DNA of 64,000 nucleotides from a virus, in IMG/VR virus record IMGVR_UViG_3300044972_002666, positions 25,517 through 89,516 of that record. One strand, given 5' to 3'. The position numbers were made by a program, and so were the translations under genes. This document shows, piece after piece, positions 1 through 64,000 of the stretch; positions within the stretch are counted from its first letter, which is position 1, and each line of letters opens with the position of its first letter. The notes beneath the pieces were generated by a model. That model made no database searches, had not been told where the DNA came from, and saw nothing but the letters and a program-made list of their open reading frames with translations.

Positions 1-657
1 ATAAAAATCTAATCCAATCTCTCCGTGTACAGTCGGAATGTCAAATGGCATAAACGAGGAAGCGCATCCCGGATCGTCTGTGACAATTACGAATTTCATT
101 TGAGGATTTAGAGAAAGCATATGATTTATAGAGTCCCTCCAATATTCTCTTCTTAGAATTACATTACTAAGGCCCCTATATTCTCCACCTCTGAAATTTA
201 TAACACAGGTATTTTCATCAAGAACAATTCCCATTTTTTCCATCTCCAAATCAAACTTATTCTTGTATTCGTTCCTGATGCTGAACCATTTTAATATCTC
301 TTCCTTCCTTTCTATCAAATAATCTTCACATTGATAAATTCCTCCCAATGCTCCATTATCTCCTATCATTCGAGTCCCATCTGGAATCTGATAAACTCTA
401 GGATCTAAAAAAGTGATATTGACATCATCTATGTGTCTATATGTTGTCCATTTTTCATGAAAGTCTACAAATTCACCTTCTGGAAATTTCCCAAAATCCA
501 CATCCATAAAATACATTTGGTTCATCCCATTGTGATAGTCATGCGAGGGAGAAGGATTTATCCCCCATTCATATCCAAGTTTTTCGGATATGGCTCTACA
601 TACAGCATATTGCCACATGTGATTTCCTAAGTTACCTGTTAAATTTGTTGTTATCAT
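1..657 (-). CDS. Partial GT11-like (alpha-1,2-fucosyltransferase-like) protein
   Basis: The frame is open from ATG at 657 to the window edge (219 codons), so the C-terminus is missing. The N-terminus GNLGNHMWQYAVCRAISE matches the opening of family 11 glycosyltransferases (usually GxLGNQMFQYA), and a later VINFRGGEYRG segment stands where GT11 has its HVRRGDY GDP-sugar loop. The variation in both motifs makes the donor uncertain. It would be a cytoplasmic enzyme modifying surface glycan or a nucleotide-sugar acceptor. It is the last gene of the minus-strand glycan run; a second, more canonical GT11 lies at 10203-11051. Family assignment is from motifs only. Confidence 0.7.
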   Translation of the reverse strand, partial: MITTNLTGNLGNHMWQYAVCRAISEKLGYEWGINPSPSHDYHNGMNQMYFMDVDFGKFPEGEFVDFHEKWTTYRHIDDVNITFLDPRVYQIPDGTRMIGDNGALGGIYQCEDYLIERKEEILKWFSIRNEYKNKFDLEMEKMGIVLDENTCVINFRGGEYRGLSNVILRREYWRDSINHMLSLNPQMKFVIVTDDPGCASSFMPFDIPTVHGEIGLDFY

Positions 658-729
658 AAGATCCTATTTTTCCTTAGTAAATTACTTGATCTTTGTCCGT
701 TGTATATTTCTGTTACTCCCATTATATTA

Positions 730-1689
730 TTAGATCACACCGCAAAGCTTTAAGAAATCATGAACTTTCTCTTCGTGCATCACACTGTCATAGGAATTAT
801 AAGAAATCCCCTCTTCTCTAATTATTTCATCTGTAATAAGATAGTTTTCGTGATCTTCAGTACGCAACCACTCTTCGGAAGATATCATTTCCTCGTGTAA
901 TTTTTCACCTTTTCGTATTCCTACAACTTTCAATTTAATGTCTGAATTTGGATGATATTCTGATATTAAAGCATTTGCGATATCTATTATCTTAAATGAT
1001 TGTACTTTAGGTATTGCTATCTTACCGTGTGATATGGGACTGTAGTATGCCCATTCTATTAGCTTAGCTGCTGATTCCAGTGTTAATAAAAATCTTGTCA
1101 TACGTAAATCTGTGATGGGTAGTTCTGTTACTCCATCTTTTAATAGCTGCTTAAAGTATGGAATAACAGAACCTGTAGATTCCAAAACGTTTCCATATCG
1201 AACTAAGCAAACTTTTATATCCGTTTGTTTTTTTGCAAATTCAATATACAATCTTTCAGAGATTGCTTTACACATTCCGTAGATGTTTACCGGTTTACAC
1301 GCTTTATCAGATGATACATAAATCAAAGTCTCTATAGTATGCTTACTACGTCTCACAGCCTCTAACAAGTTTTGATGCCCAATTATATTCACGTTAACCG
1401 ATTCGTATGGGTTTATTTCACACACAGGAACGTGCTTCAACGCAGCTGCGTTTATGATTATATCTGGTCTATAATCTTCTATAGCGTTTAGGATACAATC
1501 TTTATCCTTAACGTCTCCGATCATAAAACTAACGTTTTCTTTGTTTACCCAATCTGAAGATATTAAATTGACTTGTTTGTGTTCGTCCCTACTCAATACT
1601 TTGATTTGATTCACGTTTTGATAGAGCCCTATTAGAGTTTTTCCAAGAGCTCCGCTTCCTCCTATTAGGAGTATTTTTTTATTTTTCAT
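730..1689 (-). CDS. NAD-dependent UDP-sugar 4,6-dehydratase/epimerase (PseB/CapD/FlaA1-like)
   Basis: A 319-residue extended short-chain dehydrogenase. The Rossmann loop GGSGALGK is at residues 10-17, the NAAALKHVP segment typical of the polysaccharide-biosynthesis family near residue 85, and the catalytic pair is in YGMCK (Y-x3-K). The usual C-terminal EKLHEEM motif of FlaA1/PseB/CapD is present (KGEKLHEEM). Family members convert UDP-GlcNAc to a 4-keto-6-deoxy sugar, the first step to pseudaminic, legionaminic or fucosamine-type sugars. The aminotransferase and acyltransferase that such a pathway needs follow immediately upstream on the same strand, supporting a nonulosonate or amino-deoxy-sugar branch. 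The exact stereochemistry cannot be read from sequence. Confidence 0.88.
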   Translation of the reverse strand: MKNKKILLIGGSGALGKTLIGLYQNVNQIKVLSRDEHKQVNLISSDWVNKENVSFMIGDVKDKDCILNAIEDYRPDIIINAAALKHVPVCEINPYESVNVNIIGHQNLLEAVRRSKHTIETLIYVSSDKACKPVNIYGMCKAISERLYIEFAKKQTDIKVCLVRYGNVLESTGSVIPYFKQLLKDGVTELPITDLRMTRFLLTLESAAKLIEWAYYSPISHGKIAIPKVQSFKIIDIANALISEYHPNSDIKLKVVGIRKGEKLHEEMISSEEWLRTEDHENYLITDEIIREEGISYNSYDSVMHEEKVHDFLKLCGVI

Positions 1690-1701
1690 GATTTTTTATT
1701 T

Positions 1702-2571
1702 TTATATGATACGAAATCTAGCTTTATTATTATAAATAGATTTATAAAATGTTCTTTCTAAGAGACTATTTTTTTTGGTAAGTGTCTTGTCCAATACATT
1801 AAATAAACTGACAACATATTCGTTTGGTATCGAAAATCCCCCATTGATAAAAAAAATTAACATCTCTTTATCTTCGGTAGATTTGACGGTAAAGTATCCC
1901 GATTCGATTTGATTGTCAATTTCGTATTTTTTACCGATACAAAAAATCTCACTCCATTCAAGTAGCATTTTTAATTTATCAACAGGATAGATCTCTTTCC
2001 AAGCTTTTATTTTATCATTAATAGTGGCTGGTGTTCCTGAGTATACCTTTTCGATTTCCGAGTCCTTTGTTACTATGGATCCTATTAAAAAAACTGATTT
2101 TTTTCTTAAACAAACCCCTGGAGAAACTGTACAGCTTCCAACTAACCAAACATCGTCTTCGATGTTTGTCTTACTGTCTCCAAACAATAAGCATCCCTCT
2201 ATTAATTCACCGCTAGCAACGTGTGTCCATATTTGAGAATACATTCCAACTCTAACCCCGTTAGCTATAGAAAGTCCTCCGGATCCATCTAAAATTGTAT
2301 TTTGACCGAACCAACAATTATGACCAATGTCAATCTTTTTACCAACCATAACTAGCATGTCGTTATGAAAAACATTCCAATCTCCTATACTCAGTGGATT
2401 TTCCCCTATTAAGATTCTTGTATTATCGTTGATAATGTTATTATCTCCGATTACAACGGATGGCTTGTTATTTTCGTCAAGGTACTTGATTTGTACATTT
2501 TTCCCAACGTGATTAAATTTTCCGAGCTGAATATATGGATCTATGAATGAAGTACTGTGAATGTTATTCAT
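1702..2571 (-). CDS. Left-handed beta-helix (hexapeptide repeat) acyltransferase
   Basis: The first two thirds consist of imperfect hexapeptide repeats ([LIV]-G-x4), for example VIGDNNIINDNTRILIGE and IGHNCWFGQNTILDG, the signature of LbH acyl/acetyltransferases. The last ~90 residues are a non-repeat tail without a recognisable family. Its likely role is to transfer an acetyl or acyl group to an amino sugar made by the neighbouring dehydratase and aminotransferase. The start overlaps the end of the aminotransferase gene by 8 nt, indicating translational coupling. Substrate is inferred from context only. Confidence 0.8.
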   Translation of the reverse strand: MNNIHSTSFIDPYIQLGKFNHVGKNVQIKYLDENNKPSVVIGDNNIINDNTRILIGENPLSIGDWNVFHNDMLVMVGKKIDIGHNCWFGQNTILDGSGGLSIANGVRVGMYSQIWTHVASGELIEGCLLFGDSKTNIEDDVWLVGSCTVSPGVCLRKKSVFLIGSIVTKDSEIEKVYSGTPATINDKIKAWKEIYPVDKLKMLLEWSEIFCIGKKYEIDNQIESGYFTVKSTEDKEMLIFFINGGFSIPNEYVVSLFNVLDKTLTKKNSLLERTFYKSIYNNKARFRII

Positions 2572-3709
2572 TGTGTAGAATTTTAATTAGTGTATTGGTT
2601 ATGAAATTAATATCTTCTGAATTTAACCACCACCCACACGGAAGAGATAGCTGATGCTCGTAAAAATACTTTGTATGTGGTAGGTCTGTTTTACTATCTT
2701 CAAAACACTGATATCCATCACATGGAATATGTACTAACCCTGCAGCTATGCCTTGTTTGTTCATTTTTTCTAAAACATCATTACGATTAATACTTTCATC
2801 CAGTATTACAGTGTATACCCAATATGTCGGTTGTGTATTTTTATTAATTTTTAAAGGTTTTATGTGTGGATTGTCTTTAAATAAATTATCATAAATATTT
2901 GCATTATCGATGTGAGATTGTATTATGTTATCAATATGGGGAATTTGGGACAATCCAATAGCAGCCGATACGTTATTCATATGAAACTTATATCCAGCTT
3001 CCAATATATTTACTTCCCATCTCTGACCTTTCCACTCACCCTTTTCATTTTTAGTAGCATCTCTATCAATACCAAACCATTTTAATTTTTTAGCCCTTTC
3101 AAAATCCTGTTCAGATTTGCAGATCAAAGCTCCTCCATCCCCGGTAGTTATATGCTTAATAGCTTGAAAACTAAAACAAGTATAGTCTGCATAGTGGCAT
3201 ATGGACTCTCCATTATACTTTGCGCCAAAGGAATGTGCTGCATCTTGTATAAGTTTGATGCCATGTTTTTTGCAGATTGCTTGTAGCATTTCCAAATCAC
3301 ACGGAATACCAGCCCAATTCACACACAGAATAGCTTTGGTTTTTTTGGTGATTAATGACTCTATCTTCAACGGGTCTATGTTTCCTGTTTTGTAATCAAT
3401 ATCACACCAAACTACTTTTGCTGCTAAATTAGATATTGGGGTGACAGTAGCAACACACGTCATCGACGTCGTAATAACTTCATCATTAGGAGAAACCCCA
3501 GCCAATTTTAATGCTAACGTAAGTGCTGATGTACAGCTATTTAATAAAACTACATTTTTATGGTTTAGATAATTATTTAAAAAATCGGTAAATTGTGTTA
3601 CGCACTCACCTTCATTCAAAAAACCACTAGTTAATACCGTTTTTAAATTTTCTAAAGCTCCATCTACATCGACATGAACCTTGAATATAGGATAATTTTT
3701 TACTTCCAT
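2564..3709 (-). CDS. DegT/DnrJ/EryC1/StrS-family PLP sugar aminotransferase
   Basis: A 381-residue PLP fold type I enzyme. It shows LNSCTSALTLALKLAGV (phosphate-binding region), the QDAAHSFGAKYNG segment, and the Schiff-base lysine in SFQAIKHITTGDGGAL. The length fits the family. It should aminate a 4-keto or 3-keto nucleotide sugar using glutamate, most simply the product of the PseB-like enzyme two genes downstream. ATG lies 4 nt after the oxygenase stop in the same operon. Family assignment is secure; the sugar is not. Confidence 0.92.
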   Translation of the reverse strand: MEVKNYPIFKVHVDVDGALENLKTVLTSGFLNEGECVTQFTDFLNNYLNHKNVVLLNSCTSALTLALKLAGVSPNDEVITTSMTCVATVTPISNLAAKVVWCDIDYKTGNIDPLKIESLITKKTKAILCVNWAGIPCDLEMLQAICKKHGIKLIQDAAHSFGAKYNGESICHYADYTCFSFQAIKHITTGDGGALICKSEQDFERAKKLKWFGIDRDATKNEKGEWKGQRWEVNILEAGYKFHMNNVSAAIGLSQIPHIDNIIQSHIDNANIYDNLFKDNPHIKPLKINKNTQPTYWVYTVILDESINRNDVLEKMNKQGIAAGLVHIPCDGYQCFEDSKTDLPHTKYFYEHQLSLPCGWWLNSEDINFITNTLIKILHNE

Positions 3710-3713
3710 ATTT

Positions 3714-4454
3714 TTATTTTTTAATATCTTTTATTTGTGACCTTTTAACACCTTCGATTCCAACTTCAACAGAATCGGTAGGTCTTGCAACGAATAGAGC
3801 TTTATATCGATCGGTAGAACTATCATTTGCTAAAATAGAGAATGTAATTAACTTTCTTTCTGATTTTACAGTTGGTACACCATGGTAGGAAGTATCGCTG
3901 TTTAAAAAAGCAACAAACCTATTTGAGATAGGTTCAATTTCATGCATACAAGTTGACATATCATCGGACCAGACTTCTAAACAACCGCCATCATTTTCTT
4001 TATTATAGTTCTCATTCAGATACAATAAACAAGTTACCTCTTTACGCATTCCTGAATTAGGTGATTTTCTAGCATCACTATGAATCAATTGGAATGAATT
4101 TGGAAGCATTGTTCTCATACCTGACCATCTCATATGCTCATCTGGAAATAGGTTTTGTAAATTTAAAAGGTTAGATATCCTTTCTGTAAACTCTTTTGTG
4201 TGGATATAACTCATAACATTGCTAATGAATTCAGGCATTTCCCCTACTTTACTAATTCCTAGCATACCCTGTTCTAATATATTCTTTTTACCGTCTATTT
4301 CAGGGTGTCCAACATACCAAGCATCATTTTCATAAGATGGCCATGCATCTTTAATACCTTTCAAAGTATGTTCTTTTAAAAAATTATCAATAATCCATAT
4401 ATCATACGGATCACTAATCTTTTGCACATTCAAATTTGTATTTATAATATCCAT
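3714..4454 (-). CDS. 2-oxoglutarate/Fe(II)-dependent oxygenase
   Basis: The jelly-roll dioxygenase metal triad is readable: H-x-D in LIHSDARK (about residue 125), and a distal H in SDTSYHGVP followed by the 2OG-binding R in SERKLITF. Such proteins hydroxylate small molecules, sugars or side chains. Position inside a glycosyltransferase run suggests a glycan or nucleotide-sugar substrate. The preceding gene ends in TAG and only one codon (ATT) separates it from this ATG in the same frame, so any amber read-through would fuse the two proteins. Confidence 0.82.
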   Translation of the reverse strand: MDIINTNLNVQKISDPYDIWIIDNFLKEHTLKGIKDAWPSYENDAWYVGHPEIDGKKNILEQGMLGISKVGEMPEFISNVMSYIHTKEFTERISNLLNLQNLFPDEHMRWSGMRTMLPNSFQLIHSDARKSPNSGMRKEVTCLLYLNENYNKENDGGCLEVWSDDMSTCMHEIEPISNRFVAFLNSDTSYHGVPTVKSERKLITFSILANDSSTDRYKALFVARPTDSVEVGIEGVKRSQIKDIKK

Positions 4455-4457
4455 AAT

Positions 4458-5273
4458 CTACAAAGTTTGTTGATTTCTAAAAAAGTTTAAAGCATGAAAG
4501 TCTTCTACATCGTTGTGGTTGTGTTCAAAAAAACCTTCAATCGTACTCCTATACTGATCACCCTCTGGACGAGTTCTATTACATTTATTAAGCCATTCTG
4601 GTAGAGTCTTTGTATAATAGTGGTTTAGTTGTGCTGTATCGTATGATACCTTTCTTGAGCAATTCAAAATAGTTGAAGTACCTATGCCTACTACACCATC
4701 TACATCAATCCATTCTTCATCGTGTACCATATGAACCCCATGCTTATCAAAGTTTTCGTGTAATTTGCATATTGGTCCAACATGATAGTAGGTGTGAGTA
4801 TAAGGTTTACCCCATCTTTTAGTAAATCTTTCCAATACACTTGCGTTGTTCGGATCAAACTCGGTATGACCATTATCACCAAATTGTGCTAGATTGATTA
4901 CAACTTGTCTTTGGGGAACGTTGTCAAATTTAGCAATAAACTCTTTGACATCGTTCGTTTGCTTCAATACCAGAAACCCGTCGACATCAATAAAAGCAGC
5001 CCATTCAAATTGATCGTGATATGTTTTTCCAAAATGAGTGTAAGCCATAGCAATTCTATTTGATAACCATGGGGTGTTATCCATATCACCTGGGGAATCT
5101 ATATCCCACTCTAAAAGATGAACTCTTTCATCCAAGTCTTCACTATTAAATCTCCAATTGTTTTGATAGATGAATATACTATCAAATCCTAATTTCAAAT
5201 GATAATCGATCCACTCTTGAATATACAAGTCTTCATCTTTTGCCATTGTCACCAATGCTATTTTTTTCTTCAT
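4458..5273 (-). CDS. Glycosyltransferase, GT92-like (GT-A fold)
   Basis: It opens KKKIALVTMAKDEDLYIQEW, matching the family-92/GT2-like start (VTMAKNE.YI.EW). The DVDGFLVL segment near residue 95 supplies a D-x-D metal/nucleotide-sugar motif, and a C-terminal HYYTKT stretch is typical. A cytoplasmic transferase of unknown acceptor is likely. It terminates with TAG (4458-4460). The next gene starts in the same frame one codon later. Confidence 0.85.
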   Translation of the reverse strand: MKKKIALVTMAKDEDLYIQEWIDYHLKLGFDSIFIYQNNWRFNSEDLDERVHLLEWDIDSPGDMDNTPWLSNRIAMAYTHFGKTYHDQFEWAAFIDVDGFLVLKQTNDVKEFIAKFDNVPQRQVVINLAQFGDNGHTEFDPNNASVLERFTKRWGKPYTHTYYHVGPICKLHENFDKHGVHMVHDEEWIDVDGVVGIGTSTILNCSRKVSYDTAQLNHYYTKTLPEWLNKCNRTRPEGDQYRSTIEGFFEHNHNDVEDFHALNFFRNQQTL

Positions 5274-6134
5274 TTAATTATTTTTTAAGTATTTTATTAA
5301 GGAGTCTTTTTTTAGTGTAACATATTGGTCTGTATACCAGGGACACCAATTAGAGGATTTAAAATGAAACATGAAATTAACCCCGTTAATTTCAATCATA
5401 TCTACATTGTATGGTACTGGAAATTCATATAATTTCATAATATTTAAAATCCCCAAAATTTTATCATTTAAATTTACCAAGGTTTCTTTATCTGAATAAT
5501 ATTCTGGCTTTTCGTTGAATATTATTTCATTGTCCTTTATATAGATTCCACAATCATTATTTAAAGAAGAAATAACAACATTATCCGTTATATTTTGAAT
5601 AGAATATAGTTTAAATATTTTTTTAATATATTTGTTATTTTTTGTCAATAATGATGACTGGTCAAACGTGTCTGTTTGTGGTATAACGCTTGGCTTAAAA
5701 TTTAATGAGATATCAATTTTTTTCATATTTATCCCAAAAACACCACTCCACATGATTTCCAAGCCCAGAACATAATTTGGTATGTATATCAGGTCTGAAG
5801 ATTCAAAAAGTTCAGTCAGGTTAATATTTGAAATAAAAAACATATCAGAATCAATTTTAAAAACTGATTCTTCTGAAAAATAACTAAAAGCTTCGTTAAG
5901 AGCAGCCCCAGCAATATTTGATGGGTCTAAGTTGTAGTTAACTTGAATTCTAATACATTTGATATCTAATTCTTCACACATTTTTTTATTTTGAATTGCT
6001 TGCAATTCATCAGAAGCATTATTAAAAATAATGTATTCATAATCTCCTTCAACGTGATTTACAATACTCTCATATTGTAATTTAATAAAATCTTCATGTT
6101 TATCAAAAATAGAAATTATTTGTACTTTACTCAT
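5274..6134 (-). CDS. Putative GT-A-fold glycosyltransferase
   Basis: A 286-residue protein with an N-terminal sheet pattern (VQIISIFDKHEDFIKLQYES) and a FKIDSDMFF segment near residue 93 that provides a D-x-D-like site. The rest has no family I can name. ATG overlaps the TGA of the upstream gene (ATGA, 6131-6134), so it is coupled within the glycan operon. It is AT-rich with many Asn/Ile codons, like its neighbours. Confidence 0.65.
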   Translation of the reverse strand: MSKVQIISIFDKHEDFIKLQYESIVNHVEGDYEYIIFNNASDELQAIQNKKMCEELDIKCIRIQVNYNLDPSNIAGAALNEAFSYFSEESVFKIDSDMFFISNINLTELFESSDLIYIPNYVLGLEIMWSGVFGINMKKIDISLNFKPSVIPQTDTFDQSSLLTKNNKYIKKIFKLYSIQNITDNVVISSLNNDCGIYIKDNEIIFNEKPEYYSDKETLVNLNDKILGILNIMKLYEFPVPYNVDMIEINGVNFMFHFKSSNWCPWYTDQYVTLKKDSLIKYLKNN

Positions 6135-6820
6135 AATTTTGTCTTGTATTTTGAATTAAATATGTAGCATTCAAGTCTTTCAATTAACCACGGGGCTGTT
6201 TCGTTTTCTTCCAATAAAGAAGTCACTTTTATATAAAAATCAAGGGATCTTAAATGAACATGTTCTTTGGATATTCCGAAATGACCCCCTGGTATGAATT
6301 CATACATATTTGGCCTGGGTTCATCAAATAATAAATCCCAGTACACATCAACGTTGATATTTGGATTGTGGTCATGAGGCATCCCGTTGCTATAACAGGA
6401 GATTACATTACCTTTCCCGTGATGCTGTGACGGATGCATCGTGTGCATTACCCCCCCTCTTTCTGAGGGAACCTTAATAGTATTAAAGTGATATCCATAA
6501 TACCCACCAATATTCAATGCTGAACGATTTATAAAGGTTTCAATATTACCATTAACAACATAGATTAAATCTTCCCAATGATCAAATGGGTAATCCTGAG
6601 CAAAAAATGTATAATCGGATAAATTGTAATAATTATTTTTAATATGATTGAAAAAACTATGTACGCATCTGCCAATATTTGGTTCAATTAAAATTTCACC
6701 ACTAGACAATGGGAGTGCATTTCCCTTTCGATAAATTGTTTTTTTAACATTATCATCAATTAACGACAACCAATCGATTGGTTTATCATAAGCGGATATC
6801 ACCAATTCTTTATCTTCCAT
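6131..6820 (-). CDS. DUF3431-like putative glycosyltransferase
   Basis: I place the start at the internal ATG (6820; MEDKELVISAYDKP). This gives an 11-nt overlap with the preceding gene, whereas the longest frame would overlap by 55 nt. The features YTFFAQDYPFDHWED and a late GGHFGISKEHVHLRSLDFY followed by APWLIERLECYIF match the layout of DUF3431 proteins, which are thought to be GT-A-like sugar transferases. No classic D-x-D is obvious. Function beyond glycan context is unknown. Confidence 0.65.
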   Translation of the reverse strand: MEDKELVISAYDKPIDWLSLIDDNVKKTIYRKGNALPLSSGEILIEPNIGRCVHSFFNHIKNNYYNLSDYTFFAQDYPFDHWEDLIYVVNGNIETFINRSALNIGGYYGYHFNTIKVPSERGGVMHTMHPSQHHGKGNVISCYSNGMPHDHNPNINVDVYWDLLFDEPRPNMYEFIPGGHFGISKEHVHLRSLDFYIKVTSLLEENETAPWLIERLECYIFNSKYKTKL

Positions 6821-7475
6821 AATTAGGGTAAATCGAATTGGTACCAAAGTGTCTATGAAATGCAAATGGTTTTATTCCTTCTATTTCTGGTATCATTGTT
6901 TCGTGTGAGAAGTATTTGGCAACATCAATGTCTGCAAATTTACATCCTTCTTCTATATACCTATGCCTATAATGCGCACATATAAATCCGTCTTCATTTG
7001 TAAATCCATAGAAAGACTTCCATTCCAGATTTAATTTATTTGGAATATCTATTAATTTTTTACTTCTTAGAGAAACACTATTTCCCTGGCGAACGATTTC
7101 TCCATTTATATCACGGTACGAATAATCATCTGAAGGTAAAGCCCAAGGAGCTCCTATGTAATCATATTCTAAAAATTCATTCCTCCAAGATTCCGGATTT
7201 ACTATAAAACCATCATCGTGAATGAGAATTGCATAATCTGTTTCTATATGTTTGGATAGATTATAAATTATATTATAATTCCACTCATCAATATTTGAAC
7301 TTCTTTCGGTATACTCATGTTTTATGAAAGCAGGTAAATTTTCTGGTTTTATATCGGAAGCTAATTTAACATCTCCAAATTGGATTCCCCTGCAACTATA
7401 TTCCAGAGCTTTTATTGTCTGAGGGATTCTAACGCTTGTTAAAGCTATGAGAGTTACGTTTTCTAGTTTAAGCAT
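6810..7475 (-). CDS. DUF5672-like glycosyltransferase
   Basis: The N-terminus LENVTLIALTSVRIPQTIKALEYS, the ILIHDDGFIVNPESW stretch (paired Asp, probable nucleotide-sugar/metal site) and FLEYDYIGAPW are hallmarks of the DUF5672 group found in O-antigen and viral glycan clusters. The C-terminus FAFHRHFGTN also fits. It would act on the same unknown glycan as its neighbours. Confidence 0.72.
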   Translation of the reverse strand: MLKLENVTLIALTSVRIPQTIKALEYSCRGIQFGDVKLASDIKPENLPAFIKHEYTERSSNIDEWNYNIIYNLSKHIETDYAILIHDDGFIVNPESWRNEFLEYDYIGAPWALPSDDYSYRDINGEIVRQGNSVSLRSKKLIDIPNKLNLEWKSFYGFTNEDGFICAHYRHRYIEEGCKFADIDVAKYFSHETMIPEIEGIKPFAFHRHFGTNSIYPNYGR

Positions 7476-7497
7476 ATCTTATTTCGGGGGTTGTTCA

Positions 7498-8061
7498 TTA
7501 AATCCTAGATAGAATAGTAAGTCCGTTATTGTTTGTAAACCTTTCTCCAATTCTCCATTCTCCTTCAGATAGGAATTCCTCCACTGCTCTCCAGATTCCT
7601 TCTTTTCCTGGGGTTTCTCCTTTGATTGCAAAAGTTTCTGTATCGTGAAGGCCTATGTATTTTTTAACAGAAGGCGAATGGATTCTTAATTCTTCCTTTA
7701 GTTGATCGTAATCATGAAGGGTATCGATGAATAAAAAATCACATTCAATGGGATCCATTTTTAAGGTATCTGACTCTATAAATTCAAATTCAATTTCTCT
7801 CTCTTCTGCAATTTCATAAACCAAATCTAAATTGCATCCAGACGGGTCATGATTGATATAAGTTTTAGGATGAACGATGTCCACAGAGATTAATTTTTTT
7901 GGCTGCCCTAGTAAAAAAGCCCAGGTTGAAACTATGCTTCTAACCCCCATTTCGATAACAACGTCGCATTCTTCTGTGTATCTCCTTAAAGTAGGTAAAT
8001 GCTCGTTGATGTCTAATGCAGTAGCGCATTTATTAAGGTAAATTTGTTCTAAATTATTCAT
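7498..8061 (-). CDS. Class I SAM-dependent methyltransferase (Methyltransf_24-like)
   Basis: A 187-residue Rossmann methyltransferase. VIEMGVRSIVSTW is a motif-I variant, LISVDIVHP the acidic end of beta-2, and CDFLFIDTLHDYDQLKEEL the DxxH region typical of cephalosporin-hydroxylase/TylF-like O-methyltransferases. Location among glycosyltransferases suggests sugar O-methylation. Start ATG follows a short AT-rich spacer. Confidence 0.75.
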   Translation of the reverse strand: MNNLEQIYLNKCATALDINEHLPTLRRYTEECDVVIEMGVRSIVSTWAFLLGQPKKLISVDIVHPKTYINHDPSGCNLDLVYEIAEEREIEFEFIESDTLKMDPIECDFLFIDTLHDYDQLKEELRIHSPSVKKYIGLHDTETFAIKGETPGKEGIWRAVEEFLSEGEWRIGERFTNNNGLTILSRI

Positions 8062-8077
8062 TTTATTTTATATATTA

Positions 8078-8761
8078 TTAGTATTTATGTCTCCCGTATT
8101 CTATTTCCCATTTTTTTCTTTCCCAAGGGATGTGATTATTATACTGACCTTCCCAAGTTCTGTTAACAACATTAATTCGATTTAAATAGAAAGGATCCCC
8201 ATATCTCATATAGAGTCTTTTGTACATATCGCAGTCCATTAGCCAGATTAAATTTGAGTCAAACCAAACATCTCCGGTATTTTTAAAACTTAAAACACTC
8301 GGAGAGCTTATTAAATTATTCCCCGTCATAATGTCTTCTGTATATCTTGGATAATAAAATCTCTCGAAGTTAATTCCATCTGTAGTGTGACAAGAAGCTG
8401 TTACCAGCCAGTCTATATCATTAGAAGAAAAAGAATCTCTTATTTCTTTTAGAGAATTAATGTGATATAGAAAATCGTCCTGGAAAATAATTTTAATTAT
8501 TTCACCAGTAGAATTAGAAATTGCATTATTAATATTACTAGAGGAATTCCCCCTATTATTTTCGTTTTTAAAATATTTAACATCCATACCCAATGATGAA
8601 TATTTCTCGCATACAGATTTAATCTCCTCGTTTTGGCTGTGGTCTGAAATTACAACTTCAAAGTCTTGATAGGTCTGTTCTTTAATTTTTTCCAAATTAA
8701 AGTCTAGAAAATCCTTTCCTCTCCCGTGCATCTCGTAACAAGGTATACAAATTGATATCAT
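8078..8761 (-). CDS. Family 2 glycosyltransferase
   Basis: MISICIPCYEMHGRGKDFLD begins a GT-A fold, EVVISDHSQNE is the first nucleotide-binding acidic segment, and IKIIFQDDFLY carries the central acidic (DxD-equivalent) residues. At 227 residues it is one catalytic domain with no membrane segment, so it is probably cytoplasmic. It ends one nucleotide before the next gene's start, in a continuous operon. Confidence 0.85.
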   Translation of the reverse strand: MISICIPCYEMHGRGKDFLDFNLEKIKEQTYQDFEVVISDHSQNEEIKSVCEKYSSLGMDVKYFKNENNRGNSSSNINNAISNSTGEIIKIIFQDDFLYHINSLKEIRDSFSSNDIDWLVTASCHTTDGINFERFYYPRYTEDIMTGNNLISSPSVLSFKNTGDVWFDSNLIWLMDCDMYKRLYMRYGDPFYLNRINVVNRTWEGQYNNHIPWERKKWEIEYGRHKY

Positions 8762-8762
8762 C

Positions 8763-9458
8763 TTATCTTATTAACATTGGATTGACTTGAACCTTAGATT
8801 CTGGAGGAGAAGGAGGTACCATATTAGGCCAATCGAATCCATTCTGTCCCATGTGAATAAACGTTGGATAGATTCCAAATGAATTTAAAACGTATCCGGT
8901 AGCTGCGTCTTCAAATACCATGGTGGAATATTTTTCCTTTGATTGGGAAATTTTAGAGATAGATTCTTTACTTAAGTAATATCCTCCACCACCACAATAG
9001 GTACAAAGAGGAACTCTTACTGGGGTTCTATTCATCTCTGCGGATTCACATTTTCCCATGTGCCAGGTCGATACGTTTTCAGGGTTAGTTATCTGTGTAA
9101 CTATTCCAAAATAATCTTTATCTCCGTGAATAGAAAGGCAAGAATAAATCTTTTCGATATCCAGTTCTATATCATCGTCTGTTTTTATCATTCCTTTAAT
9201 CGAGTCGGAATAATTTTCATTCACAAAAGAAACAGCTGCTTGTGTTTTTAAGGGAAGAGATTCGTAGTTATCAGGAACTTTTAGATAGACTATTTTGTTC
9301 TCTTCGTCTACTTTATATTCCGAGTCTAGATTTAAATCTCCTATAAAATAATAGAATATAATATCACCGTTGTTTGTTTCTAGGAGATGTTTTTTTTGTT
9401 CATCCCTGTGCTTACTTCCCTTATGAGAAAGAATAGCCATAAAAAATTTATCTTTCAT
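8763..9458 (-). CDS. GT31-like (galactosyltransferase/N-acetylglucosaminyltransferase) protein
   Basis: The segments LPLKTQAAVSFVNENY and GMIKTDDDIELD (DDD metal site) resemble the beta-1,3-galactosyltransferase family, followed by CGGGGYYLSKESI and MVFEDAATGYVL, the usual GGGY / ED-V-G motifs. At 231 residues it is a minimal catalytic domain without a signal anchor, unlike eukaryotic members. It overlaps the upstream GT2 gene by 11 nt. Confidence 0.8.
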   Translation of the reverse strand: MKDKFFMAILSHKGSKHRDEQKKHLLETNNGDIIFYYFIGDLNLDSEYKVDEENKIVYLKVPDNYESLPLKTQAAVSFVNENYSDSIKGMIKTDDDIELDIEKIYSCLSIHGDKDYFGIVTQITNPENVSTWHMGKCESAEMNRTPVRVPLCTYCGGGGYYLSKESISKISQSKEKYSTMVFEDAATGYVLNSFGIYPTFIHMGQNGFDWPNMVPPSPPESKVQVNPMLIR

Positions 9459-10206
9459 TTAATGTTTCTAATCTGGTGTATTTTTCTTTTGATCTAATGT
9501 ATCTTGCTACCTCTTCTTGTCTATGAACTTTAGTTGCTCCGTCCCTTGTGGGATTAGCTACGTTATAAACATAAAGAATATCAGGAATAAATCTGCTTCT
9601 CTCTTTTGACATCTCCAACATTGGAAGCATAAATGCCTGATCCCCTGTTACGTCAAGCCATTCACCATCGGGTAATTTAAAGTCCTCTTCCTTGATTTTC
9701 AAAAACAATTCTCTTCTATAAGTTCTTAGATGAGAAGCCATCCATCTGTATTCCCTAAATAAATTTCCTTGTATTATATGATCTGGGTAAGCATAATAAC
9801 TTCCAGAAACGTCGTTATAAGGATATTCTTCATATCTTCCATAGGTCATCCAGACTTCTCCGGAATTATAGACCTCATTTAGTTTTTTTAGAACCTGGTT
9901 GTTTTTTAAACAATCATCCCCATCGACAGAAACCACTATAGAATTTTCCTTAGAAAGAAGAGTGAGCTCTAGAATATTTCGGACCTGCGAGAATATTTTA
10001 TTCTCATTTCTTATAGCTCTTAATTTTCCTGGAAATTCTTTTTGTATCCTGGAGCATATCTCAAAAGTCTTATCGGTTGAAATGTCGTCTATAACGATAA
10101 CTTCAAAGTTATCATAATCCTGGTTTAAACAGCTGTATAGACATCCCTCTATCCAATTCTCGTGATTAAAGGTGTTTATCGTTATGGAAAAGAAGTTGTT
10201 GCTCAT
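9448..10206 (-). CDS. Family 2 glycosyltransferase
   Basis: I choose ATG 10206 because it overlaps the TGA of the fucosyltransferase (ATGA). An upstream GTG-type extension would lie inside that gene. FFSITINTFNHENWIEGC, EVIVIDDISTDKTFE and VVSVDGDDCL (DxD) are textbook GT2 motifs. A late TGDQAFMLPMLEMS segment supplies the catalytic-base region. It probably extends the same oligosaccharide as the adjacent GT11 enzyme. Confidence 0.88.
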   Translation of the reverse strand: MSNNFFSITINTFNHENWIEGCLYSCLNQDYDNFEVIVIDDISTDKTFEICSRIQKEFPGKLRAIRNENKIFSQVRNILELTLLSKENSIVVSVDGDDCLKNNQVLKKLNEVYNSGEVWMTYGRYEEYPYNDVSGSYYAYPDHIIQGNLFREYRWMASHLRTYRRELFLKIKEEDFKLPDGEWLDVTGDQAFMLPMLEMSKERSRFIPDILYVYNVANPTRDGATKVHRQEEVARYIRSKEKYTRLETLNER

Positions 10207-11051
10207 ATTATTTCCCATCCCTCGCAATATATGTCACTCGTGTCTTTAGGTAAAGAAGGACCAAACCATCTGGAAGGAGCTATAACTCTCTTGTCCTTAG
10301 ATCTATTTAACCAGGCACCCCACCAGCTAAAAGAAGAGTTTGCAATAATGTGATGGTCACACATTGTCATAATTGCAAGATCCACATATGGATTGTTAGT
10401 TTCTGAAAATATAAAACTGTCTCCTTCAAATTTTTTCTTGCACCATTCGATATCGTCAGAAAAAACTAGAAACACAGAATTTTTTAGATCGAATTTTTCA
10501 ATTGCAGATTTATAATAGTCATCGGAACAAACCGGATGATGGTTTGGATATAGCGTATAATCCCCCCTTCTTACGTGAATAGAAATTACATTCTTATTTG
10601 ATGATAGAGAATGAACCTTCTCTAATAGAAAATTTCTTGCTTCTTCTTCATCTTCTTTTTTAAAAGTAAAGATTTCTAGAATTTCTTCCCTATATTTTTT
10701 AAAATATTCCTCGGTTTGAAAGTATCCAGATAAATCTGTATATGGTTCCAAAGATAGAACCTGAGGATTGAATTTAAAATCCCCCTCGTAGTAAATGTAC
10801 TGAGGTTTTACCTCACTGAACGGAATTAAATATTTTGACGGGATATTGAAACAATCTAAAAGATCGCACTTAACATTCGTCTGTAATCCGGTTTTAACGT
10901 CAATTGGTCCGCTTCCAATTTTTCTGGTGCAATTCTCAATAGGAATTCCGGCACCAAATCCTCTTTCTTTTGCTATTCCTACTGTTGAAGCAAGCTGGAA
11001 CATCTGATTTCCAAGCCTTCCCATGTAGCCGATGCTTCTAAAATAAATCAT
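10203..11051 (-). CDS. Alpha-1,2-fucosyltransferase (GT11)
   Basis: 282 residues, the normal GT11 length. GRLGNQMFQLASTVGIAKE at the N-terminus, VISIHVRRGDY (GDP-fucose loop) near residue 160 and the C-terminal IANSSFSWWGAWLN are all present and canonical. It transfers fucose from GDP-fucose to a galactose-type acceptor. The upstream leader contains CCGGTATAATTTT, a possible motif-A-like promoter. No GDP-fucose synthesis genes are in the window, so the donor would come from the host or elsewhere in the genome. Confidence 0.93.
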   Translation of the reverse strand: MIYFRSIGYMGRLGNQMFQLASTVGIAKERGFGAGIPIENCTRKIGSGPIDVKTGLQTNVKCDLLDCFNIPSKYLIPFSEVKPQYIYYEGDFKFNPQVLSLEPYTDLSGYFQTEEYFKKYREEILEIFTFKKEDEEEARNFLLEKVHSLSSNKNVISIHVRRGDYTLYPNHHPVCSDDYYKSAIEKFDLKNSVFLVFSDDIEWCKKKFEGDSFIFSETNNPYVDLAIMTMCDHHIIANSSFSWWGAWLNRSKDKRVIAPSRWFGPSLPKDTSDIYCEGWEII

Positions 11052-11128
11052 AGAATAATTTAAAATTATACCGGGGAAGAAGAATAATGTTTCGGAAACT
11101 TTAACAAAAGTATGAACTAAAATATCTG

Positions 11129-11797
11129 ATGTCTAAAAAATTATCTATCATAGTTCCATATAGGGACAGAGAAGAACATTTAAAAAAATTTGTTCCCCAT
11201 ATGGAGAATTCAGAATTCTTAAGGGATTTGGATTACGAGATTGTAATTGTTGAACAGGACGATAAACCTTTCAACAGAGGAAAATTATTAAACGTCGGAG
11301 CACTTGAATCACCTTCTGCAGATTACTATTGTTTCCATGACGTTGATATGTTACCAATAACATCGGATTATACTTATACCCCGAATCCAACCCATTTAGC
11401 AGCTGAAGCGGAGCAATTTGGATACAAACTCCCTTACCATAAGTATTTCGGAGGGGTTACCATTTTCGATAAGCATTCCTTTATCAAGGCAAATGGATAT
11501 TCTAACGATTACTGGGGGTGGGGAGCAGAGGATGACGACGTTATGTTGAGATGCATTTTAAATGGGATCCCAACATCTAGGAAAAATGGAAGATATAGAT
11601 CGTTAGCTCACGAAAGAAATATTGTCAAAGATTTATATGACGAGAATCTTAAAAAATATTTCTCATTTAGCTCCCCTGAAGGGCAAAAAAATGCGATGGA
11701 AAAAATAAATTCGGATGGATTAACAACTCTAAAATATGAAATCTTAGAAGAAAGGAAGATCTCAGATAAAACTAGAATCGTAAAAGTTAAAATTTAA
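11129..11797 (+). CDS. Beta-1,4-galactosyltransferase-like protein (GT7)
   Basis: Unusually clear family-7 motifs occur in order: VPYRDREEHL, FNRGKLLNVG, FHDVDMLP (DxD), YFGGVTIF and NGYSNDYWGWGAEDDD. These define the catalytic core of animal-type beta4GalT enzymes; bacterial and viral versions are sparse. No transmembrane anchor is present. It is divergently transcribed from the minus-strand glycan genes, with a 77-nt shared upstream region, and heads a two-gene plus-strand unit with the HAD phosphatase. Confidence 0.92.
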   Translation: MSKKLSIIVPYRDREEHLKKFVPHMENSEFLRDLDYEIVIVEQDDKPFNRGKLLNVGALESPSADYYCFHDVDMLPITSDYTYTPNPTHLAAEAEQFGYKLPYHKYFGGVTIFDKHSFIKANGYSNDYWGWGAEDDDVMLRCILNGIPTSRKNGRYRSLAHERNIVKDLYDENLKKYFSFSSPEGQKNAMEKINSDGLTTLKYEILEERKISDKTRIVKVKI

Positions 11798-11825
11798 AAA
11801 TATATAAGGGAAATTATCCCAAAGA

Positions 11826-12383
11826 GTGATAGAAATTAAAGGAATAGATACCGGTAACAGATTAGTTATTTTTGATTTAGATGATACTATTGTCAGAACT
11901 GATGCAAAGATAAAAATTGTAGACAGAAAAACCGGGAAAATTATCAAGTCCTTAACCCCTCAGGAATTCAACACATTCGAATCTAAACCATCTAAGCACG
12001 TTCTGGATTTTGGGGATTTTCTAAACCCTGAAATTCTAAGACAGGGAAGATTTATCCATGAGATATTTAACAAGCTCAAAAGCTACTATAAGAGAGGAAT
12101 CCCTGTTGCTATTGTGACTGCTAGAAGCTCTAGCAAGCTCGTGAGGGACTTCTTTTTAGAAAATGGGATTGACATACATCCACAACTTGTAATTGCTATA
12201 AGTGATCCTCAGTATGGTTATAAAGGAACCATTGCAGATAGAAAAAAGGAAGCAATAAAAGATTTAATTGATTTAGGATTTAAGCATTTGACTTTCTTTG
12301 ATGATAGCCAAGAAAATTTAACTCTTGCTAAAGAAGCAGAGGGATATAAAGGTGCTACAATTAAACTGATTAAAGTTGATTAA
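11826..12383 (+). CDS. HAD-superfamily phosphatase/polynucleotide-kinase-3'-phosphatase-like protein
   Basis: LVIFDLDDTIVRTD holds the DxDxT nucleophile motif, AIVTARSSS the motif-II Thr/Ser, and LTFFDDSQENL motif IV, so all catalytic residues are present. The organisation (185 residues, VTAR) resembles phage HAD phosphatases and the phosphatase half of T4 PNK. The start is GTG at 11826, preceded by a weak motif-B-like ATATATAAGGG and a potential GGGAAATTATCCC dyad (11808-11820). Substrate unknown. Confidence 0.75.
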   Translation: MIEIKGIDTGNRLVIFDLDDTIVRTDAKIKIVDRKTGKIIKSLTPQEFNTFESKPSKHVLDFGDFLNPEILRQGRFIHEIFNKLKSYYKRGIPVAIVTARSSSKLVRDFFLENGIDIHPQLVIAISDPQYGYKGTIADRKKEAIKDLIDLGFKHLTFFDDSQENLTLAKEAEGYKGATIKLIKVD

Positions 12384-12601
12384 AGACCAGATCTAAGGTC
12401 CTCTAGAGATCTCGGGATTGTCAATCTCAGATGCTCCAGATTTTTCTCTAGTATTTCAGGACTTACGTTTCTAGTTAAGATTTGAACAGTTTCCAATACA
12501 CCAAGGGCAAATCCTAATTTTCCTTTGATGATAGCATTTTCTTTCATGAGCATTTGCTCTCTTCTAGAAAGTTCCCCCTCCTTAATTTTTTTCTTTGGCA
12601 T
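12380..12601 (-). CDS. Small charged protein of unknown function
   Basis: 73 residues, Lys/Glu-rich with a central helical segment and repeated MLMKEN/LEKN stretches. No family recognised. Its stop overlaps the convergent HAD gene stop by 4 nt, a compact arrangement supporting a real gene. Confidence 0.55.
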   Translation of the reverse strand: MPKKKIKEGELSRREQMLMKENAIIKGKLGFALGVLETVQILTRNVSPEILEKNLEHLRLTIPRSLEDLRSGL

Positions 12602-12638
12602 ATAAAATATGTATCAAAGATCCAAATTTATTTAGAAT

Positions 12639-13394
12639 TTATTTAGAATTAAGGTAATCTTCCAATCTACGATATCTTTCATTATTAGGAAGACCGTGTA
12701 CGTCCATAGGACTGTCGCACAATCTAGTGTACCACATGTGAATTGCTATGTCAGGAGAATCTTTCTCAATCCTTGGATTGGTTGACTTAAATCTGGAATC
12801 AAAGTAAGGGTAAAGATAATGAATTTTTATTTTGTTCTCCTTCATCAGCCAGCAGAAAAGATAAAAAGGTTCGCATTCAGATTCTATATTATCATGAGGC
12901 CAGATTTTATCGTGAGGATATATGAAATCATCCAAATATTCTTTCTTAAAATGAATTCCTAAAGAATTCTTCCAATTTTGTCCATCGTATTTGAAATCGA
13001 TATTTTTAATATCTAAATTGACATGCTGCAAATCTTCAACCCTACCAGCCAAAAAGAAAGAGTTGAAAGCTACTGGATTGTTTCCTCTGAAATGACAATA
13101 TGCTTCAGAAATAGCAGAAATCCCAATATCTTCCATTTCCATTTTTTCAAGGAGTTTAATTACTTCAGATTTATTTTCGATGAAGCAATCTTCATCGATA
13201 TGGATATACCATTTTTGATTTGTTTTCTTAACCTCATTTATCCAAAGAAACCAGGACTTTGGCCATCCCCCTCTTCCGTCGACGACAATGAAGGAACTTT
13301 CAGGAAAATTTGATTTTAATATACTCTGTTGATAATTTATCCATTTAGTGGATAAAGAAGGGGTAACAAAAACTATGTCTGAATCTTTGATCAT
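12639..13394 (-). CDS. Putative GT-A-type glycosyltransferase
   Basis: 251 residues beginning IVFVTPSLSTKWINYQQSI, with WYIHIDEDCFIEN near residue 75 (DED, the metal/nucleotide-sugar site) and a later HMWYTRLC. The layout is that of viral and bacterial GT-A transferases. It is separated from the main glycan run by the plus-strand GT7/HAD pair and stands alone on the minus strand. Its upstream region has CTGGTATAAATCAAAT ending at the ATG, a possible promoter. Confidence 0.65.
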   Translation of the reverse strand: MIKDSDIVFVTPSLSTKWINYQQSILKSNFPESSFIVVDGRGGWPKSWFLWINEVKKTNQKWYIHIDEDCFIENKSEVIKLLEKMEMEDIGISAISEAYCHFRGNNPVAFNSFFLAGRVEDLQHVNLDIKNIDFKYDGQNWKNSLGIHFKKEYLDDFIYPHDKIWPHDNIESECEPFYLFCWLMKENKIKIHYLYPYFDSRFKSTNPRIEKDSPDIAIHMWYTRLCDSPMDVHGLPNNERYRRLEDYLNSK

Positions 13395-13429
13395 ATTTGA
13401 TTTATACCAGGAAAAGAAAGATAAGTTTC

Positions 13430-13729
13430 TTAAAAGAGAGATTTGACGTGTCTCAGAGCAACATCAAAAACGGAATTCTTAGGATCATTAGGCCAGTTAC
13501 CAACAAAGGCTAGCATCGAGGTAGCTTTTTTCTGAACCTCTTTTTCTGGAACTATGTTGCTCTTCTTGATTGCTGCAACCAATTCTTCTGCTAATTTCTT
13601 ACCGCTCTTATAAATGTCAGAGATTTTTTTATCTTCTGGAATGTTAAGAAGTTCGTGCATTAGATTCTTTCTTGTTCTTGATTCGTTTAAAGATTCGGTG
13701 AAAGATTCATAGAGTGCTAGATTTTTCAT
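13430..13729 (-). CDS. CTS-tagged small protein
   Basis: 99 residues beginning MKNLALYESFTESLNE, which fits the M-x(3-6)-[FY]-x-x-[FY]...E tag shared by at least fifteen proteins here and resembles the T4 capsid-targeting sequence (MKTYQEFIAE). The remainder is helical and Lys-rich with no known domain. It overlaps the tagged methyltransferase gene by 4 nt. Inferred to be an internal head protein; tag function in this phage is untested. Confidence 0.75.
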   Translation of the reverse strand: MKNLALYESFTESLNESRTRKNLMHELLNIPEDKKISDIYKSGKKLAEELVAAIKKSNIVPEKEVQKKATSMLAFVGNWPNDPKNSVFDVALRHVKSLF

Positions 13730-14592
13730 TTTTCAAAATTTTTATTTTCTATAATCATTTTAGCATGTGTAGTGTGCTTAATGTCTACATCGAAGTCCTT
13801 TTTGACTTCTTTTTTTAGATAGGGAAGAACAAAATTATCTTCAAAAATAATTTCATATCCCGGAGGTATTTTCTTGTATAGAGTTTCAAGAGAAAGAGGA
13901 AGATAGTTTTCTGCTACTTCTCTAGTCCAGTTATCTGTGAATTTATATTTTAGTAAAAAGTGAGCTAAGAATTTATAGCTGCTTCCAATATCATCCCACT
14001 TTTCTTCGTAAGACTTTAAGTATTTTGGATCTGCCGCAGATTTAACTTTGTCAACATCGTCCTGGAATTCGGATGCTTCTTTTCTACTCATTTCAACAGA
14101 AGGAATCATGTCTCTGATTACTATCCATTTAAAGTCTCCACCAAATACTCTATCCTCCCAGAATTTTTTAACTTCTTTAGGATGAGAATAAGAATAAACT
14201 TCGTGAATTACCGAAGATAATACAAGAGCTGGTTTATCATAAGATTCCAATTCAGATTGAACCTCACTCCAAGAATCGGTTAATAAAACGTCTGGTCCTA
14301 GTTTAGCTCTTGCTTTAGCAAGCATAGCTTTACTAAGATCGTATCCTATCAATTTAACATCTGGATTTTTCTCCTTCATCTTGGAAAGGATCGTTCCGTC
14401 TGCACACCCAAAATCTACGATAACATCCGGATTTATAATATCTAAAAAGAATAATTTATCCGGATAGGATGCTTCCATATTTCGGTTATAAACCTCTATG
14501 TTAGCAATAGGATTTGATTCTAGAGATTCGAAAATCGATCTCAAACGGTTCAATCCGTCGGAAAATTCCTCATATAGAATTATATTTTTCAA
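13726..14592 (-). CDS. CTS-tagged class I SAM methyltransferase-like protein
   Basis: The tag MKNIILYEEFSDGLN is followed by a Rossmann methyltransferase domain from about residue 45: VIVDFGCADGTIL (motif I), LIGYDLSKAMLAKAR (motif II) and ALVLSSVIHEVYSY (motif IV region). Substrate not identifiable; it resembles the generic methyltransf_25/11 group. A methyltransferase carrying a putative capsid-targeting tag suggests an enzyme packaged in the head and delivered with DNA, which is inference. Confidence 0.8.
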   Translation of the reverse strand: MKNIILYEEFSDGLNRLRSIFESLESNPIANIEVYNRNMEASYPDKLFFLDIINPDVIVDFGCADGTILSKMKEKNPDVKLIGYDLSKAMLAKARAKLGPDVLLTDSWSEVQSELESYDKPALVLSSVIHEVYSYSHPKEVKKFWEDRVFGGDFKWIVIRDMIPSVEMSRKEASEFQDDVDKVKSAADPKYLKSYEEKWDDIGSSYKFLAHFLLKYKFTDNWTREVAENYLPLSLETLYKKIPPGYEIIFEDNFVLPYLKKEVKKDFDVDIKHTTHAKMIIENKNFEK

Positions 14593-14594
14593 AT

Positions 14595-14789
14595 TTAATT
14601 TATCTCGGACGTACGGATAGATTGCCTATACTTTGCGTCTCTTATTTGATTTCTTCTTCTCACAGATGGTTTGGTGAATTCTCTTCTCTCGTTAAGTTCG
14701 TCTTTTGTCTTACGTTCAGAAAATTTATTTTTTAGCTTCTTTAAAGCTGAATCCAGAGATTTCTCCTTCTTTAAATCTATAAAAATCAT
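14595..14789 (-). CDS. rpsU: Ribosomal protein bS21 homologue
   Basis: 64 residues: short beta start MIFIDLKKEKSLDSALKKLK, helix, then the basic tail FTKPSVRRRNQIRDAKYRQ, matching bS21 (…RREFYEKPSxxRRRK…). In Bacteroidota bS21 helps hold the 16S anti-Shine-Dalgarno tail so that it is not used in initiation. A phage version could replace host bS21 and alter start selection. A motif-B-like element (TAATATATAG) lies just before the ATG. It sits between tagged head genes and the Clp ATPase. Confidence 0.9.
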   Translation of the reverse strand: MIFIDLKKEKSLDSALKKLKNKFSERKTKDELNERREFTKPSVRRRNQIRDAKYRQSIRTSEIN

Positions 14790-14790
14790 G

Positions 14791-14804
14791 CTCTATATAT
14801 TACT
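14791..14804 (-). promoter_or_regulatory. Motif B-like promoter before bS21
   Basis: Minus-strand reading GAGTAATATATAGAG directly precedes ATG 14789 and overlaps the end of the Clp gene. It matches the TATATAA-type motif B with GTA instead of GGG. Confidence 0.45.
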
Positions 14805-16929
14805 CTTCTGAGCCCTTTTTTGGATTTGTGATTCTTACCTTTACTGGGGGTTCGATCTCAGCATCTTTGGAAGAATCTAGGGATAGAGTAATCTTAGAAC
14901 CTGATTCAACTTTCTTTTGGATAAAGAGCTCTGCAATAGTGTCTTCGATATATTTTTGAAGAAGTCTTTTCAGAGGTCTTGCTCCAAATTTGGGGTCATA
15001 TCCTCTTTCTGCTATCTTTTCTTTTAGATCCTTAGAGATGACTAATTTAAACCCTAGATCTTCAAATCTCGGAGTCATCTTTTTAATTTCAACGTCTATA
15101 ATCTTAATTAGATCATCTTGAGTTAGAGAATTAAAGTTTATAATTTCATCTATTCTGTTTAGAAATTCCGGAGAGAAAGTTTTTTCCAATTCTTTTCTGA
15201 TCGTGATCTTTGATTCTTTTTCCACATTGCTCTTATCTAAAGATTTGAATCCTACACCTCCTCCAAATTCGGCAGCCTTTCTTTGACCAACGTTAGAAGT
15301 CAAGATGATTAAACAATTTTTAAAATTAATCTTTCTTCCTAATCCATCGGTAATCATACCCTCGTCTAGAATTTGTAATAGAGAGTTGAAAATATCCGGA
15401 TGGGCCTTTTCAATCTCGTCAAATAGAACTACTGAATATGGCTTTCTTCTAACTTTCTCTGTTAATTGACCACCATCTTCGTGTCCAACATATCCTGGAG
15501 GAGCTCCAATCAATTTGGTTGAATTGAATTTCTCCATGTACTCGGACATATCAACTCTAATCATTGCATCGGCATCACCGAATACCATTTTAGCCAATTC
15601 CTTAGCCAATTGGGTTTTACCAACTCCGGTAGGTCCTAGAAAAACAAATGATCCGATTGGACGATTTGGGTCTTTTAAACCGATTCTATTTCTTAAAATT
15701 GCCTTTGATATTTTTTCAACTGCTTCATTTTGTCCAATAACTCTATCTCTTAAAGCTTCAGCCATTTTAGCAAGTCTTTCGTTTTCGTCCTGACTGATCT
15801 TTTGTAGAGGAATCCCAGTCATCAAAGAAACTACTTCAGCAACTTTTTCACCGTCTACGATTTTCTTCTTCTCTTTTAGCTTTTGCTCCCAGGCTTTAGT
15901 TTCCGATTCGATGCCAGCTTTAATCTTTCTTTCCAGATCTCTATATTTGGCAGCTCCTTCATAGTCCTGTTTGGTAACACACTTCTTTTTCTCCTCTGTA
16001 GTTTTCTCTAGATTCTTCTCTAAATTAACCAATGCATCAGGAACCTTAACTTGGGTTAATTGAGATCTGCTACCCGCTTCGTCTAAAGCATCTAGAGCTT
16101 TGTCTGGGAAGTTTCTGTCGGTAATGTATCTTTCTGTTAACTTAACACAATTGATGATAGCATCGTCAGTGTATTGAACATTATGATGATCCTCGTACTT
16201 AGCCTTGATATTGTTTAGAATTATAATTGTCTCGTCTGCAGTTGGAGCTTCAATGATAACTTTTTGAAATCTTCTTTCTAGTGCTCCGTCTTTCTCGATA
16301 TACTGTCTATATTCATTTAGAGTTGTTGCTCCAACACATTGAAATTCCCCTCTTGCTAGTGCAGGTTTTACCATGTTAGAAGCATCCAAAGATCCTGATG
16401 AACCACCGGCACCAACTAGAGTGTGCAATTCATCGATGAAAATAATTACATCTGGATTTTTTCTTAGCTCATCCATAATGGACTTCATTCTCTCTTCAAA
16501 CTGACCCCTGTATTTAGTTCCGGCAACAATTAGACCCATATCCAAACTAACTACTCTCTTATTTAGTAGATTTCTAGAAACCTTTCTTTGGAAAATTCTA
16601 AGTGCTAGTCCTTCGGCAATTGCTGATTTACCAACCCCGGGTTCCCCTATTAGAACTGGATTGTTCTTTTTCCTACGACCTAGAATTTGAGAAACTCTTT
16701 CGATCTCAGAATCTCTTCCTACAATTGGATCAAGTTCTCCCTTTGCAGCTAGAGCTGTTAAATCCCTGCTAAAAGAATCTAGGGCAGGAGTGGTTGAAGA
16801 GGTTGGATTAGATTTGTAGCTTGGAACATCATCAATATCATCGTCATCGATAGGTCCCATTGAAATTTTAGGAGGAGTGTATAAGATATCTCCCAATAAG
16901 TTCTCTCCAATTATATTGTTTTCAGTCAT
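14800..16929 (-). CDS. Clp/Hsp100 AAA+ ATPase (ClpA/ClpC-type) lacking the N domain
   Basis: 709 residues with two AAA+ modules: D1 with Walker A GEPGVGKSA and Walker B IIFIDELHTLVGAG, a middle region with a UVR-like helix (EEKKKCVTKQDYEGAAKYRDLE), and D2 with GPTGVGKTQ, VVLFDEIEKAHPD and the GARPLKRLLQKYIED sensor-2. The first ~45 residues are an acidic, Pro/Ser-rich linker instead of the Clp_N repeat domain. It should unfold proteins for a protease or disaggregate them. No ClpP is in the window, so it may use host ClpP or act alone. Confidence 0.93.
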   Translation of the reverse strand: MTENNIIGENLLGDILYTPPKISMGPIDDDDIDDVPSYKSNPTSSTTPALDSFSRDLTALAAKGELDPIVGRDSEIERVSQILGRRKKNNPVLIGEPGVGKSAIAEGLALRIFQRKVSRNLLNKRVVSLDMGLIVAGTKYRGQFEERMKSIMDELRKNPDVIIFIDELHTLVGAGGSSGSLDASNMVKPALARGEFQCVGATTLNEYRQYIEKDGALERRFQKVIIEAPTADETIIILNNIKAKYEDHHNVQYTDDAIINCVKLTERYITDRNFPDKALDALDEAGSRSQLTQVKVPDALVNLEKNLEKTTEEKKKCVTKQDYEGAAKYRDLERKIKAGIESETKAWEQKLKEKKKIVDGEKVAEVVSLMTGIPLQKISQDENERLAKMAEALRDRVIGQNEAVEKISKAILRNRIGLKDPNRPIGSFVFLGPTGVGKTQLAKELAKMVFGDADAMIRVDMSEYMEKFNSTKLIGAPPGYVGHEDGGQLTEKVRRKPYSVVLFDEIEKAHPDIFNSLLQILDEGMITDGLGRKINFKNCLIILTSNVGQRKAAEFGGGVGFKSLDKSNVEKESKITIRKELEKTFSPEFLNRIDEIINFNSLTQDDLIKIIDVEIKKMTPRFEDLGFKLVISKDLKEKIAERGYDPKFGARPLKRLLQKYIEDTIAELFIQKKVESGSKITLSLDSSKDAEIEPPVKVRITNPKKGSEE

Positions 16930-16978
16930 AATTATATTTCTTTATTATAGATCAGATGATCCATAATGATTCATTTTA

Positions 16979-17239
16979 TTAGGATCTAATCCAGGAATTT
17001 ACTTCCTCTTGGGTTGGGTATCCAATATCTGCTTGACACAGATCACAAACTTTCTTCACAGAAAAATTATTATTTCCATGGATGTTAAAATTTTTAACCG
17101 TGTAGTCTGGATGAGGACAAGCAGATTGGATAGCTTCTAATTCCTTTTCTAGAGATTTTATATTTGTGATTATTCTATCTGTAGTATTAAAGACTTCTTG
17201 CGGATTGGAAAAATCAAGATCTGGTTTGTTTAATTCCAT
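16979..17239 (-). CDS. Small protein with C-terminal zinc-ribbon-like cysteines
   Basis: 86 residues; an N-terminal helical part (DRIITNIKSLEKELEAIQ) followed by CPHPDYTVKNF and VCDLCQADIG, giving C-x-H and C-x2-C pairs that could bind zinc. No named family. Preceded by motif-B-like GGGGAATATATAG (17260-17272), placing it in the presumed late set. Confidence 0.6.
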   Translation of the reverse strand: MELNKPDLDFSNPQEVFNTTDRIITNIKSLEKELEAIQSACPHPDYTVKNFNIHGNNNFSVKKVCDLCQADIGYPTQEEVNSWIRS

Positions 17240-17259
17240 AGTTTTTTAATGGATTTAAA

Positions 17260-17272
17260 CTATATATTCCCC
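17260..17272 (-). promoter_or_regulatory. Motif B-like promoter
   Basis: Minus-strand GGGGAATATATAG, 20 nt upstream of ATG 17239. It matches motif B apart from one extra A. Confidence 0.45.
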
Positions 17273-17739
17273 TATCTGCAAATTGAGTCAGCAATAGAAA
17301 TTGCCCAAGGTGATTTAGATTTCCATCTAGCCTTGATTCCAAGTGATTCCACCATACCAACTGCAGAAGCTAGTAAAGTATTAGATTGGTATCTAGGATC
17401 TGGGTTTAAATCAATATCAATGAAGTCCGGTTTTCCGAATCCCCACATTTCTAACAGATGAGCAGCAGAAACACTGAGTTCAACTTCTTTCCATAATCTC
17501 TCATATCTGGATTTAATTCTGGGCTCCGACTTTCTGCTGTAGATAACGTGTCCACCTTTATTCTCCTTGTGTAGAACAATTACGGTAGCATACGTGGTCT
17601 TGTCACCCATATTACTTGAGTCACAACCAATGTAAATCTTGTAGTCAGGATTTACTAAAGTCCATTCTGCTAGGTGTTTCATAGGATCAATTTTCTTACG
17701 ATCACCTAGACTTCTCCATTCGTCAAACATCTGTTCCAT
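17272..17739 (-). CDS. YkuK/DUF458-type RNase H-like protein
   Basis: 155 residues. YKIYIGCDSSNMGDKTTYATVIVLH fits the RNase H-fold D-S-S beta hairpin of YkuK-like proteins. A second acidic site lies in KEVELSVSAAHLLEMWG, and a third Asp in DFIDIDLNPDPRYQSN. The family is a predicted nuclease with unknown substrate. A motif-A variant (GCCGTATATT) precedes it. Confidence 0.78.
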   Translation of the reverse strand: MEQMFDEWRSLGDRKKIDPMKHLAEWTLVNPDYKIYIGCDSSNMGDKTTYATVIVLHKENKGGHVIYSRKSEPRIKSRYERLWKEVELSVSAAHLLEMWGFGKPDFIDIDLNPDPRYQSNTLLASAVGMVESLGIKARWKSKSPWAISIADSICR

Positions 17740-17747
17740 TTCTATTT

Positions 17748-17758
17748 AATATACGGCA
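17748..17758 (-). promoter_or_regulatory. Motif A variant
   Basis: Minus-strand TGCCGTATATT, 8 nt before ATG 17739; the same core as GACCGTATATT found throughout the window. Confidence 0.5.
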
Positions 17759-17782
17759 TTTTTAAAAAAATTTCGGTCGTAC

Positions 17783-17794
17783 TTGATATATAAC
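17783..17794 (+). promoter_or_regulatory. Motif B-like promoter (plus strand)
   Basis: TTGATATATAAC lies about 18 nt upstream of ATG 17813. The downstream leader is almost pure A, typical of Bacteroidota-type translation starts. Confidence 0.45.
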
Positions 17795-17812
17795 AAAAAA
17801 GAAAAAAAATAT

Positions 17813-18388
17813 ATGGCGGACAACGTATTAAATCTAAGTGCCTTTGGTGAAATTATAGAACCTGCAGGTAAAAGAAAATATAACCCAGAACAACCCAAAG
17901 GTCCGGAGGTAGAGACTGATGCGGAAATTATCCCTCTAAAACCTATTAGTATTCCCAAAACTCCTAGTGCAGCTCCAGATAAGACCCAAACCCCTAGCTC
18001 TAAAACAAGCCAGGTTGCAAGTAGGGTTCTTCAAAATATGACTCAAGCAAAACTTTTGCATTGGCAGACCAATTCATATTCCGAGCACAAAGCTTTAGAT
18101 AATTTCTTTGAAGAGTTTATTGAAATCTCAGATACTTTGATAGAATCAATCATGGGAAAATATGGTAGACCCGTTTTTAATGATTCGGAAAGAACATTAA
18201 AATTAGATAACTACGATTCTCCAGAATCCCCAGACGGACTTCCTAGATTCATAGCTCATTTAGATGTTTGTTACAGAGAAGAATGTATCTCTGCATTCGA
18301 TGAAAATAAAGATCCGGAAATCTTTAATATAATTCAGGAAATTTTGAGTCTGATAGATCAAACTAAATACCTTCTAAGTTTAAAATAA
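17813..18388 (+). CDS. Dps/ferritin-like phage protein (DUF5856-like)
   Basis: ATG 17813 is chosen because the longer frame would begin inside the motif-B promoter. About 70 residues of Pro/Thr-rich linker precede a four-helix-type domain opening NMTQAKLLHWQTNSYSEHKALDNFFEEF, the Dps-style K-x2-HW-Q-T..S...H signature, with further Asp/Glu in DTLIESIMGKYGRP. Dps proteins bind iron and DNA. The phage branch may protect DNA in the particle. A strong terminator follows. Confidence 0.75.
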   Translation: MADNVLNLSAFGEIIEPAGKRKYNPEQPKGPEVETDAEIIPLKPISIPKTPSAAPDKTQTPSSKTSQVASRVLQNMTQAKLLHWQTNSYSEHKALDNFFEEFIEISDTLIESIMGKYGRPVFNDSERTLKLDNYDSPESPDGLPRFIAHLDVCYREECISAFDENKDPEIFNIIQEILSLIDQTKYLLSLK

Positions 18389-18406
18389 GAAGAATAGACC
18401 TTATGT

Positions 18407-18436
18407 AAACCCAGACTTTCGAGTTTGGGTTTTTTG
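18407..18436 (+). terminator. Rho-independent terminator
   Basis: An 11-bp stem (AAACCCAGACT / AGTTTGGGTTT, one G-U pair) with a TTCG loop followed by TTTTTTG, just after the Dps-like gene. The 170 nt beyond it, up to motif B at 18580, are AT-rich with no reading frame I can support. Confidence 0.9.
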
Positions 18437-18579
18437 TTGAGACCTTAACGGCGGCTCCTAGATAATAATAGATACTTCTCCAGGGAATATAAGTAATTCT
18501 TTTAGATGGTTTTTATAGAAAAGTTTCTTAAAATTAAAAAATAATTGAAATATTTCAAACAAAAGATTTTGATGTGACT

Positions 18580-18590
18580 GGGATATATAA
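18580..18590 (+). promoter_or_regulatory. Motif B promoter (plus strand)
   Basis: GGGATATATAA, the consensus form, 18 nt before ATG 18609. It heads the three-gene tagged operon 18609-20477. Confidence 0.6.
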
Positions 18591-18608
18591 ACAAATTAAT
18601 TTAAATCA

Positions 18609-19355
18609 ATGGCAAAAATTTTATCTTTCGATGAATTTCATCTAAAAAATAACGAGGCAGACTTATTTGGTGTAACTACCTCTCCATCCGGAAACCTCCC
18701 TCCCGGGTACAGAGAAGATGATTATAGAGAAGTTGAGGATCTTAGAGGAATCAATCCCTCCAAGCACAACTTAAAATTAACATCTACAGATTTTCTTGAG
18801 TTTGCAACATTAAAAGATCAAAAAACAGGTAAAAACTACATTTTCTATTTTGATTCAACCTCTCCGGAGTTCGAGGAAAATTACAAGATTTGGGACGAAG
18901 ATGCTCAAGAATACCAAGATCCAGATTCAATGGGAATAGAAGCTGCTGCTAACGACGTTCCGGTGATGGAAATAGGATTTGGAACAGACGATTGGGAAAA
19001 TTCAGAAAAACCATTAGTTGAACTGGATGAGGAATTAACCGATGATATGATCGAAGAATTTAATGTTTTCATCGGTCAAGGAGGAGCATCTAGAAGAGAT
19101 AAAATAAAAGTCCAGGAGGAATTGAAAAAGATTTTATCAGAAATTAAATTGACAACCGAAAGCTTAGAATTTGAGTTTCCGGAAGAAATTTTAGAATCTG
19201 AAGGAATTCATCCGGCGATTAGAGAAAAATTGTTAGCATATTTAAAAGATAACACTGACGCAACATATCCAGAAGCTAAGAAATTCATCAAAGAAAAAAT
19301 AGCTGGATGGAATTTAACTGCAGAAGATTTCGAAGAAGCAAAAAAACTTTTATAA
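18609..19355 (+). CDS. CTS-tagged acidic protein of unknown function
   Basis: 248 residues starting MAKILSFDEFHLKNNE (tag pattern F-x-x-F). The body is very acidic (many Glu/Asp runs) with an FEFPEEILESEGIHPAIREKLL region and a C-terminal helical segment. No family recognised. It is the first gene of a plus-strand operon of three tagged proteins, with the next ATG two nucleotides after the stop. Confidence 0.75.
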   Translation: MAKILSFDEFHLKNNEADLFGVTTSPSGNLPPGYREDDYREVEDLRGINPSKHNLKLTSTDFLEFATLKDQKTGKNYIFYFDSTSPEFEENYKIWDEDAQEYQDPDSMGIEAAANDVPVMEIGFGTDDWENSEKPLVELDEELTDDMIEEFNVFIGQGGASRRDKIKVQEELKKILSEIKLTTESLEFEFPEEILESEGIHPAIREKLLAYLKDNTDATYPEAKKFIKEKIAGWNLTAEDFEEAKKLL

Positions 19356-19357
19356 AA

Positions 19358-19732
19358 ATGGGAATCAATATTAAAGAATATGGTGAGTTTTTGAACGAAT
19401 CTATGGATCCTAAATCCGCTACAGATAATATCATTGATATAGTTACTTCTGGGATGGGTTGGATAGATCCGAAATATGCCATAGAAATGTTTATAAATCT
19501 AACCGGTTTAGAAGAAGAAGATTTTGAAGTTGATAAAATGCTTGGATCCCTAATGGATTTAGATCTTCTTTACTACGAGGATAAAACCGTTTCTAATCAT
19601 AAAGGTAAGAAAGTGAAATTAGAAGATCCTTATTTAACCGAATATCCAGAGAGATCTAGCGACAACGGAAAATATCCGGGAGCCATGGAATCTTTAATTT
19701 TTAAAATTAAAAAATTGGATGAGTTTCACTAA
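19358..19732 (+). CDS. CTS-tagged protein of unknown function
   Basis: The start at 19358 (MGINIKEYGEFLNESMD) is preferred over an upstream in-frame codon that lies inside the preceding gene; the tag Y-x-x-F falls right at this N-terminus. 124 residues, acidic, with a winged-helix-like pattern I cannot assign. Overlaps the next gene by 14 nt. Confidence 0.7.
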   Translation: MGINIKEYGEFLNESMDPKSATDNIIDIVTSGMGWIDPKYAIEMFINLTGLEEEDFEVDKMLGSLMDLDLLYYEDKTVSNHKGKKVKLEDPYLTEYPERSSDNGKYPGAMESLIFKIKKLDEFH

Positions 19733-20477
19733 GTCTTTTGCTGATTTTATTTCCGAATCTGAGGGTTTTCTTTTCGAAGGAAAGTATGACAGATTAGTTG
19801 GTCAAATTTCAGCCGATGCTATGAAACTCATAAAAGATAGTAATACACCAAATGGTGAATATGAAGGAGTAAAAATTAGGTACACCGAAAAAGACGATGT
19901 TCCAAGTTTTGAAACTCTAATAGACGACATGCAATTCTTGGACGTTGGAAACTATTTAGATCCGGGTACAAATCTTGACGTCTTTGTTAAATTGGTTATC
20001 GTAAGGGACGAAGCTCCTACATACACCGAATCTTTTATTCTGGACGGTAATGCAGACGAGGACCCAGCAATTCTCTATATTGAACTTACTGTAAATCCTG
20101 CTACTGAACCTCAATGTTATGTAGAACTTGCACCAGAGTTGAGAAATTTAATCAGACATGAGATAGAGCATTTAACCCAGAGAGGATGGAATACTATTCC
20201 TGCTAAGGCAATGAAGAGAAATTATGCTCAGAGGATTAAAATCCAATCAAATCCAGAAAACTATTATAAGTACTATAAACTAAAAGATGAGGTTGATGCT
20301 AATCTACATGGAATCTATGCAGAGGCAAAAACTAGAAAAAGACCTTTTCAAGAAATGATCATCAAATTCTTAAATGATAGAATAGCTAAAGGAATTGTTC
20401 CTGCTAACAAGAAACAAGAAATCTACACTCTCTATAAGAATAGAGCTAAAAAGATTGGTGGTTTACCAGATCTTTAA
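19719..20477 (+). CDS. CTS-tagged putative zinc metallopeptidase (HExxH)
   Basis: The tag MSFTKSFADFISESEG is followed by a 252-residue protein whose central segment LRNLIRHEIEHLTQRGW carries H-E-x-x-H, the zincin motif, preceded by strands and followed by a Lys-rich helical C-terminus. A third ligand is not obvious, although DEVDANLHGIYAEAK downstream contains Asp/Glu/His candidates. The candidate role is a peptidase packaged in, or maturing, the head. Activity is inferred. Confidence 0.72.
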   Translation: MSFTKSFADFISESEGFLFEGKYDRLVGQISADAMKLIKDSNTPNGEYEGVKIRYTEKDDVPSFETLIDDMQFLDVGNYLDPGTNLDVFVKLVIVRDEAPTYTESFILDGNADEDPAILYIELTVNPATEPQCYVELAPELRNLIRHEIEHLTQRGWNTIPAKAMKRNYAQRIKIQSNPENYYKYYKLKDEVDANLHGIYAEAKTRKRPFQEMIIKFLNDRIAKGIVPANKKQEIYTLYKNRAKKIGGLPDL

Positions 20478-20674
20478 TTCTTAATAATTTTGATTTTGTC
20501 AGGAAGAACTTCCTGAATTTTAGACACGGTGTAATTAGTACACACCTTCTTTTTTTCGTTGTAAACTGAAACTAGAATATGCCCAGGTTCAGTAATATAA
20601 ATGTCTTTGATGATGTGAGGATCCTCACTTCCGTCGACTTTGACCTTAAAGATATGAGTATCTTTTCTGATCAT
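20474..20674 (-). CDS. Small basic/acidic protein, unknown
   Basis: 66 residues with alternating strands (HIFKVKVDG, HILVSVYNE) suggesting a small beta fold. ATG directly follows the TAA of the flavodoxin-like gene. Its stop overlaps the convergent metallopeptidase gene. No family recognised. Confidence 0.55.
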   Translation of the reverse strand: MIRKDTHIFKVKVDGSEDPHIIKDIYITEPGHILVSVYNEKKKVCTNYTVSKIQEVLPDKIKIIKN

Positions 20675-21559
20675 TTATTTCCAGTTTAATTTAGATATAA
20701 AACTGCTAAAGTCTGAAACCTTGACGTTAGTAAATTTACTCTCGGTGGATTCTTTAACCAAACCACCTTCTTTTTTAATGGTTTCTTCTTTGTTTGGAAT
20801 TTCCATCCCCCAAGATTGTTCAAAAGAACTTGAAGATTCCTGGTACGATCTTTGTTCTTCGTCGTCTGTATCTCTAGTGAATTGCCATCCCATAAATAGT
20901 TCTTCGGGTGTTTCAAATCCGAAGAAATTCAAAACGTGATACTGAACCTCTAAAGATTCTTGAACTCTCCAATTTTGGCCTAGCAGAACCATTCCTGCTT
21001 TTTTATTTTTAACTGTATTTTGGCCATTATATGTTGTATAAGAGCTTTCTATCCAGTCAAGTCTTTCGATTAATTTTTGATAAATTGCATTTGGATTTCC
21101 CCATCTGTTGGAAGCAAAGAATATAACAGCATCAGAGTTATACAATTCATTTGCTATTTTCCATAATTCGTCGTCTTTATGATCCAGAGAGGCCCAGCAT
21201 TTCAAATGACCATGGGGATTTTTTTCAGGATCCTTTAATTTAGATTTAGGAGATCCACACATATTCCCCTTCAGCTCACTAACACATCCAAGACAATTGT
21301 AGATTTTAAGTTTGGCAGCATCCATTGTTACTACCTCTACTCCTTTTTCTTTTAGAAGATCTGCTAAGTGCTCTGCGAGTCTAGTCGATTTTGGTTTTTC
21401 TCCCTTGCTTGAAATGTATTCACCACGATTGCTAGTGGTAATAAAGAGAACCCTTTTCTCACCAGATAATGTGGTAAGAAAGGGGTAAATATTTTCCATC
21501 TCAGGACCATATTTAACTTGGATGTTTCCATCCCCTAGTATGCTTGGCTGATCTGGCAT
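20675..21559 (-). CDS. Flavodoxin-like NAD(P)H-dependent FMN reductase
   Basis: 294 residues. VLFITTSNRGEYISSKGEKPKSTRL is the FMN-phosphate loop region, CLGCVSEL with nearby cysteines is typical of iron-sulfur/quinone-type flavodoxin-like reductases, and AVIFFASNRWGNPNAIYQKLIERLDW is the second flavin-contact segment. A Ser/Glu-rich linker and a short tail (VSDFSSFISKLNWK) close the protein. Electron-transfer partner unknown. It shares an operon with the tagged acidic protein upstream. Confidence 0.8.
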   Translation of the reverse strand: MPDQPSILGDGNIQVKYGPEMENIYPFLTTLSGEKRVLFITTSNRGEYISSKGEKPKSTRLAEHLADLLKEKGVEVVTMDAAKLKIYNCLGCVSELKGNMCGSPKSKLKDPEKNPHGHLKCWASLDHKDDELWKIANELYNSDAVIFFASNRWGNPNAIYQKLIERLDWIESSYTTYNGQNTVKNKKAGMVLLGQNWRVQESLEVQYHVLNFFGFETPEELFMGWQFTRDTDDEEQRSYQESSSSFEQSWGMEIPNKEETIKKEGGLVKESTESKFTNVKVSDFSSFISKLNWK

Positions 21560-21565
21560 TTTTAA

Positions 21566-21958
21566 TTAGTCTTCGTCTTCTTCGTCTTCGTCTTCAGTTT
21601 CAACTTCTACCTCGTCTGGTGAAACTTGGATTTCCATCCCCATTTCTTCGTGACCTTCTTCGTGGTCTTCCCCGTGTTCTTCCCCTTCATGTCCCATTTC
21701 AATAGAGTTAGATAAGAAGTGATAAACCTCCTCAACGTCATCTACTGATGTAGCAATGTGATCTAAAGCCCATCCGTGACCGTCTGCAAGAATACCATCG
21801 ACTTTAACAGGATCTAATTCAATCAATTCTTCAATTGCATTTTTAAGCGTGTGAAGATTTTGAAAGAACATGTAGTTCTGCATTTCTCCGTGTCCTTCGT
21901 GGATTTCTTGGGATGGAACTTCGGAATTAAAGTCCTCAAAAAATTTAATGTTTTTCAT
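21566..21958 (-). CDS. CTS-tagged His/Glu-rich protein
   Basis: 130 residues starting MKNIKFFEDFNSEVPSQE. A central helix-rich part (HTLKNAIEELIELDPVKVDGILADGHGWALDH) is followed by a His-Glu repeat region and an acidic tail ending in a Glu/Asp run. The tail could bind metal or mimic DNA. The promoter is one arm of the palindromic motif B at 21977-21988. Confidence 0.72.
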   Translation of the reverse strand: MKNIKFFEDFNSEVPSQEIHEGHGEMQNYMFFQNLHTLKNAIEELIELDPVKVDGILADGHGWALDHIATSVDDVEEVYHFLSNSIEMGHEGEEHGEDHEEGHEEMGMEIQVSPDEVEVETEDEDEEDED

Positions 21959-21976
21959 AATTCGTTTTTGTTTGTT

Positions 21977-21988
21977 GATATATATCCC
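21977..21988 (-). promoter_or_regulatory. Bidirectional motif B between divergent tagged genes
   Basis: The minus strand reads GGGATATATATC and the plus strand GATATATATCCC, a palindromic TATA core in the 62-nt gap between two divergent tagged genes (starts 21958 and 22021). It could drive both. Confidence 0.55.
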
Positions 21989-22020
21989 AAATTAAAAATT
22001 AAAAAATCAATAAAACCAAA

Positions 22021-23574
22021 ATGGGAAAAAGAGTATTTAGCTTCGATGATTATGTAAACAACAGAAGCACAACAAACGAATCAAGATTTGGAGATTTTCT
22101 CTCTAAAGCCGGTGGATGGATAGCTAGAATCGCAAAGGCTATCAAAGATGGTATTATCAAAATGATTCCTGCAGGTCCAAAAAAAGGAACACCTTCAGTT
22201 ACTTATTTTGACCCAGCAAACGGAAATATAGTTTCTCAGATTAATAATCTATATAAAGGAACAGAATTTGCAAAGATGAATCCTGTCAATGAGTCTTTAA
22301 TATCTGACCTAGATGAAGCTCAAGTTCCTCTGGAATATACAGGAGAAGATCAAACAGTTAGAAACGTGGACGCTACTGAACTTAAGAGCATGTTAGGTAA
22401 ACTTTACAGATCTAAACAAAGAGGAGGTAGAGCAAAACCTATCTTCATCTACGGAGCTCCAGGTATAGGAAAAACCCAAATCGTTGGTCAAGCAGCTCAA
22501 GCAGCCGGAGTTCCTATGCTTAACTTAGACTTGCAATTTATGTCACCGGAAGACTTTTTAGGAATACCTAAAGTTGTTGATATTGAAGAACCTAAATATG
22601 GAGAAGAAGGAAGATTAATTTCTGCAGGTAAAGGAATAACAAGATCAAATCCTCCTATCGTTTTACCTACGGACAATGGACCAGAAGGTAAAGGTGGATT
22701 TATATTCATGGACGAGATGAACAGAGCAAACAAATATATTTTGAATGCTATCATGCAGTTCGTTCAAATGGGTAGAGTTGGAACTTATCAATTACCTGAT
22801 AAATGGGTTATCGTAGCAGCTGGTAACAGACCAGAAGACGTTAGCGGATCTGGAGAAGTTGCAGAATTTGACTTTGCTATGGCAGACAGATTCAATATCG
22901 TTAACTTTGTTCCTGACGTTGAATCTTGGTCTAAATGGGCTAAATCAAAACCAGGGGATTTCGAACCAGAAATTGTTGGATTCGTAGAAAGAAATCCAGA
23001 ATTATTCCACTACTTAGATACAGAAAAAGCAACTCTTAAATTCCCAACCCCTAGATCTTGGACAGATGCAGCAGCATCTCTTAAGGATGAAATGGAAGAC
23101 GAGGGAGCTACAAATTGGAGAGACCTACCAACAGATACGATCTACAACATCTACTCAGATGCTATCGGTCCATCAGCGGCAGGTAAATTAAAAGCTTATC
23201 TTGATGTTATTAGAAGAATTTCAGATAGAGATTTGGAAGATATTGTTAAGAATCCAGAAAAAGCTAAACCACTTTCAAAAGGAGCAGATTTCTCTTCAGT
23301 AGCTTATGGAGTATTTGAAATGGCTTTAAGAAAAGCTGAAGAAATGTCAGGAGGAAAAGCAACAGATCAGGATCTATTCAATATCATGAAATACTACCAA
23401 GGTTTAAGCAATCTTGAAATCCTATCATGGGTTTATGCTAGAATCAAAGAAAAATATCCTGAATTTGGAGTAAACGAAGAAACACTAAAAATTAAAGATA
23501 CACCGGAAGGAAAGCTTAGAATTGAAGCAGCAATGATGGTAAAAGGTGGAATGAAAGATAAAGGTTTAGTATAA
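22021..23574 (+). CDS. CTS-tagged MoxR-family AAA+ ATPase
   Basis: 517 residues. The N-terminus MGKRVFSFDDYVNNRSTTNE has the tag. The AAA+ core follows: Walker A FIYGAPGIGKTQ, LNLDLQFMSPEDFLGIP (MoxR-specific), Walker B GFIFMDEMNRA, sensor 1 VIVAAGNRPED and a Lys-rich lid. MoxR ATPases work with VWA-domain partners as metal-insertion or remodelling chaperones. Such a partner pair lies immediately downstream in the same operon. The tag suggests particle association, an unusual location for a MoxR protein. Confidence 0.9.
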   Translation: MGKRVFSFDDYVNNRSTTNESRFGDFLSKAGGWIARIAKAIKDGIIKMIPAGPKKGTPSVTYFDPANGNIVSQINNLYKGTEFAKMNPVNESLISDLDEAQVPLEYTGEDQTVRNVDATELKSMLGKLYRSKQRGGRAKPIFIYGAPGIGKTQIVGQAAQAAGVPMLNLDLQFMSPEDFLGIPKVVDIEEPKYGEEGRLISAGKGITRSNPPIVLPTDNGPEGKGGFIFMDEMNRANKYILNAIMQFVQMGRVGTYQLPDKWVIVAAGNRPEDVSGSGEVAEFDFAMADRFNIVNFVPDVESWSKWAKSKPGDFEPEIVGFVERNPELFHYLDTEKATLKFPTPRSWTDAAASLKDEMEDEGATNWRDLPTDTIYNIYSDAIGPSAAGKLKAYLDVIRRISDRDLEDIVKNPEKAKPLSKGADFSSVAYGVFEMALRKAEEMSGGKATDQDLFNIMKYYQGLSNLEILSWVYARIKEKYPEFGVNEETLKIKDTPEGKLRIEAAMMVKGGMKDKGLV

Positions 23575-23584
23575 TTTCTAGCTA

Positions 23585-24610
23585 ATGGAATTTAAGAAAA
23601 TACATACCGATATCATAGACTCGTTTGCTAAGTTTCATGTTACCCTAGAATCAAACAGAAATTCTACTAAAGGAATTAAAGTAATTGAAAAATTTGGCCA
23701 ATATGTGGTCGAGAAAAACAGTTACGAACTTTTTGAGGGAGATGCTGATAAAGAAAATCAAGCAAGAGTAAAAGTAAATAGAAATCTTTTATGGATCAAT
23801 TCTAAGAAAGGATTCTTCGCTCAGCTACTAGCAAAATTAAACATCTACGGAAGTTCTGATCCAAGATACACAACTATGTGTACTAACGGTCTAAACATTC
23901 AATATCATCCGGATTTCGTTTTAAGCCAATCGGACGCAGCTATCAGATTTGTTTTATGCCACGAGATTCTACATTGTGTAGGTGATCACATGACCAGAAG
24001 AGGAAATAGAAATCCTTTACTTTGGAACTATGCAGCAGATTACGCAATCAATCCAATCTTAAATGAAGAAGTAGTTCCTGGACAATTCGAGTGGCCAAAA
24101 CAACCAGATGGAAGCAGAATGGGATTGTTCGAAGAGAAATATGTCGGTATGAGAGCTGAAGATATTTACGATCTTCTAAAAGAAGACAGAGAACAGCAGA
24201 AAAAAGCAACTGAGGATTCTGGTGAATCCGAGGAATCTGGAACCCACGTTATTGATTCTGATGAAGATTTATCAGAACCGGATTCAGAAAATTCTGTAGT
24301 TCAGGACGTTAGAGACGATCAGGCAGAAGAAGAAAAAGAAATGGGAGAAGGAGGAGATAAACCAGGAGATAAACCGGGGGATATGCCAGGAGATAAACCA
24401 GGGGATATGCCAGGAGATAAACCAGGGGATATGCCAGGTGAAGAAGAGGGGAAGGGAAAACCGGGAGACAAACCAGGAGAAGGAGACAAACCAGGAGAAG
24501 GAGAGCAGAGCATAGTTGGTAAAAGAGTTAGAATTACGGTAGGTCCCAACGCAGGTAAAATAGGGGTAGTAAAAAGTGTTCTTCCTAACGGAGATATAAT
24601 AGTTGAATAA
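23585..24610 (+). CDS. Zincin-like domain protein (DUF2201 N-terminal type) with PGD repeats and KOW-like tail
   Basis: 341 residues: an N-terminal weakly tag-like start (IIDSFAKFHVTLES), then VLCHEILHCVGDHMTRR (HExxH of the putative metallopeptidase domain found N-terminal to VWA in DUF2201 proteins), an acidic linker, an octapeptide DKPGDMPG repeat block, and a C-terminal GKRVRITVGPNAGKIGVV stretch that looks like a KOW/SH3-like RNA or ribosome-binding motif. The VWA half is encoded by the next gene, so the usual single polypeptide is split here. Confidence 0.82.
   Translation: MEFKKIHTDIIDSFAKFHVTLESNRNSTKGIKVIEKFGQYVVEKNSYELFEGDADKENQARVKVNRNLLWINSKKGFFAQLLAKLNIYGSSDPRYTTMCTNGLNIQYHPDFVLSQSDAAIRFVLCHEILHCVGDHMTRRGNRNPLLWNYAADYAINPILNEEVVPGQFEWPKQPDGSRMGLFEEKYVGMRAEDIYDLLKEDREQQKKATEDSGESEESGTHVIDSDEDLSEPDSENSVVQDVRDDQAEEEKEMGEGGDKPGDKPGDMPGDKPGDMPGDKPGDMPGEEEGKGKPGDKPGEGDKPGEGEQSIVGKRVRITVGPNAGKIGVVKSVLPNGDIIVE
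24350..24500 (+). repeat. 24-nt in-frame tandem repeat block (DKPGDMPG)
   Basis: Three near-identical 24-nt units (gataaaccaggrgatatgcc) plus shorter GDKPGE variants encode a Pro-Gly-Asp linker in the zincin-like protein. Such repeats usually vary in copy number by slippage. Confidence 0.9.
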
Positions 24611-24611
24611 A

Positions 24612-25565
24612 ATGCAAGTTAAAAAAGGAGAATTCGTTATAGTAGATGTTGACACTGTAGAACCAGGGCAACAGAAACCTCAAGCTGGGGATAAAAAAGA
24701 AGGAACAAGTTCACCACAGGAATTAGAAAAAGCTCCTGAAGACGTGGAAACCCCTAAATTAGATCCAAATGCAAAAACAGGTCCAGGTTACGAGAGAAAT
24801 CCATCACAGGGACCCAAAACATCTACCAAGTCCTATACCTCTAAGCAAGCTATGGGATCGGGCGGAAGCAAATCAAAAGTTTCCGCGATGTGGGAAAATG
24901 CAACAAGAGCAGCTATGTCTTCTGCAGGAGCATCTCTTTCTGAAAAAGGAAGAAGACTATTGATAGATTTAAGAACAACCAAGCCAAAGATTGACTGGAA
25001 AAAAGAACTTAAAAAGTTCATGGATAGTGCCTTGAATAAATGGGAAGAAACACTACCAAATAGAAGATTTTTAGGATCTGGTGATATTTTATACGGAAGA
25101 AAGAGAGCAGGTAAAGATACTCTTAGAACTTTAGTTCTTCCTGTAGATACCTCGGGATCTATTTCTAAGGAACAAATCAAAACCTTTATCTCTGAAGTTC
25201 TTTATCTTTCCACAAAGATGGATATAGACACAACCTATATCATCTACTGTTCAGACGATATAGATTCTATTGATATTGTTAAAAAAGGTGGTAAACCAGA
25301 CTTTGGAAAGATTGCTTCTACTGGAGGTAATGCTAAAGGATTTATTCCACCGTTTGCTTGGATTCAGAAGCAGAAAATTAATCCATCTGTAGTAATTTAC
25401 TTGACAGATTCATTTGCCGAATATCCTGATAAATCCTCCTATGGAATTAACAATTACGTAAAGAGAGTTTTCTGGTTTATTTGCGAAAAAGGAAAGAATT
25501 TCAACGTACCTCCATTTGGTAAATACATTCACGTTCCGATGGACAGCAAAGGAAACTTTGTTTAA
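24612..25565 (+). CDS. VWA-like domain protein (DUF2201 C-terminal type), partner of MoxR
   Basis: ATG 24612 is chosen; the longer TTG-initiated frame would overlap the previous gene. A disordered Pro/Lys-rich first 100 residues precede the VWA domain: LVLPVDTSGSISKEQIK (MIDAS DxSxS), a STGGNAKG segment (MIDAS Thr) and VVIYLTDSFAEYP (MIDAS Asp), so the metal site is complete. With the MoxR ATPase and zincin gene it forms a co-directional triplet with gaps of 1-10 nt. Confidence 0.85.
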   Translation: MQVKKGEFVIVDVDTVEPGQQKPQAGDKKEGTSSPQELEKAPEDVETPKLDPNAKTGPGYERNPSQGPKTSTKSYTSKQAMGSGGSKSKVSAMWENATRAAMSSAGASLSEKGRRLLIDLRTTKPKIDWKKELKKFMDSALNKWEETLPNRRFLGSGDILYGRKRAGKDTLRTLVLPVDTSGSISKEQIKTFISEVLYLSTKMDIDTTYIIYCSDDIDSIDIVKKGGKPDFGKIASTGGNAKGFIPPFAWIQKQKINPSVVIYLTDSFAEYPDKSSYGINNYVKRVFWFICEKGKNFNVPPFGKYIHVPMDSKGNFV

Positions 25566-25897
25566 TAAATAACTTTAATCTTACCAGATTCACGAACGAT
25601 CTGGTTTTCTACGATCTCGATATACAAAGGAACTTCTTTAAGTTCCTTTATTTTTGTTAGAACCTCTGGATCTATATCGGATTCAAATCCCACAATTTTA
25701 ATTGGGTTTACTAGACAGCTACCATCTTCAAGATAGTAAATTCTAGCATCAAAATAATCCCCTTCTTTAACAGAAGAAACCTTTGAATAAGAGTTGGACA
25801 CCCCTATTGCAAAATCTCCTTTTTCTAGTCTTTTCCCTCTCGGAAGAGCTAAAATATATTCGGATCCGGTCTTAAGTAGGTTTACTGTTTGATTCAT
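25562..25897 (-). CDS. Small beta-rich protein of unknown function
   Basis: 111 residues with alternating hydrophobic strands (EYILALPRGKRL, GDFAIGVSNSY, YFDARIYYLEDGSCLV). Convergent with the VWA gene, stops overlapping. No family recognised. Confidence 0.55.
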   Translation of the reverse strand: MNQTVNLLKTGSEYILALPRGKRLEKGDFAIGVSNSYSKVSSVKEGDYFDARIYYLEDGSCLVNPIKIVGFESDIDPEVLTKIKELKEVPLYIEIVENQIVRESGKIKVIY

Positions 25898-25902
25898 AGG
25901 TA

Positions 25903-26433
25903 TTACTTGTTCTTATTACCCATTTTAGATTCGTATACTAAACGATTTATTGTTTTCTCTATTAACCCTTTGATTACGCTGCCAACTCCATAAGACATGT
26001 CGTAGAGGTGTTTTACTTCACCCCTGAATATTTCAGGGAACTGTAGAAAAACTACGGGGGAGTCTGTATAGATGTTATAGGTTAAATCCCAAAGAGGGTC
26101 TCCGTCTGGAGAAGATTCTGTTTCCATCGTAGCAATAACGTCCCACCCAAATTCTATCTTCCTTTCTTCTGATAATCCTACAGAGGTTAAATCAGAAATA
26201 AGTTCGTCCAGCTCATCCGGAGATTCTTTTTTGAAAGTTAGAACTAAATCCCCTTGTCCGCTTTGATCTGCAAACCCTTCACTTTCAGCTCTTGTTACCT
26301 CTGCTGAAGTAACCACATAAGGGGTTCCGAAATTCTTCCCAACTAATTGTTGTATATGGGATTGAATTTGTTTTCCAAATCCCAATTTATCCCCGGAGGG
26401 ATTAAATGCTTCGAATAGTTCTAGATACTTCAT
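25903..26433 (-). CDS. CTS-tagged protein of unknown function
   Basis: 176 residues starting MKYLELFEAFNPSGDK (F-x-x-F tag). The body alternates strands and helices with no recognised motif. It follows the tagged repeat protein by 7 nt in the same operon. Confidence 0.7.
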   Translation of the reverse strand: MKYLELFEAFNPSGDKLGFGKQIQSHIQQLVGKNFGTPYVVTSAEVTRAESEGFADQSGQGDLVLTFKKESPDELDELISDLTSVGLSEERKIEFGWDVIATMETESSPDGDPLWDLTYNIYTDSPVVFLQFPEIFRGEVKHLYDMSYGVGSVIKGLIEKTINRLVYESKMGNKNK

Positions 26434-26440
26434 TTATTAA

Positions 26441-27553
26441 TTAAAGTCCAACGTCATCTAAATCTGCTAGCAATTCTGCGTCTGCTTTGGTGTCCTCTGG
26501 GATTTCAATTCCTTTTAGAATTTTTTGAACCCTGAAATCCTTCCAGATTGATTTAAGACCAACTACAAAAGCTTCCCCGTTGGTTTCAATTTCTTTCTTT
26601 AAATTCGCAGGAGATAATTTTTCTCTAATTGGATCCTTTGGAGCTTTTCCGGTTTTGATGAATTCAGGATCGGTAAACATACTTAGATATCCAACTGCCC
26701 AGCTTCCAGTTCTAGCTGCTTCTTTGTAAGCATTTGTTAAAACTGAACTTTTTAATGGGTTCTTGTTGCATCTGATTCTATAAGGAGAAATTGCAGGGCT
26801 TAGAGGAATACCCTCTAGTGTATAAAGATTATTACTGTCTACATAAATGGATATAGAAGGACTTATTATACTAGGAAACCCTTCTAGAGAATCCAGATTA
26901 CATCTATTAGCATAATAAATAGAGGTTACTTCCTTAGGTCCTCCTTTTAAGTTTCTTAGACCACTATTGTCGCTGCAATCAAAATTGTCTGATAGTTCTG
27001 GTGCTCCTTCTAAAGAGGTTAATTTATTTCTATCACATTTGTATTTACCCCCTACTTTTACGGGACATCCAACTAGATTGGTTAATTTATTACCACTGAT
27101 ATTAAAATCCCCAGTTACTTCAGTAGGGAATCCCTCTGATGAATCAATGCCACAATCGGAAACGTCGAAATAACCTTTTACCTTACCAATTTTTATCCCC
27201 ATTTCTATTAATTCCCCCCATTTCTCTTTATTGTAAGATGATATTTTAAATTTCCCAATTACATCAAGTCTTTCGGTTTCGGGATTTATTGACCAAGAGG
27301 TTCCTTCATCTTCTTCACTGTAATAATCCCTTGAGATAAGGGAGTTTAGTAATACATTCTGTTTGTGGGTCAATTTTCCTGCCCAGGAAGGAGCTTCAAG
27401 TCCAATGTCAGTACAAACTTTAGTAAAATCTTTTCCTGTAGATTCACAATACTTCTGAAGAGAAGACAAGAAATTTCTCATTTCATCTGGATTTAAAGAT
27501 TCTATCTTTTCAAGCTCTTCATAGAGAGCAAAGGGTAATAACGTTTTAGCCAT
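26441..27553 (-). CDS. CTS-tagged leucine-rich-type repeat protein ending in DLDDVGL
   Basis: 370 residues. N-terminal MAKTLLPFALYEELEKIE is a divergent tag. Residues ~110-290 are 20-22-residue repeats of the kind LTSLEGAPELSDNFDCSDN, an irregular leucine-rich solenoid common in phage and Bacteroidota proteins. The extreme C-terminus ELLADLDDVGL matches a terminal motif shared by four proteins in the window. Two related repeat proteins lie at 57593-58420 and 59307-60107. Probably a protein-interaction scaffold. Confidence 0.8.
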   Translation of the reverse strand: MAKTLLPFALYEELEKIESLNPDEMRNFLSSLQKYCESTGKDFTKVCTDIGLEAPSWAGKLTHKQNVLLNSLISRDYYSEEDEGTSWSINPETERLDVIGKFKISSYNKEKWGELIEMGIKIGKVKGYFDVSDCGIDSSEGFPTEVTGDFNISGNKLTNLVGCPVKVGGKYKCDRNKLTSLEGAPELSDNFDCSDNSGLRNLKGGPKEVTSIYYANRCNLDSLEGFPSIISPSISIYVDSNNLYTLEGIPLSPAISPYRIRCNKNPLKSSVLTNAYKEAARTGSWAVGYLSMFTDPEFIKTGKAPKDPIREKLSPANLKKEIETNGEAFVVGLKSIWKDFRVQKILKGIEIPEDTKADAELLADLDDVGL

Positions 27554-27575
27554 TTAAGGGAGTAATTTTTATCCC

Positions 27576-27585
27576 CTATATATCC
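27576..27585 (-). promoter_or_regulatory. Motif B promoter
   Basis: Minus-strand GGATATATAG, 22 nt before ATG 27553 of the tagged repeat protein. Confidence 0.5.
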
Positions 27586-27591
27586 AACGAA

Positions 27592-28551
27592 TTAGAAAAT
27601 CTTCTTGCAGATAGCTGCAGTTGATTTGGATTTTGACATCGTGTAGAAATGAAGAACTGGAGCTCCCCCTCTAATTAGATCTTTGCACTGCTCAACAGCC
27701 CATTTGATTCCAATCTCAGCAGCTTCGGAATTAGTTCCGGTTTTTCTTAGATCATTTGATAACTCGTAAGGAAGATGAATTCCAAAGATCTTGGGTAAAC
27801 CCCAAATTTGACTCTGTGCTGTGATTGGTTTTATTCCTGGGATAATTGGAACGTCTATTCCATTCTCTCTGCACTTTTGAACAAATTTCCAGTAGACTTT
27901 ATTATCGAAGAACATCTGAGTAACGAAGTATTCTGACCCTAATTCCACTTTTTTCTTCATCCATTCTATATCAAATTCCATATTTGGAGATTCTGAATAT
28001 TTTTCCGGGTAGCAAGCTCCGCCGTAGCAGAAATCGGACTTGTCCCCTTCAAATCCATCGAGGAGATATTTTCCTCCATTGAGATCCCTTATCTGAGACA
28101 TTAGCTCGACTGAATTTTTATTTCCTTCTGGATTTGCCAAGTAAGAAGATTCCCCTTTAATAGAATCCCCACGGAGAGCTAGAATATTATCAATTCCTAA
28201 AAAATTTAAATCTATAAGGGCATTTTCAGTTTCCTCTTTAGTAAATCCCCCACAGATCAAATGTGGAACAGAATCTATATTGTATTTGTTTTGGATTGCC
28301 GAGCAGATAGCAACTGTTCCTGGTCTCTTCTTGGTTGAATATTTAACTAGAGATCCATCGGGATTCTTTCTGAAAGCATATTCTTCCCTATGATAAGTAA
28401 CATCTATAAATGATGGGTTAAATTCCAAAAGTCCATCTATTGCATTGTAGATTGAATTTATATCTTGTCCTTTTACAGGGGGAAGTATTTCAAAAGAGAA
28501 CAGGGTCTTTTTATTCTCTTTTCCTTTCTTAATGTGCTCGGTAATTTTCAC
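27592..28551 (-). CDS. metF: Methylenetetrahydrofolate reductase (MetF)
   Basis: 319 residues, normal MetF size. KTLFSFEILPP is the catalytic-Glu segment, VTYHREEY, LALRGD and a C-terminal GIDVPIIPGIKPI motif follow the TIM-barrel order. It reduces 5,10-methylene-THF to 5-methyl-THF using FAD, feeding methionine and SAM, which fits a phage with several methyltransferases, or withholding one-carbon units from thymidylate synthesis. Start is GTG at 28551. A terminator lies just upstream, so it has its own promoter region (around ATCTATAACGGG). Confidence 0.93.
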   Translation of the reverse strand: MKITEHIKKGKENKKTLFSFEILPPVKGQDINSIYNAIDGLLEFNPSFIDVTYHREEYAFRKNPDGSLVKYSTKKRPGTVAICSAIQNKYNIDSVPHLICGGFTKEETENALIDLNFLGIDNILALRGDSIKGESSYLANPEGNKNSVELMSQIRDLNGGKYLLDGFEGDKSDFCYGGACYPEKYSESPNMEFDIEWMKKKVELGSEYFVTQMFFDNKVYWKFVQKCRENGIDVPIIPGIKPITAQSQIWGLPKIFGIHLPYELSNDLRKTGTNSEAAEIGIKWAVEQCKDLIRGGAPVLHFYTMSKSKSTAAICKKIF

Positions 28552-28594
28552 TACCCGTTATAGATTAAATCCGAATTTATATTTCACAAAAAAA

Positions 28595-28616
28595 CTCTAG
28601 ATCCGAAAATCTAGAG
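28595..28616 (-). terminator. Rho-independent terminator
   Basis: Perfect 8-bp stem CTCTAGAT/ATCTAGAG with a 6-nt loop, followed on the minus strand by TTTTTTTG. It ends the methyltransferase transcript upstream of metF. Confidence 0.9.
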
Positions 28617-28637
28617 CTTCATAGTTTTAGTTTTAAA

Positions 28638-29579
28638 TTATTTTTTTCTTAGAACTATTCCTGCTTGGTAAGAAGGAACTGGAACACCCGGATACATTTT
28701 AGGGTAAGTTCTCATAAACATTGTTTCTGGAATGTGTCTGTGAAGATACAAACCGTGGTATTCAACATCAGGATTGTTCTCTAGAACTTCGTTGGCAATC
28801 ATGCTGCTTAAAAGGTATGGCTTCTTGTTCTGAATCATGTCCTTAATTAAGATAACGAAATATCCACCTGGTTTTAAATACTCAATGGCTTGGGTATACA
28901 TCGAATTAACCAATCCCCAATATTCAGTTCCTTTTGTTAAACCGATGTTGTTAGGATTTTGATAATCAAAAGTGTTATCAACCATTTCTGGAGCTTCTTC
29001 CTCACCTTCTACTTTCTTAACAAGTTTCTTTCTTTCCGGAGCATCCGAAGATTTACCACTGATTTTTGGATATGGTGTTCCGTTAATAACCAGACTTAGT
29101 TGACCTTTTTTAATTCCCAATGAATCCAAATTCTTAGCAGTTTCTCTAGCATCACCTTGCATTAGATTTGCAGATACATCTGTTCTAGCTCTTTGGTGAT
29201 CTATGTTTGCCCTAGCGATTTTAGGAAATTCTAATTCAACTCCTGCTGAATTTCTACCGTGATTATAAGCCTCAACTAGAGTGGTTCCAGTTCCGCAAGT
29301 TGGATCAAAAACCCAATCTCCAGGTTCAGTCAAATTCTGAATTGCCCATCTGTAGCCTTGCCAGTGACCTGGACAAAGATGCTTGTCCTCTTGCTTTGGG
29401 TAGTATCTAGATCTAGCATTCTGACTGTAGTACTTTCCACTCTTTAGATCAAAGATTTCTCCTAGAAAATTTTCTGTGAAATCATCCGTGTGATAGTCTG
29501 CCGGAATGGCTGATCTTGTGGTTAGAATTTCTGTTGGGGTAATTTCGTTTTGGTAAACGCTATCTGATTTTTTTGCCAT
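28638..29579 (-). CDS. DNA methyltransferase-like protein with NGTPYP catalytic motif
   Basis: 313 residues. WVFDPTCGTGTTLVEAYNHGRNSAGVE is a strong SAM-binding motif I (DPxxGxGT) with motif II acid. LSLVINGTPYPKISG stands where amino-methyltransferases have [DNS]PPY, and YLKPGGYFVILIKDM follows as in N4/N6 DNA methylases (COG0863-like). The Thr insertion in the motif (NGTPYP) is atypical, so DNA-methylating activity is not assured. Motif A precedes it. Confidence 0.8.
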   Translation of the reverse strand: MAKKSDSVYQNEITPTEILTTRSAIPADYHTDDFTENFLGEIFDLKSGKYYSQNARSRYYPKQEDKHLCPGHWQGYRWAIQNLTEPGDWVFDPTCGTGTTLVEAYNHGRNSAGVELEFPKIARANIDHQRARTDVSANLMQGDARETAKNLDSLGIKKGQLSLVINGTPYPKISGKSSDAPERKKLVKKVEGEEEAPEMVDNTFDYQNPNNIGLTKGTEYWGLVNSMYTQAIEYLKPGGYFVILIKDMIQNKKPYLLSSMIANEVLENNPDVEYHGLYLHRHIPETMFMRTYPKMYPGVPVPSYQAGIVLRKK

Positions 29580-29595
29580 TAAGTTTTTTTTCTTA

Positions 29596-29925
29596 TTAAA
29601 TTATACGGTCAGCATCTGGAATTGTTTCCATCTGCTGGTATTTTTTTAGCAGCTTCATCTTGACTGATTTTAGTCCGTGATCCTTTGGAAATAGGTTTAC
29701 TTTGCAAATGTTCTTTGGATCATTTGGATAGTACTTAAAGAAATGTTCGAGTCCAATTTTTCTCTTGTCTTCTTTTCCCTCTTTAGTCAAGGTAACTCTT
29801 TCAAATTCCTCTGGTCCGATTTCAACTACTCTTACTAGGGTTTCTTTCTTATCCATAAATAAGTGTTTTGAAGTTTGTCTTAGATACTTTATAGCATCTT
29901 CTCTTTTTTGTTCGATTGTTTTCAT
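29596..29925 (-). CDS. Small Lys-rich protein, unknown
   Basis: 109 residues, basic, beginning MKTIEQKREDAIKYLRQ. No family recognised. Its leader contains two copies of AAAATAACAATAAAAA (29930-29965), an A-rich repeat that probably assists translation initiation. Confidence 0.6.
   Translation of the reverse strand: MKTIEQKREDAIKYLRQTSKHLFMDKKETLVRVVEIGPEEFERVTLTKEGKEDKRKIGLEHFFKYYPNDPKNICKVNLFPKDHGLKSVKMKLLKKYQQMETIPDADRII
29600..29611 (-). promoter_or_regulatory. Motif A promoter
   Basis: Minus-strand GACCGTATAATT, about 20 nt upstream of ATG 29579 and just inside the end of the upstream gene. Confidence 0.55.
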
Positions 29926-29929
29926 GATT

Positions 29930-29966
29930 TTTTATTGTTATTTTTTTTATTGTTATTTTTTTATCC
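29930..29966 (-). repeat. Duplicated A-rich leader
   Basis: The sequence ATAACAATAAAAAA occurs twice in tandem between two minus-strand genes. A-rich leaders replace Shine-Dalgarno signals in Bacteroidota. Confidence 0.6.
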
Positions 29967-30582
29967 ATTGGTAATAGCCTTTTTTGACTCCATTGTCGTG
30001 TTTTTCAAATAGACCTGACTTATAAACTGCTTCGACGTTATGAAGATTAGATCCCTGATCCTTTCCATTCTCGTCCAGAGCTATCCAGGTATAGTAGTGG
30101 TGCATGTTTGGTCTAAGAGAAGTGTCGTCTACCAACTTATTCTGAAACCAAGTCCATCCCTTTTCCGATCTAGATAATGCCAGTTCTTCTCCTTCTTTTC
30201 TAAATCTTTGATGCATCTCAACCGAGTGTTCATAAGATTCTTTGGCATCCTTCAGACTACCCTCTTCTCTTTCTTTTCTTTGAGATTCAATAGAATACCC
30301 CAGGCTAAATTTAAACTTAGAAAGGACTTCTTCCCAAGTAGGAATATTATAAGTGCTGAACATATCAGACACATAGTCATATCTGTCTACGCAGTAGATG
30401 TCTACTTTAGATGCCCCTGTGCTATACACCCAGTTTCCCTCCTCGTCGAAGTAACTGTAAGGTCCATCCCAGTAACCTGGTTTTCTTTCTGCGTACATCG
30501 GGATCCCTCCTTCCATTCTGATGTGTGATTCCCCTGTAGGATCTGCATCTTGGAGCATTTTGATAAATTCTTTTGTTGTCAT
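29953..30582 (-). CDS. Phage protein of unknown function
   Basis: 209 residues with aromatic-rich loops (GGIPMYAERKPGYWDGPYSYFDEEG, shown in part) and a charged helix centrally. It resembles uncharacterised proteins common in Bacteroidota phages. Ends before the A-rich repeat; ATG follows the HD gene by 4 nt. Confidence 0.6.
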   Translation of the reverse strand: MTTKEFIKMLQDADPTGESHIRMEGGIPMYAERKPGYWDGPYSYFDEEGNWVYSTGASKVDIYCVDRYDYVSDMFSTYNIPTWEEVLSKFKFSLGYSIESQRKEREEGSLKDAKESYEHSVEMHQRFRKEGEELALSRSEKGWTWFQNKLVDDTSLRPNMHHYYTWIALDENGKDQGSNLHNVEAVYKSGLFEKHDNGVKKGYYQWIKK

Positions 30583-30586
30583 TTTT

Positions 30587-31138
30587 TTATTTTTTTATGG
30601 TTTGAATAATTTGTTTTCCTCTCTTGGAGATGCACTTCCACTTAATCTTAAAGCTAGTGCTCTCGATCCCTCCAAACATTTCAGCGTTAGAGTGAATCTC
30701 TGCAAGTCCAGTAATTAAAGATGCTATTGCATTGGGATTTTTACAGAAGTCAGATACACCTTCGGACTTAAGTAAATGAATGTCCATATCTCTGCGTATT
30801 AAGTCCGCTGCTGCATTATCATCAAAGAGATTGATGAAAGTATTGTACGAAGCCTCTGCGTGATTAGGGAAGTGTCTTTTGCCCTCCTCGTCGATGGTTA
30901 AACACTGAGGCTTACCACAGTCGTGAAACACCGTGTATATCTTTAAAGTTTGTCTTGAGGGTAAGGTCTTAAGAATAAATTCTTTCTCCTCGTAGATCCA
31001 TTCTGGAAGTTTCCATTCGAACTTCAAAGGGGTTCCTTTTTCTAAATGATCCAGAAGATCGAATAGGTAATTCTTAACAGAAAATCCGTGATCTAGAACA
31101 GATTGGGTTTCTGTTTGTGGACAAGATTTCATGGCCAC
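30587..31138 (-). CDS. HD-domain phosphohydrolase-like protein
   Basis: 183 residues. VFHDCGKP supplies the central HD pair, with a first His in VLDHGFSVKNYLF and later FPNHAEASYN and MDIHLL as further ligands, the usual H...HD...H order. Substrates of the family are nucleotides or RNA ends. It starts GTG 31138 or ATG 31132, 20 nt after the PTH2 stop, in the tRNA-linked transcription unit. Confidence 0.75.
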   Translation of the reverse strand: MAMKSCPQTETQSVLDHGFSVKNYLFDLLDHLEKGTPLKFEWKLPEWIYEEKEFILKTLPSRQTLKIYTVFHDCGKPQCLTIDEEGKRHFPNHAEASYNTFINLFDDNAAADLIRRDMDIHLLKSEGVSDFCKNPNAIASLITGLAEIHSNAEMFGGIESTSFKIKWKCISKRGKQIIQTIKK

Positions 31139-31157
31139 AAGTAGTTCTTTCTTGTTA

Positions 31158-31520
31158 TTAATCTATAACATAGTCTTCGATTTTTTTAAGTGCTAATGGT
31201 AAATGTGAAAGTTTTTTCCTAACCTCGGGGCTTCCGTATAAACAGATAGAAGTCCATTGGTTGATGTCAGGCTCGAAGAACTTGGTCGTCGGAGTTTGTC
31301 CTGATAATTTTGAATAAAGGTCGAGTAGTTTTTCCTCTGATGGTACGGATAAGCAGATGACAGAGTTTGATGTCTCTTTCCATTCTTTAAATGCTTCCGG
31401 ATGCTCGTATGCAAAATCTGCGATAGAGTGAGCAGTTTGAGGAATTTGATATCCTGGATGGATATCGGATCTGGTAATAGTTACCAGTTTTGTTTCTTGA
31501 AATTTGTTAATCTATTTCAT
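31158..31520 (-). CDS. PTH2-type peptidyl-tRNA hydrolase with in-frame TAG at codon 3
   Basis: 120 sense codons if the amber is read. The frame begins ATG AAA TAG ATT AAC and then runs open to TAA at 31158. There is no other ATG, GTG or TTG in its first 60 codons. The body has the PTH2 fold signature: RSDIHPGYQIPQTAHS (catalytic Asp/His region), EWKETSNSVICLSV, then FFEPDINQWTSIC and a HLPLAL end. PTH2 enzymes release peptides from tRNAs that dropped off ribosomes. Expression requires suppression of the TAG, reinitiation at the following ATT, or the TAG is a mutation. A CUA-anticodon tRNA lies 41 nt upstream. Confidence 0.82.
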
Positions 31521-31528
31521 ATTGTTTA

Positions 31529-31540
31529 TTATATATCTTT
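31529..31540 (-). promoter_or_regulatory. Motif B before the amber-interrupted PTH2 gene
   Basis: Minus-strand AAAGATATATAA, 8 nt before ATG 31520, in the 41-nt spacer after the tRNA. It suggests late expression independent of the tRNA's motif A. Confidence 0.5.
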
Positions 31541-31561
31541 TTGTTTTAAAAGTTTCATCTT

Positions 31562-31645
31562 TGGTGCTCTGAAGAGGTATCGAACCCCTAAAAACCAGGT
31601 TTAGAAGCTGGCTTGACTACCAATGTCAAATTAATTTCTCAGAGC
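31562..31645 (-). tRNA. Unusual tRNA, anticodon CUA (amber) or possibly UCU
   Basis: 84 nt including encoded CCA. The 7-bp acceptor GCTCTGA/TCAGAGC, discriminator A, T-arm AGGGG-TTCGATA-CCTCT and D-arm TTGAC-ATTGGTA-GTCAA all pair. The anticodon arm CCAGC-TTCTAAA-CCTGG has four pairs plus a closing C-C mismatch and, in the normal 7-nt loop register, reads CUA (amber). A 9-nt loop register would read UCU (Arg). Between acceptor and D-stem there are about 9 nt (containing AAATTAATTT) instead of 2, an abnormal insertion. Motif A lies 20 nt upstream. Confidence 0.8.
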
Positions 31646-31665
31646 ATTTGTTTTTGTTACATTTA

Positions 31666-31676
31666 AATATACGGTC
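31666..31676 (-). promoter_or_regulatory. Motif A promoter of the tRNA gene
   Basis: Minus-strand GACCGTATATT ending 20 nt upstream of the tRNA 5' end. Because it precedes a non-coding RNA, it is strong evidence that motif A acts in transcription and not translation. Confidence 0.7.
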
Positions 31677-32259
31677 AGTAGTTCAAATCTATAACTGTTT
31701 TTGATAATTTTTTTAGTGCTTCTTCAAAATATTTTTCGTTAAATCCCTCTTTGTTCCTAGGAGAAGGTAAGACATGAACAAAATGATTTCTTTGCGTGTA
31801 CAACATATCTGAATCGTCGTCTATGATAATGTAATTATCGACGTTAGATTTGTCAATATATTCTTGCTGAGTGTCTTTGTCCCAATTGATGTGATGAAAT
31901 CCTAATTCTTTTTCAAGGTGATATTCAATCTCACATCCTCTAGGAATTGTATACCCTTCAATGTCTCCTCTAAAGGAAGGGGTTATCCCTATGATTTCTC
32001 CTTCCATTTTCTCTTGAGTCCAAACGTTTTTAATAAATTCTAAACCCGAATGTCTCCAGGTAGAAGAGACAACAACCTTAGCACCTGTTTCTAGAATAAG
32101 CTTATTTAGAAGGTCCTTAGCCGGGGGATAAAAAGTCTGGTGGTAATTTTTACCATCCTCCCTTTTGGTATCTGGCCATTCTTGATATTTGCAAAATCCA
32201 TCTCGGTATGCTTTTTCACAATTAAGAACTCCGTCTATGTCTAAATAGATTATTTTCAT
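31675..32259 (-). CDS. HAD phosphatase of the RNA-repair (Swiss Army Knife HAD) type
   Basis: I start at ATG 32259 (MKIIYLDIDGVLNCEKA), which overlaps the previous TAA (TAATG). IYLDIDGVLN is the DxD nucleophile motif, VVVSSTWRHSG motif II, and NYIIIDDDSDML the terminal acidic motif. The VSSTWR and DGVLN patterns are typical of the HAD_SAK family found with RNA-repair enzymes, so RNA 3'/2' phosphate removal is possible. The TGA stop overlaps motif A of the tRNA. Confidence 0.82.
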   Translation of the reverse strand: MKIIYLDIDGVLNCEKAYRDGFCKYQEWPDTKREDGKNYHQTFYPPAKDLLNKLILETGAKVVVSSTWRHSGLEFIKNVWTQEKMEGEIIGITPSFRGDIEGYTIPRGCEIEYHLEKELGFHHINWDKDTQQEYIDKSNVDNYIIIDDDSDMLYTQRNHFVHVLPSPRNKEGFNEKYFEEALKKLSKTVIDLNY

Positions 32260-32945
32260 TAGTATTTTGTTCTTAAGACTTGAATAACATCCCAAGCATC
32301 CTCTAAAGCATTATGGGTAACCACTCCTTCTATTAGTGCTCTTTTTTTGCAGGAATCTAAAGAAGGAACTGCGTCATCATTTTCCCAGTCTACAAACAAT
32401 ACACCTGGATCTATAACTCTACTTCTTGTTCTGATTAGTTGCTTCCATCTAGGAAGTAAATCTAGAAATTTTCTATCAAATCCAGAGAAATTTTTCCCAG
32501 CTACATTTATGGTGATTGGCTTTACAGAAGAATCCAAAACAGGATAAGATATTCCATTTATTATTTTAATTTTTTTATTCAGGGGTAGATCAGACTCGTT
32601 TGGCTTGAATCCGTTCCGATAAAGGAATTGGAAAAAATGTTCTGCAATATCTTCTTCTCTAACAAACTGCATTCCTGTAAAATGAACTAGATCATTCTTT
32701 TCATCTTGATCTTTAGCTGTAGAATAGTAGGTGATGCTTTCTATCAAATCCCTATTCATATTCAAAGCATAAATCTCACCGGAGATTATATCCCTTTCAT
32801 TTTTCAGTATTGCGCAATGGAATTTCGGAATTTCCTCGAAAGCCAATTGTTTTTGAGTGTCCTCTATAACTGCTCCTATAGAAAGGATTTGGCAAGTTTC
32901 AGGATTTAGTCCTGTAGTTTCGATGTCTATTGATACGTAAATCAT
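32259..32945 (-). CDS. DEDD-type 3'-5' exonuclease
   Basis: Start taken at ATG 32945, 5 nt after the CCA-enzyme stop. YVSIDIETTGLNPETCQIL is ExoI (DxE), NVAGKNFSGFDRKFL is ExoII (third Asp), and VTHNALEDAWDVI ExoIII with H-x4-D, so all DEDDh catalytic residues are present. An insertion of ~90 residues separates ExoI and ExoII. RNase T-like tRNA 3'-end trimming or DNA proofreading are both possible; the neighbouring CCA-adding enzyme favours RNA. Confidence 0.87.
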   Translation of the reverse strand: MIYVSIDIETTGLNPETCQILSIGAVIEDTQKQLAFEEIPKFHCAILKNERDIISGEIYALNMNRDLIESITYYSTAKDQDEKNDLVHFTGMQFVREEDIAEHFFQFLYRNGFKPNESDLPLNKKIKIINGISYPVLDSSVKPITINVAGKNFSGFDRKFLDLLPRWKQLIRTRSRVIDPGVLFVDWENDDAVPSLDSCKKRALIEGVVTHNALEDAWDVIQVLRTKY

Positions 32946-32950
32946 ATATT

Positions 32951-33682
32951 TTATTGCTCCATTGTGGGTTTTAACCAAAGTGTATTTTTTTCAAAAATGT
33001 AGTTTCTTAGGGCTGGGTATTCGTGAAGTGTTTTGAGGGTTTTTAATGTATCGTGTTTGAAACATTTGAACAATTCTTCTCTTATTCTCTCCATAGAAAC
33101 TACCCCCATTTTTCCTTCGTAGTCGTAATCCTGAATTACCCCGTCCATATAGGGTCCAATCCAAAACCCTTTAGTTATACAAAATCTGATGGCCCTAAGA
33201 ATTCTAAGCGGATCGTCATCAAAAGTTATTTTGCAGTCTAGTGGAGTTTTTAAACGGTTTTTCTTTAGATCCTCTATTCCTCCAAAGAAATCGATTATGG
33301 TTCCGTCCTCGTCTTTTGCTAAAGCGTTTAGGGTAAAATCTCTTCTCTGAAGATCGTCAAATAGGGTTCCCGGCTTAACAATTGGGGTTCTAGTTCCTGG
33401 AATATAACCAATTTCCTTTCTGGCCATTACAAAGTCTGCAACCCCTGAGTATTTGTGTCCTGCTGGGAATTTTGCTCTAATTGTAAAACAGTCTGGGGTT
33501 ACCAAGAAGATCTCAAATTTTTCTACTCTTAGAAAAGATTCTAACATGCTGAACATATCTTCTGCCTTCTCAACTGTATCTAGTAATTCTTCTTTCGGAA
33601 CTGCTACATAATCAACATCTTTAGAAGATAATTCTAAAATTTCGTCTCTTATTTTTCCTCCAACTTCATAAAATTTAAACAT
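32951..33682 (-). CDS. CCA tRNA nucleotidyltransferase / poly(A) polymerase-like, short form
   Basis: FYEVGGKIRDEILELSSKDVDYVA carries the class II GG-x(n)-DxD catalytic core (DVD). RRDFTLNALAKDEDGTIIDFFGG and DPLRILRAIRFC are the family's B/D motifs for base recognition. At 243 residues it lacks most of the ~150-residue C-terminal body, so it is a minimal or trimmed enzyme. It would repair 3' CCA ends of tRNA, matching the linked tRNA and exonuclease. Confidence 0.9.
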   Translation of the reverse strand: MFKFYEVGGKIRDEILELSSKDVDYVAVPKEELLDTVEKAEDMFSMLESFLRVEKFEIFLVTPDCFTIRAKFPAGHKYSGVADFVMARKEIGYIPGTRTPIVKPGTLFDDLQRRDFTLNALAKDEDGTIIDFFGGIEDLKKNRLKTPLDCKITFDDDPLRILRAIRFCITKGFWIGPYMDGVIQDYDYEGKMGVVSMERIREELFKCFKHDTLKTLKTLHEYPALRNYIFEKNTLWLKPTMEQ

Positions 33683-33691
33683 GCTGATTTT

Positions 33692-34141
33692 TTATTTAAA
33701 TGATTCTTTTAATTCTTCCCAGGTTGGTTTAGTTCCTTCTGGAACAAAGAATTCCCAACCTCCTTCATAAATTGATCTGTTTTCGACCATCGTCTCGATT
33801 GAAGGTGGATGCTCATACGGAATACAGTATTTTAGAACGGGGGTTTCTCCCTCCACGTGCAGGTAAGCCGAGTCAAATTTTGCACCATCCATGATAAAAT
33901 GATCGCATGTAGAGGATCCAGATAAATGAAAATAATTAGGGTCATTTGGATTTTCTTCCTGTAAAGTTATGAAAGCTTTCTTAGCATCATACCAGTCCTT
34001 GGGAAAATTTCCACTGTTAAAAATCATTTCTTTTTCCGAGGTGTGAAGATAAACAAATTCGTAAATAATCTCATCTTCAACTAAATTGTCTTCCTCGTCG
34101 TGGTAATTTCCCCCCTCGTAATTAATTCCGATTACTGCCAT
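33692..34141 (-). CDS. Phage protein of unknown function
   Basis: 149 residues, acidic, ending PTWEELKESFK. The same P(T/S)WEE ending style is seen in several small phage proteins (for example the protein at 29953-30582). No domain recognised. Motif A precedes it. Confidence 0.6.
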   Translation of the reverse strand: MAVIGINYEGGNYHDEEDNLVEDEIIYEFVYLHTSEKEMIFNSGNFPKDWYDAKKAFITLQEENPNDPNYFHLSGSSTCDHFIMDGAKFDSAYLHVEGETPVLKYCIPYEHPPSIETMVENRSIYEGGWEFFVPEGTKPTWEELKESFK

Positions 34142-34158
34142 TTATTTCTTGTTTATTA

Positions 34159-34169
34159 AATATACGGTC
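34159..34169 (-). promoter_or_regulatory. Motif A promoter
   Basis: Minus-strand GACCGTATATT, 17 nt before ATG 34141; perfect consensus. Confidence 0.6.
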
Positions 34170-34210
34170 GATAATGAATAGATCTTACAAAGGAGGATTA
34201 TTTAATTCTA

Positions 34211-34690
34211 TTAATCTATTATTTGTTGGTTGATTCTAGTTTTCAAAGCCCCGATAGCAGATTGTAGATCCTCAAATACTGGAATATTTTCTCTGGTGCA
34301 AAGGATATCTACGTTTCCTTTTCTCCAGAATCCTTTAGGACAACAAACAATCATTTTTCCGTATGTGGAATATCTTCCTAGTTCTAGTAGAGATATTGGA
34401 GATTGTGTTTCTGGAGAGAAGTACATGAAGATGGCATCACATCTTTCCAATTTGTTCAACTCCCAATTAACCTGATGATTAAATTGTGGATTAGATTGCT
34501 CTTGAGTCCATGAGCTATCCCAGTCATCTCTTCTAGGATTAAAAATTGTAACGTCTAATTTTTCTAATTCTTTCTCAACTGTTTTTTGCCAGTCTTCAGC
34601 TTTTCCCATTTCGATGGATCCTGCTAAAAATACTGCCGGATAAAATTCTACTTCTTGATCTGAGTCTGTTGGTTTGATTACTTTTGCCAT
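34211..34690 (-). CDS. Nucleoside 2-deoxyribosyltransferase-like protein
   Basis: 159 residues. AVFLAGSIEMGKAEDWQK opens like the family (FLAGSI), TIFNPRRDDWDSSW and CDAIFMYFSPETQSPISLLELGRYS carry the usual Asp and the catalytic Glu in S-x-x-E-L-G. These enzymes cleave or exchange N-glycosidic bonds of deoxynucleosides. The related SLOG/TIR-like fold also handles NAD-type ligands. It lies within the NAD/nucleotide region. Confidence 0.82.
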   Translation of the reverse strand: MAKVIKPTDSDQEVEFYPAVFLAGSIEMGKAEDWQKTVEKELEKLDVTIFNPRRDDWDSSWTQEQSNPQFNHQVNWELNKLERCDAIFMYFSPETQSPISLLELGRYSTYGKMIVCCPKGFWRKGNVDILCTRENIPVFEDLQSAIGALKTRINQQIID

Positions 34691-34750
34691 AATGTTTATT
34701 TATAATGTTTAAGTATTATAGATTGTCTTACCTCCTATGTTTCACAACAA

Positions 34751-34778
34751 AAAATCCCAGCATTGCTACTGGGATTTT
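34751..34778 (-). terminator. Rho-independent terminator
   Basis: 10-bp stem AAAATCCCAG/CTGGGATTTT with an 8-nt loop, followed on the minus strand by TTGTTGTG. It follows the SPFH gene. Also usable on the plus strand. Confidence 0.88.
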
Positions 34779-34794
34779 TATTAGTTAGCTTTGG

Positions 34795-36717
34795 TTATTT
34801 CTTTTTAGGTTCTTCTTTAACCTCTGATTTAACCTCGATCGTTTTAACCGAATTGTCTTGGTCTTTACCTTGGAACTTTTTAAGTAATTCAAGGCCTAAT
34901 AGTCCTGACATTGGGTTAGCTTCTCCGTTACCTCCTACGATTAGGAATTCAGGGATAATTTTGATTTTGTTTTCTCCGATTGCTTCAGTGATTTTGAAGT
35001 TAGCAAAGTTGTCGCCTCCCATTGCTTCTACTTGTAATCTGTAAGACTCGGCTGTTGATTTACCAATTGCCTCGATAGATAAAGCTTGAGCTTCACCGGT
35101 CAATTTGATTTGTTGGGCTTCTGCTTCTGCCATTACTTTCTTAGCTTTAGCTTCTGCATTAGCTTTTAATTCTAGAGCTTTAGCGTTACCACCAGCGGTT
35201 AATTCTAACGCTTTAGCAGATCCTTCAGATTTCTTAACTGCTGCTTCTGCTTCACGTTGTGCAATTTCAACTGACTGTTGTGCTTTTACCATCTCTCCTT
35301 GCATATCTGCTAGAGCTTTAGCTGACTGTAAAGTCTTACGTTGGTCTTGGGCTTTACGTTGAGTTTCGAATGTTATCTCTTCTTCCTGTGCAATCTTACG
35401 ATCGGTTAGGGTTTTCATTAGAGATTCAGGGGGAACGATATCCCCAATTAGTGTATCTACTGCATGAACGTTGTATTCATCCAATACTTTAGAAATATTG
35501 TCTTTGGCCGCATTTTGACGTTGCTGACGAGTTGCCAAGAAAGCAATAACATCTGAGTCTTGTGCAGAGTTACGGAAGTAGTTACCGATCGTTGGTTCTA
35601 GAACCTGAGATACTAGGTTAGCCATTGATCCAAATCTTGCGATTACCTTGGGTGCTTCATTTGCTGGTATGTGGATGATCTGAGATACATCGATATTGAA
35701 TGGAAAACCGTCTTTGGAACGAACTGTAATTGTACTTAAGTTCTTGTCCAGATTGTGAGATTCGTTACGAGCATTTGCCCAGTTAAGAACCAAGTTAGTG
35801 GTTGGTACGATCTCGATTTTTTGAGTGTAAGGGTTGATTGCGTATTTACCTGGATCTAATGGTGTTGCCCATACCCCTCTTTGACCCTTCTTAACGATAT
35901 TACCATGTTTGAAGGTCTCTCCACTTGTGTCTACTCCTTCTTCTCCAACGAATGAGATTACTACCCCAACGTGACCGATAGGAATTTGAGTCATTTCTTT
36001 TTTCTCAATCTCTACTGCCCAAGGGTTAAGTGAGTAAGAACCTGCCTGGATAACTTGAGTCTGTAAACCCCTTTGACCGCCGGCTCCTAAGAATTTATCA
36101 AAGTCCTGGAAGTTGTTGTGACCTTCGATTTGGTTACCTGCAATGCTACCTGGACCTAGTGGAATACCATCTAAAGCTGTTACTACACCTACCATTCCAT
36201 CTTCGATATAAGTGATTTCAGTAACTGAGATGTCAAATAAGAAAGTGTTAATACGATATACACCGTTGTTAAGATAACCTACCTGTTTACCTCTTTGTCC
36301 ACCTTGTGTTAAGAAAGATCTGGTATCCTGATAATTATCACATTCTACGTGACGGGCTAAAATCGAACCGGTTGGAAGTGGATTACCGTCTTTAGCTGAT
36401 AATAGACCAATTTTTCCTTGTGGGATAACGGTTAATGAAGCTTCATCGACAGAATACTGCCATACCCAGTAGAACCAATACAAACCAGGAGCTAATGGAT
36501 CTGCTTGGAAACCTGCTTCTCCATTAAGTGCGATAATTTTACCGTCTGGTAGAGATCTATTAGAACCAAAGAGAACGAATTTCTTTGTAACTAGACCGAT
36601 TTTGTCTTCCGGGATGATGATCATACCGAAGAATACTCGCAATGTGAATTTGTAAAACACAATTGCTAGGAGCGGGATTAATACCCATGCGTAGCTTAAA
36701 GCTAATTGGATTGTCAT
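34795..36717 (-). CDS. SPFH/flotillin-like membrane protein
   Basis: 640 residues. One N-terminal membrane segment (YAWVLIPLLAIVFYKFTLRVFF), tandem beta modules with repeated GYLNNGVYRIN / QAGSYSLNPWA / LDPGKYAINPY elements, an SPFH domain around residues 290-430, and a long Ala/Lys/Glu coiled coil with EAEAQQIKLTGEAQA, typical of flotillins. It probably organises the host inner membrane into microdomains, possibly during takeover or against abortive defence. Codon use is less AT-rich than its neighbours. Confidence 0.9.
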   Translation of the reverse strand: MTIQLALSYAWVLIPLLAIVFYKFTLRVFFGMIIIPEDKIGLVTKKFVLFGSNRSLPDGKIIALNGEAGFQADPLAPGLYWFYWVWQYSVDEASLTVIPQGKIGLLSAKDGNPLPTGSILARHVECDNYQDTRSFLTQGGQRGKQVGYLNNGVYRINTFLFDISVTEITYIEDGMVGVVTALDGIPLGPGSIAGNQIEGHNNFQDFDKFLGAGGQRGLQTQVIQAGSYSLNPWAVEIEKKEMTQIPIGHVGVVISFVGEEGVDTSGETFKHGNIVKKGQRGVWATPLDPGKYAINPYTQKIEIVPTTNLVLNWANARNESHNLDKNLSTITVRSKDGFPFNIDVSQIIHIPANEAPKVIARFGSMANLVSQVLEPTIGNYFRNSAQDSDVIAFLATRQQRQNAAKDNISKVLDEYNVHAVDTLIGDIVPPESLMKTLTDRKIAQEEEITFETQRKAQDQRKTLQSAKALADMQGEMVKAQQSVEIAQREAEAAVKKSEGSAKALELTAGGNAKALELKANAEAKAKKVMAEAEAQQIKLTGEAQALSIEAIGKSTAESYRLQVEAMGGDNFANFKITEAIGENKIKIIPEFLIVGGNGEANPMSGLLGLELLKKFQGKDQDNSVKTIEVKSEVKEEPKKK

Positions 36718-36750
36718 TTTTTATTTTTTATTGATTAATTGTTCTTGGTG

Positions 36751-36760
36751 ATATACGGTC
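36751..36760 (-). promoter_or_regulatory. Motif A promoter of the SPFH gene
   Basis: Minus-strand GACCGTATAT, 33 nt before ATG 36717; its first base is also the last base of the GC-rich hairpin at 36760-36780. Confidence 0.55.
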
Positions 36761-36780
36761 ACCGGGGAAACCCCCCGGTG
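36760..36780 (-). terminator. GC-rich hairpin between nadV-like gene and SPFH promoter
   Basis: 8-bp stem CACCGGGG/CCCCGGTG after the NAMPT-like stop. No T-run follows; instead motif A begins at its edge. It may terminate, or insulate the two units. Confidence 0.5.
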
Positions 36781-36792
36781 ATACCGATTTTT

Positions 36793-38322
36793 TTAGTTTA
36801 ATTTTGATCTAACTTCAGTTAATGTAGTTTGATTGTAGAATTTACCATTTTCGTAGATGGTTTGTAAGATGCCTCCTTCTTCTTGTTCTGGGGTACATTG
36901 GGTTTTTACTTCATACTTAGTATAAGTAATTCCAGTTTCCTCGGAAGTTACTGAAACTTCATCGACTCTAATAAGTCCTTTTAAGGATTTCTTAGTTCCA
37001 TCGTCTGTGATAGGATCTTTGTAGATGTCGTAGCCTACTTTAGTACCGTTTTCTTCTACTTCGAACCATGCTCCTTTAGCTGCGAAGCCTAAGGTGTCTC
37101 TGGTGTTCATTTGGTAGGTGTAAGAACCGATACCTAAAACGATATTGGTAGTTGCAAATCCTTTAGCTGCTAATCTTTCGTAGATTTGGATTTGTCTGTC
37201 CAAGGTAATAGAGTCCCCGTAGATTGCTCCGATGTGAGGATCAAGTACTTTGTAACCTTCTTCGTTGATTGTACCTCCGAAGATGTCCCAAAGTAATTCG
37301 ATAACTCCTTTGTATTCTGGGCTTTCTTTGTATTCTTCTTTATATCCCACTCCTTCCTCAAGAACTTTATTTTCTAATCCGCAAATAATATCTACTGGGT
37401 CTCCTGAGTCAGGTCTGATAACCAATTTACCGTCTCTGGCCATGATAGCCTCTTTGTTGGCAGGTAAATATTTGGTGATTAGTGTCCATAAATCGAATGT
37501 GTCTGAAACGATTGAAAGGATACCTTTGTCGAATTCTCTTAACCAGTCTGCTATCATTTGTTGTTCGCCGACTGTGAAAATTTTGGTGGTAGATACTGAG
37601 TGTTCTGAAGCGTTTACAGAATTGATGCAGACCTCGTTTTTAGGCTCGTTGTAGAAGTATCGAGCTGCTGGGATACAAACTATTGTGTCTGAACCTCTGA
37701 ATGATGTAGCGTGTCCTAAACCGCTTGCTAACATGTCCCAAGGAGACAAACCTCTAGCCGAGAAGTCGTGAGCTAGGAAAGGAACTAACCAGATGTTTTT
37801 AGGGTCTGTTTTTCTTACCCATTCGATCAGGTTTCTTTTGTACTGTAAAGCGATTGTAGCTGATGTTGAAGGCTTCCAAGCTAATGAAGAGATGATGGTT
37901 TCCAAATAAAGGGTTAACCAAGCAAATCCATCCACGGTATTAATGAAGGTCATGTGTGGAACATTTGGAAGAGTTTCGATACCTTCTGGTAAAGATTTAA
38001 CTTTGATAGGCAAGTAACCTAATTTGTGGAGAGCTTCGAAATGAGAAGCATCATACTCGAGGCCGAGATACATTGCCATATCATTTCCGAATTCCATTGC
38101 TTCTTCTAAAGGAAGCTTGAAGAAATTTTCTTCGAATTCATCGTGTAACCATTTAACAGCTAGTTGCTGGCCAAACGATACGATTTTTTTAACTCCTTTT
38201 GGAGCGTGTTTAATACTTCGTGGAATCCAGGTTCCGTATAAACGAGTTGTTCCTGGTGCTAGCATTCTTTTGTGGCCAATTTTGTAGCCGTCTGTGTAGA
38301 ATAGTGAATTACATTTAAACAT
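36793..38322 (-). CDS. nadV: Nicotinamide phosphoribosyltransferase-like protein (NAMPT/NadV or NARP1 Namat)
   Basis: 509 residues, full NAMPT length. Recognisable segments: FYTDGYKIGHKRMLAPG (N-terminal), HDFSARGLSPWD (R-G in the nicotinamide pocket), CINSVNASEHSV (catalytic HisH247 region), VSDTFDLWTL, RPDSGDPVDI (PRPP/ribose site) and GIGSYTYQMNTRDTLGFA. It joins nicotinamide to PRPP giving NMN. In the NARP1 anti-defence pathway a NAMPT homologue instead uses ADP-ribose-pyrophosphate to make NAD+. A Prs-like gene lies 5 kb upstream, so either reading is possible. Confidence 0.93.
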   Translation of the reverse strand: MFKCNSLFYTDGYKIGHKRMLAPGTTRLYGTWIPRSIKHAPKGVKKIVSFGQQLAVKWLHDEFEENFFKLPLEEAMEFGNDMAMYLGLEYDASHFEALHKLGYLPIKVKSLPEGIETLPNVPHMTFINTVDGFAWLTLYLETIISSLAWKPSTSATIALQYKRNLIEWVRKTDPKNIWLVPFLAHDFSARGLSPWDMLASGLGHATSFRGSDTIVCIPAARYFYNEPKNEVCINSVNASEHSVSTTKIFTVGEQQMIADWLREFDKGILSIVSDTFDLWTLITKYLPANKEAIMARDGKLVIRPDSGDPVDIICGLENKVLEEGVGYKEEYKESPEYKGVIELLWDIFGGTINEEGYKVLDPHIGAIYGDSITLDRQIQIYERLAAKGFATTNIVLGIGSYTYQMNTRDTLGFAAKGAWFEVEENGTKVGYDIYKDPITDDGTKKSLKGLIRVDEVSVTSEETGITYTKYEVKTQCTPEQEEGGILQTIYENGKFYNQTTLTEVRSKLN

Positions 38323-38341
38323 AATATTTATTATTTTATTG

Positions 38342-38352
38342 AATATACGGTC
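38342..38352 (-). promoter_or_regulatory. Motif A promoter of the NAMPT-like gene
   Basis: Minus-strand GACCGTATATT, 19 nt before ATG 38322; perfect consensus. Confidence 0.6.
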
Positions 38353-38359
38353 CTCCTGA

Positions 38360-38524
38360 TTAATCTACGTCGAAATTAGGAGAATTTTCTGAATAATATT
38401 CTTGATATTCAAAATCATCCTCGATCTGTTTTATTATTACAGACTCGGTTGGATTAACCTCTTTTGAAGGGTTTTGTTGGGATTGGATATTTTCCAATTC
38501 TTTTTCTTTTGGGTTCATTTTCAT
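38360..38524 (-). CDS. Small acidic protein (about 54 residues)
   Basis: A short minus-strand frame, start ATG 38524 or 38518, ending TAA at 38360: MNPKEKELENIQSQQ, then Ser/Glu-rich to SENSPNFDVD. It fills the gap between the HAD and NAMPT-like genes, with a motif-A variant (AACGTATAATT) just upstream, overlapping the HAD stop. No family. Confidence 0.5.
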   Translation of the reverse strand: MKMNPKEKELENIQSQQNPSKEVNPTESVIIKQIEDDFEYQEYYSENSPNFDVD

Positions 38525-38532
38525 TTTCTTAA

Positions 38533-38976
38533 TTATACGTTGATTCCTAAAACTCTTCTTTTTCCTCTAATTCTATACGTTGCCATTTCTAGAATGTTTA
38601 GGGATTCATTCATTCCACCTCTGTCATCCAGGAAAATGTTGGCATAGATTTTACCTTTTTTACCGTAAGGTAAGTCGATTGGATTTTTATTGATCGAGTC
38701 GATTGTGAGGCCAATGCTTTTACAATAGTCTTCGATTTCTGGATATCTTGCTTTGTCACAAGAAGTAAAGATTACGATGTAAGCTCCGGTTTCTCTAGCA
38801 ACCTTTAGAACTTCTAGAACCCTTTCTGGATTAAAATTCTCCATCTTCCATGGGGAAATTGTGTCGTCATAATCACATCCGATGATTATCTTTCCATACT
38901 GTTCCCATTCACTTTCTAGTCTTTCTAGATAAGGGATAGAGTCCGGATTTGTTTCGAAATATTCTCTTAATTCCAT
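38533..38976 (-). CDS. HAD-like phosphatase/5'-nucleotidase-like protein
   Basis: 147 residues. IIIGCDYDDTISPW is the DxDxT motif, IVIFTSCDKARYPE motif II and ANIFLDDRGGMNESL the acidic motif. It resembles phage hydrolases annotated as HAD or nucleotidase-like. It sits in the nucleotide region, so a nucleotide monophosphate substrate is plausible. Confidence 0.75.
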   Translation of the reverse strand: MELREYFETNPDSIPYLERLESEWEQYGKIIIGCDYDDTISPWKMENFNPERVLEVLKVARETGAYIVIFTSCDKARYPEIEDYCKSIGLTIDSINKNPIDLPYGKKGKIYANIFLDDRGGMNESLNILEMATYRIRGKRRVLGINV

Positions 38977-38992
38977 AAAGGTATTTTATTTA

Positions 38993-39003
38993 AATATACG
39001 GTT
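38993..39003 (-). promoter_or_regulatory. Motif A promoter
   Basis: Minus-strand AACCGTATATT, 16 nt before ATG 38976; one mismatch to consensus. Confidence 0.55.
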
Positions 39004-39346
39004 AGATAGAAGGATCATATTCCATATACGTGATCTGGATTCCTTTTCTTCTGGCAAATTCGACCTCTTCTGCAACACCTCTCGATCTATCCCAACCTTC
39101 CATTTTATAAACTATGATTTCGTCACAAGCCTGGAGAATGGAAAGACAAAAATTCTCCCAGAATGGCCAGTCAATTGGCATTGGTTTAAATCCAACCAGC
39201 GTGTGACCATAAGTAATAGGGGAAATTGCAACCTGACCCTCTGAGCAAAGCTTAGCCGCAAGCCTCGAGACTTTTTTAAAGTTCTCCTCGGTAACATCAG
39301 GGTCGGGATTAGAATAAGGAGAAGCTATATAAATTACTCTACTCAT
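39002..39346 (-). CDS. DUF1937/DUF4406-like nucleoside deoxyribosyltransferase-fold protein
   Basis: 114 residues. VIYIASPYSNPDPDVTEENF, AISPITYGHTLV and RSRGVAEEVEFARRKGI match the small deoxyribosyltransferase-fold group (IAxPYS...; SxGVxxEhxxA), with the Glu of the terminal motif as probable catalytic residue. A distant relative of the protein at 34211-34690. Confidence 0.78.
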   Translation of the reverse strand: MSRVIYIASPYSNPDPDVTEENFKKVSRLAAKLCSEGQVAISPITYGHTLVGFKPMPIDWPFWENFCLSILQACDEIIVYKMEGWDRSRGVAEEVEFARRKGIQITYMEYDPSI

Positions 39347-39616
39347 TTAGCATCTTAATAAACCACCACCTTCATCTCTAAAAGGAAATCCTGATCCAGG
39401 AAATCCGGGATATACATTAAATCCATGTTCTTGTCCTAATTCCTCTAGAGACGGTTTTTCGTTCTCCTTAGCTGGGATTTCTGCAACATGCTCAAAAATT
39501 CCATTCAGCCTGGATTTTATTTTTTCGACCTGCTCCTTAGTTGGAGTTGGCCCGCAAGCTTCTAGAAATCCATCAAGCCAGATAACAAAATTTCTTGTTT
39601 CTTCCATGGTTAACAT
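39347..39616 (-). CDS. Small phage protein, paralogue of the upstream gene
   Basis: 89 residues. The first half (ETRNFVIWLDGFLEACG, then EQVEKIKSRLNGIFEHV) aligns with its neighbour's EFAYWLQGFFELSET and RQVETIKNHLKLVFYH, so the two are tandem duplicates of a helical domain often seen in phages. The second half is Gly/Pro-rich. Overlaps the neighbour by 7 nt. Confidence 0.7.
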   Translation of the reverse strand: MLTMEETRNFVIWLDGFLEACGPTPTKEQVEKIKSRLNGIFEHVAEIPAKENEKPSLEELGQEHGFNVYPGFPGSGFPFRDEGGGLLRC

Positions 39617-39849
39617 TTTATAGTTCTTGGGTTAGAATTTCTCGGAGTTCTCTTTTGAGGTTCTCCGTCGTGAATTTTTTGCATGGTTTCCTGTACTACA
39701 GGATCTGTAGAATAGGAAGGATCTATCTCATGATAGAAAACCAGCTTCAAATGATTTTTAATAGTTTCGACCTGTCTTTCCGACAAGGTGTTAGTTTCGC
39801 TAAGTTCGAAGAACCCTTGTAACCAATATGCAAATTCTGTACTTTTCAT
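39610..39849 (-). CDS. Small phage protein, paralogue of the downstream gene
   Basis: 79 residues: MKSTEFAYWLQGFFELSE, a helix-turn-helix-like hairpin, then a polar tail. The YWLQGFFE pattern is a recurrent phage domain of unknown function. ATG immediately follows the NADAR stop. Confidence 0.7.
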   Translation of the reverse strand: MKSTEFAYWLQGFFELSETNTLSERQVETIKNHLKLVFYHEIDPSYSTDPVVQETMQKIHDGEPQKRTPRNSNPRTIKC

Positions 39850-40323
39850 TTAATTTAATTCTTTTTTTACTAAGTTTAACGCCCATCCAAGCAAGTTCAG
39901 TCCCCTCCAGTGTTCTGGAGATTCTATATTTGGATGATCCTCTGCCATTCCAATTCCCCAAATTTGATCCAAGGGTGAAGCTTCTACCAGGATTCTATTC
40001 TCGGTGGAAAGAAGATCTGATTTTAGATCCTCATTTTGAGAAAATTTAGCTAGATTTCCTTTATAGACTATGCTCAAGCAAACCGAATCCCAAATGTTTT
40101 TATCAAACCCTTGAATTTGTCTTCCGAGTGCTTTTTGCTCTTTCGGATTCTCTGTCAGAAGTATCTGAGATGCAATATAAAAGTCGCTGAAGACGATAGC
40201 TTTTTGATGCATCATATATTGCTCACAAGAGCTATACTCAACACCGTCGATTGTCATTTTTGCTTTGTGCCACTGAGAATAAATCCCGTTCCAAAAGAAG
40301 ACATATTTTTCTGTTATTTTCAT
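39850..40323 (-). CDS. NADAR (YbiA-like) N-glycosidase family protein
   Basis: 157 residues. FFWNGIYSQWHKAKMTIDGVEYSSCEQYMMHQKA is the conserved NADAR front end (F..G..S.W), with the QxMMxxKA catalytic segment. GRQIQGFDKNIWDSVCLSIV and LVEASPLDQIWGIGMAEDHP (S-P-x-D-x-x-W-G-x-G) complete the family pattern. NADAR proteins remove ADP-ribose from modified nucleobases or cleave related N-glycosidic intermediates. In a phage, reversal of ADP-ribosylating defences is plausible. It overlaps the PurA gene by 4 nt. Confidence 0.92.
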   Translation of the reverse strand: MKITEKYVFFWNGIYSQWHKAKMTIDGVEYSSCEQYMMHQKAIVFSDFYIASQILLTENPKEQKALGRQIQGFDKNIWDSVCLSIVYKGNLAKFSQNEDLKSDLLSTENRILVEASPLDQIWGIGMAEDHPNIESPEHWRGLNLLGWALNLVKKELN

Positions 40324-41378
40324 TTTAATTGTTGTATTTTATCAAGTGAATCCCCGTAAGAGACGAACACTTTATTGAATTTAATTTCTAATTTTTCTAG
40401 CAATTTTTCTACATCTATTGGATATTGATCCATGCAGGTAATTACTAGATTTTTGGTTTGACCCTCAGAAAAATGAGAGTCACATTTTAAAGAATAGTTT
40501 AGAAGATCCAAATCTAAATCTGCTGTTCTAAAATTTCCTTGGTATTCATGAGAGACGTTTGTCTCCAATTCATTATTAATTAGGGGAAGTTCTTTTTCTC
40601 CTGGAAGAAATCCAGCTCCGTGTCTAGTTAAATAAGATCTTGTGATGTAGTAGATTTCGTTTGAATGCAGAGGAGAAATTTCCAGTGCATTTTTAGATGT
40701 TGTATTAGATCTGGTAACGTTTGGAAAAAATCCAAAATCCATATCTAAAAGAACCCCTTGAGCCCCTTCAAATATAGCATCTGAATAATTTAAAAGAACT
40801 TTTTCATTTGTCAATTGAACTATAGTAGTTACAATTGTTACGTCTTCTAAAAAGTTATCGATTTCGAGATCCTCCATTCCGTAATACTTAGCAATGTTTT
40901 CTAATTTTGCTTTGAAGACTTCTGGATAGAACATATCCTGTGCATAAAGCTTATAAAAGTTTTCGTGTCTTTTAAGAGTTGATCCAAATCCTACCCCGAC
41001 TGTTCCATGACTCACATTCTGGGAATCTTTTCGGTTGCTGTATAAATCGTAAGGTGTTGTGATTGGACATAAAGGATCAAGATAAAATCCTGGGAATTTT
41101 AAAGATTTATCCAGTAGAAATTTTAATTCATTTAGAAATGCTGTCGGAGAGAATGTGCAATATTTGCTCCAGTACGTTGGAACTTTTTGAAGTGTTCCTG
41201 ATCCAAAGCTAGAAAACACATGTCTTTTTCCTTTGAAGGATACTGTGTGACCTGCTTGGTGACCCCCGTTGAATCTAACAACGATGGGATTTTTAGATTG
41301 GGAACAGAGGAAAGAGGTGGTTAACCCCTTTCCTTCGTCTCCGTAGTTTAGTCCAATTACTATTTTGCTCGTATTCAT
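40320..41378 (-). CDS. purA: Adenylosuccinate synthetase (short PurA)
   Basis: 352 residues versus about 430 in cellular PurA. IGLNYGDEGKGLTTSFL (P-loop with catalytic Asp), VRFNGGHQAGHTV, IFEGAQGVLLDMDFG and VTRSNTTSKNALE are present. It links IMP and aspartate with GTP. The Asp in GDEGKG is retained, whereas 2-aminoadenine phages carry PurZ with this residue changed, so this is read as PurA and not PurZ. Motif A for it lies inside the upstream VWA gene (41425-41435). Confidence 0.92.
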   Translation of the reverse strand: MNTSKIVIGLNYGDEGKGLTTSFLCSQSKNPIVVRFNGGHQAGHTVSFKGKRHVFSSFGSGTLQKVPTYWSKYCTFSPTAFLNELKFLLDKSLKFPGFYLDPLCPITTPYDLYSNRKDSQNVSHGTVGVGFGSTLKRHENFYKLYAQDMFYPEVFKAKLENIAKYYGMEDLEIDNFLEDVTIVTTIVQLTNEKVLLNYSDAIFEGAQGVLLDMDFGFFPNVTRSNTTSKNALEISPLHSNEIYYITRSYLTRHGAGFLPGEKELPLINNELETNVSHEYQGNFRTADLDLDLLNYSLKCDSHFSEGQTKNLVITCMDQYPIDVEKLLEKLEIKFNKVFVSYGDSLDKIQQLK

Positions 41379-42259
41379 TATAGGATAATATCTACAGAGT
41401 CTTTTTCATCTGTAGTATTACTAGAATATACGGTCGCATTCTCAGAAGGTTTTCTTTCCCCTTGAATAGTTAAAATTGTTTCTGAGATAATTTTCGGGAT
41501 ATCTTTATAGTCTTTTGCAACTATAAGGTGATCTCCCATTAATTCTTTCCAAGCCGAATCAACTTTTCTGTAACCATGTTCTAAGAAGATATGGAAAACG
41601 TGATTTGTCTTTTGAGCTTGTTCTAGAAGAACTGTAGCATCCCAAGTAGATTGGCCTGATGCTGAATCCCCCATGATTTCCTTTACTGCAGACATTGGTA
41701 GAGAATTAAGGAAAGGCTCATCACCGATAGTGAATACGAATCCTTTTTGGTTTCTCTTCTCCCAAGCATCTGTTGCAACGTGATTTCCTGCGAAATACCA
41801 AGCTAATGGATAGCTTTCTCCGCCGTTTCCACCACCTCCGCCTTCGAGCCAGGTTCTGGTAAGCCACATGTCCAATTCTTCGTCACCAGATTCAAACTGT
41901 CCAACTTGGAGAGGTGATTTGTCACATTCGTGGTCACCGATAGCTCCAAACATAAGGGAAGCATCCTCTACACCTCTTTGAATTAGATTCCCCATTAAAG
42001 TTGGTAAACCGTCTTTAATCATTTCGTGGGGAATATGTCCCATGCTTCCGGTAACGTCCAAATAAAGCTGAATCGGGGTAGCATTCGGGTGAGCCTCGGA
42101 ATCTCTACATTCTCTGTAGACGATTCCTTTAGGTCTCATTTGCTCGTGAGCTTTACCCTCTTTACTTTGGGTAAAGATCTCGTTTCTTGATTTGCTATGA
42201 TAGCCAAAAGATTCGGATCTGATGGATCTATTATAGGTAGAATAACTTGAATTTCCCAT
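41378..42259 (-). CDS. VWA-domain phage protein
   Basis: 293 residues. PIQLYLDVTGSMGHIPHEMI carries MIDAS DxTGS, ASLMFGAIGDHECDKSPLQ follows, and an EGGGGGNGGESYPLAWY loop supplies the third MIDAS element. It is a stand-alone VWA protein of the type common in large phages. Partner unknown; distinct from the VWA at 24612-25565. It is preceded by a coiled-coil gene. Confidence 0.85.
   Translation of the reverse strand: MGNSSYSTYNRSIRSESFGYHSKSRNEIFTQSKEGKAHEQMRPKGIVYRECRDSEAHPNATPIQLYLDVTGSMGHIPHEMIKDGLPTLMGNLIQRGVEDASLMFGAIGDHECDKSPLQVGQFESGDEELDMWLTRTWLEGGGGGNGGESYPLAWYFAGNHVATDAWEKRNQKGFVFTIGDEPFLNSLPMSAVKEIMGDSASGQSTWDATVLLEQAQKTNHVFHIFLEHGYRKVDSAWKELMGDHLIVAKDYKDIPKIISETILTIQGERKPSENATVYSSNTTDEKDSVDIIL
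41425..41435 (-). promoter_or_regulatory. Motif A inside the VWA coding sequence
   Basis: Minus-strand GACCGTATATT, perfect consensus, about 46 nt upstream of the PurA ATG, embedded in the 3' end of the VWA gene (encoding NATVYSS). Confidence 0.5.
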
Positions 42260-42264
42260 ACGGA

Positions 42265-42624
42265 TTATTCAAATAAGTGGTTGTAACGAGTTCTTGCAAT
42301 TTCTAGAGTGATCTCTAAATTTCTAATTTTGAGACCGATCTCTACATCCTTTTGGATGAAAGCTTCTGCGTCAAAATCTGAAGCCATTACCAAAGAATCT
42401 GCTGTTGTTGGACTAAGGTCTAACATAGATTCTCTTTCTCTTTTTAGCTGTTTAATAGCTAATTCTGTGTCCTCAACTTTTCTTTTGTAGAGCATTTGAG
42501 CAGCTTCTGCGATTGCGATTGCTCTGTCTTCGCGGATCTTTTTGTTGTTACGCACTAAAGAGCCTACGAATGCACCTTTCATTTCTTCCAAGGTTCCGGT
42601 CATTTCATCAATTTGATTGTCCAT
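42265..42624 (-). CDS. Coiled-coil protein
   Basis: 119 residues, almost entirely helical with heptad-like Leu/Ile spacing (KRKVEDTELAIKQLKRERES; EIGLKIRNLEITLEIARTRY). No enzymatic motif. Probable partner of the VWA protein 5 nt downstream. Confidence 0.65.
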   Translation of the reverse strand: MDNQIDEMTGTLEEMKGAFVGSLVRNNKKIREDRAIAIAEAAQMLYKRKVEDTELAIKQLKRERESMLDLSPTTADSLVMASDFDAEAFIQKDVEIGLKIRNLEITLEIARTRYNHLFE

Positions 42625-42644
42625 GATATTTTATTTTATTTAAT

Positions 42645-43166
42645 TTATTTGTTGTATATTACTATAGTTACTTTACAGTCTTTTAATTCGGTCTGTATGA
42701 TTTTTTTTATTCTGTTCCAATCTCCTCCAGCTAATCCTGCTCCTATTTTTGGCATTCCTATGTGTTTGCCTCTAAAGGTAGAATTGATCTTCCTCATGCA
42801 AAGGGTTAAAGCCTCGTAGTCTAAAGGTTTGGAAACCCCATCTGAGTGATTCTTTCCGTAGTAGTTTTGGGTGTAAGAATTAACAACGGCCAATTCAGGT
42901 TCGTTTCGGTTATTTTTAGCATCCAGAAGACTCCAGATTGCATTTTCTCCTAGAACTACAGTTTCATAATCTATGCAGCCTAATTTTTCGATAGTTGGAC
43001 CCCAAGTTTCCATTTCGAATTTATCGCATCCAAATGCTTTTGCCATTTGTGGTGCAATCCCTGCTCCCATTTGGGATCTGCAATTACATCCATGGGTGAT
43101 AACTTCAAATTTACCTTGCTTTGCTAATGAGATTAAATCTCCTTCTATTTCTGAGTATGATTCCAT
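42645..43166 (-). CDS. Macrodomain (ADP-ribose-binding/-hydrolysing) protein
   Basis: 173 residues. VITHGCNCRSQMGAGIAPQMAKAFG is the macrodomain ADP-ribose site (N-C-x5-G-x-G/A), LAVVNSYTQNYYG a conserved strand and IGMPKIGAGLAGGDWNRI the phosphate loop. It closely follows the Poa1/ALC1-like branch. It could remove ADP-ribose from targets or process ADP-ribose-1''-phosphate. ATG overlaps the upstream PTH2-fold gene stop. Confidence 0.93.
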   Translation of the reverse strand: MESYSEIEGDLISLAKQGKFEVITHGCNCRSQMGAGIAPQMAKAFGCDKFEMETWGPTIEKLGCIDYETVVLGENAIWSLLDAKNNRNEPELAVVNSYTQNYYGKNHSDGVSKPLDYEALTLCMRKINSTFRGKHIGMPKIGAGLAGGDWNRIKKIIQTELKDCKVTIVIYNK

Positions 43167-43639
43167 TATGCTAATCTAAATTGTTTTAAAAAGTCTCTCA
43201 TTTGCAAAACTCTAGAAAGTTCTTCTGTGCTAAGATGCTCAGACCAAGCCCAATCCTGATTAAATGGATCTCTTGGATCCGGATATTTTTCTCTGTTGAA
43301 GACATGTTCGTCTACTAGAAAAACTACTGCTGTTAATTGATCCCCTAAGTCAGGCTCATAAAAGGTGCAAAAAGGAATCCCCATATCTCTAAGGTTTACC
43401 GCATGCTGATTTAAAGTTCCTTTTGGATTTCCTGTTTCTTTATCTATGGAATTATTAGTAGTCCCTCCATTGAGAATGATAAAGGTCTTATGATTGTTAG
43501 CCCAATCCCGGTAATTTTTTTCTCCGAAATGGGTTAACCCATACTCAACAACTGCGTGTCCAAATTGGATCCCTTGCTGGATGGGGCTTAAGTTATATGG
43601 AACTAATCCATACATTCTCAATTCTAGTGTTTCTTTCAT
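43166..43639 (-). CDS. PTH2-fold protein, second copy
   Basis: 157 residues. LSPIQQGIQFGHAVVEYGL parallels the PTH2 N-terminal GYQ-Q-AH segment, FIILNGGTT the central strand, and CTFYEPDLGDQLTAVVFLV the F-x-EPDL-TA motif of the same fold seen at 31158-31520. It has a C-terminal extension with Asp/Trp. The two window copies are only distantly similar. Peptidyl-tRNA hydrolysis is possible but not established for this branch. Confidence 0.75.
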   Translation of the reverse strand: MKETLELRMYGLVPYNLSPIQQGIQFGHAVVEYGLTHFGEKNYRDWANNHKTFIILNGGTTNNSIDKETGNPKGTLNQHAVNLRDMGIPFCTFYEPDLGDQLTAVVFLVDEHVFNREKYPDPRDPFNQDWAWSEHLSTEELSRVLQMRDFLKQFRLA

Positions 43640-43640
43640 T

Positions 43641-44543
43641 TTAGAATACGTTTAGTTGTTTAACAAATTGTTTATCAAATTCAGCACCTTTGTAATTTTC
43701 AGACTCGTTTATTTCGGAGATAGAATTGGTGGTATAAATTCTATCAAAATATTTACTAAGTTCTTCAAATCCTGCGCTGAAGATGCCGTGAGTTACGATA
43801 AGGTAATTTTTTCCGTGCTTATCTGGATGAACCACTGAACTTAAAGATCTCATTTCTTCTATAGCCTTGGCGATTTCTATGAATGTTCTCCCACCGTCAC
43901 AGATATCATCTATAATGATAAAATCTTTATCTGCATCATAAACGTTTATAGGTACCTTGGTGTGAATAATTTTTCCGGTAGATAAATCTCTAACTTTTTC
44001 AGCAACTATTATTTCTCCTTTATATCCGATAGATTTAGCTGTTGAGAATATTTTCTTTAGTGCTCCAGCATCAGGAGAGACCAATTTGAAATCTCCTCCT
44101 TCTGAAGATAGATCCTTGATTGCCCATTTTGCAAGATAAGAATTGTCTAGCTTTTTCAAATTATCAATGCAATTTTCTAGAGCTATCGAGTGAGCATCCA
44201 TGACGGTAACAGAAGTAAATTTTTGTAAATTGATGATAGGTGCAATTACACTCTTGATGTAGTTTAAGCCACCTTCTTCAAATTTGATGTCAGATCTTCC
44301 GCCTAGACAGTATGGAATATAAAGGTGAATTCTTTCCATTCCAGCTTCTCTCAATGCAGCTGCTGCGCAGACTATGAGTTCTAAATCCCTGAAAGAATTT
44401 AATCTGGACTTGATTGTGCAAGATATTTCTAGATCTGAGATTGTGGACAGAGCTAAAGTGATTGATTGCTGGCCGTCTGGAAATGCAGATGGTTTAAATT
44501 TGATCTGTGACTTATCTGAGTCTGCTAAATTTAATTGTAACAT
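43641..44543 (-). CDS. prs: Ribose-phosphate pyrophosphokinase-like protein (Prs or NARP1 Adps)
   Basis: Start at ATG 44543 is preferred because motif A (44559-44569) lies upstream of it. The family's FPDGQQSI motif, IYIPYCLGGRSD-type flexible loop, VMDAHS and the PRPP loop DFIIIDDICDGGRTF are all visible. It makes PRPP from ribose-5-phosphate, or, in NARP1, pyrophosphorylates ADP-ribose. It is a phage-length Prs of about 300 residues. Pairs functionally with the NAMPT-like gene at 36793-38322. Confidence 0.9.
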   Translation of the reverse strand: MLQLNLADSDKSQIKFKPSAFPDGQQSITLALSTISDLEISCTIKSRLNSFRDLELIVCAAAALREAGMERIHLYIPYCLGGRSDIKFEEGGLNYIKSVIAPIINLQKFTSVTVMDAHSIALENCIDNLKKLDNSYLAKWAIKDLSSEGGDFKLVSPDAGALKKIFSTAKSIGYKGEIIVAEKVRDLSTGKIIHTKVPINVYDADKDFIIIDDICDGGRTFIEIAKAIEEMRSLSSVVHPDKHGKNYLIVTHGIFSAGFEELSKYFDRIYTTNSISEINESENYKGAEFDKQFVKQLNVF

Positions 44544-44558
44544 ATTGTTATTTTTATA

Positions 44559-44569
44559 AATATACGGTC
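44559..44569 (-). promoter_or_regulatory. Motif A promoter of the Prs-like gene
   Basis: Minus-strand GACCGTATATT, perfect consensus, 15 nt before ATG 44543. Confidence 0.6.
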
Positions 44570-44920
44570 CTACTTTCCTTTTAATATCCAATAATCTGGA
44601 CCGGACATATTAGGTCCATCCAGTCCATCGTCGAATTTAACCTCTATCTTCCATCCGGCTGATTTGTATCTTTTTTCTAATTCGGATCTCATCAAGGATC
44701 TTCTATATGAATTTGAGTCCATCAAAGAACCTCTTTGATGAGAGTAGGTAAAAGACGGATAAGTCAAATCAATTAGAACCTCTCCGTAATTGCTCTTCGG
44801 AAATTGGTTTAGAATTTCAGAGTCAATATAATCTTCTGTCTCCTGAATAATGGTTAATTCCTCTTCGGTTAGGGGTTCGTTTTGTAATTTCTTTTTAAAC
44901 TCTTTGTATTTTATTGCCAT
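44570..44920 (-). CDS. Phage protein of unknown function
   Basis: 116 residues with a central SFTYSHQRGSLMDSNSYRR segment and a C-terminal GWKIEVKFDDGLDGPNMSGPDYW. No family recognised. Motif A is only 6 nt from the ATG. Confidence 0.6.
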   Translation of the reverse strand: MAIKYKEFKKKLQNEPLTEEELTIIQETEDYIDSEILNQFPKSNYGEVLIDLTYPSFTYSHQRGSLMDSNSYRRSLMRSELEKRYKSAGWKIEVKFDDGLDGPNMSGPDYWILKGK

Positions 44921-44926
44921 TTTATA

Positions 44927-44937
44927 AATATACGGTC
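44927..44937 (-). promoter_or_regulatory. Motif A promoter immediately before a start codon
   Basis: Minus-strand GACCGTATATT then TATAAA and ATG 44920: only 6 nt between motif and start, so the transcript would be leaderless or nearly so. Confidence 0.6.
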
Positions 44938-44986
44938 AATTTTTATTATTACAATTTTCATTATGCCATCTTGTTACACAGATAGT

Positions 44987-47900
44987 CTATCGAATCAAGT
45001 GAACCACACCATCCGCTGAAATATCATCCCCGCTGAAGAGTCTTGCATTGATTTTATATACATAGACTCCACTTTGGCATATTTTGCCCTTTTTACGGCC
45101 GTCCCAACCCTCATCGGGGTCTTTGGTTTCGAATACGATTTCACCCCATCTGTTATAGATCTGGAAGAGATAGAAATCCTTTTGCACGTTTATCGCGCTT
45201 GGTTTAAACACATCGTTGCGTTCATCATTGGTAGGTGTGAAGGCATCCGGTACATGCAATATGCCACGTGGATTCACGTAGATGGGCTTGGGCAACAATA
45301 GGGTATCATAACAGACCTGACTGCTTACTGAAATCAATTCCACATCATAATGCCCCGTATCGTTTACTTGGAAATAGGGATTCACCAAAAGGCTATTCCC
45401 AACTCGATTTCTAGTGCTGCTGTTGTACACATTCCACTGATATCCTACAGCTCCAGTAGTCAGGTTTCGAGTTGTGAATTTGGCATCAGGAAGGTACAAT
45501 ATAGAGGGCGTGAGATTGAAATACGTGAATGGTGCATTCAATACTTTTATGAACTGCTTCTTCTCCGTTTTACCCTCACCCCCTGGACCTTTTGCGATCA
45601 AAATCACGTCGTAATATCCGCTGTACTTATAGGTATGGACTGGGTCTTTGTCCTCGCTTCTTTCACCGTCACCAAAGAACCATATATAGCGGTCAGAGTT
45701 CACAGAAAGGTTGGTAAACTGCACGGTAAGAGGTGGGCAACCCGAATCCCCACCCACCGAGAAATCTGGGGTTGGAAATGCCGGATCGATGCGTACAAAA
45801 TTGCAAAATATATTCTTACAACCCCCATTATCTACCGTCAAACAGATTTTATAGTCTCCAGAGTCGCTAAAATCGTGGGTTGCATTTTGAATCGTACTCG
45901 TTGCAGGTATACCCGCTGGATCCGAGAAATCCCAGAAATAGGTCAGTGGTATCACACTGCGGCTCTTGTCAGTAAAGAAAATACGGTTGTCATTTGGCAT
46001 GCGGCCTTTACCAGGACTAAAGTCAAAATCCGCTTTAGGACTCACATCCACACGAACAGTGCCGTTTGAAACCTGACTGTCAATACACCCATTTGCGTCA
46101 AAGGCAAACAACTTATATGCGTATAAGCCCGGTTTTTGGTATTCATAAATTGGGTTCTTCTGAGAACTTCCTCCATTATCTCCAAAGTCCCAAATATATG
46201 TGCGTGCACCCCTTGTGTAGTTTGTAAACTGAATTACCGTCGGAGCACATAGCGCATAACTGGTGTCTTTCATTCCGATAGAAAGTCGCTGTGGGAGCGT
46301 AACTGTGCGTTTAAAGCTGTCTGTGCAACCGCGATTGCTTGTGGTGTATAGTGTAACGATGAAGCTTGTATCGGTGTAAGGTGAGGTTGGGAATAAATGC
46401 GTTAGGTTGGGAAAAGTTGATGTGCTACCATCACCAAAATTGTACTTCACAATTGGCGCATTTTCGCCAAAGCTCTGGAATTTAAAATATCCAGCATCAC
46501 ATGGATTTACCCGGTCCGTTCTGAAGAATGAATACGAGGGCTTGTAAACTGGTATCCAAATACTAGTAGAGTCTACACAATCCAAAGAGTAGGTATAAAG
46601 AACAACCTGATACGCCGTATCATTCGCACCGGTATTTATAAAGGTATGGGTAGGGTTCACATCGGTTGATGTATATCCATCTCCAAATACCCACAGGTAA
46701 TTCAACACGTTTACCGACTGGTTGTTGAACTTCACTGTGTGTGACGCACAACCCGCAGGATTGTCAACACTGAATTTTGGAATAGGGTAAGGCAATACGG
46801 TCATACTGCCGTTTGCGGTGTCCTTACATCCGTAAGGGCTTGTAGCAACAAGTTTGATGAAATAGGTAGTATCACTAAATGGACTTGAGCTTTTCTTGAA
46901 GAAATGTTTGGGGTTTGTAGTTCCTGTTACAGTGCCATCGCCCAAATCCCAAGTGTAGTTGTAGGAAGCCAAACTTTGGTTCAAAAACTGCGTCAGGTCA
47001 GGGAAACAGAAGGTATCTGTTGAAACTAGATAGTTGGCAATAGGTAATCCAAAAACCGTCACTTCGTCTTTTAGCGTATCACTCAAGCAGCCAAATTTGC
47101 TCATCGCGCTAAGCTTCACCACTACTACTGAGTCAAAAATATCGCGGCCATAGAATACCTTACTAGGACTCTTTGCGGTATCAGTTCCATATACGCCAAA
47201 CTCCCAAGTAAATGCATCGCCGTTGATGCTCTTGTTCGAGAAGCTCACAGGCAATGGACCGCAGCCATTGGTGCGGCTCATATCAAATTTAATCACCGGA
47301 TTCGGATGTAACAGTACAGTGGAATTTGCAGTATCCTTGCATCCGTGCTCACTAGTGGCAATCAAACGTACCTTATAAGTAGTATCTTTGTTTATCGCAT
47401 CATTATAGATACCCACAGGTTCTGTAGCGAATGAGGTAATTCTATTTCCTAAATCCCAAGCAAAACTCATTATTGATATATTGCCGGTATCGTAGGGTAC
47501 ACTTTGGTTGACATAGGTAACCCCGAGTGGTTTGCAACCTTCAGTTTTACTTCTGGTAAATAAGGCTTTAGGTTTTGGATAAATACGCACTGTGGTTGAA
47601 CTGGTATCTCGGCAACCATGTTCAGAAATAGATATCAGACTAACAGTATACACAGTATCTTTTGTTTTACTGGCTAAGAATCGAGCAGCAGTATCTTTAC
47701 CAAACGCTTTCCTGCCGTTGCCAAAGTCCCATATAAACTTCATTATGTTTATAGAACCCGTGTCATATGGAGTAGAATTGTTCGTAGTAGTAATATCCAA
47801 AGGTGCACAACCATCCTTTTCACTAATACTAAATTTACTCAATGGTTTTGGATAAACTCGAACCGTTTTGGTAATGGAATCTCTGCAGCCAAAGGCGTTT

Positions 47901-50080
47901 GTTCCAATTAATTTAACGGGATAAATAGAGTCTCTTGTTTTAAACGGCAAGAACCTAGCTGCAGTATCTTTGCTGTAAGCCAATATACCATTACTAAAGT
48001 TCCATAAGAACTTCATTTGGTTGATGTTACCCCCTCCATTGTGCGCACTGGTATTGGTAAATGTAACATCCAAAGGACCACAACCATTGGTTGTGGTGTA
48101 GGTATAGTTCATCGTAGGCCTTGGATCCATTGCAATGTTTAGGTAATTGGTGTCTCGGCAACCGCTTGGATCCACCATAACTACCCCAAATCTGTAGGTG
48201 CGCAGACTGTCGTATTTTCTGGAAACCGTGCGGTCAACTGAACCACCCAATCCGAAATAACTGCTGCCATTGGTTCCATCACCCCAGATAACTGAAGCTG
48301 TATTTACGGGTGAGGTTACAAAGCGAATATCTAAAGTGCTGCCCACACACCGGCTTGAAGATAACAAAGTAATTGTAGCAGAGGGCTTACCACGGACGGT
48401 AAACGTCTTTTTAATGGTATCCTTACCGCATGAGTCTGTAGCAATGAGTGTAATGGTATATGTCCCTAACGTAGAGTAAGTTTTATCTGGAGGATTCACC
48501 TGGGTAGAAGTTGTTCCGTCCCCAAAATCCCAGAAATATGTAGGGGTTCCTGCCAATCCTTTGACAGATGTATTGGTCCATTTCTGTGTTAATGGAGCAC
48601 AGCCAGTAAGCGGTGTATTGAAGTTTGCCTTTACTTTTTGTTTGACAGTAATAAGGACAGTATCTTTTAATGATCCACAATTGTTGGCTACTGTCAGCAC
48701 TGCTCTATATGTACCACCTGTTTGATAGGTATGGGTTGGGTTTTGCGCACTGCTTGTTGGTGTTGCATATCCAAAATCCCAATTTCTAGAAGTTGCATTT
48801 ATGCTGTTGTCTCTGAAGTTTACCACCAAAGGTGAGCATCCTGCAGCCGACGCTGGGCCTGCAGAAATGGTAGGCATGCTATCGATACGCAAGGTATACC
48901 TTGCAGTATCTTTACCGCAGCCATTTGAATCAATCAGCAAGACCTGGTACACACCGCGCTTGCTGTAGGTTTTAGACTGCGAAGCAGAAGAAGTACTCCA
49001 ACCAGAATTGGTTCCGTCGCCCCAAACCCAGAGGTATTTCTTATTGTTTGGCGTGCTACAAAAACGATTTTGAGAGGTATTGTTAAACGTAAAAGGTACA
49101 GCAAGATCGCAGTTGGTCGGATTGGTCGGCGCAATAATGGCAGTATCCTTAGAGGAAGCCATGATTGGGTTCCAGGTGGCAAAACTCGAACCACAATTAT
49201 TGGTTTGAGTAAGTTTCACGATGCCATTACACAAAAAGCGCTTATAGGTATAAAATAAAGTGTCTTTGTGGGTATTGAATCCCCTTACTATGGTTTCGCC
49301 ATTGCCAAAATCCCAGGTAAAAGTGGTGCTAGGTGAGCTTAAGGAAGAGTTATTGATAAAACGCATGCGAATGGGCACACAACCTGCATTGGTTCCTGTT
49401 GGTGGACCCACAATTCCAGCCACAGGATTTCTTTCATTCGACACCACACCTCGAAGGGTATCAGTGCAACTTCCCTTTGTTCCGATGATTAATAAAGTAA
49501 ATTGTCCTAGTGAATTATACTTATGGTAGAGGGATTGGCTGCTAAGCAGTAAAGTGCCAGTAGAATTACCGGTGCCATCCCCCCAAACTATGGTGTAATT
49601 TCGCAATGAATCCTGAGGTTTGATATTTATACCAAAGGTGTCAGGAACCCCCAATGAACTTATACAATTTTCCCAAATGGGAGAATAGGTATTTACTCTA
49701 TTGCCATCCAAAATTCTCGGAACAGATGCCGAAATGGTAATGGTAGTGCTTGTGCTGTCTTTACAGCCCACCTTACCCGTATCTATCGCCACCAACTTGA
49801 AGGTATAGCTACCTGCAGTGTTGATGGTGTATTTTTGGGTGGATTTGCCAACTTGTGTGCTCAGCAGTGTGGTACCCACATACCACTTGTAGGTGGCTAC
49901 ATTTCGACTGTTTCCAGTGGAAGTATTGGTAAGTGTAATTACCTGAGGTATACCACAGGTTTTGTTGGATGCATTACTGAAACTCGGTGTGAGATTCCCG
50001 CATGCTGCATGAAGATTTCCTTGTGTTGCAAACAAGGTTAAAGCGAAAGCCAAAGCTTTGCTCAAATACTTTTGAGCCAT
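44987..50080 (-). CDS. Giant PKD-repeat protein with T9SS type B sorting domain
   Basis: 1697 residues. A signal peptide (SKALAFALTLFATQGNLHAA) is followed by about 17 PKD-like domains marked by [FW]DFG[DN]G cores (WDFGDGTTST, WVFGDGYTST, WDFGDNGGSS and others). A C-terminal gliding-motility/CHU_C-type domain includes HVPDAFTPTNDERNDVFKPS and IYNRWGEIVFETKDPDEGWDG, the type B signal of type IX secretion. It would be exported by the host T9SS to the cell surface, as an adhesin or matrix protein. Base composition is visibly less AT-rich than the flanks, indicating transfer from a Bacteroidota chromosome. No motif A or B precedes it. Confidence 0.95.
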   Translation of the reverse strand: MAQKYLSKALAFALTLFATQGNLHAACGNLTPSFSNASNKTCGIPQVITLTNTSTGNSRNVATYKWYVGTTLLSTQVGKSTQKYTINTAGSYTFKLVAIDTGKVGCKDSTSTTITISASVPRILDGNRVNTYSPIWENCISSLGVPDTFGINIKPQDSLRNYTIVWGDGTGNSTGTLLLSSQSLYHKYNSLGQFTLLIIGTKGSCTDTLRGVVSNERNPVAGIVGPPTGTNAGCVPIRMRFINNSSLSSPSTTFTWDFGNGETIVRGFNTHKDTLFYTYKRFLCNGIVKLTQTNNCGSSFATWNPIMASSKDTAIIAPTNPTNCDLAVPFTFNNTSQNRFCSTPNNKKYLWVWGDGTNSGWSTSSASQSKTYSKRGVYQVLLIDSNGCGKDTARYTLRIDSMPTISAGPASAAGCSPLVVNFRDNSINATSRNWDFGYATPTSSAQNPTHTYQTGGTYRAVLTVANNCGSLKDTVLITVKQKVKANFNTPLTGCAPLTQKWTNTSVKGLAGTPTYFWDFGDGTTSTQVNPPDKTYSTLGTYTITLIATDSCGKDTIKKTFTVRGKPSATITLLSSSRCVGSTLDIRFVTSPVNTASVIWGDGTNGSSYFGLGGSVDRTVSRKYDSLRTYRFGVVMVDPSGCRDTNYLNIAMDPRPTMNYTYTTTNGCGPLDVTFTNTSAHNGGGNINQMKFLWNFSNGILAYSKDTAARFLPFKTRDSIYPVKLIGTNAFGCRDSITKTVRVYPKPLSKFSISEKDGCAPLDITTTNNSTPYDTGSINIMKFIWDFGNGRKAFGKDTAARFLASKTKDTVYTVSLISISEHGCRDTSSTTVRIYPKPKALFTRSKTEGCKPLGVTYVNQSVPYDTGNISIMSFAWDLGNRITSFATEPVGIYNDAINKDTTYKVRLIATSEHGCKDTANSTVLLHPNPVIKFDMSRTNGCGPLPVSFSNKSINGDAFTWEFGVYGTDTAKSPSKVFYGRDIFDSVVVVKLSAMSKFGCLSDTLKDEVTVFGLPIANYLVSTDTFCFPDLTQFLNQSLASYNYTWDLGDGTVTGTTNPKHFFKKSSSPFSDTTYFIKLVATSPYGCKDTANGSMTVLPYPIPKFSVDNPAGCASHTVKFNNQSVNVLNYLWVFGDGYTSTDVNPTHTFINTGANDTAYQVVLYTYSLDCVDSTSIWIPVYKPSYSFFRTDRVNPCDAGYFKFQSFGENAPIVKYNFGDGSTSTFPNLTHLFPTSPYTDTSFIVTLYTTSNRGCTDSFKRTVTLPQRLSIGMKDTSYALCAPTVIQFTNYTRGARTYIWDFGDNGGSSQKNPIYEYQKPGLYAYKLFAFDANGCIDSQVSNGTVRVDVSPKADFDFSPGKGRMPNDNRIFFTDKSRSVIPLTYFWDFSDPAGIPATSTIQNATHDFSDSGDYKICLTVDNGGCKNIFCNFVRIDPAFPTPDFSVGGDSGCPPLTVQFTNLSVNSDRYIWFFGDGERSEDKDPVHTYKYSGYYDVILIAKGPGGEGKTEKKQFIKVLNAPFTYFNLTPSILYLPDAKFTTRNLTTGAVGYQWNVYNSSTRNRVGNSLLVNPYFQVNDTGHYDVELISVSSQVCYDTLLLPKPIYVNPRGILHVPDAFTPTNDERNDVFKPSAINVQKDFYLFQIYNRWGEIVFETKDPDEGWDGRKKGKICQSGVYVYKINARLFSGDDISADGVVHLIR

Positions 50081-50099
50081 AATTTTTTCTATTTTCCCT

Positions 50100-50425
50100 T
50101 TATTTAGAAGAAATTTTATTTTTAGTTTTTTCGGTGTGTTCTTTACGATAATTGAGCCCCGAAAAATTTCCTCCTACTATTAAATTCATACAAAATGGAT
50201 CATTTATTAGATCTTCGTTTACTAATAATTCTTTTATTATAATAAAGACTCTCTATCACTCAAGTATTCTAGAATTTCTTTAATGTGATTGTATTTTCCA
50301 TATTTCTTAACAGATCTGGTTAATTTTACTCCAGATCCTAAATATCCATCATCCAAAATAGATGTAGAAAGAATCCCAATATAAAATTTTTTAGTAATTG
50401 TGCAGGTTGTTTTTTAAATATAATG
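50100..50425 (-). pseudogene. Broken GIY-YIG homing endonuclease
   Basis: In two frames the minus strand encodes KTTCTITKKFYIGILSTSILDD, shown in part, then DGYLGSGVKLTRSVKKYG, then after a stop and frameshift (50237) LLVNEDLINDPFCMNLIVGG. This is the GIY-YIG endonuclease layout of phage Seg-type genes. An in-frame TAA (50414) replaces the Tyr expected before KTTC, so the gene is dead. It lies directly upstream of the foreign PKD gene and may have mobilised that locus. Confidence 0.8.
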
Positions 50426-50469
50426 AGTAGATGTTTTTTTCTTGGCTTGATATGTAAATATTATTCAAT

Positions 50470-50480
50470 TTATATATCAT
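50470..50480 (-). promoter_or_regulatory. Motif B-like site
   Basis: Minus-strand ATGATATATAA upstream of the GIY-YIG remnant, probably its former promoter. Confidence 0.35.
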
Positions 50481-50500
50481 ATATAGGGTACGAAATCTGC

Positions 50501-51091
50501 TCAATCCCACCAGCCCTCAATATTTCTTTCCATTAATTCGAAAAGAATTTTTCTTGCTCTTTTGTGATTATAATGGGAGACGTTCATCGCTAGTCTTTGT
50601 TTATAGTCATCCTCTGTCAATTTGAAAATTTGATGCTTAGGATCAGAGATAACTCTTTTTACTGCCAATTTGTGTTTTGCAAGATACTCGTCATAGTTCT
50701 CAGAAATTTCCTCTATTTCTAATTGTTTGGAATCTGGAAAATCTTCAGAGTCGATCCAATTGTATCTTGACTCGTGGTAGTCCATGTATTCCATTGAATA
50801 AAATTCTTCCTGAACCTTTTCCGTCAATCTAGCACAAAGAAGCATTATCTCAGAATCTCTCTTTGCTCTAGTGTGAATGTTTCTAGTTCCGATGTACTCT
50901 GCTTGGTTCTTCAACTTGGTCTTCAGGATTTCAAAGATGTAGTGATCGTCCCAATCTCTGTCTTTCCAAATGACAGGAAACCATCTCCATAGGTTTTTAA
51001 TTCCCCTTGCAAATTCTAGATGCAGATAGGGTAAATCGTGTTTAACCCATCTTTGTAATTTCCAGTGCCACTTATCTTTTATTGTTGCCAT
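50501..51091 (-). CDS. Phage protein of unknown function
   Basis: 196 residues, Trp/Tyr-rich at the N-terminus (KWHWKLQRWVKHDLPYLHL) and helical after that, ending NIEGWWD. No family beyond resemblance to proteins widespread in large phages. It follows the membrane protein by 17 nt. Confidence 0.65.
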   Translation of the reverse strand: MATIKDKWHWKLQRWVKHDLPYLHLEFARGIKNLWRWFPVIWKDRDWDDHYIFEILKTKLKNQAEYIGTRNIHTRAKRDSEIMLLCARLTEKVQEEFYSMEYMDYHESRYNWIDSEDFPDSKQLEIEEISENYDEYLAKHKLAVKRVISDPKHQIFKLTEDDYKQRLAMNVSHYNHKRARKILFELMERNIEGWWD

Positions 51092-51108
51092 TTCTTATTA
51101 TAGTCTAA

Positions 51109-52317
51109 TTACCATCTGTAAGTTCTCTTTCTGCTAAAAAAGTCTCCTGACATATCTCCATCGTTACCTATATCGTTGATTGCCGCCCATCTGGATAATA
51201 AGAAGGTAATAATTGCGGTAAGAATTGCGGTAACCCAGATAGACCAAGCTGGAGGATCTACTGTCAGATAAGAGAATTCTCTAAAGTCTTTTCTTTTGTA
51301 TTTGGATCTAACCACACCCTCCACTCGGTTAGAAATTGCTACCGGATCAAATTTACCTACTTCCATAATCTCCTCTCGGATTTCCGGTATCACTTGTCGA
51401 TTAGGAGTCCAGGAGAAGGGTTTTACCCAGTTTAGGTTCTGAGTCTTCGGATCTATTCCTATGCAGATAACCAATTCGTTATCATTACCTCCGTCCCAGT
51501 AAGCCTCTTGCATGGATGCTGTTAGCTGATCTTTAGCCTCAAAGAAGAGGAAATAAATTCTGGCGTGTTTTTCTGGACCTAGCTTTCCATTCAAATAATG
51601 AGCTAAAATTTTGAAAGTGTCAATTTTACTTTTTGGAATATAGGGCATAGAATCTAGACCTAATACATTCTCTTGGGTGTAACCTTTAATTTCTGGATAT
51701 TCGAATAGTTTATATCTTTTTACATCTTCCTCAGATACTTCTAAGAAATCAAAAGCAGAATGTGCAGCTTGAACCCTATTGTCGTAGGTGTTTGATTCCG
51801 TGGTAGATCTGGAGGTCAAAGGATTTAAATTCCATTTGATTACGTATGCATCTCCATCCTTACCGCATCCAAAGAAGCTGTGGTTTATACTACGGTTCAA
51901 TTCTAAAAATTGAGGGGTAGAATTCCAGAGCTTTCTTAATTTTTCGTAGTGTTCCTTGGTAATAGAGAATTCTTGTCCCAAAGAATTTATCATCGTCCAG
52001 TGTTCCGGATTGTGATCGCAATAAGAACAATCATAGGAAGTTGTAATAGTTGTCTTCCCTACTTTATGAGTTCTATAACAGGTTTTTCTAACATAAGTTT
52101 CCCAGTACTCGTAGTATCTAGCTTCAACTATGAGAGCACCTTTATACTCGGTGTCGCTGGTTTGAATCTTTTCAACTGTGAATTTGAAGATTAGGATAAA
52201 GAAGAAGCAGGAAACTAGAGGGACTAGAACTTCCCACCAGACTAGGGTGTGTTTGTACCATTTAAGAAGAACGATTGCTCCAATGAGAGGAATTAGTAGA
52301 CAAAGCCAGATTAACAT
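51109..52317 (-). CDS. Phage integral membrane protein
   Basis: 402 residues with two N-terminal membrane segments (LIWLCLLIPLIGAIVLL; VLVPLVSCFFFILIFKF) and one near the C-terminus (IWVTAILTAIITFLL). The central domain has paired cysteines (CSYCDHNPEH, FFGCGKDG), possibly metal-binding. Conserved in large phages; function unknown. Motif A precedes it. Confidence 0.75.
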   Translation of the reverse strand: MLIWLCLLIPLIGAIVLLKWYKHTLVWWEVLVPLVSCFFFILIFKFTVEKIQTSDTEYKGALIVEARYYEYWETYVRKTCYRTHKVGKTTITTSYDCSYCDHNPEHWTMINSLGQEFSITKEHYEKLRKLWNSTPQFLELNRSINHSFFGCGKDGDAYVIKWNLNPLTSRSTTESNTYDNRVQAAHSAFDFLEVSEEDVKRYKLFEYPEIKGYTQENVLGLDSMPYIPKSKIDTFKILAHYLNGKLGPEKHARIYFLFFEAKDQLTASMQEAYWDGGNDNELVICIGIDPKTQNLNWVKPFSWTPNRQVIPEIREEIMEVGKFDPVAISNRVEGVVRSKYKRKDFREFSYLTVDPPAWSIWVTAILTAIITFLLSRWAAINDIGNDGDMSGDFFSRKRTYRW

Positions 52318-52339
52318 ATTTTTGATTTATTATTTAGTA

Positions 52340-52350
52340 AATATACGGTC
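52340..52350 (-). promoter_or_regulatory. Motif A promoter
   Basis: Minus-strand GACCGTATATT, 22 nt before ATG 52317; perfect consensus. Confidence 0.6.
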
Positions 52351-52370
52351 AGTAAATAATAAACACAAAA

Positions 52371-52394
52371 AAGGTCGCTAAAATTTAGCGACCT
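52371..52394 (-). terminator. Rho-independent terminator
   Basis: A perfect dyad (arm AAGGTCGCTA) after the T9SS-cargo-like gene, followed on the minus strand by TTTTTTGTG. It separates that gene from motif A of the membrane-protein gene. Confidence 0.9.
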
Positions 52395-52413
52395 TTAAAG
52401 TTTAAATTTAAAT

Positions 52414-53241
52414 TTAGTTCCTAATTATTTTTTTGTATGTACCGTCACTGTAGAGGTAGATTACAAGTTCATTTTCTCGAACGTACGTAACCGGTCTTCC
52501 CAAGACATCAAACATACCTATTAGTTTAGGTTCCTGTTTAGTGATGGATGTAATCCCTGTTGTACTGCAGTCAATATTATATCTTCTTAGAAAGAAAGTA
52601 TCTTGGTTATTACATTTATTATAGTACTGGGTTACCATCAAAAATCTTCCTTCGTTGGGGAATTTATAATTAATCCTTCTAGAATTGGAAGAAGAATATC
52701 GAATGTCATCAAGTGAAAAAGAATAATAATCGATCAAATCTCGATCTTTCATAGCTCCCCAATCATTCTTAGTCAATTCGTCTAACTCATTTCCACTATA
52801 TATGGTGTAATAATAGCTGTAGCAGGTGTCTTTAATGTTAGATATAATTCCCATTTCGCCGACTAAGCTATCACAGGTAATAAACTTATCAGTATACATT
52901 GCTTTAGGGTACCATCTTTGAATTTCTACAATTCGATAAATCGCGGTATCACATTTATTGCATCTGTCAGATAGCTTAATGTAAAGTTTATAAGAACCTG
53001 GTGCATTAAAGGCAATTTCAACAATACCCCTGAAGCTAAATAGTGTATCGGTTTTTTGGGTTTGGTAATCAAATAGAAGAAAGGTCATCGATTTACAAGA
53101 ATCTACTTCCCATCCTGAAGTGTACCATTTATAATAGACTCCTTGATTCCATTGTTGAACTTTAACTTTAGAAAAATCACACTTGGCACTTGCTGTTAAG
53201 ACTGTGAATAGTGCCATTAAAACGACTAATAGTTTTTTCAT
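52414..53241 (-). CDS. Secreted PKD-like protein with T9SS type A-like C-terminus
   Basis: I start at ATG 53241, where a clear signal peptide begins (MKKLLVVLMALFTVLTASA). The longer frame would extend into the LemA-like gene. The body has a PKD/Ig-like stretch (FNAPGSYKLYIKLSDRC) and many Cys. The C-terminus PKLIGMFDVLGRPVTYVRENEL and YLYSDGTYKKIIRN resembles type A T9SS sorting domains. Unlike the giant PKD gene its codon use matches the phage, so it is either long-resident or native. Confidence 0.8.
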   Translation of the reverse strand: MKKLLVVLMALFTVLTASAKCDFSKVKVQQWNQGVYYKWYTSGWEVDSCKSMTFLLFDYQTQKTDTLFSFRGIVEIAFNAPGSYKLYIKLSDRCNKCDTAIYRIVEIQRWYPKAMYTDKFITCDSLVGEMGIISNIKDTCYSYYYTIYSGNELDELTKNDWGAMKDRDLIDYYSFSLDDIRYSSSNSRRINYKFPNEGRFLMVTQYYNKCNNQDTFFLRRYNIDCSTTGITSITKQEPKLIGMFDVLGRPVTYVRENELVIYLYSDGTYKKIIRN

Positions 53242-53266
53242 ATCTGTTTTTTTAATTTTGCTTGAA

Positions 53267-53824
53267 TTAGAACACTTTCGTGTTGTTGTCTTTACCTGTC
53301 TTGATGACCTCGTCGGTAACATCTGAAGTTATAGGTTTGTAGACTAGCTTAGTTCTGCCCATGAAGGTTGAAAGAATAACCCCTGAAGGAAATTTACCCA
53401 TGATGTTATCATGTTCTAGCACTATCGACTGGATCATTTTTTCTTCCATGAAGAATCCATCTCTCTGGCCTTCAATAGTTCGGCTTAGATCGGCATACAA
53501 AGAGGATACGGTTTCATAGTTCGCATTCGGATTTGATTCCTGAACCCATTTCATAAATAGCCCTTGTGCGTCCTTTCTTCCTGCCATGATTGCATTCACG
53601 TTGTTTGCAAATGAGCTGTCATTTCGAAGAGCAACTTGAGATTTCTGGGAAATAGTTTTCCACATTTTGTCGTAGAATGCTGTTCTCTCGTCCATCTTTT
53701 GTTTGAATCTGTTTCTCAAATCCACCTCTTGGTTTGAGGTTGAAATGATGCTGGTAAAGATACCAAATACAAAAAGTCCGATGATGCCCATTACTGCATA
53801 CTTGATGATTTTTTTAGTTTCCAT
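53267..53824 (-). CDS. LemA-family-like membrane protein
   Basis: 185 residues. One N-terminal membrane helix (YAVMGIIGLFVFGIFTSII) is followed by a helical domain rich in Glu/Lys with the LemA-like YADLSRTIEGQRDGFF and LEHDNIMGKFPSGVILS stretches. LemA proteins are envelope proteins of unclear role; phage copies are often linked to SPFH-type genes. Motif A precedes it. Confidence 0.72.
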   Translation of the reverse strand: METKKIIKYAVMGIIGLFVFGIFTSIISTSNQEVDLRNRFKQKMDERTAFYDKMWKTISQKSQVALRNDSSFANNVNAIMAGRKDAQGLFMKWVQESNPNANYETVSSLYADLSRTIEGQRDGFFMEEKMIQSIVLEHDNIMGKFPSGVILSTFMGRTKLVYKPITSDVTDEVIKTGKDNNTKVF

Positions 53825-53851
53825 TTGATTTTTTTAATTGTTATTTTATTG

Positions 53852-53862
53852 AATATACGGTC
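53852..53862 (-). promoter_or_regulatory. Motif A promoter
   Basis: Minus-strand GACCGTATATT, 27 nt before ATG 53824; perfect consensus, followed by A-rich leader. Confidence 0.6.
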
Positions 53863-53866
53863 AGAG

Positions 53867-54238
53867 TTAGATCATTTGAGATGAAATAAGGGAAAAAGTT
53901 AAATAAAGCTGAATGTAGTGTAGAATTTGATCGAATCCAACCACTACAAATCCATTGTGAAAGTCCTTGTTCTCCCAGAAAGGCTTACCTATCCTAGAGG
54001 TTGCAAAGTCTGTTAGAAAGTGAAAGACGAAAGTTGTGATGGCAAAAGCAAATGCTTTATCTGCAGCTCCGAACCAAATCCAGGTTGCAAGGAACCAGAT
54101 GATAGAGTAAACTCCAACGTGGTAAAATAGCCATTTGTCACTAGAGGATTTATTAGTTGCTTGATCGTGAGTCTGAAGTCCAAAGTCTCCTAAGAAGTGG
54201 ATCAACAGAATAAATAGCCATAAAAATTCTTGGTTCAT
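53867..54238 (-). CDS. DUF3307-like membrane protein
   Basis: 123 residues, four hydrophobic segments; HFLGDFGLQTH and KWLFYHVGVYSIIWF fit DUF3307 (H-x-x-x-D-x-x-x-Q; H-x-x-x-Y). FVFHFLTDFAT provides another His/Asp pair. The family is a small polytopic membrane protein of unknown role. Follows the HD gene by 4 nt. Confidence 0.75.
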   Translation of the reverse strand: MNQEFLWLFILLIHFLGDFGLQTHDQATNKSSSDKWLFYHVGVYSIIWFLATWIWFGAADKAFAFAITTFVFHFLTDFATSRIGKPFWENKDFHNGFVVVGFDQILHYIQLYLTFSLISSQMI

Positions 54239-54242
54239 ATGA

Positions 54243-54770
54243 TTAGATTGAAAGGATTGATTCTAGGTGGTCAAACAGGGGTTTGAATTTCTCTACGTAA
54301 AGATGTTCTTTAACTTTAGGAAATTCTTTTCTGTATTTTTTAAACATTCCAGAGTCTGTTAAAAGAGAATATTTAACATTGGCAGTGATGTCGCAAAGTT
54401 TAACGAAGATTGCAAGTTCGTTTTCTTTCAGTTCGGCAAAATACTTCTCACTGTGTCTTTGATCTCTGTTTTTACCTTTCTCTTCGGTGCAACAGTAGAT
54501 AATATCTGCGATCTTCTCTCCCACCATTTCTTTGATATCGTTGTAGGTAACTCTGGCATCTTCGATCAGATCGTGACCGTAGCATGATGCCATAATTGTT
54601 TTATCTAGGTCTAGATCAAAATCACCTAGGAGTTCTTCGAACTTTTTAGCTTGGGTAGCTACTAGATCAAGGTGAAAGGAATAAGGATGGATCTTTCCAT
54701 ACTTTTGGTTGCATTCTACATCGTGTTGATGTTTGCAAAATTTTATAAATTCTTGAGTTGTCATATTCAT
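54243..54770 (-). CDS. SpoT/MESH1-like HD hydrolase
   Basis: 175 residues. HPYSFHLDLVATQAKKF, the YGHDLIEDARVTYNDIKE core (HD-x-x-ED) and CTEEKGKNRDQRH with VKLCDITANV reproduce the small alarmone hydrolase pattern. The substrate would be (p)ppGpp or a related nucleotide, so the phage could suppress the stringent response. No synthetase domain is attached. Starts just after motif A. Confidence 0.85.
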   Translation of the reverse strand: MNMTTQEFIKFCKHQHDVECNQKYGKIHPYSFHLDLVATQAKKFEELLGDFDLDLDKTIMASCYGHDLIEDARVTYNDIKEMVGEKIADIIYCCTEEKGKNRDQRHSEKYFAELKENELAIFVKLCDITANVKYSLLTDSGMFKKYRKEFPKVKEHLYVEKFKPLFDHLESILSI

Positions 54771-54773
54771 TAG

Positions 54774-54784
54774 AATATACGGTT
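54774..54784 (-). promoter_or_regulatory. Motif A promoter
   Basis: Minus-strand AACCGTATATT immediately (3 nt) before ATG 54770, overlapping the previous stop; another near-leaderless case. Confidence 0.5.
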
Positions 54785-55443
54785 TAGAATCCTAGTTTAC
54801 CTTTAATCTTTTCCCAAAGAGGATGTCCGTAGGTCTCAACCTCATCTTCTGGTGGATCTTTTAGCTCCCTGATCGGCATTTCGATCTTGACAGAAGTTTG
54901 GATCATCTTTGGAGTTGAGACAGAAACCGTTACTCCTGAGGTGGACCAAGACCCGCTCAATCCTGGGGAAGAATATACAACCGTGGTAGTTCCAGCATAT
55001 CCAGTCGTTCCTGAAATTCCAGGAGTTCCTGAAATTCCAGTCGCACCGTAAGATCCGGAACTTCCACTAAGCTCTAATTTTTTATAGTCTTTAAGCTCAA
55101 CCTCTTTTTCGATTACAAACTCTTTTCTTAGCCTTTCTTCGACTGATCTAACCCTGGTGAAGTTTCCTTTGATTATAAGGTAGTTGTCACCAAACCAGGA
55201 GGAAACTAAAGGGTCCATATGAGGAGATTTTGGCTCGTCTAGTTTGTCAAGAAATAAATCAGCCCCATCTGATTCATTGACTTCAATAAAAGCATTCAAG
55301 ATATTAGCAGTCAAAATGTCGTTGTCGAGATGCTCTTCCCCATCTTCATAAAATCCCGTAATCGAATAAGCCTTGGTGATACTATCTCCAAGCCCAACGT
55401 CTTCAAGGTCTCCCATGAGATCCCACAATTCTTGATCTTCCAT
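54784..55443 (-). CDS. Protein with DLEDVGL motif and collagen-like Gly repeats
   Basis: 219 residues. The N-terminus DLMGDLEDVGLGDS carries the DLxxVGL motif without the MK..F tag. A central GATGISGTPGISGTTGYAG stretch is a short collagen-like Gly-X-Y/Ser-Thr repeat linker, followed by a beta segment. No enzyme motif. It may be an exposed structural or decoration protein. Motif-A variant (TTACCGTATCTTT) precedes it. Confidence 0.7.
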   Translation of the reverse strand: MEDQELWDLMGDLEDVGLGDSITKAYSITGFYEDGEEHLDNDILTANILNAFIEVNESDGADLFLDKLDEPKSPHMDPLVSSWFGDNYLIIKGNFTRVRSVEERLRKEFVIEKEVELKDYKKLELSGSSGSYGATGISGTPGISGTTGYAGTTTVVYSSPGLSGSWSTSGVTVSVSTPKMIQTSVKIEMPIRELKDPPEDEVETYGHPLWEKIKGKLGF

Positions 55444-55457
55444 ATTATGTTATAGAA

Positions 55458-55467
55458 AGATACGGTA
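55458..55467 (-). promoter_or_regulatory. Motif A variant
   Basis: Minus-strand ACCGTATCTT, 14 nt before ATG 55443; TATCTT replaces TATATT. Confidence 0.4.
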
Positions 55468-55535
55468 AATAAATTTCGATTGTTATAGACTTGTAGGCTT
55501 ATTAGCCTCGAATATTTTATATGACTTTAAGCGTC

Positions 55536-56108
55536 TCATATTTCTTCTGCTCTTAAGTTCCAACCCACATTTTCGTTAACAAATTCCTCCATCTCTGGGC
55601 TAACAACACCTCCTGTCATGGACTTTATCTTATTTAGAATTGCCTCTTCAGTCGGACCCACAAGATCAACAGTCATGACCCATCTAATTTTTCCGTCATA
55701 GATTGGATTTCCTGTAATGTCCTTCCTCTCCATTGGCTGCTGATTTGCCTTTCCATTAGCAGCTTTGATGATGTTGTCTTTGGAAAGAATTTTTCCCACC
55801 TCTGGAATTTTATTCAGAACGTTATTCCATTTTTCCATTTCATCTGAAAGTTTCTGAGTGAAGTCTCCAGATTTAAGTTTTTCAAAGGCCTCTAAATATG
55901 CCGTCTTCTCTGAATCTGCAGCAACTTCCACAATGAAAACCTCATGGACTTGTTCTTCCCAGTTTCTATAGTAGTTGACTTCTGGGGTAACTGTGGATAT
56001 TGATCCAACAACCCTCCATTTCTTTCCCAGACCAACCTCGGCAAGGTCCCCCATGAGGGACTTGATTTCTTCGTCTGAGTAGTCTTCAAATAGTTTTATG
56101 TGCTTCAT
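55536..56108 (-). CDS. CTS-tagged protein with DLAEVGL motif (paralogue 1)
   Basis: 190 residues starting MKHIKLFEDYSDEE, then SLMGDLAEVGL. Shares the tag and a downstream LEAFEKLKSGDFTQKLS segment with the adjacent gene, so the pair is a tandem duplication that has diverged. Function unknown. ATG overlaps the upstream stop by 4 nt. Confidence 0.78.
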   Translation of the reverse strand: MKHIKLFEDYSDEEIKSLMGDLAEVGLGKKWRVVGSISTVTPEVNYYRNWEEQVHEVFIVEVAADSEKTAYLEAFEKLKSGDFTQKLSDEMEKWNNVLNKIPEVGKILSKDNIIKAANGKANQQPMERKDITGNPIYDGKIRWVMTVDLVGPTEEAILNKIKSMTGGVVSPEMEEFVNENVGWNLRAEEI

Positions 56109-56683
56109 TTATTTACTTCGGTTTGCAAAACTTTTATTGCTGTGGATCCGGCAATCTCTTGCTTGGCTGATTTGGGGGTGGATTTCCAAAGCGTGTTGAA
56201 AAATTCTTTCGCATAATCTTCAGATTTTCCTTCGAGATATTTCTCGACTATACCTTCCCATTCGTTAAATAGGATCTGTCCCGACTTTTCGTGAATTCGA
56301 GTTTTGAATTCCACCACGTCCCGAGATTCTTGAGCTTCCTTCTGAATTCTCTCCGAACTAAAAAACTTCAGAATGTTGGAAATTCTGTTCTTGTAAGCAT
56401 CAGTATCTAATTTCGATAAATCTTGAGTGAAGTCTCCCTTTTTAATTTTTTCGAAAGCCAGTTGTTCTGCCTTTGGACCTTTCTCTGGAGTGTAAATCTC
56501 CACGATGGCAAATTTCCCCCAAGGCTCTGCCCACCAAGATGGATGGGTCACCTCTTGAGGAATTGGAATTTTTTCCCCGAAGCTAACAATTACTTTATTC
56601 ATAAGACCAACCCCATCTAGATCGGACATTAGTCCTGCTAAATCTTCGTCTGAGTAGTCTTCAAATAGTTTTATGTGCTTCAT
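56105..56683 (-). CDS. CTS-tagged protein with DLDGVGL motif (paralogue 2)
   Basis: 192 residues starting MKHIKLFEDYSDED, then LAGLMSDLDGVGL; contains LAFEKIKKGDFTQDLS, matching paralogue 1. The first ~28 residues are nearly identical between the two and look like a docking or targeting cassette. A motif-B variant (GCATATAAGGAC) abuts the ATG. Confidence 0.78.
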   Translation of the reverse strand: MKHIKLFEDYSDEDLAGLMSDLDGVGLMNKVIVSFGEKIPIPQEVTHPSWWAEPWGKFAIVEIYTPEKGPKAEQLAFEKIKKGDFTQDLSKLDTDAYKNRISNILKFFSSERIQKEAQESRDVVEFKTRIHEKSGQILFNEWEGIVEKYLEGKSEDYAKEFFNTLWKSTPKSAKQEIAGSTAIKVLQTEVNK

Positions 56684-56684
56684 G

Positions 56685-56696
56685 TCCTTATATGCT
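56685..56696 (-). promoter_or_regulatory. Motif B variant
   Basis: Minus-strand AGCATATAAGGA directly before ATG 56683, overlapping the TAG of the upstream gene. Confidence 0.35.
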
Positions 56697-57579
56697 ACAG
56701 ACCGATGTCCCCTAGAGATTTGTGTATATCTGAAATTTCCCCAGTTTCTTCGTCAAATCCGGCCGGTGGAACATAACCTTCTTGCTTCATCAGATTGTAG
56801 AAGTTCAGCACCTCATTTTCTGGGTAGAGTCTAGCTGTGCCAAATACGGTCTCTGCTGTTCCTTTCGGAAGTTGACACTGAGAAATTGCATACTGAATCT
56901 CCGCAGGATCTTCTTTCATCTTCTTGACAAATCCAGCCTTCAGATCATCAAAGATGCCATAAGGAAGGTTCTTCAGAAAATCAACTGAGGACTCGTAGTG
57001 TCCTCCATAAGGGTTGCAATCCTTTTTCACTCCAACTATTCCCAGATTTCCGGTCTTGTAAAAAGACTCCAAATCCGAAGAGAAGAGTTCCATAATGTGT
57101 TTTAATCCCCTCCAAGTAGGTCCTGATATTTTTCCTTCAAACTGGGCAAAATAGAGCAGCTTAAAGAGCTCATTCCAAGACTCTTTATCGTTGAGTAAAA
57201 TTGTGAACGTCTGAGATGAAGTCATTAAATCGTTGTTGAATACAATCTTGGCCGGCTCTTCAGAGGGGGAGTCTCTGTCACCTTCTCTGAAAACCTCGTA
57301 GAAAGCCTGAGGTTTGGGTTTTGGCCCAGGGAAGAACCAAGAGTAGCCATTCCCTTTCTTTCTGACCCTCTCCAGTTTGAAATCTGGAAATGCCCCCTTC
57401 AAGGCTTGATACCAAGGCAGATCTGCAAAGTCTTCCTCCGAAGGGTTGTACAACTTCCCGTTGTTTGGAACTCGAGTAAATTTGTTCAAGAGGTAGTCCA
57501 TGTTCATCTTGCGATATTCATCCCCTTCATTCAGGGCATGCTGAGATTCAAATCGACGATAAGTTTGTAGGTGCTTCAT
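56695..57579 (-). CDS. CTS-tagged protein ending SLGDIGL
   Basis: 294 residues starting MKHLQTYRRFESQHALNE and ending ISDIHKSLGDIGL, combining tag and terminal motif. The body has FPDFKLERVRKKGNGYSWFFPGP and Pro-rich loops; no domain recognised. It terminates with TAG. Motif B lies 3 nt before the ATG. Confidence 0.75.
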   Translation of the reverse strand: MKHLQTYRRFESQHALNEGDEYRKMNMDYLLNKFTRVPNNGKLYNPSEEDFADLPWYQALKGAFPDFKLERVRKKGNGYSWFFPGPKPKPQAFYEVFREGDRDSPSEEPAKIVFNNDLMTSSQTFTILLNDKESWNELFKLLYFAQFEGKISGPTWRGLKHIMELFSSDLESFYKTGNLGIVGVKKDCNPYGGHYESSVDFLKNLPYGIFDDLKAGFVKKMKEDPAEIQYAISQCQLPKGTAETVFGTARLYPENEVLNFYNLMKQEGYVPPAGFDEETGEISDIHKSLGDIGL

Positions 57580-57581
57580 GT

Positions 57582-57592
57582 CTTATATATCC
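57582..57592 (-). promoter_or_regulatory. Motif B immediately before ATG
   Basis: Minus-strand GGATATATAAG then AC and ATG 57579. The motif-start distance is too short for a normal leader. Confidence 0.55.
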
Positions 57593-58420
57593 TTAAAGAC
57601 CAACGTCGTCCAGGTCTGACAGCATCTCTGCATCCCCTTGGATTCCTTCTGGAAATTTTAGCCCTGCATATTTTGGATCCGCCTTCAGGGTCTTCCAAAC
57701 CCCCTTTAATTCAACAGCCATCTTCTCAGGCTCTCTGTCAATCGTCTGCTGTATTTTCTCAGGAGTCAGGAGGTCCAAAATCATCTTCTGAGCTTTGGGG
57801 TTGACCTTCTTGATGGTCTCCAGCAGGCCAGGAACCCCCCAGTTGGAAAGTTCAAACCAGTCGCAGTGAAAAGTCCCACCGATTGTTTCTGGAGCCCCTG
57901 CTAAAGAGATAAGAGAAGTTGAATTTGAATAGCAGTAGAAATCCCCTCCCACCGTTCTTGGACTTCCCTCCAAGGTCTTGAGGTCATTGCCAACGCAGGA
58001 GAAATCCCCTCCCACTTCTACCGGGCCACCTTTTAAGTTCTTCAGCCTATTGGTGTTGCAGTAGAAGCCTCCCCTGACAAACTGAGGTGCTCCCTCGAGA
58101 CTGACAAGGTCATTTCGATCGCAGGAGAAATCTCTCACCAACTGAGGTGCACCCTTCAAGCTGACAAGTTCGTTTCGATCGCAGTCAAAGGCTCCACTCA
58201 CATGGCCAAAGGAGATTCCCTTAAAGTCCTTCAATCCCCTTTGTGGGCACTCAAAGTTTCCATTGACGTCAACCAAGCCGGTTTTTGGGTTGACGGACCA
58301 AGTCCCAGGCATCCCCTTCGAATTCTCAAGAGGTTCGACGAAGAGAGACAAGAACGTCTCCTGGTCTTCAGTCAGTACCGTCTTGGATTCAAAGATGCTA
58401 TATGTCTGCAAGTGCTTCAT
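57593..58420 (-). CDS. CTS-tagged leucine-rich-type repeat protein ending DLDDVGL
   Basis: I start at ATG 58420, where the tag MKHLQTYSIFESKTVLTE begins and motif B lies just upstream; the longer frame would start inside that promoter. Residues ~70-190 are repeats such as LVSLEGAPQFVRGGFYCNTN, similar to the solenoid at 26441-27553. It ends MLSDLDDVGL. Less AT-rich than the left half of the window. Confidence 0.82.
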   Translation of the reverse strand: MKHLQTYSIFESKTVLTEDQETFLSLFVEPLENSKGMPGTWSVNPKTGLVDVNGNFECPQRGLKDFKGISFGHVSGAFDCDRNELVSLKGAPQLVRDFSCDRNDLVSLEGAPQFVRGGFYCNTNRLKNLKGGPVEVGGDFSCVGNDLKTLEGSPRTVGGDFYCYSNSTSLISLAGAPETIGGTFHCDWFELSNWGVPGLLETIKKVNPKAQKMILDLLTPEKIQQTIDREPEKMAVELKGVWKTLKADPKYAGLKFPEGIQGDAEMLSDLDDVGL

Positions 58421-58423
58421 TCG

Positions 58424-58435
58424 CTTATATATCCC
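58424..58435 (-). promoter_or_regulatory. Motif B promoter
   Basis: Minus-strand GGGATATATAAG then CGA and ATG 58420. Confidence 0.6.
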
Positions 58436-58598
58436 TGCAGGCAATGTCAATCATGTGCTTTAAAGCGCGCTGGGCCCTGCCCCTGAGTTTTGCTCCCGAT
58501 CCCCCTAGGGCCTCCCAAGCTCAGGCCCAAATTTTGGGTTTACATCCCCTCCCGGCGGCACCCCAATCCATTCTACATATAAGACTAGGACACACAAA
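58436..58598. other. GC-rich non-coding gap
   Basis: No supported gene. It contains inverted repeats GGGCCT...AGGCCC (58508-58528) and CCCAAA/TTTGGG (58526-58538), and C-runs on the plus strand like those of the larger array at 60.24-60.48 kb. Confidence 0.5.
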
Positions 58599-58625
58599 GA
58601 AGGTGCCCCTAGTAGAGACACCTTC
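58599..58625 (-). terminator. Probable terminator after the ferritin-like gene
   Basis: 7-bp stem GAAGGTG/CACCTTC with a 13-nt loop, then TTTGTGTG on the minus strand; a weak T-run. Confidence 0.5.
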
Positions 58626-58647
58626 GTGTTGTGTTTGTGTTATAAGA

Positions 58648-59259
58648 TTATCCGAAATATCTTCCTTCGAAGATTAGAATGTCTAGCTTGGAATCAATGT
58701 TAATGAGCTCAAGAGCATTTAGGAGATCAGAGTAGCTAGCAACAGACTCATTCTGAATGTCTACATACTTCTGAATGAAATTGAATGTAGCAGGATGAGC
58801 AGCATCAAAGGCCCTTTGAAGTGCAGAGTACTTCTGAAGCAGATCATACTCGATAGTGTAGGCATGTCCTATGATATGCACAAGAGAGGTAAACTCGTTA
58901 GGCACAGTTACAGGTGGGATCTGTGGTAAACAGTTCCACTGGGTCATGTAATCCTGAAGTCCAGCTGCGTGTTCTAACTCCTCTGCTGCTTCGCCTTCGA
59001 AGTAGGCTGCTGCTGCCTTATAGTTCATGTTCTTGCACCAGTTGGCTGCGTTACGGTATGTGTAGTGAGCTGTGTATTCATCTTTGAGTCTTGCTTCTAA
59101 AGCCGAGATGATCTCTGATGACAGAGTCTTTGGTTTAGGCACTCCTGATCCTACTACTACAGGCTCGGAAGTCTGAGCAGGCAGTTCAAGACCAGGAACC
59201 TCAATTGCTTGGATTTCCATGTTCTCTCTCATAGTTAAGAATTCTTTTAGTGTTGCCAT
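58648..59259 (-). CDS. Ferritin-like di-iron protein with tag-like N-terminus
   Basis: 203 residues. The start MATLKEFLTMRENMEIQ resembles the tag family. From residue ~50 a four-helix ferritin-like domain shows LKDEYTAHYTYRNAANWC (first E...H), FEGEAAEELEHAAGL (E-x-x-EH) and later LVHIIGHAYTIEYDLLQK plus NESVASYSDLL. The two ExxH-type sites suit di-iron binding. A probable iron store, or redox or bacterioferritin-like protector. Together with the Dps-like protein at 17.8 kb it is the second such protein. Canonical motif B precedes it. Confidence 0.85.
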   Translation of the reverse strand: MATLKEFLTMRENMEIQAIEVPGLELPAQTSEPVVVGSGVPKPKTLSSEIISALEARLKDEYTAHYTYRNAANWCKNMNYKAAAAYFEGEAAEELEHAAGLQDYMTQWNCLPQIPPVTVPNEFTSLVHIIGHAYTIEYDLLQKYSALQRAFDAAHPATFNFIQKYVDIQNESVASYSDLLNALELINIDSKLDILIFEGRYFG

Positions 59260-59277
59260 TGGGTGTTAAATTTTGGT

Positions 59278-59288
59278 TTATATATCCC
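59278..59288 (-). promoter_or_regulatory. Motif B promoter
   Basis: Minus-strand GGGATATATAA, 18 nt before ATG 59259; perfect consensus. Confidence 0.65.
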
Positions 59289-59306
59289 TCACTGGTACGG
59301 AAACAT

Positions 59307-60107
59307 CTACAGTCCTACTCCCTCCAGATCCCCCATGAGATCAGGAGCATCCCAGAATCCTTCAGGAACATTCAGTGTCGGAAGTAGATCTTGCATCTCC
59401 TGAGGCATAGTCCGCTTTCTGCTGAGAGCCACAGTCATCTCTGCTGGTGCCACCCTGATGGCTTCTTCCATCTGAGCCTTTGTCGTCTTCTTCTCCATGA
59501 TGAATGCCTTTGCCTCTTCCTGCTCGTTGGGATTTGGAATCCCACTGAACGAGGTCTCTCCTGAGAGGATGTCCAGATAGATTGGAACCCAAGTGCCAAT
59601 GGCTTTGGCTCTGGTCAGATCTTCTCTCAACCAGAGACCTCTGATCCAGTTGTCTGCAAACCAGATGGTTCCTCTAACTTCTGTCTCTTCCATGCCTTCT
59701 AGAGAGATGAGGTGATTGTCTTCAAGACTCAAATCCTTATAGATCATCTTAGGTATTCCCTCCAAGGTTAGCAGGGAGTTCCTGCTGAGGGACAAAGTTC
59801 CTTCTACTGAAGATGGGAAATTGACCATAGCGTCCAAGTACATCCCTCTGACTGAGAAGTTCCCTTCTGCTACTCCAAAGGGAATGGAGTTAAACAGATC
59901 CCTGATCTTCTGCTTATCGGAGTTTGGTCTTGATTCGTAATAGTACTGGGCATCGAATTTGCCCAGAGTTGTCACCTTGCCTGTTGCAGGGTCTTGGACA
60001 AACTTGGAATTGAGATTGGTGTTCTCCATACACATTTCCAGAAAGACTTTCTGGTCTTGAGTCAAGGACACGGATTCAAATAGGGGAAAGGCTAGGATGT
60101 GCTTCAT
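59307..60107 (-). CDS. CTS-tagged leucine-rich-type repeat protein ending DLEGVGL
   Basis: I start at ATG 60107 (MKHILAFPLFESVSLTQ). The upstream in-frame extension is hydrophobic and lies across motif B, so it is not translated in my view. The repeats LLTLEGIPKMIYKDLSLED and LISLEGMEETEVRGTIWFAD form a short solenoid. The C-terminus APDLMGDLEGVGL shows the terminal motif. Ends in TAG. Confidence 0.8.
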   Translation of the reverse strand: MKHILAFPLFESVSLTQDQKVFLEMCMENTNLNSKFVQDPATGKVTTLGKFDAQYYYESRPNSDKQKIRDLFNSIPFGVAEGNFSVRGMYLDAMVNFPSSVEGTLSLSRNSLLTLEGIPKMIYKDLSLEDNHLISLEGMEETEVRGTIWFADNWIRGLWLREDLTRAKAIGTWVPIYLDILSGETSFSGIPNPNEQEEAKAFIMEKKTTKAQMEEAIRVAPAEMTVALSRKRTMPQEMQDLLPTLNVPEGFWDAPDLMGDLEGVGL

Positions 60108-60110
60108 GTG

Positions 60111-60124
60111 CCTATATATTCTAC
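60111..60124 (-). promoter_or_regulatory. Motif B promoter
   Basis: Minus-strand GTAGAATATATAGG, 3 nt before ATG 60107. Confidence 0.5.
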
Positions 60125-60500
60125 TGTGGAAGGAGATTAGGGTGGAGAACCAGGAAAGACCAGGAAAGACTAGGAAAGCTATGAAGAATCCCAAGTGGAC
60201 TACCTGGAAATCCAATTGGACTTCGCTGAGCGTCTGGACCTGCCACCAACAGACCCCCTACGTGAGGCCCCCCCTTGAATCTCCCCTGTAGGGGTCCCCT
60301 CAGCGTTACAGGACCCCCTCCAAGGTACCCCTTATATAAGGGGCCCTTAACCCCCTAATAGGACCCCTAATTAGGTCCCCCTCCACTCCCTGGAGGGCCC
60401 TCTCTATTACACACAGACCCTGGAGGGGTCCTTTTACTAGCCCCTACTCCACAACAAAGGTCCCCGGAGGGACCTAAGTTTAACAACACACACAATGTCT
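60125..60500. repeat. Non-coding hairpin array with tandem CCAGGAAAGA repeats
   Basis: About 380 nt without a supported gene. It holds a 10-bp tandem repeat (caggaaagac, three copies, 60151-60180) and a run of C-rich inverted repeats: CCCCTGTAGGGG (60283-60294), CCCCTTATATAAGGGG (60328-60343), CCCTCCA/TGGAGGG (60379-60397), GACCC/GGGTC (near 60416-60430) and AGGTCCC/GGGACCT (60458-60475). The last one sits after the small lipoprotein gene and could terminate it. Confidence 0.75.
60458..60475 (-). terminator. Probable terminator hairpin
   Basis: 7-bp stem AGGTCCC/GGGACCT, 4-nt loop, followed by TTTGTTG on the minus strand, downstream of the lipoprotein gene. Confidence 0.6.
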
Positions 60501-60758
60501 TTATTTGATGTTCTCCTGGTGGGAGGTTTTGCCTGTAGTCTTTGTGCTCATGGTCTCGCCTCTGGTGGTGAAGTAGTGGTATGAACCATCATAGAATCTG
60601 TAGACCTTGACTGAGTCTTGCTCGAAGAGGAATTCGACTTCGATGTTGTGGCCTTTGATGGTTGAGGATTGAGCTTGCTTTTCGCAGGCTGTGAAGACGA
60701 CTAAGATGAAGAAGAAGATGGTTACCCCTAAGATGACTTTTAAAATTGAGTTGCTCAT
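60501..60758 (-). CDS. Small phage lipoprotein
   Basis: 85 residues. Hydrophobic signal (VILGVTIFFFILVVFTAC) ends in a lipobox-like VFTAC, so Cys would be lipidated. The remainder has a short beta domain with a FYDGSYHYFTT element seen in small Bacteroidota phage lipoproteins (DUF4884-like). Envelope location likely; function unknown. Confidence 0.75.
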   Translation of the reverse strand: MSNSILKVILGVTIFFFILVVFTACEKQAQSSTIKGHNIEVEFLFEQDSVKVYRFYDGSYHYFTTRGETMSTKTTGKTSHQENIK

Positions 60759-60767
60759 GGTCTTAAA

Positions 60768-61082
60768 TTATTTGGTTTGGAAGTAAATAATTTCAAGGTC
60801 GCCGTTTCTGAAGTCCCCGCCTTTTCTGGCTATGACCCCGTGAAGTAGTTGTCTCTCAGATGGAGAGATGTTTCTCATCTTTGCGATGTACTCGAACTCC
60901 TCTGCTGGAGCAAAGCCGGTTGGCTCAGGTGAACACATGCTGCCGATGCGATGACCTTGGCCTTCGAGGATGTCCTCCGCCATGCGGTAGGTTTGGAAGT
61001 CGCCTTCCTGGGCTGGGATGGTTACTCTCTTGGTAACTGATCTTCCCATGTAAGTGTCTTGAGTTGGTGTTTGGTTGTTCAT
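60768..61082 (-). CDS. Phage protein of unknown function
   Basis: 104 residues, starting MNNQTPTQDTYMGRS; polar, with a central RISSM-type basic patch. No family recognised. Motif A precedes it. It belongs to the run of tiny genes each with its own motif A. Confidence 0.55.
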   Translation of the reverse strand: MNNQTPTQDTYMGRSVTKRVTIPAQEGDFQTYRMAEDILEGQGHRIGSMCSPEPTGFAPAEEFEYIAKMRNISPSERQLLHGVIARKGGDFRNGDLEIIYFQTK

Positions 61083-61087
61083 ATTAG

Positions 61088-61098
61088 AATATACGGTC
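61088..61098 (-). promoter_or_regulatory. Motif A promoter
   Basis: Minus-strand GACCGTATATT, 5 nt before ATG 61082; perfect consensus and again almost leaderless. Confidence 0.6.
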
Positions 61099-61108
61099 GA
61101 TTATGAAG

Positions 61109-61426
61109 TTACTTCTTTAGAGTTTGAATTAATTCTTTTAGTATTAATTCTTTTAGTAACATTTGTTGAGCTTCAATATCTAAAGGCATTACCCCCTTTT
61201 CAATATCTAATTTTTGGTATAACCATCTGAATGCTTGTTGGTAGAGTGGTGCTCCACATAAATCTTGCCATTCACTATTTTTTGCAAGATATGGAAAATC
61301 TTTGAATGTTTCCCAATTTATGTACTCAAACTCTTTATTAGGTTCATAATAACCAAAACAAGGTTCATCAAACCCTAATTCTTTTAAGGCTAATGCTTCT
61401 TCGTAAGGGACAAATTCTTTGTTCAT
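61109..61426 (-). CDS. Small protein of a family common in Bacteroidota genomes and phages
   Basis: 105 residues opening EFVPYEEALALKELGFDEPCFGYY, a pattern seen repeatedly in Bacteroidota and their phages. A 15-bp tandem duplication near the 3' end (61129-61158) encodes the repeat LKELILKEL. Function unknown. Confidence 0.75.
   Translation of the reverse strand: MNKEFVPYEEALALKELGFDEPCFGYYEPNKEFEYINWETFKDFPYLAKNSEWQDLCGAPLYQQAFRWLYQKLDIEKGVMPLDIEAQQMLLKELILKELIQTLKK
61129..61158 (-). repeat. 15-bp tandem duplication inside a coding sequence
   Basis: The unit TTAATTCTTTTAGTA occurs twice in direct succession; in frame, adding five residues. Confidence 0.8.
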
Positions 61427-61431
61427 ATTAG

Positions 61432-61441
61432 AATATACGGG
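61432..61441 (-). promoter_or_regulatory. Motif A variant
   Basis: Minus-strand CCCGTATATT, 5 nt before ATG 61426. Confidence 0.5.
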
Positions 61442-61675
61442 TTAGCTCTTATAGGTCTCGGTAAAATAGTCTTTAAATCCTTTAGGGTCTTCTTCTCCCC
61501 AGGTTTCAACAATATGCTCTTCGTAGCCCATATCAAAAGTTATTTGGTGCTGATTTTCCTCCATTGCTTTGGCTTGTTCGACTAAAGCTTCAAAACCATT
61601 GATGTACTGGATATCACTTTTCTTTAGCAGCTGTTCGACCAGGAAGTCTACTGCGGTTTGCTTTTTATTGCTCAT
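61442..61675 (-). CDS. Small Bacteroidota-phage protein
   Basis: 77 residues; AVDFLVEQLLKKSDIQYINGFEALVEQAKAME resembles a widespread small protein family in Bacteroidota phages and hosts. Function unknown. ATG abuts the next gene's stop. Confidence 0.7.
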   Translation of the reverse strand: MSNKKQTAVDFLVEQLLKKSDIQYINGFEALVEQAKAMEENQHQITFDMGYEEHIVETWGEEDPKGFKDYFTETYKS

Positions 61676-61676
61676 G

Positions 61677-61952
61677 TTAAACTCTTGTCTTTAGGTAAAT
61701 GTTTCTGCCTTCTATCTTCTCTATCTCGTCCATGGTGAAGTCGGAAGAGAATGGGTCATAGCCTAGTTCCTCCTGTGGAGTTCCTTTGAAGACCGGATTT
61801 TGGTCTGCTTTGTTTACTAGGTTGTAGTCTGAAGAGTATTCGATTCCCCTTTTGGTGACCGACATGATTTCGATTGGTAGAGGAACTGATTGTCCTCTGA
61901 AGTAGTTGTGGAGAGTGTACTTTCCCTTTCTGAGTTTGTGTGTTGTTGTCAT
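61677..61952 (-). CDS. Small protein of unknown function
   Basis: 91 residues, basic N-terminus then acidic, with beta pattern (KYTLHNYFRGQSVPLPIEIM). No family recognised. Confidence 0.55.
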   Translation of the reverse strand: MTTTHKLRKGKYTLHNYFRGQSVPLPIEIMSVTKRGIEYSSDYNLVNKADQNPVFKGTPQEELGYDPFSSDFTMDEIEKIEGRNIYLKTRV

Positions 61953-61960
61953 ACTGTAAT

Positions 61961-62128
61961 TTACTTTTCGTACTTAGCTTTTAACTCCAAATATCTCTGG
62001 TACTCAGCTCCTTCTTTTCTTTTCTGCTCTTGTCGGAAAGCTTCAAGTTCTTCTGGACCAATTTCACCATCTGTAAACCAACTGGCGAAATCAAGCATGT
62101 CTTGGGCGGAAAATTCTTTTTCGTTCAT
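61961..62128 (-). CDS. Very small helical protein (55 residues)
   Basis: MNEKEFSAQDMLDFASWF is followed by a Glu/Arg-rich helix to KAKYEK. It lies between two genes with a perfectly placed motif A (62134-62144) and standard spacing, so it is very likely real. Confidence 0.6.
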   Translation of the reverse strand: MNEKEFSAQDMLDFASWFTDGEIGPEELEAFRQEQKRKEGAEYQRYLELKAKYEK

Positions 62129-62133
62129 ACTAG

Positions 62134-62144
62134 AATATACGGTT
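62134..62144 (-). promoter_or_regulatory. Motif A promoter
   Basis: Minus-strand AACCGTATATT, 5 nt before ATG 62128, overlapping the upstream stop. Confidence 0.55.
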
Positions 62145-62478
62145 AGATTGCTTCTACTACTTCTGCAGCTTCCAATTTAGCTCTCAACTTAATTATCTCC
62201 AGCTGTCTTTCTCTTCCGGTTCTCATTTCGTAACCAATTCCATATCCCCAGTGCTTGCCTAGGACATTCTGGATTTTCTGGTCAGCTGCATCAGTGAGCT
62301 TGTAGGTGTAGTACTTGCCTCTTGAGTAGTTGGAGTTCTCCACCATGGTGAAGTCTTCAAGTTTCATTTTAAAGTATTTGGCTGTTCCTGCATCTCCGTA
62401 ACCTCTCTCGGTGTCTGAGTAGAAGTAGAAGCGAACTAGGATGGACTTTGCTTTGATTTTGGTGTTTGAGAATATCAT
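62143..62478 (-). CDS. Small protein of unknown function
   Basis: 111 residues, beta-rich start (KAKSILVRFYFYSDTERGYG) and helical end. No family recognised. Its leader holds a motif-A variant (AACCGTATCT). Confidence 0.55.
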   Translation of the reverse strand: MIFSNTKIKAKSILVRFYFYSDTERGYGDAGTAKYFKMKLEDFTMVENSNYSRGKYYTYKLTDAADQKIQNVLGKHWGYGIGYEMRTGRERQLEIIKLRAKLEAAEVVEAI

Positions 62479-62503
62479 TTGGTTGTGGTGTTGTTGTGTT
62501 AGA

Positions 62504-62513
62504 AGATACGGTT
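62504..62513 (-). promoter_or_regulatory. Motif A variant (TATCT form)
   Basis: Minus-strand AACCGTATCT, 25 nt before ATG 62478, overlapping the previous stop. Confidence 0.45.
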
Positions 62514-62724
62514 ATGATTTGCGGCGGTTTCTAATGAACCAGATGATGTGAACCGAAGCTATCGCCACGTTTGTGAAGATGATTGGGTTTGACTTCATAA
62601 GAAGCCCGTAGACAATCCAGAGTAAACAAGCCAATACATTTACTCCCCTAAGCGTTCTCATGTCTGAGAAGGCAAAGGAGAGCATTGTGAGGGTCATTGC
62701 TAGGTAGCCTAGAAGTTCTATCAT
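62512..62724 (-). CDS. Small three-helix membrane protein (SemiSWEET/YgjV-like)
   Basis: 70 residues with three hydrophobic helices (LLGYLAMTLTMLSFAF, VNVLACLLWIVYGLLM, NVAIASVHIIWFI) and a basic tail. The spacing matches bacterial SemiSWEET/YgjV transporters. Substrate unknown. Confidence 0.65.
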   Translation of the reverse strand: MIELLGYLAMTLTMLSFAFSDMRTLRGVNVLACLLWIVYGLLMKSNPIIFTNVAIASVHIIWFIRNRRKS

Positions 62725-62726
62725 GG

Positions 62727-63167
62727 TTAGGCTGCTTTAGGGTGGTTAAGGACGAATGCTTTGTCTGCCCAAGTCTTAGCTCCTGCTGCTTGGTAGTTCT
62801 TCTGGCTATAGAGGTTGGTGTTGGTCCAGTTCTGGTTGATGTCTCCAACTTCCATGTCTAAGAAGAGTTGGGTGTCCATTAGAACTATCTTGGTGCCTTT
62901 TTTGGCGAAGACGGTAGTCCAGTGGGTAGAACCTTCTGCTTTGAACTGGATGGTTTGGAGAGCTCCCTTCTTGAAGTTTCTGAAGACATCAATGGCTTTG
63001 TTCCAATCTTGTCTTCCCCAGTTGTTCTCGATTCCGATGTCGTCCACTACTGTCATGAAGCCTGCTTGGACTTTTATTACTGCTCTGTAGAGACCCTTTC
63101 TGCCTTGGATGAAATCCACTTCGTAGATTTTCTCCGTGTTGATGATTTGTGGTGTGTTGCTGTTCAT
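62727..63167 (-). CDS. Phage protein of unknown function
   Basis: 146 residues, beta-rich (GLYRAVIKVQAGFMTVVDDIGIEN, in part) with Trp-rich end. No family recognised. Motif-A variant precedes it. Confidence 0.6.
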   Translation of the reverse strand: MNSNTPQIINTEKIYEVDFIQGRKGLYRAVIKVQAGFMTVVDDIGIENNWGRQDWNKAIDVFRNFKKGALQTIQFKAEGSTHWTTVFAKKGTKIVLMDTQLFLDMEVGDINQNWTNTNLYSQKNYQAAGAKTWADKAFVLNHPKAA

Positions 63168-63173
63168 GTTAGA

Positions 63174-63183
63174 AGATACGGTC
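63174..63183 (-). promoter_or_regulatory. Motif A variant (TATCT form)
   Basis: Minus-strand GACCGTATCT, 6 nt before ATG 63167. Confidence 0.45.
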
Positions 63184-63347
63184 TAATTTAAGAACAGTGA
63201 GATTAGCCCTCCGAAGAAGACTCCGGTCAGAACAAGAAAGAGAATGGTTCTTGGTTTGTTCTTAGGTTTGTCTGAGAGGAAGTAGTCCGCAACTCTGTTT
63301 CCGTAGAAGAAGCAGAAGATGTACCAGATGATTAGTGATAAAGACAT
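63183..63347 (-). CDS. Small membrane protein (54 residues)
   Basis: MSLSLIIWYIFCFFYGNRV, basic loop, then TILFLVLTGVFFGGLISLF: two membrane helices. Ends TAG. Starts 1 nt after the next gene's stop. Confidence 0.6.
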   Translation of the reverse strand: MSLSLIIWYIFCFFYGNRVADYFLSDKPKNKPRTILFLVLTGVFFGGLISLFLN

Positions 63348-63348
63348 A

Positions 63349-63510
63349 TTAGATGATGATGAAGTTCTCCTTTAAAACTTTTGCCATTTCCATTTTGCAT
63401 TCCATGAAGGTTAGGCTTTGGCCTTGTCTTTTCATGTCTTTCATCATCTCTCTTGCTCCTTCTACGATTCTGGCTTGGAGCTGGGCTTTGTTCATTGTTG
63501 GTTTGTTCAT
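63349..63510 (-). CDS. Small Met-rich helical protein (53 residues)
   Basis: MNKPTMNKAQLQARIVEG, then methionine-rich helix ending LKENFIII. Too short for domain assignment, but gene spacing (1-8 nt from neighbours) supports it. Confidence 0.55.
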   Translation of the reverse strand: MNKPTMNKAQLQARIVEGAREMMKDMKRQGQSLTFMECKMEMAKVLKENFIII

Positions 63511-63518
63511 TGTGGTTG

Positions 63519-63839
63519 TTATTTGGTTGAAGATATGGTGTTAAGGTCGTTTAGAATTTCGAAAGTCTTGATTTCGTTTGAGCCGCAGCCTGTGGCTAGA
63601 ATTGCCGCGATTTTCTTCTGGAGAGCTTCGACGGTTTTAAAGTTTCTGGCTCCCAGTGGTAGGGACTCCTTCAGTTGGAGATTTGAAATGGCAAAGCCAG
63701 TTCCTGAGTTCTGCCATCCTCCGATGAAGGTGTAGCCTAGGGTGTTGTCCTCTTTTAGATTAACGAATAAAGATTTTGGATTGCCTTGTGGTCCGTAGGT
63801 GGAATTGAAAAGGCGGAATGCGATAAGTAATTTTCTCAT
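63519..63839 (-). CDS. Small protein of unknown function
   Basis: 106 residues with a GYTFIGGWQNSGTGFAISN turn-rich segment. No family recognised. Motif A precedes it. Confidence 0.55.
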   Translation of the reverse strand: MRKLLIAFRLFNSTYGPQGNPKSLFVNLKEDNTLGYTFIGGWQNSGTGFAISNLQLKESLPLGARNFKTVEALQKKIAAILATGCGSNEIKTFEILNDLNTISSTK

Positions 63840-63861
63840 GTGGTTGGTTGTTATGTATGGG

Positions 63862-63872
63862 AATATACGGTC
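63862..63872 (-). promoter_or_regulatory. Motif A promoter
   Basis: Minus-strand GACCGTATATT, 22 nt before ATG 63839; perfect consensus. Confidence 0.6.
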
Positions 63873-64000
63873 TTACTTGAAGTTGATTTCCCCTTCCATT
63901 AAACCAAAGCTAGACTTCTCATTGAAGAACATTTCGCCGGTAGCTGTGTCTTTGGTTAAAATCCAAAGGTCCGATTCTTTCCAGGTGCAGTTGACTAGGA
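63873..64000 (-). CDS. Partial CDS at window edge
   Basis: The open frame enters from the right edge and ends at TAA 63873 with NFK. The readable part (WILTKDTATGEMFF...LMEGEINFK) shows no family. Confidence 0.5.
   Translation of the reverse strand, partial: LVNCTWKESDLWILTKDTATGEMFFNEKSSFGLMEGEINFK

Follow-up and report, generated by a model that had tools for sequence, protein, structure and literature searches.

The 64,000-nucleotide stretch of DNA analysed here (the window; G000:25517-89516, from a linear record of 89,516 bases) carries on its minus strand a giant gene, at 44987-50080, whose 1697-codon frame runs uninterrupted in the ORF translation, with 0 internal stops. The predicted protein of 1697 aa begins with MAQKYLSKALAFALTLFATQGNLHA (codons 50006-50080, minus strand), with cleavage before AC, a signal-peptide I shape that we judged by eye from the translation and that reads as an N-terminal Sec signal peptide; AlphaFold places a helix at residues 6-19, within a low-confidence stretch. 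Most of the remaining length consists of PKD-like units. Pfam searches matched PKD_4 in 10 stretches (E 2.6e-93) and PKD (E 9.8e-45), and an HMM built on the protein's own repeats delineated 18 units (15 strong, 3 weak) between residues 38 and 1594. The extreme C-terminus (residues about 1609-1697, codons 44987-45256, minus strand) is occupied by a T9SS type B C-terminal sorting domain (CTD), recognised as CHU_C by Pfam (residues 1609-1679, E 2.8e-15) and as TIGR04131 by NCBIfam (1.9e-11, exceeding the curated cut-off), and aligned with the CTDs of other phage and host proteins. The initial annotation, which had read this gene as encoding a signal peptide, about 17 PKD repeats and a type B sorting domain, is borne out in all three elements. 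Domain searches revealed no enzymatic domain, none of the cargo proteins tested belongs to a PHROGs family, and the top solved-structure sequence match, GhpA (PDB 9flp, E 2.2e-34), extends over PKD units only. The predicted structure of residues 1-420 is all-beta, at a pLDDT of 58. Judged from its sequence, the cargo protein is a PKD rod followed by a CTD.

The surroundings of the gene are those of a phage genome. On the 5' side lie a 196-aa gene (50501-51091, minus strand) with 147 relatives in viral contigs at up to 66% identity, many of them from jumbo phages, and, upstream in the same direction, a 402-aa gene of phrog_2087 (51109-52317, minus strand) with phage relatives. The 3' side holds a 116-aa gene (44570-44920, minus strand), for which no relatives were found and which is unusable as a synteny probe, and a PRPP-synthetase-like gene of phrog_619 (43641-44591, minus strand) with relatives in jumbo phages. 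Including more distant neighbours, three genes 5' of the cargo gene (at 50501, 51109 and 53267) and three genes 3' of it (at 43641, 36793 and 34795) have phage relatives, for the most part in contigs of jumbo phages that measure 100-476 kb. Three such contigs (L100, L132, L142) keep relatives of the 50501 and 43641 genes in the same order with ordinary small genes alone between them, and the gene content of this region differs between related phages. Several nearby genes look like a phage NAD+ salvage and nucleotide module, namely a NAMPT gene (36793-38322), the divergent PRPP-synthetase-like gene, a weak macro-domain match (42645-43166) and an adenylosuccinate-synthetase-like gene of phrog_1211 (40320-41378).

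Directly 5' of the cargo gene, at about 50103-50425 on the minus strand, lies what is left of a Seg-like GIY-YIG homing endonuclease, with its reading frame broken. Six-frame reading found no long ORF in this region; the remnant occupies at least two frames, with a switch near 50240, and its pieces were searched separately. In tblastn, the remnant has matches among the Seg-like homing endonucleases of T4-like phages; the query combined readings across frames, and the identification rests on these matches to annotated Seg-like genes, as the short pieces gave no recognised domain in Pfam. Neither an intact GIY-YIG ORF nor an intact sister copy of the endonuclease was found for this site, in agreement with the dead endonuclease proposed initially. 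Its part in making the site mobile, suggested at the same time, is putative. The absence of a phage promoter motif at the gene, claimed at the same time, was likewise upheld. The motif GACCGTATATT occurs at 16 sites in the window, exclusively on the minus strand, versus 0.77 expected, and probably represents a phage promoter class. No site falls between 44938 and 52339, which leaves the cargo gene without a motif of its own; the closest one upstream is at 52340-52350 (minus strand), and another at 44927-44937 (minus strand) precedes the next gene and marks the 3' side of the insertion. The sites as a whole span 29600-63872, in the right half of the window only, and mostly lie just upstream of genes.

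Where did the cargo gene come from? Full-length orthologues are present in two Bacteroidota MAG contigs, JAEUUL010000028.1 (MAG-354) and JAGXTF010000118.1, at 60.5% and 48.4% identity, and both occupy one shared locus, der-rlmN-[gene]-NAD-epimerase-ugd-aminotransferase; a third orthologue, in the genome G058, is 48% identical to the phage copy. The split uniting the phage copy with MAG-354 received 92% ultrafast bootstrap in the tree, with branch lengths of 0.354 for the phage and 0.392 for the bacterial orthologue, and since the phage branch is no longer than the bacterial one, the phage copy bears no sign of decay. Because the two MAG orthologues are themselves 48.3% identical and the phage copy nests among bacterial orthologues found at a conserved chromosomal locus, the direction of transfer was from bacterium to phage. 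That the gene was taken from a bacterial chromosome is thus demonstrable by sequence comparison and strongly supported. The closest-homologue search names the MAG-354 orthologue at the der-rlmN locus as the nearest sampled relative, at 40% divergence. None of the chromosomal neighbours (der, rlmN, epimerase, ugd) lies beside the phage copy, and the flanking DNA has no match to the MAG loci; the aminotransferase has a 24% match at 2588-3685 of the window, which is a distant phage gene.

The initial annotation had spoken of a recent capture from Bacteroidota, marked by a distinct composition. The host origin stands, given two syntenic orthologues and the tree; the recency is putative, with the nearest relative at 60.5% identity and a composition that is undiagnostic. 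The cargo gene does differ in GC content (0.40-0.45 versus about 0.35 nearby), but its GC3 of 0.418 lies within the range of the phage genes (0.22-0.56) and between those of the two chromosomal orthologues (0.522 and 0.355), and its codon-usage distance is mid-range among phage genes. The elevated GC sits mainly in second codon positions, as expected for a Ser/Thr/Pro/Gly-rich protein. With GC3 and codon distance unremarkable, composition was dropped as proof of recent transfer. At the right end of the record (window 56000-64000), GC reaches 0.45-0.49 in places, as high as in the captured gene, and a ferritin-like gene is found there at 58648-59259.

A check of sister phages detected no full-length copy of the cargo gene in about 55 related phage records, which rules out a gene universal in the clade and sets it apart from the phage core genes. 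No relatives of this particular gene were found in other viral contigs, and the exact 5' junction pattern occurs in no other viral contig within a scan outside which its own and near-identical records may fall. A query with the 640-aa gene at 34795 did lead to a second record, L267 (IMGVR_UViG_3300042559_002699, 89,451 bp; G103), in which 18,156 bp are identical to 24798-42953 of the window, and the two records are therefore pieces of one larger phage genome. L267 reaches about 21 kb past the left end of G000 and ends 2.0 kb before the PKD gene. It encodes a second giant T9SS type B protein of 1557 aa with a signal peptide and CHU_C (L312:13584-18257, GC 0.316), the gene for which directly precedes neck, T4-like terminase, sheath and tube-like genes. 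The best bacterial homologue of this protein, 70% identical over its full length, belongs to a relative of MAG-354 (G056). The shared affinity of both giant proteins to the same bacterial group may serve as a hint, not proof, as to the host.

T9SS cargo extends well beyond this phage. At least 13 of 38 related jumbo-phage records encode it (type A in 12, type B in 4, at the Pfam cut-off), a rough figure, as the records were reached via unrelated marker genes, include some near-duplicates and may all be fragments. Further type B genes occur in L209 (1160 and 1350 aa), L210 (842 aa), G109 (four) and G114, and in two published megaphages, LR756502 (642 kb; one cargo protein of 1670 aa) and LR745206 (635 kb; 832 aa, 732 aa and one short). 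Several jumbo phages carry type A cargo of about 635-660 aa (L257 in G006, L258-L261, L264); in the protein of L257, matches to cohesin and, weakly, to dockerin precede the sorting domain. At the other end of the size range are phage proteins in which a signal peptide and a type B CTD make up nearly the whole length (L199:1405-1755, L314:1936-2271, L326:1338-1718), which we consider candidates for decoys of the T9SS or SprF, and small CTD proteins recur in L197, L198, L200 and L316. Three genomes, G018 (L197/L188), G027 (L198) and G114 (L316), have in common an operon encoding a type B protein of roughly 190 aa together with signal-peptide proteins whose C-termini read I[SGQ]HN; a stretch related to this operon lies near 26971-27963 of LR745206. 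Type A and type B cargo recur, but with different proteins, so that a common function is putative. The distribution suggests that these phages commonly remodel the host surface via T9SS cargo. All of them are uncultured records; among the INPHARED tblastn matches, no cultured phage carried T9SS cargo. PorP/SprF was absent from ten phage records and present in 4 and 6 copies in two donor-clade genomes, so that the phages would depend on host barrels.

We propose the following model, to which we assign a probability slightly better than even (about 55%). The phage, a T4-like jumbo phage whose hosts belong to an uncultured lineage of Bacteroidota, would have gained a full coding sequence from a bacterium in or near its host clade. 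The insertion would have separated the present phage genes at 50501 and 44570, beside a homing-endonuclease gene that has presumably decayed since. During infection, the gene may be expressed when transcription from the phage promoter at 52340 reads through. The protein would enter the periplasm via Sec and be exported through the host T9SS, probably the only machine able to export it, and a host PorP/SprF barrel, on which type B CTDs are known to dock (PMC11205867), would anchor it at the surface through its own CTD. The displayed rod of 18 Ig-like PKD domains could then alter adhesion or cover phage receptors and thereby limit superinfection, which would be the benefit to the phage. Against this reading, no phage promoter directly precedes the cargo gene, and its expression in infection is putative. 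Our literature search for work tying the T9SS to phage resistance returned a passing mention in one review only. The link between the T9SS and phage resistance comes mainly from the Flavobacterium johnsoniae literature.

It is conceivable, if rather unlikely, that the gene is instead a neutral passenger, a host gene brought in by illegitimate recombination near the homing-endonuclease site, without effective expression and unselected. The missing promoter would fit such a passenger, as would its uniqueness to one phage among the roughly 55 related records and the variable gene content of the region; the lack of viral relatives is equally expected of a dead-end passenger. Yet the 1697-codon frame is still open, with a branch length like that of the bacterial orthologue, and the same phage harbours, in its virion module, the second giant T9SS gene with its phage-like GC of 0.316. 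T9SS cargo is, moreover, recurrent across related phages, which makes a bare accident less likely for this gene.

A broader reading, which we offer as speculation with limited confidence, is that exploitation of the host T9SS is common to the jumbo and mega phages of Bacteroidota as a group. Interchangeable cargo, ranging from 100-residue proteins of signal peptide and CTD to captured adhesins of 1700 residues, might either coat the infected cell or saturate the export gate and the SprF barrels, so that phage receptors vanish. A narrower proposal, in which phage-supplied type B CTD proteins block SprF barrels or the export gate of the host and stop the display of host surface proteins that serve as phage receptors, with the cargo part of the supplied proteins of minor importance, appears improbable. 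The three phages with a near-bare signal peptide and type B CTD and the recurrent small CTD proteins speak for saturation, but a PKD rod of 183 kDa would be a costly plug, and bacterial genomes, too, contain short CTD frames (116 and 146 aa, both open).

Two further explanations carry very little weight in our view. PKD repeats also occur in phage tail-like genes (for example L212, L213 and L219) and the second giant gene adjoins neck genes, as would suit an adhesin that is a component of the particle; those tail-like proteins, however, lack a signal peptide and CTD, whereas the cargo protein has both, lies among accessory genes and is orthologous end to end with a chromosomal gene. An assembly chimera of a host fragment with phage contigs is similarly hard to credit: no independent contig spanning the junctions was found and the identical second record stops short of the gene, but an internal insert needs two false joins, both placed immediately beyond the limits of the ORF. 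No chromosomal neighbour was carried along, DNA in common with the MAG loci is absent from the flanks, and the gene stands at 40% divergence from every genome sampled; an independent record of the same phage holds the second T9SS gene, and further T9SS cargo genes occur in records of 635-642 kb.

With cargo in about a third of the related jumbo records and in two published megaphages, host-surface remodelling through the T9SS becomes a testable trait of Bacteroidota phages. T9SS sorting domains could also mark the host phylum of megaphages without a known host. Mar_Mega_1, a relative of the megaphages, has no predicted host, and a paper that discusses LR745206 and LR756502 mentions neither 'secretion' nor 'Bacteroidetes' (PMC9723777). 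Group-wide exploitation of the T9SS, if true, would represent an undescribed class of superinfection exclusion; our search found no literature naming the T9SS with jumbo phages and Bacteroidota together.

How does the cargo gene relate to known systems? Its closest counterpart is the chromosomal PKD/type B CTD gene at der-rlmN-X-epimerase-ugd, with the same plan of signal peptide, repeats and CTD from end to end; unlike this orthologue, the phage copy resides in a T4-like jumbo phage and has no chromosomal neighbour. The PKD array also resembles that of the grappling-hook protein GhpA of Aureispira (PDB 9flp), a predatory hook of 5898 aa; the likeness is limited to the array, and we claim no hook function for the cargo protein. 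Ixotrophy with grappling hooks does involve the T9SS (PMC11205867). Neither T9SS cargo encoded by phages nor the proposed link to superinfection is new in itself. Cryophage was reported in 2020 to encode type A T9SS cargo, then called a unique occurrence, and a change of the host surface with superinfection exclusion was proposed for it (PMC7468147). Both cases have in common phage proteins with T9SS sorting domains that vary between relatives and the same proposed role, but the cargo of Cryophage is of type A, with enzymatic or PA14 domains, whereas the protein described here is of type B, has nothing but PKD units as its cargo part, and has orthologues whose chromosomal locus is identified. 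The BACON proteins of crAss-like phages are a further example of Bacteroidota phage proteins with a T9SS sorting domain; they differ in their repeats and belong to other phages (PMC6949934). The novelty, on the comparisons made here, lies in a giant type B cargo gene whose source locus on a chromosome has been identified, and in the prevalence of predicted cargo of this kind among Bacteroidota jumbo and mega phages.
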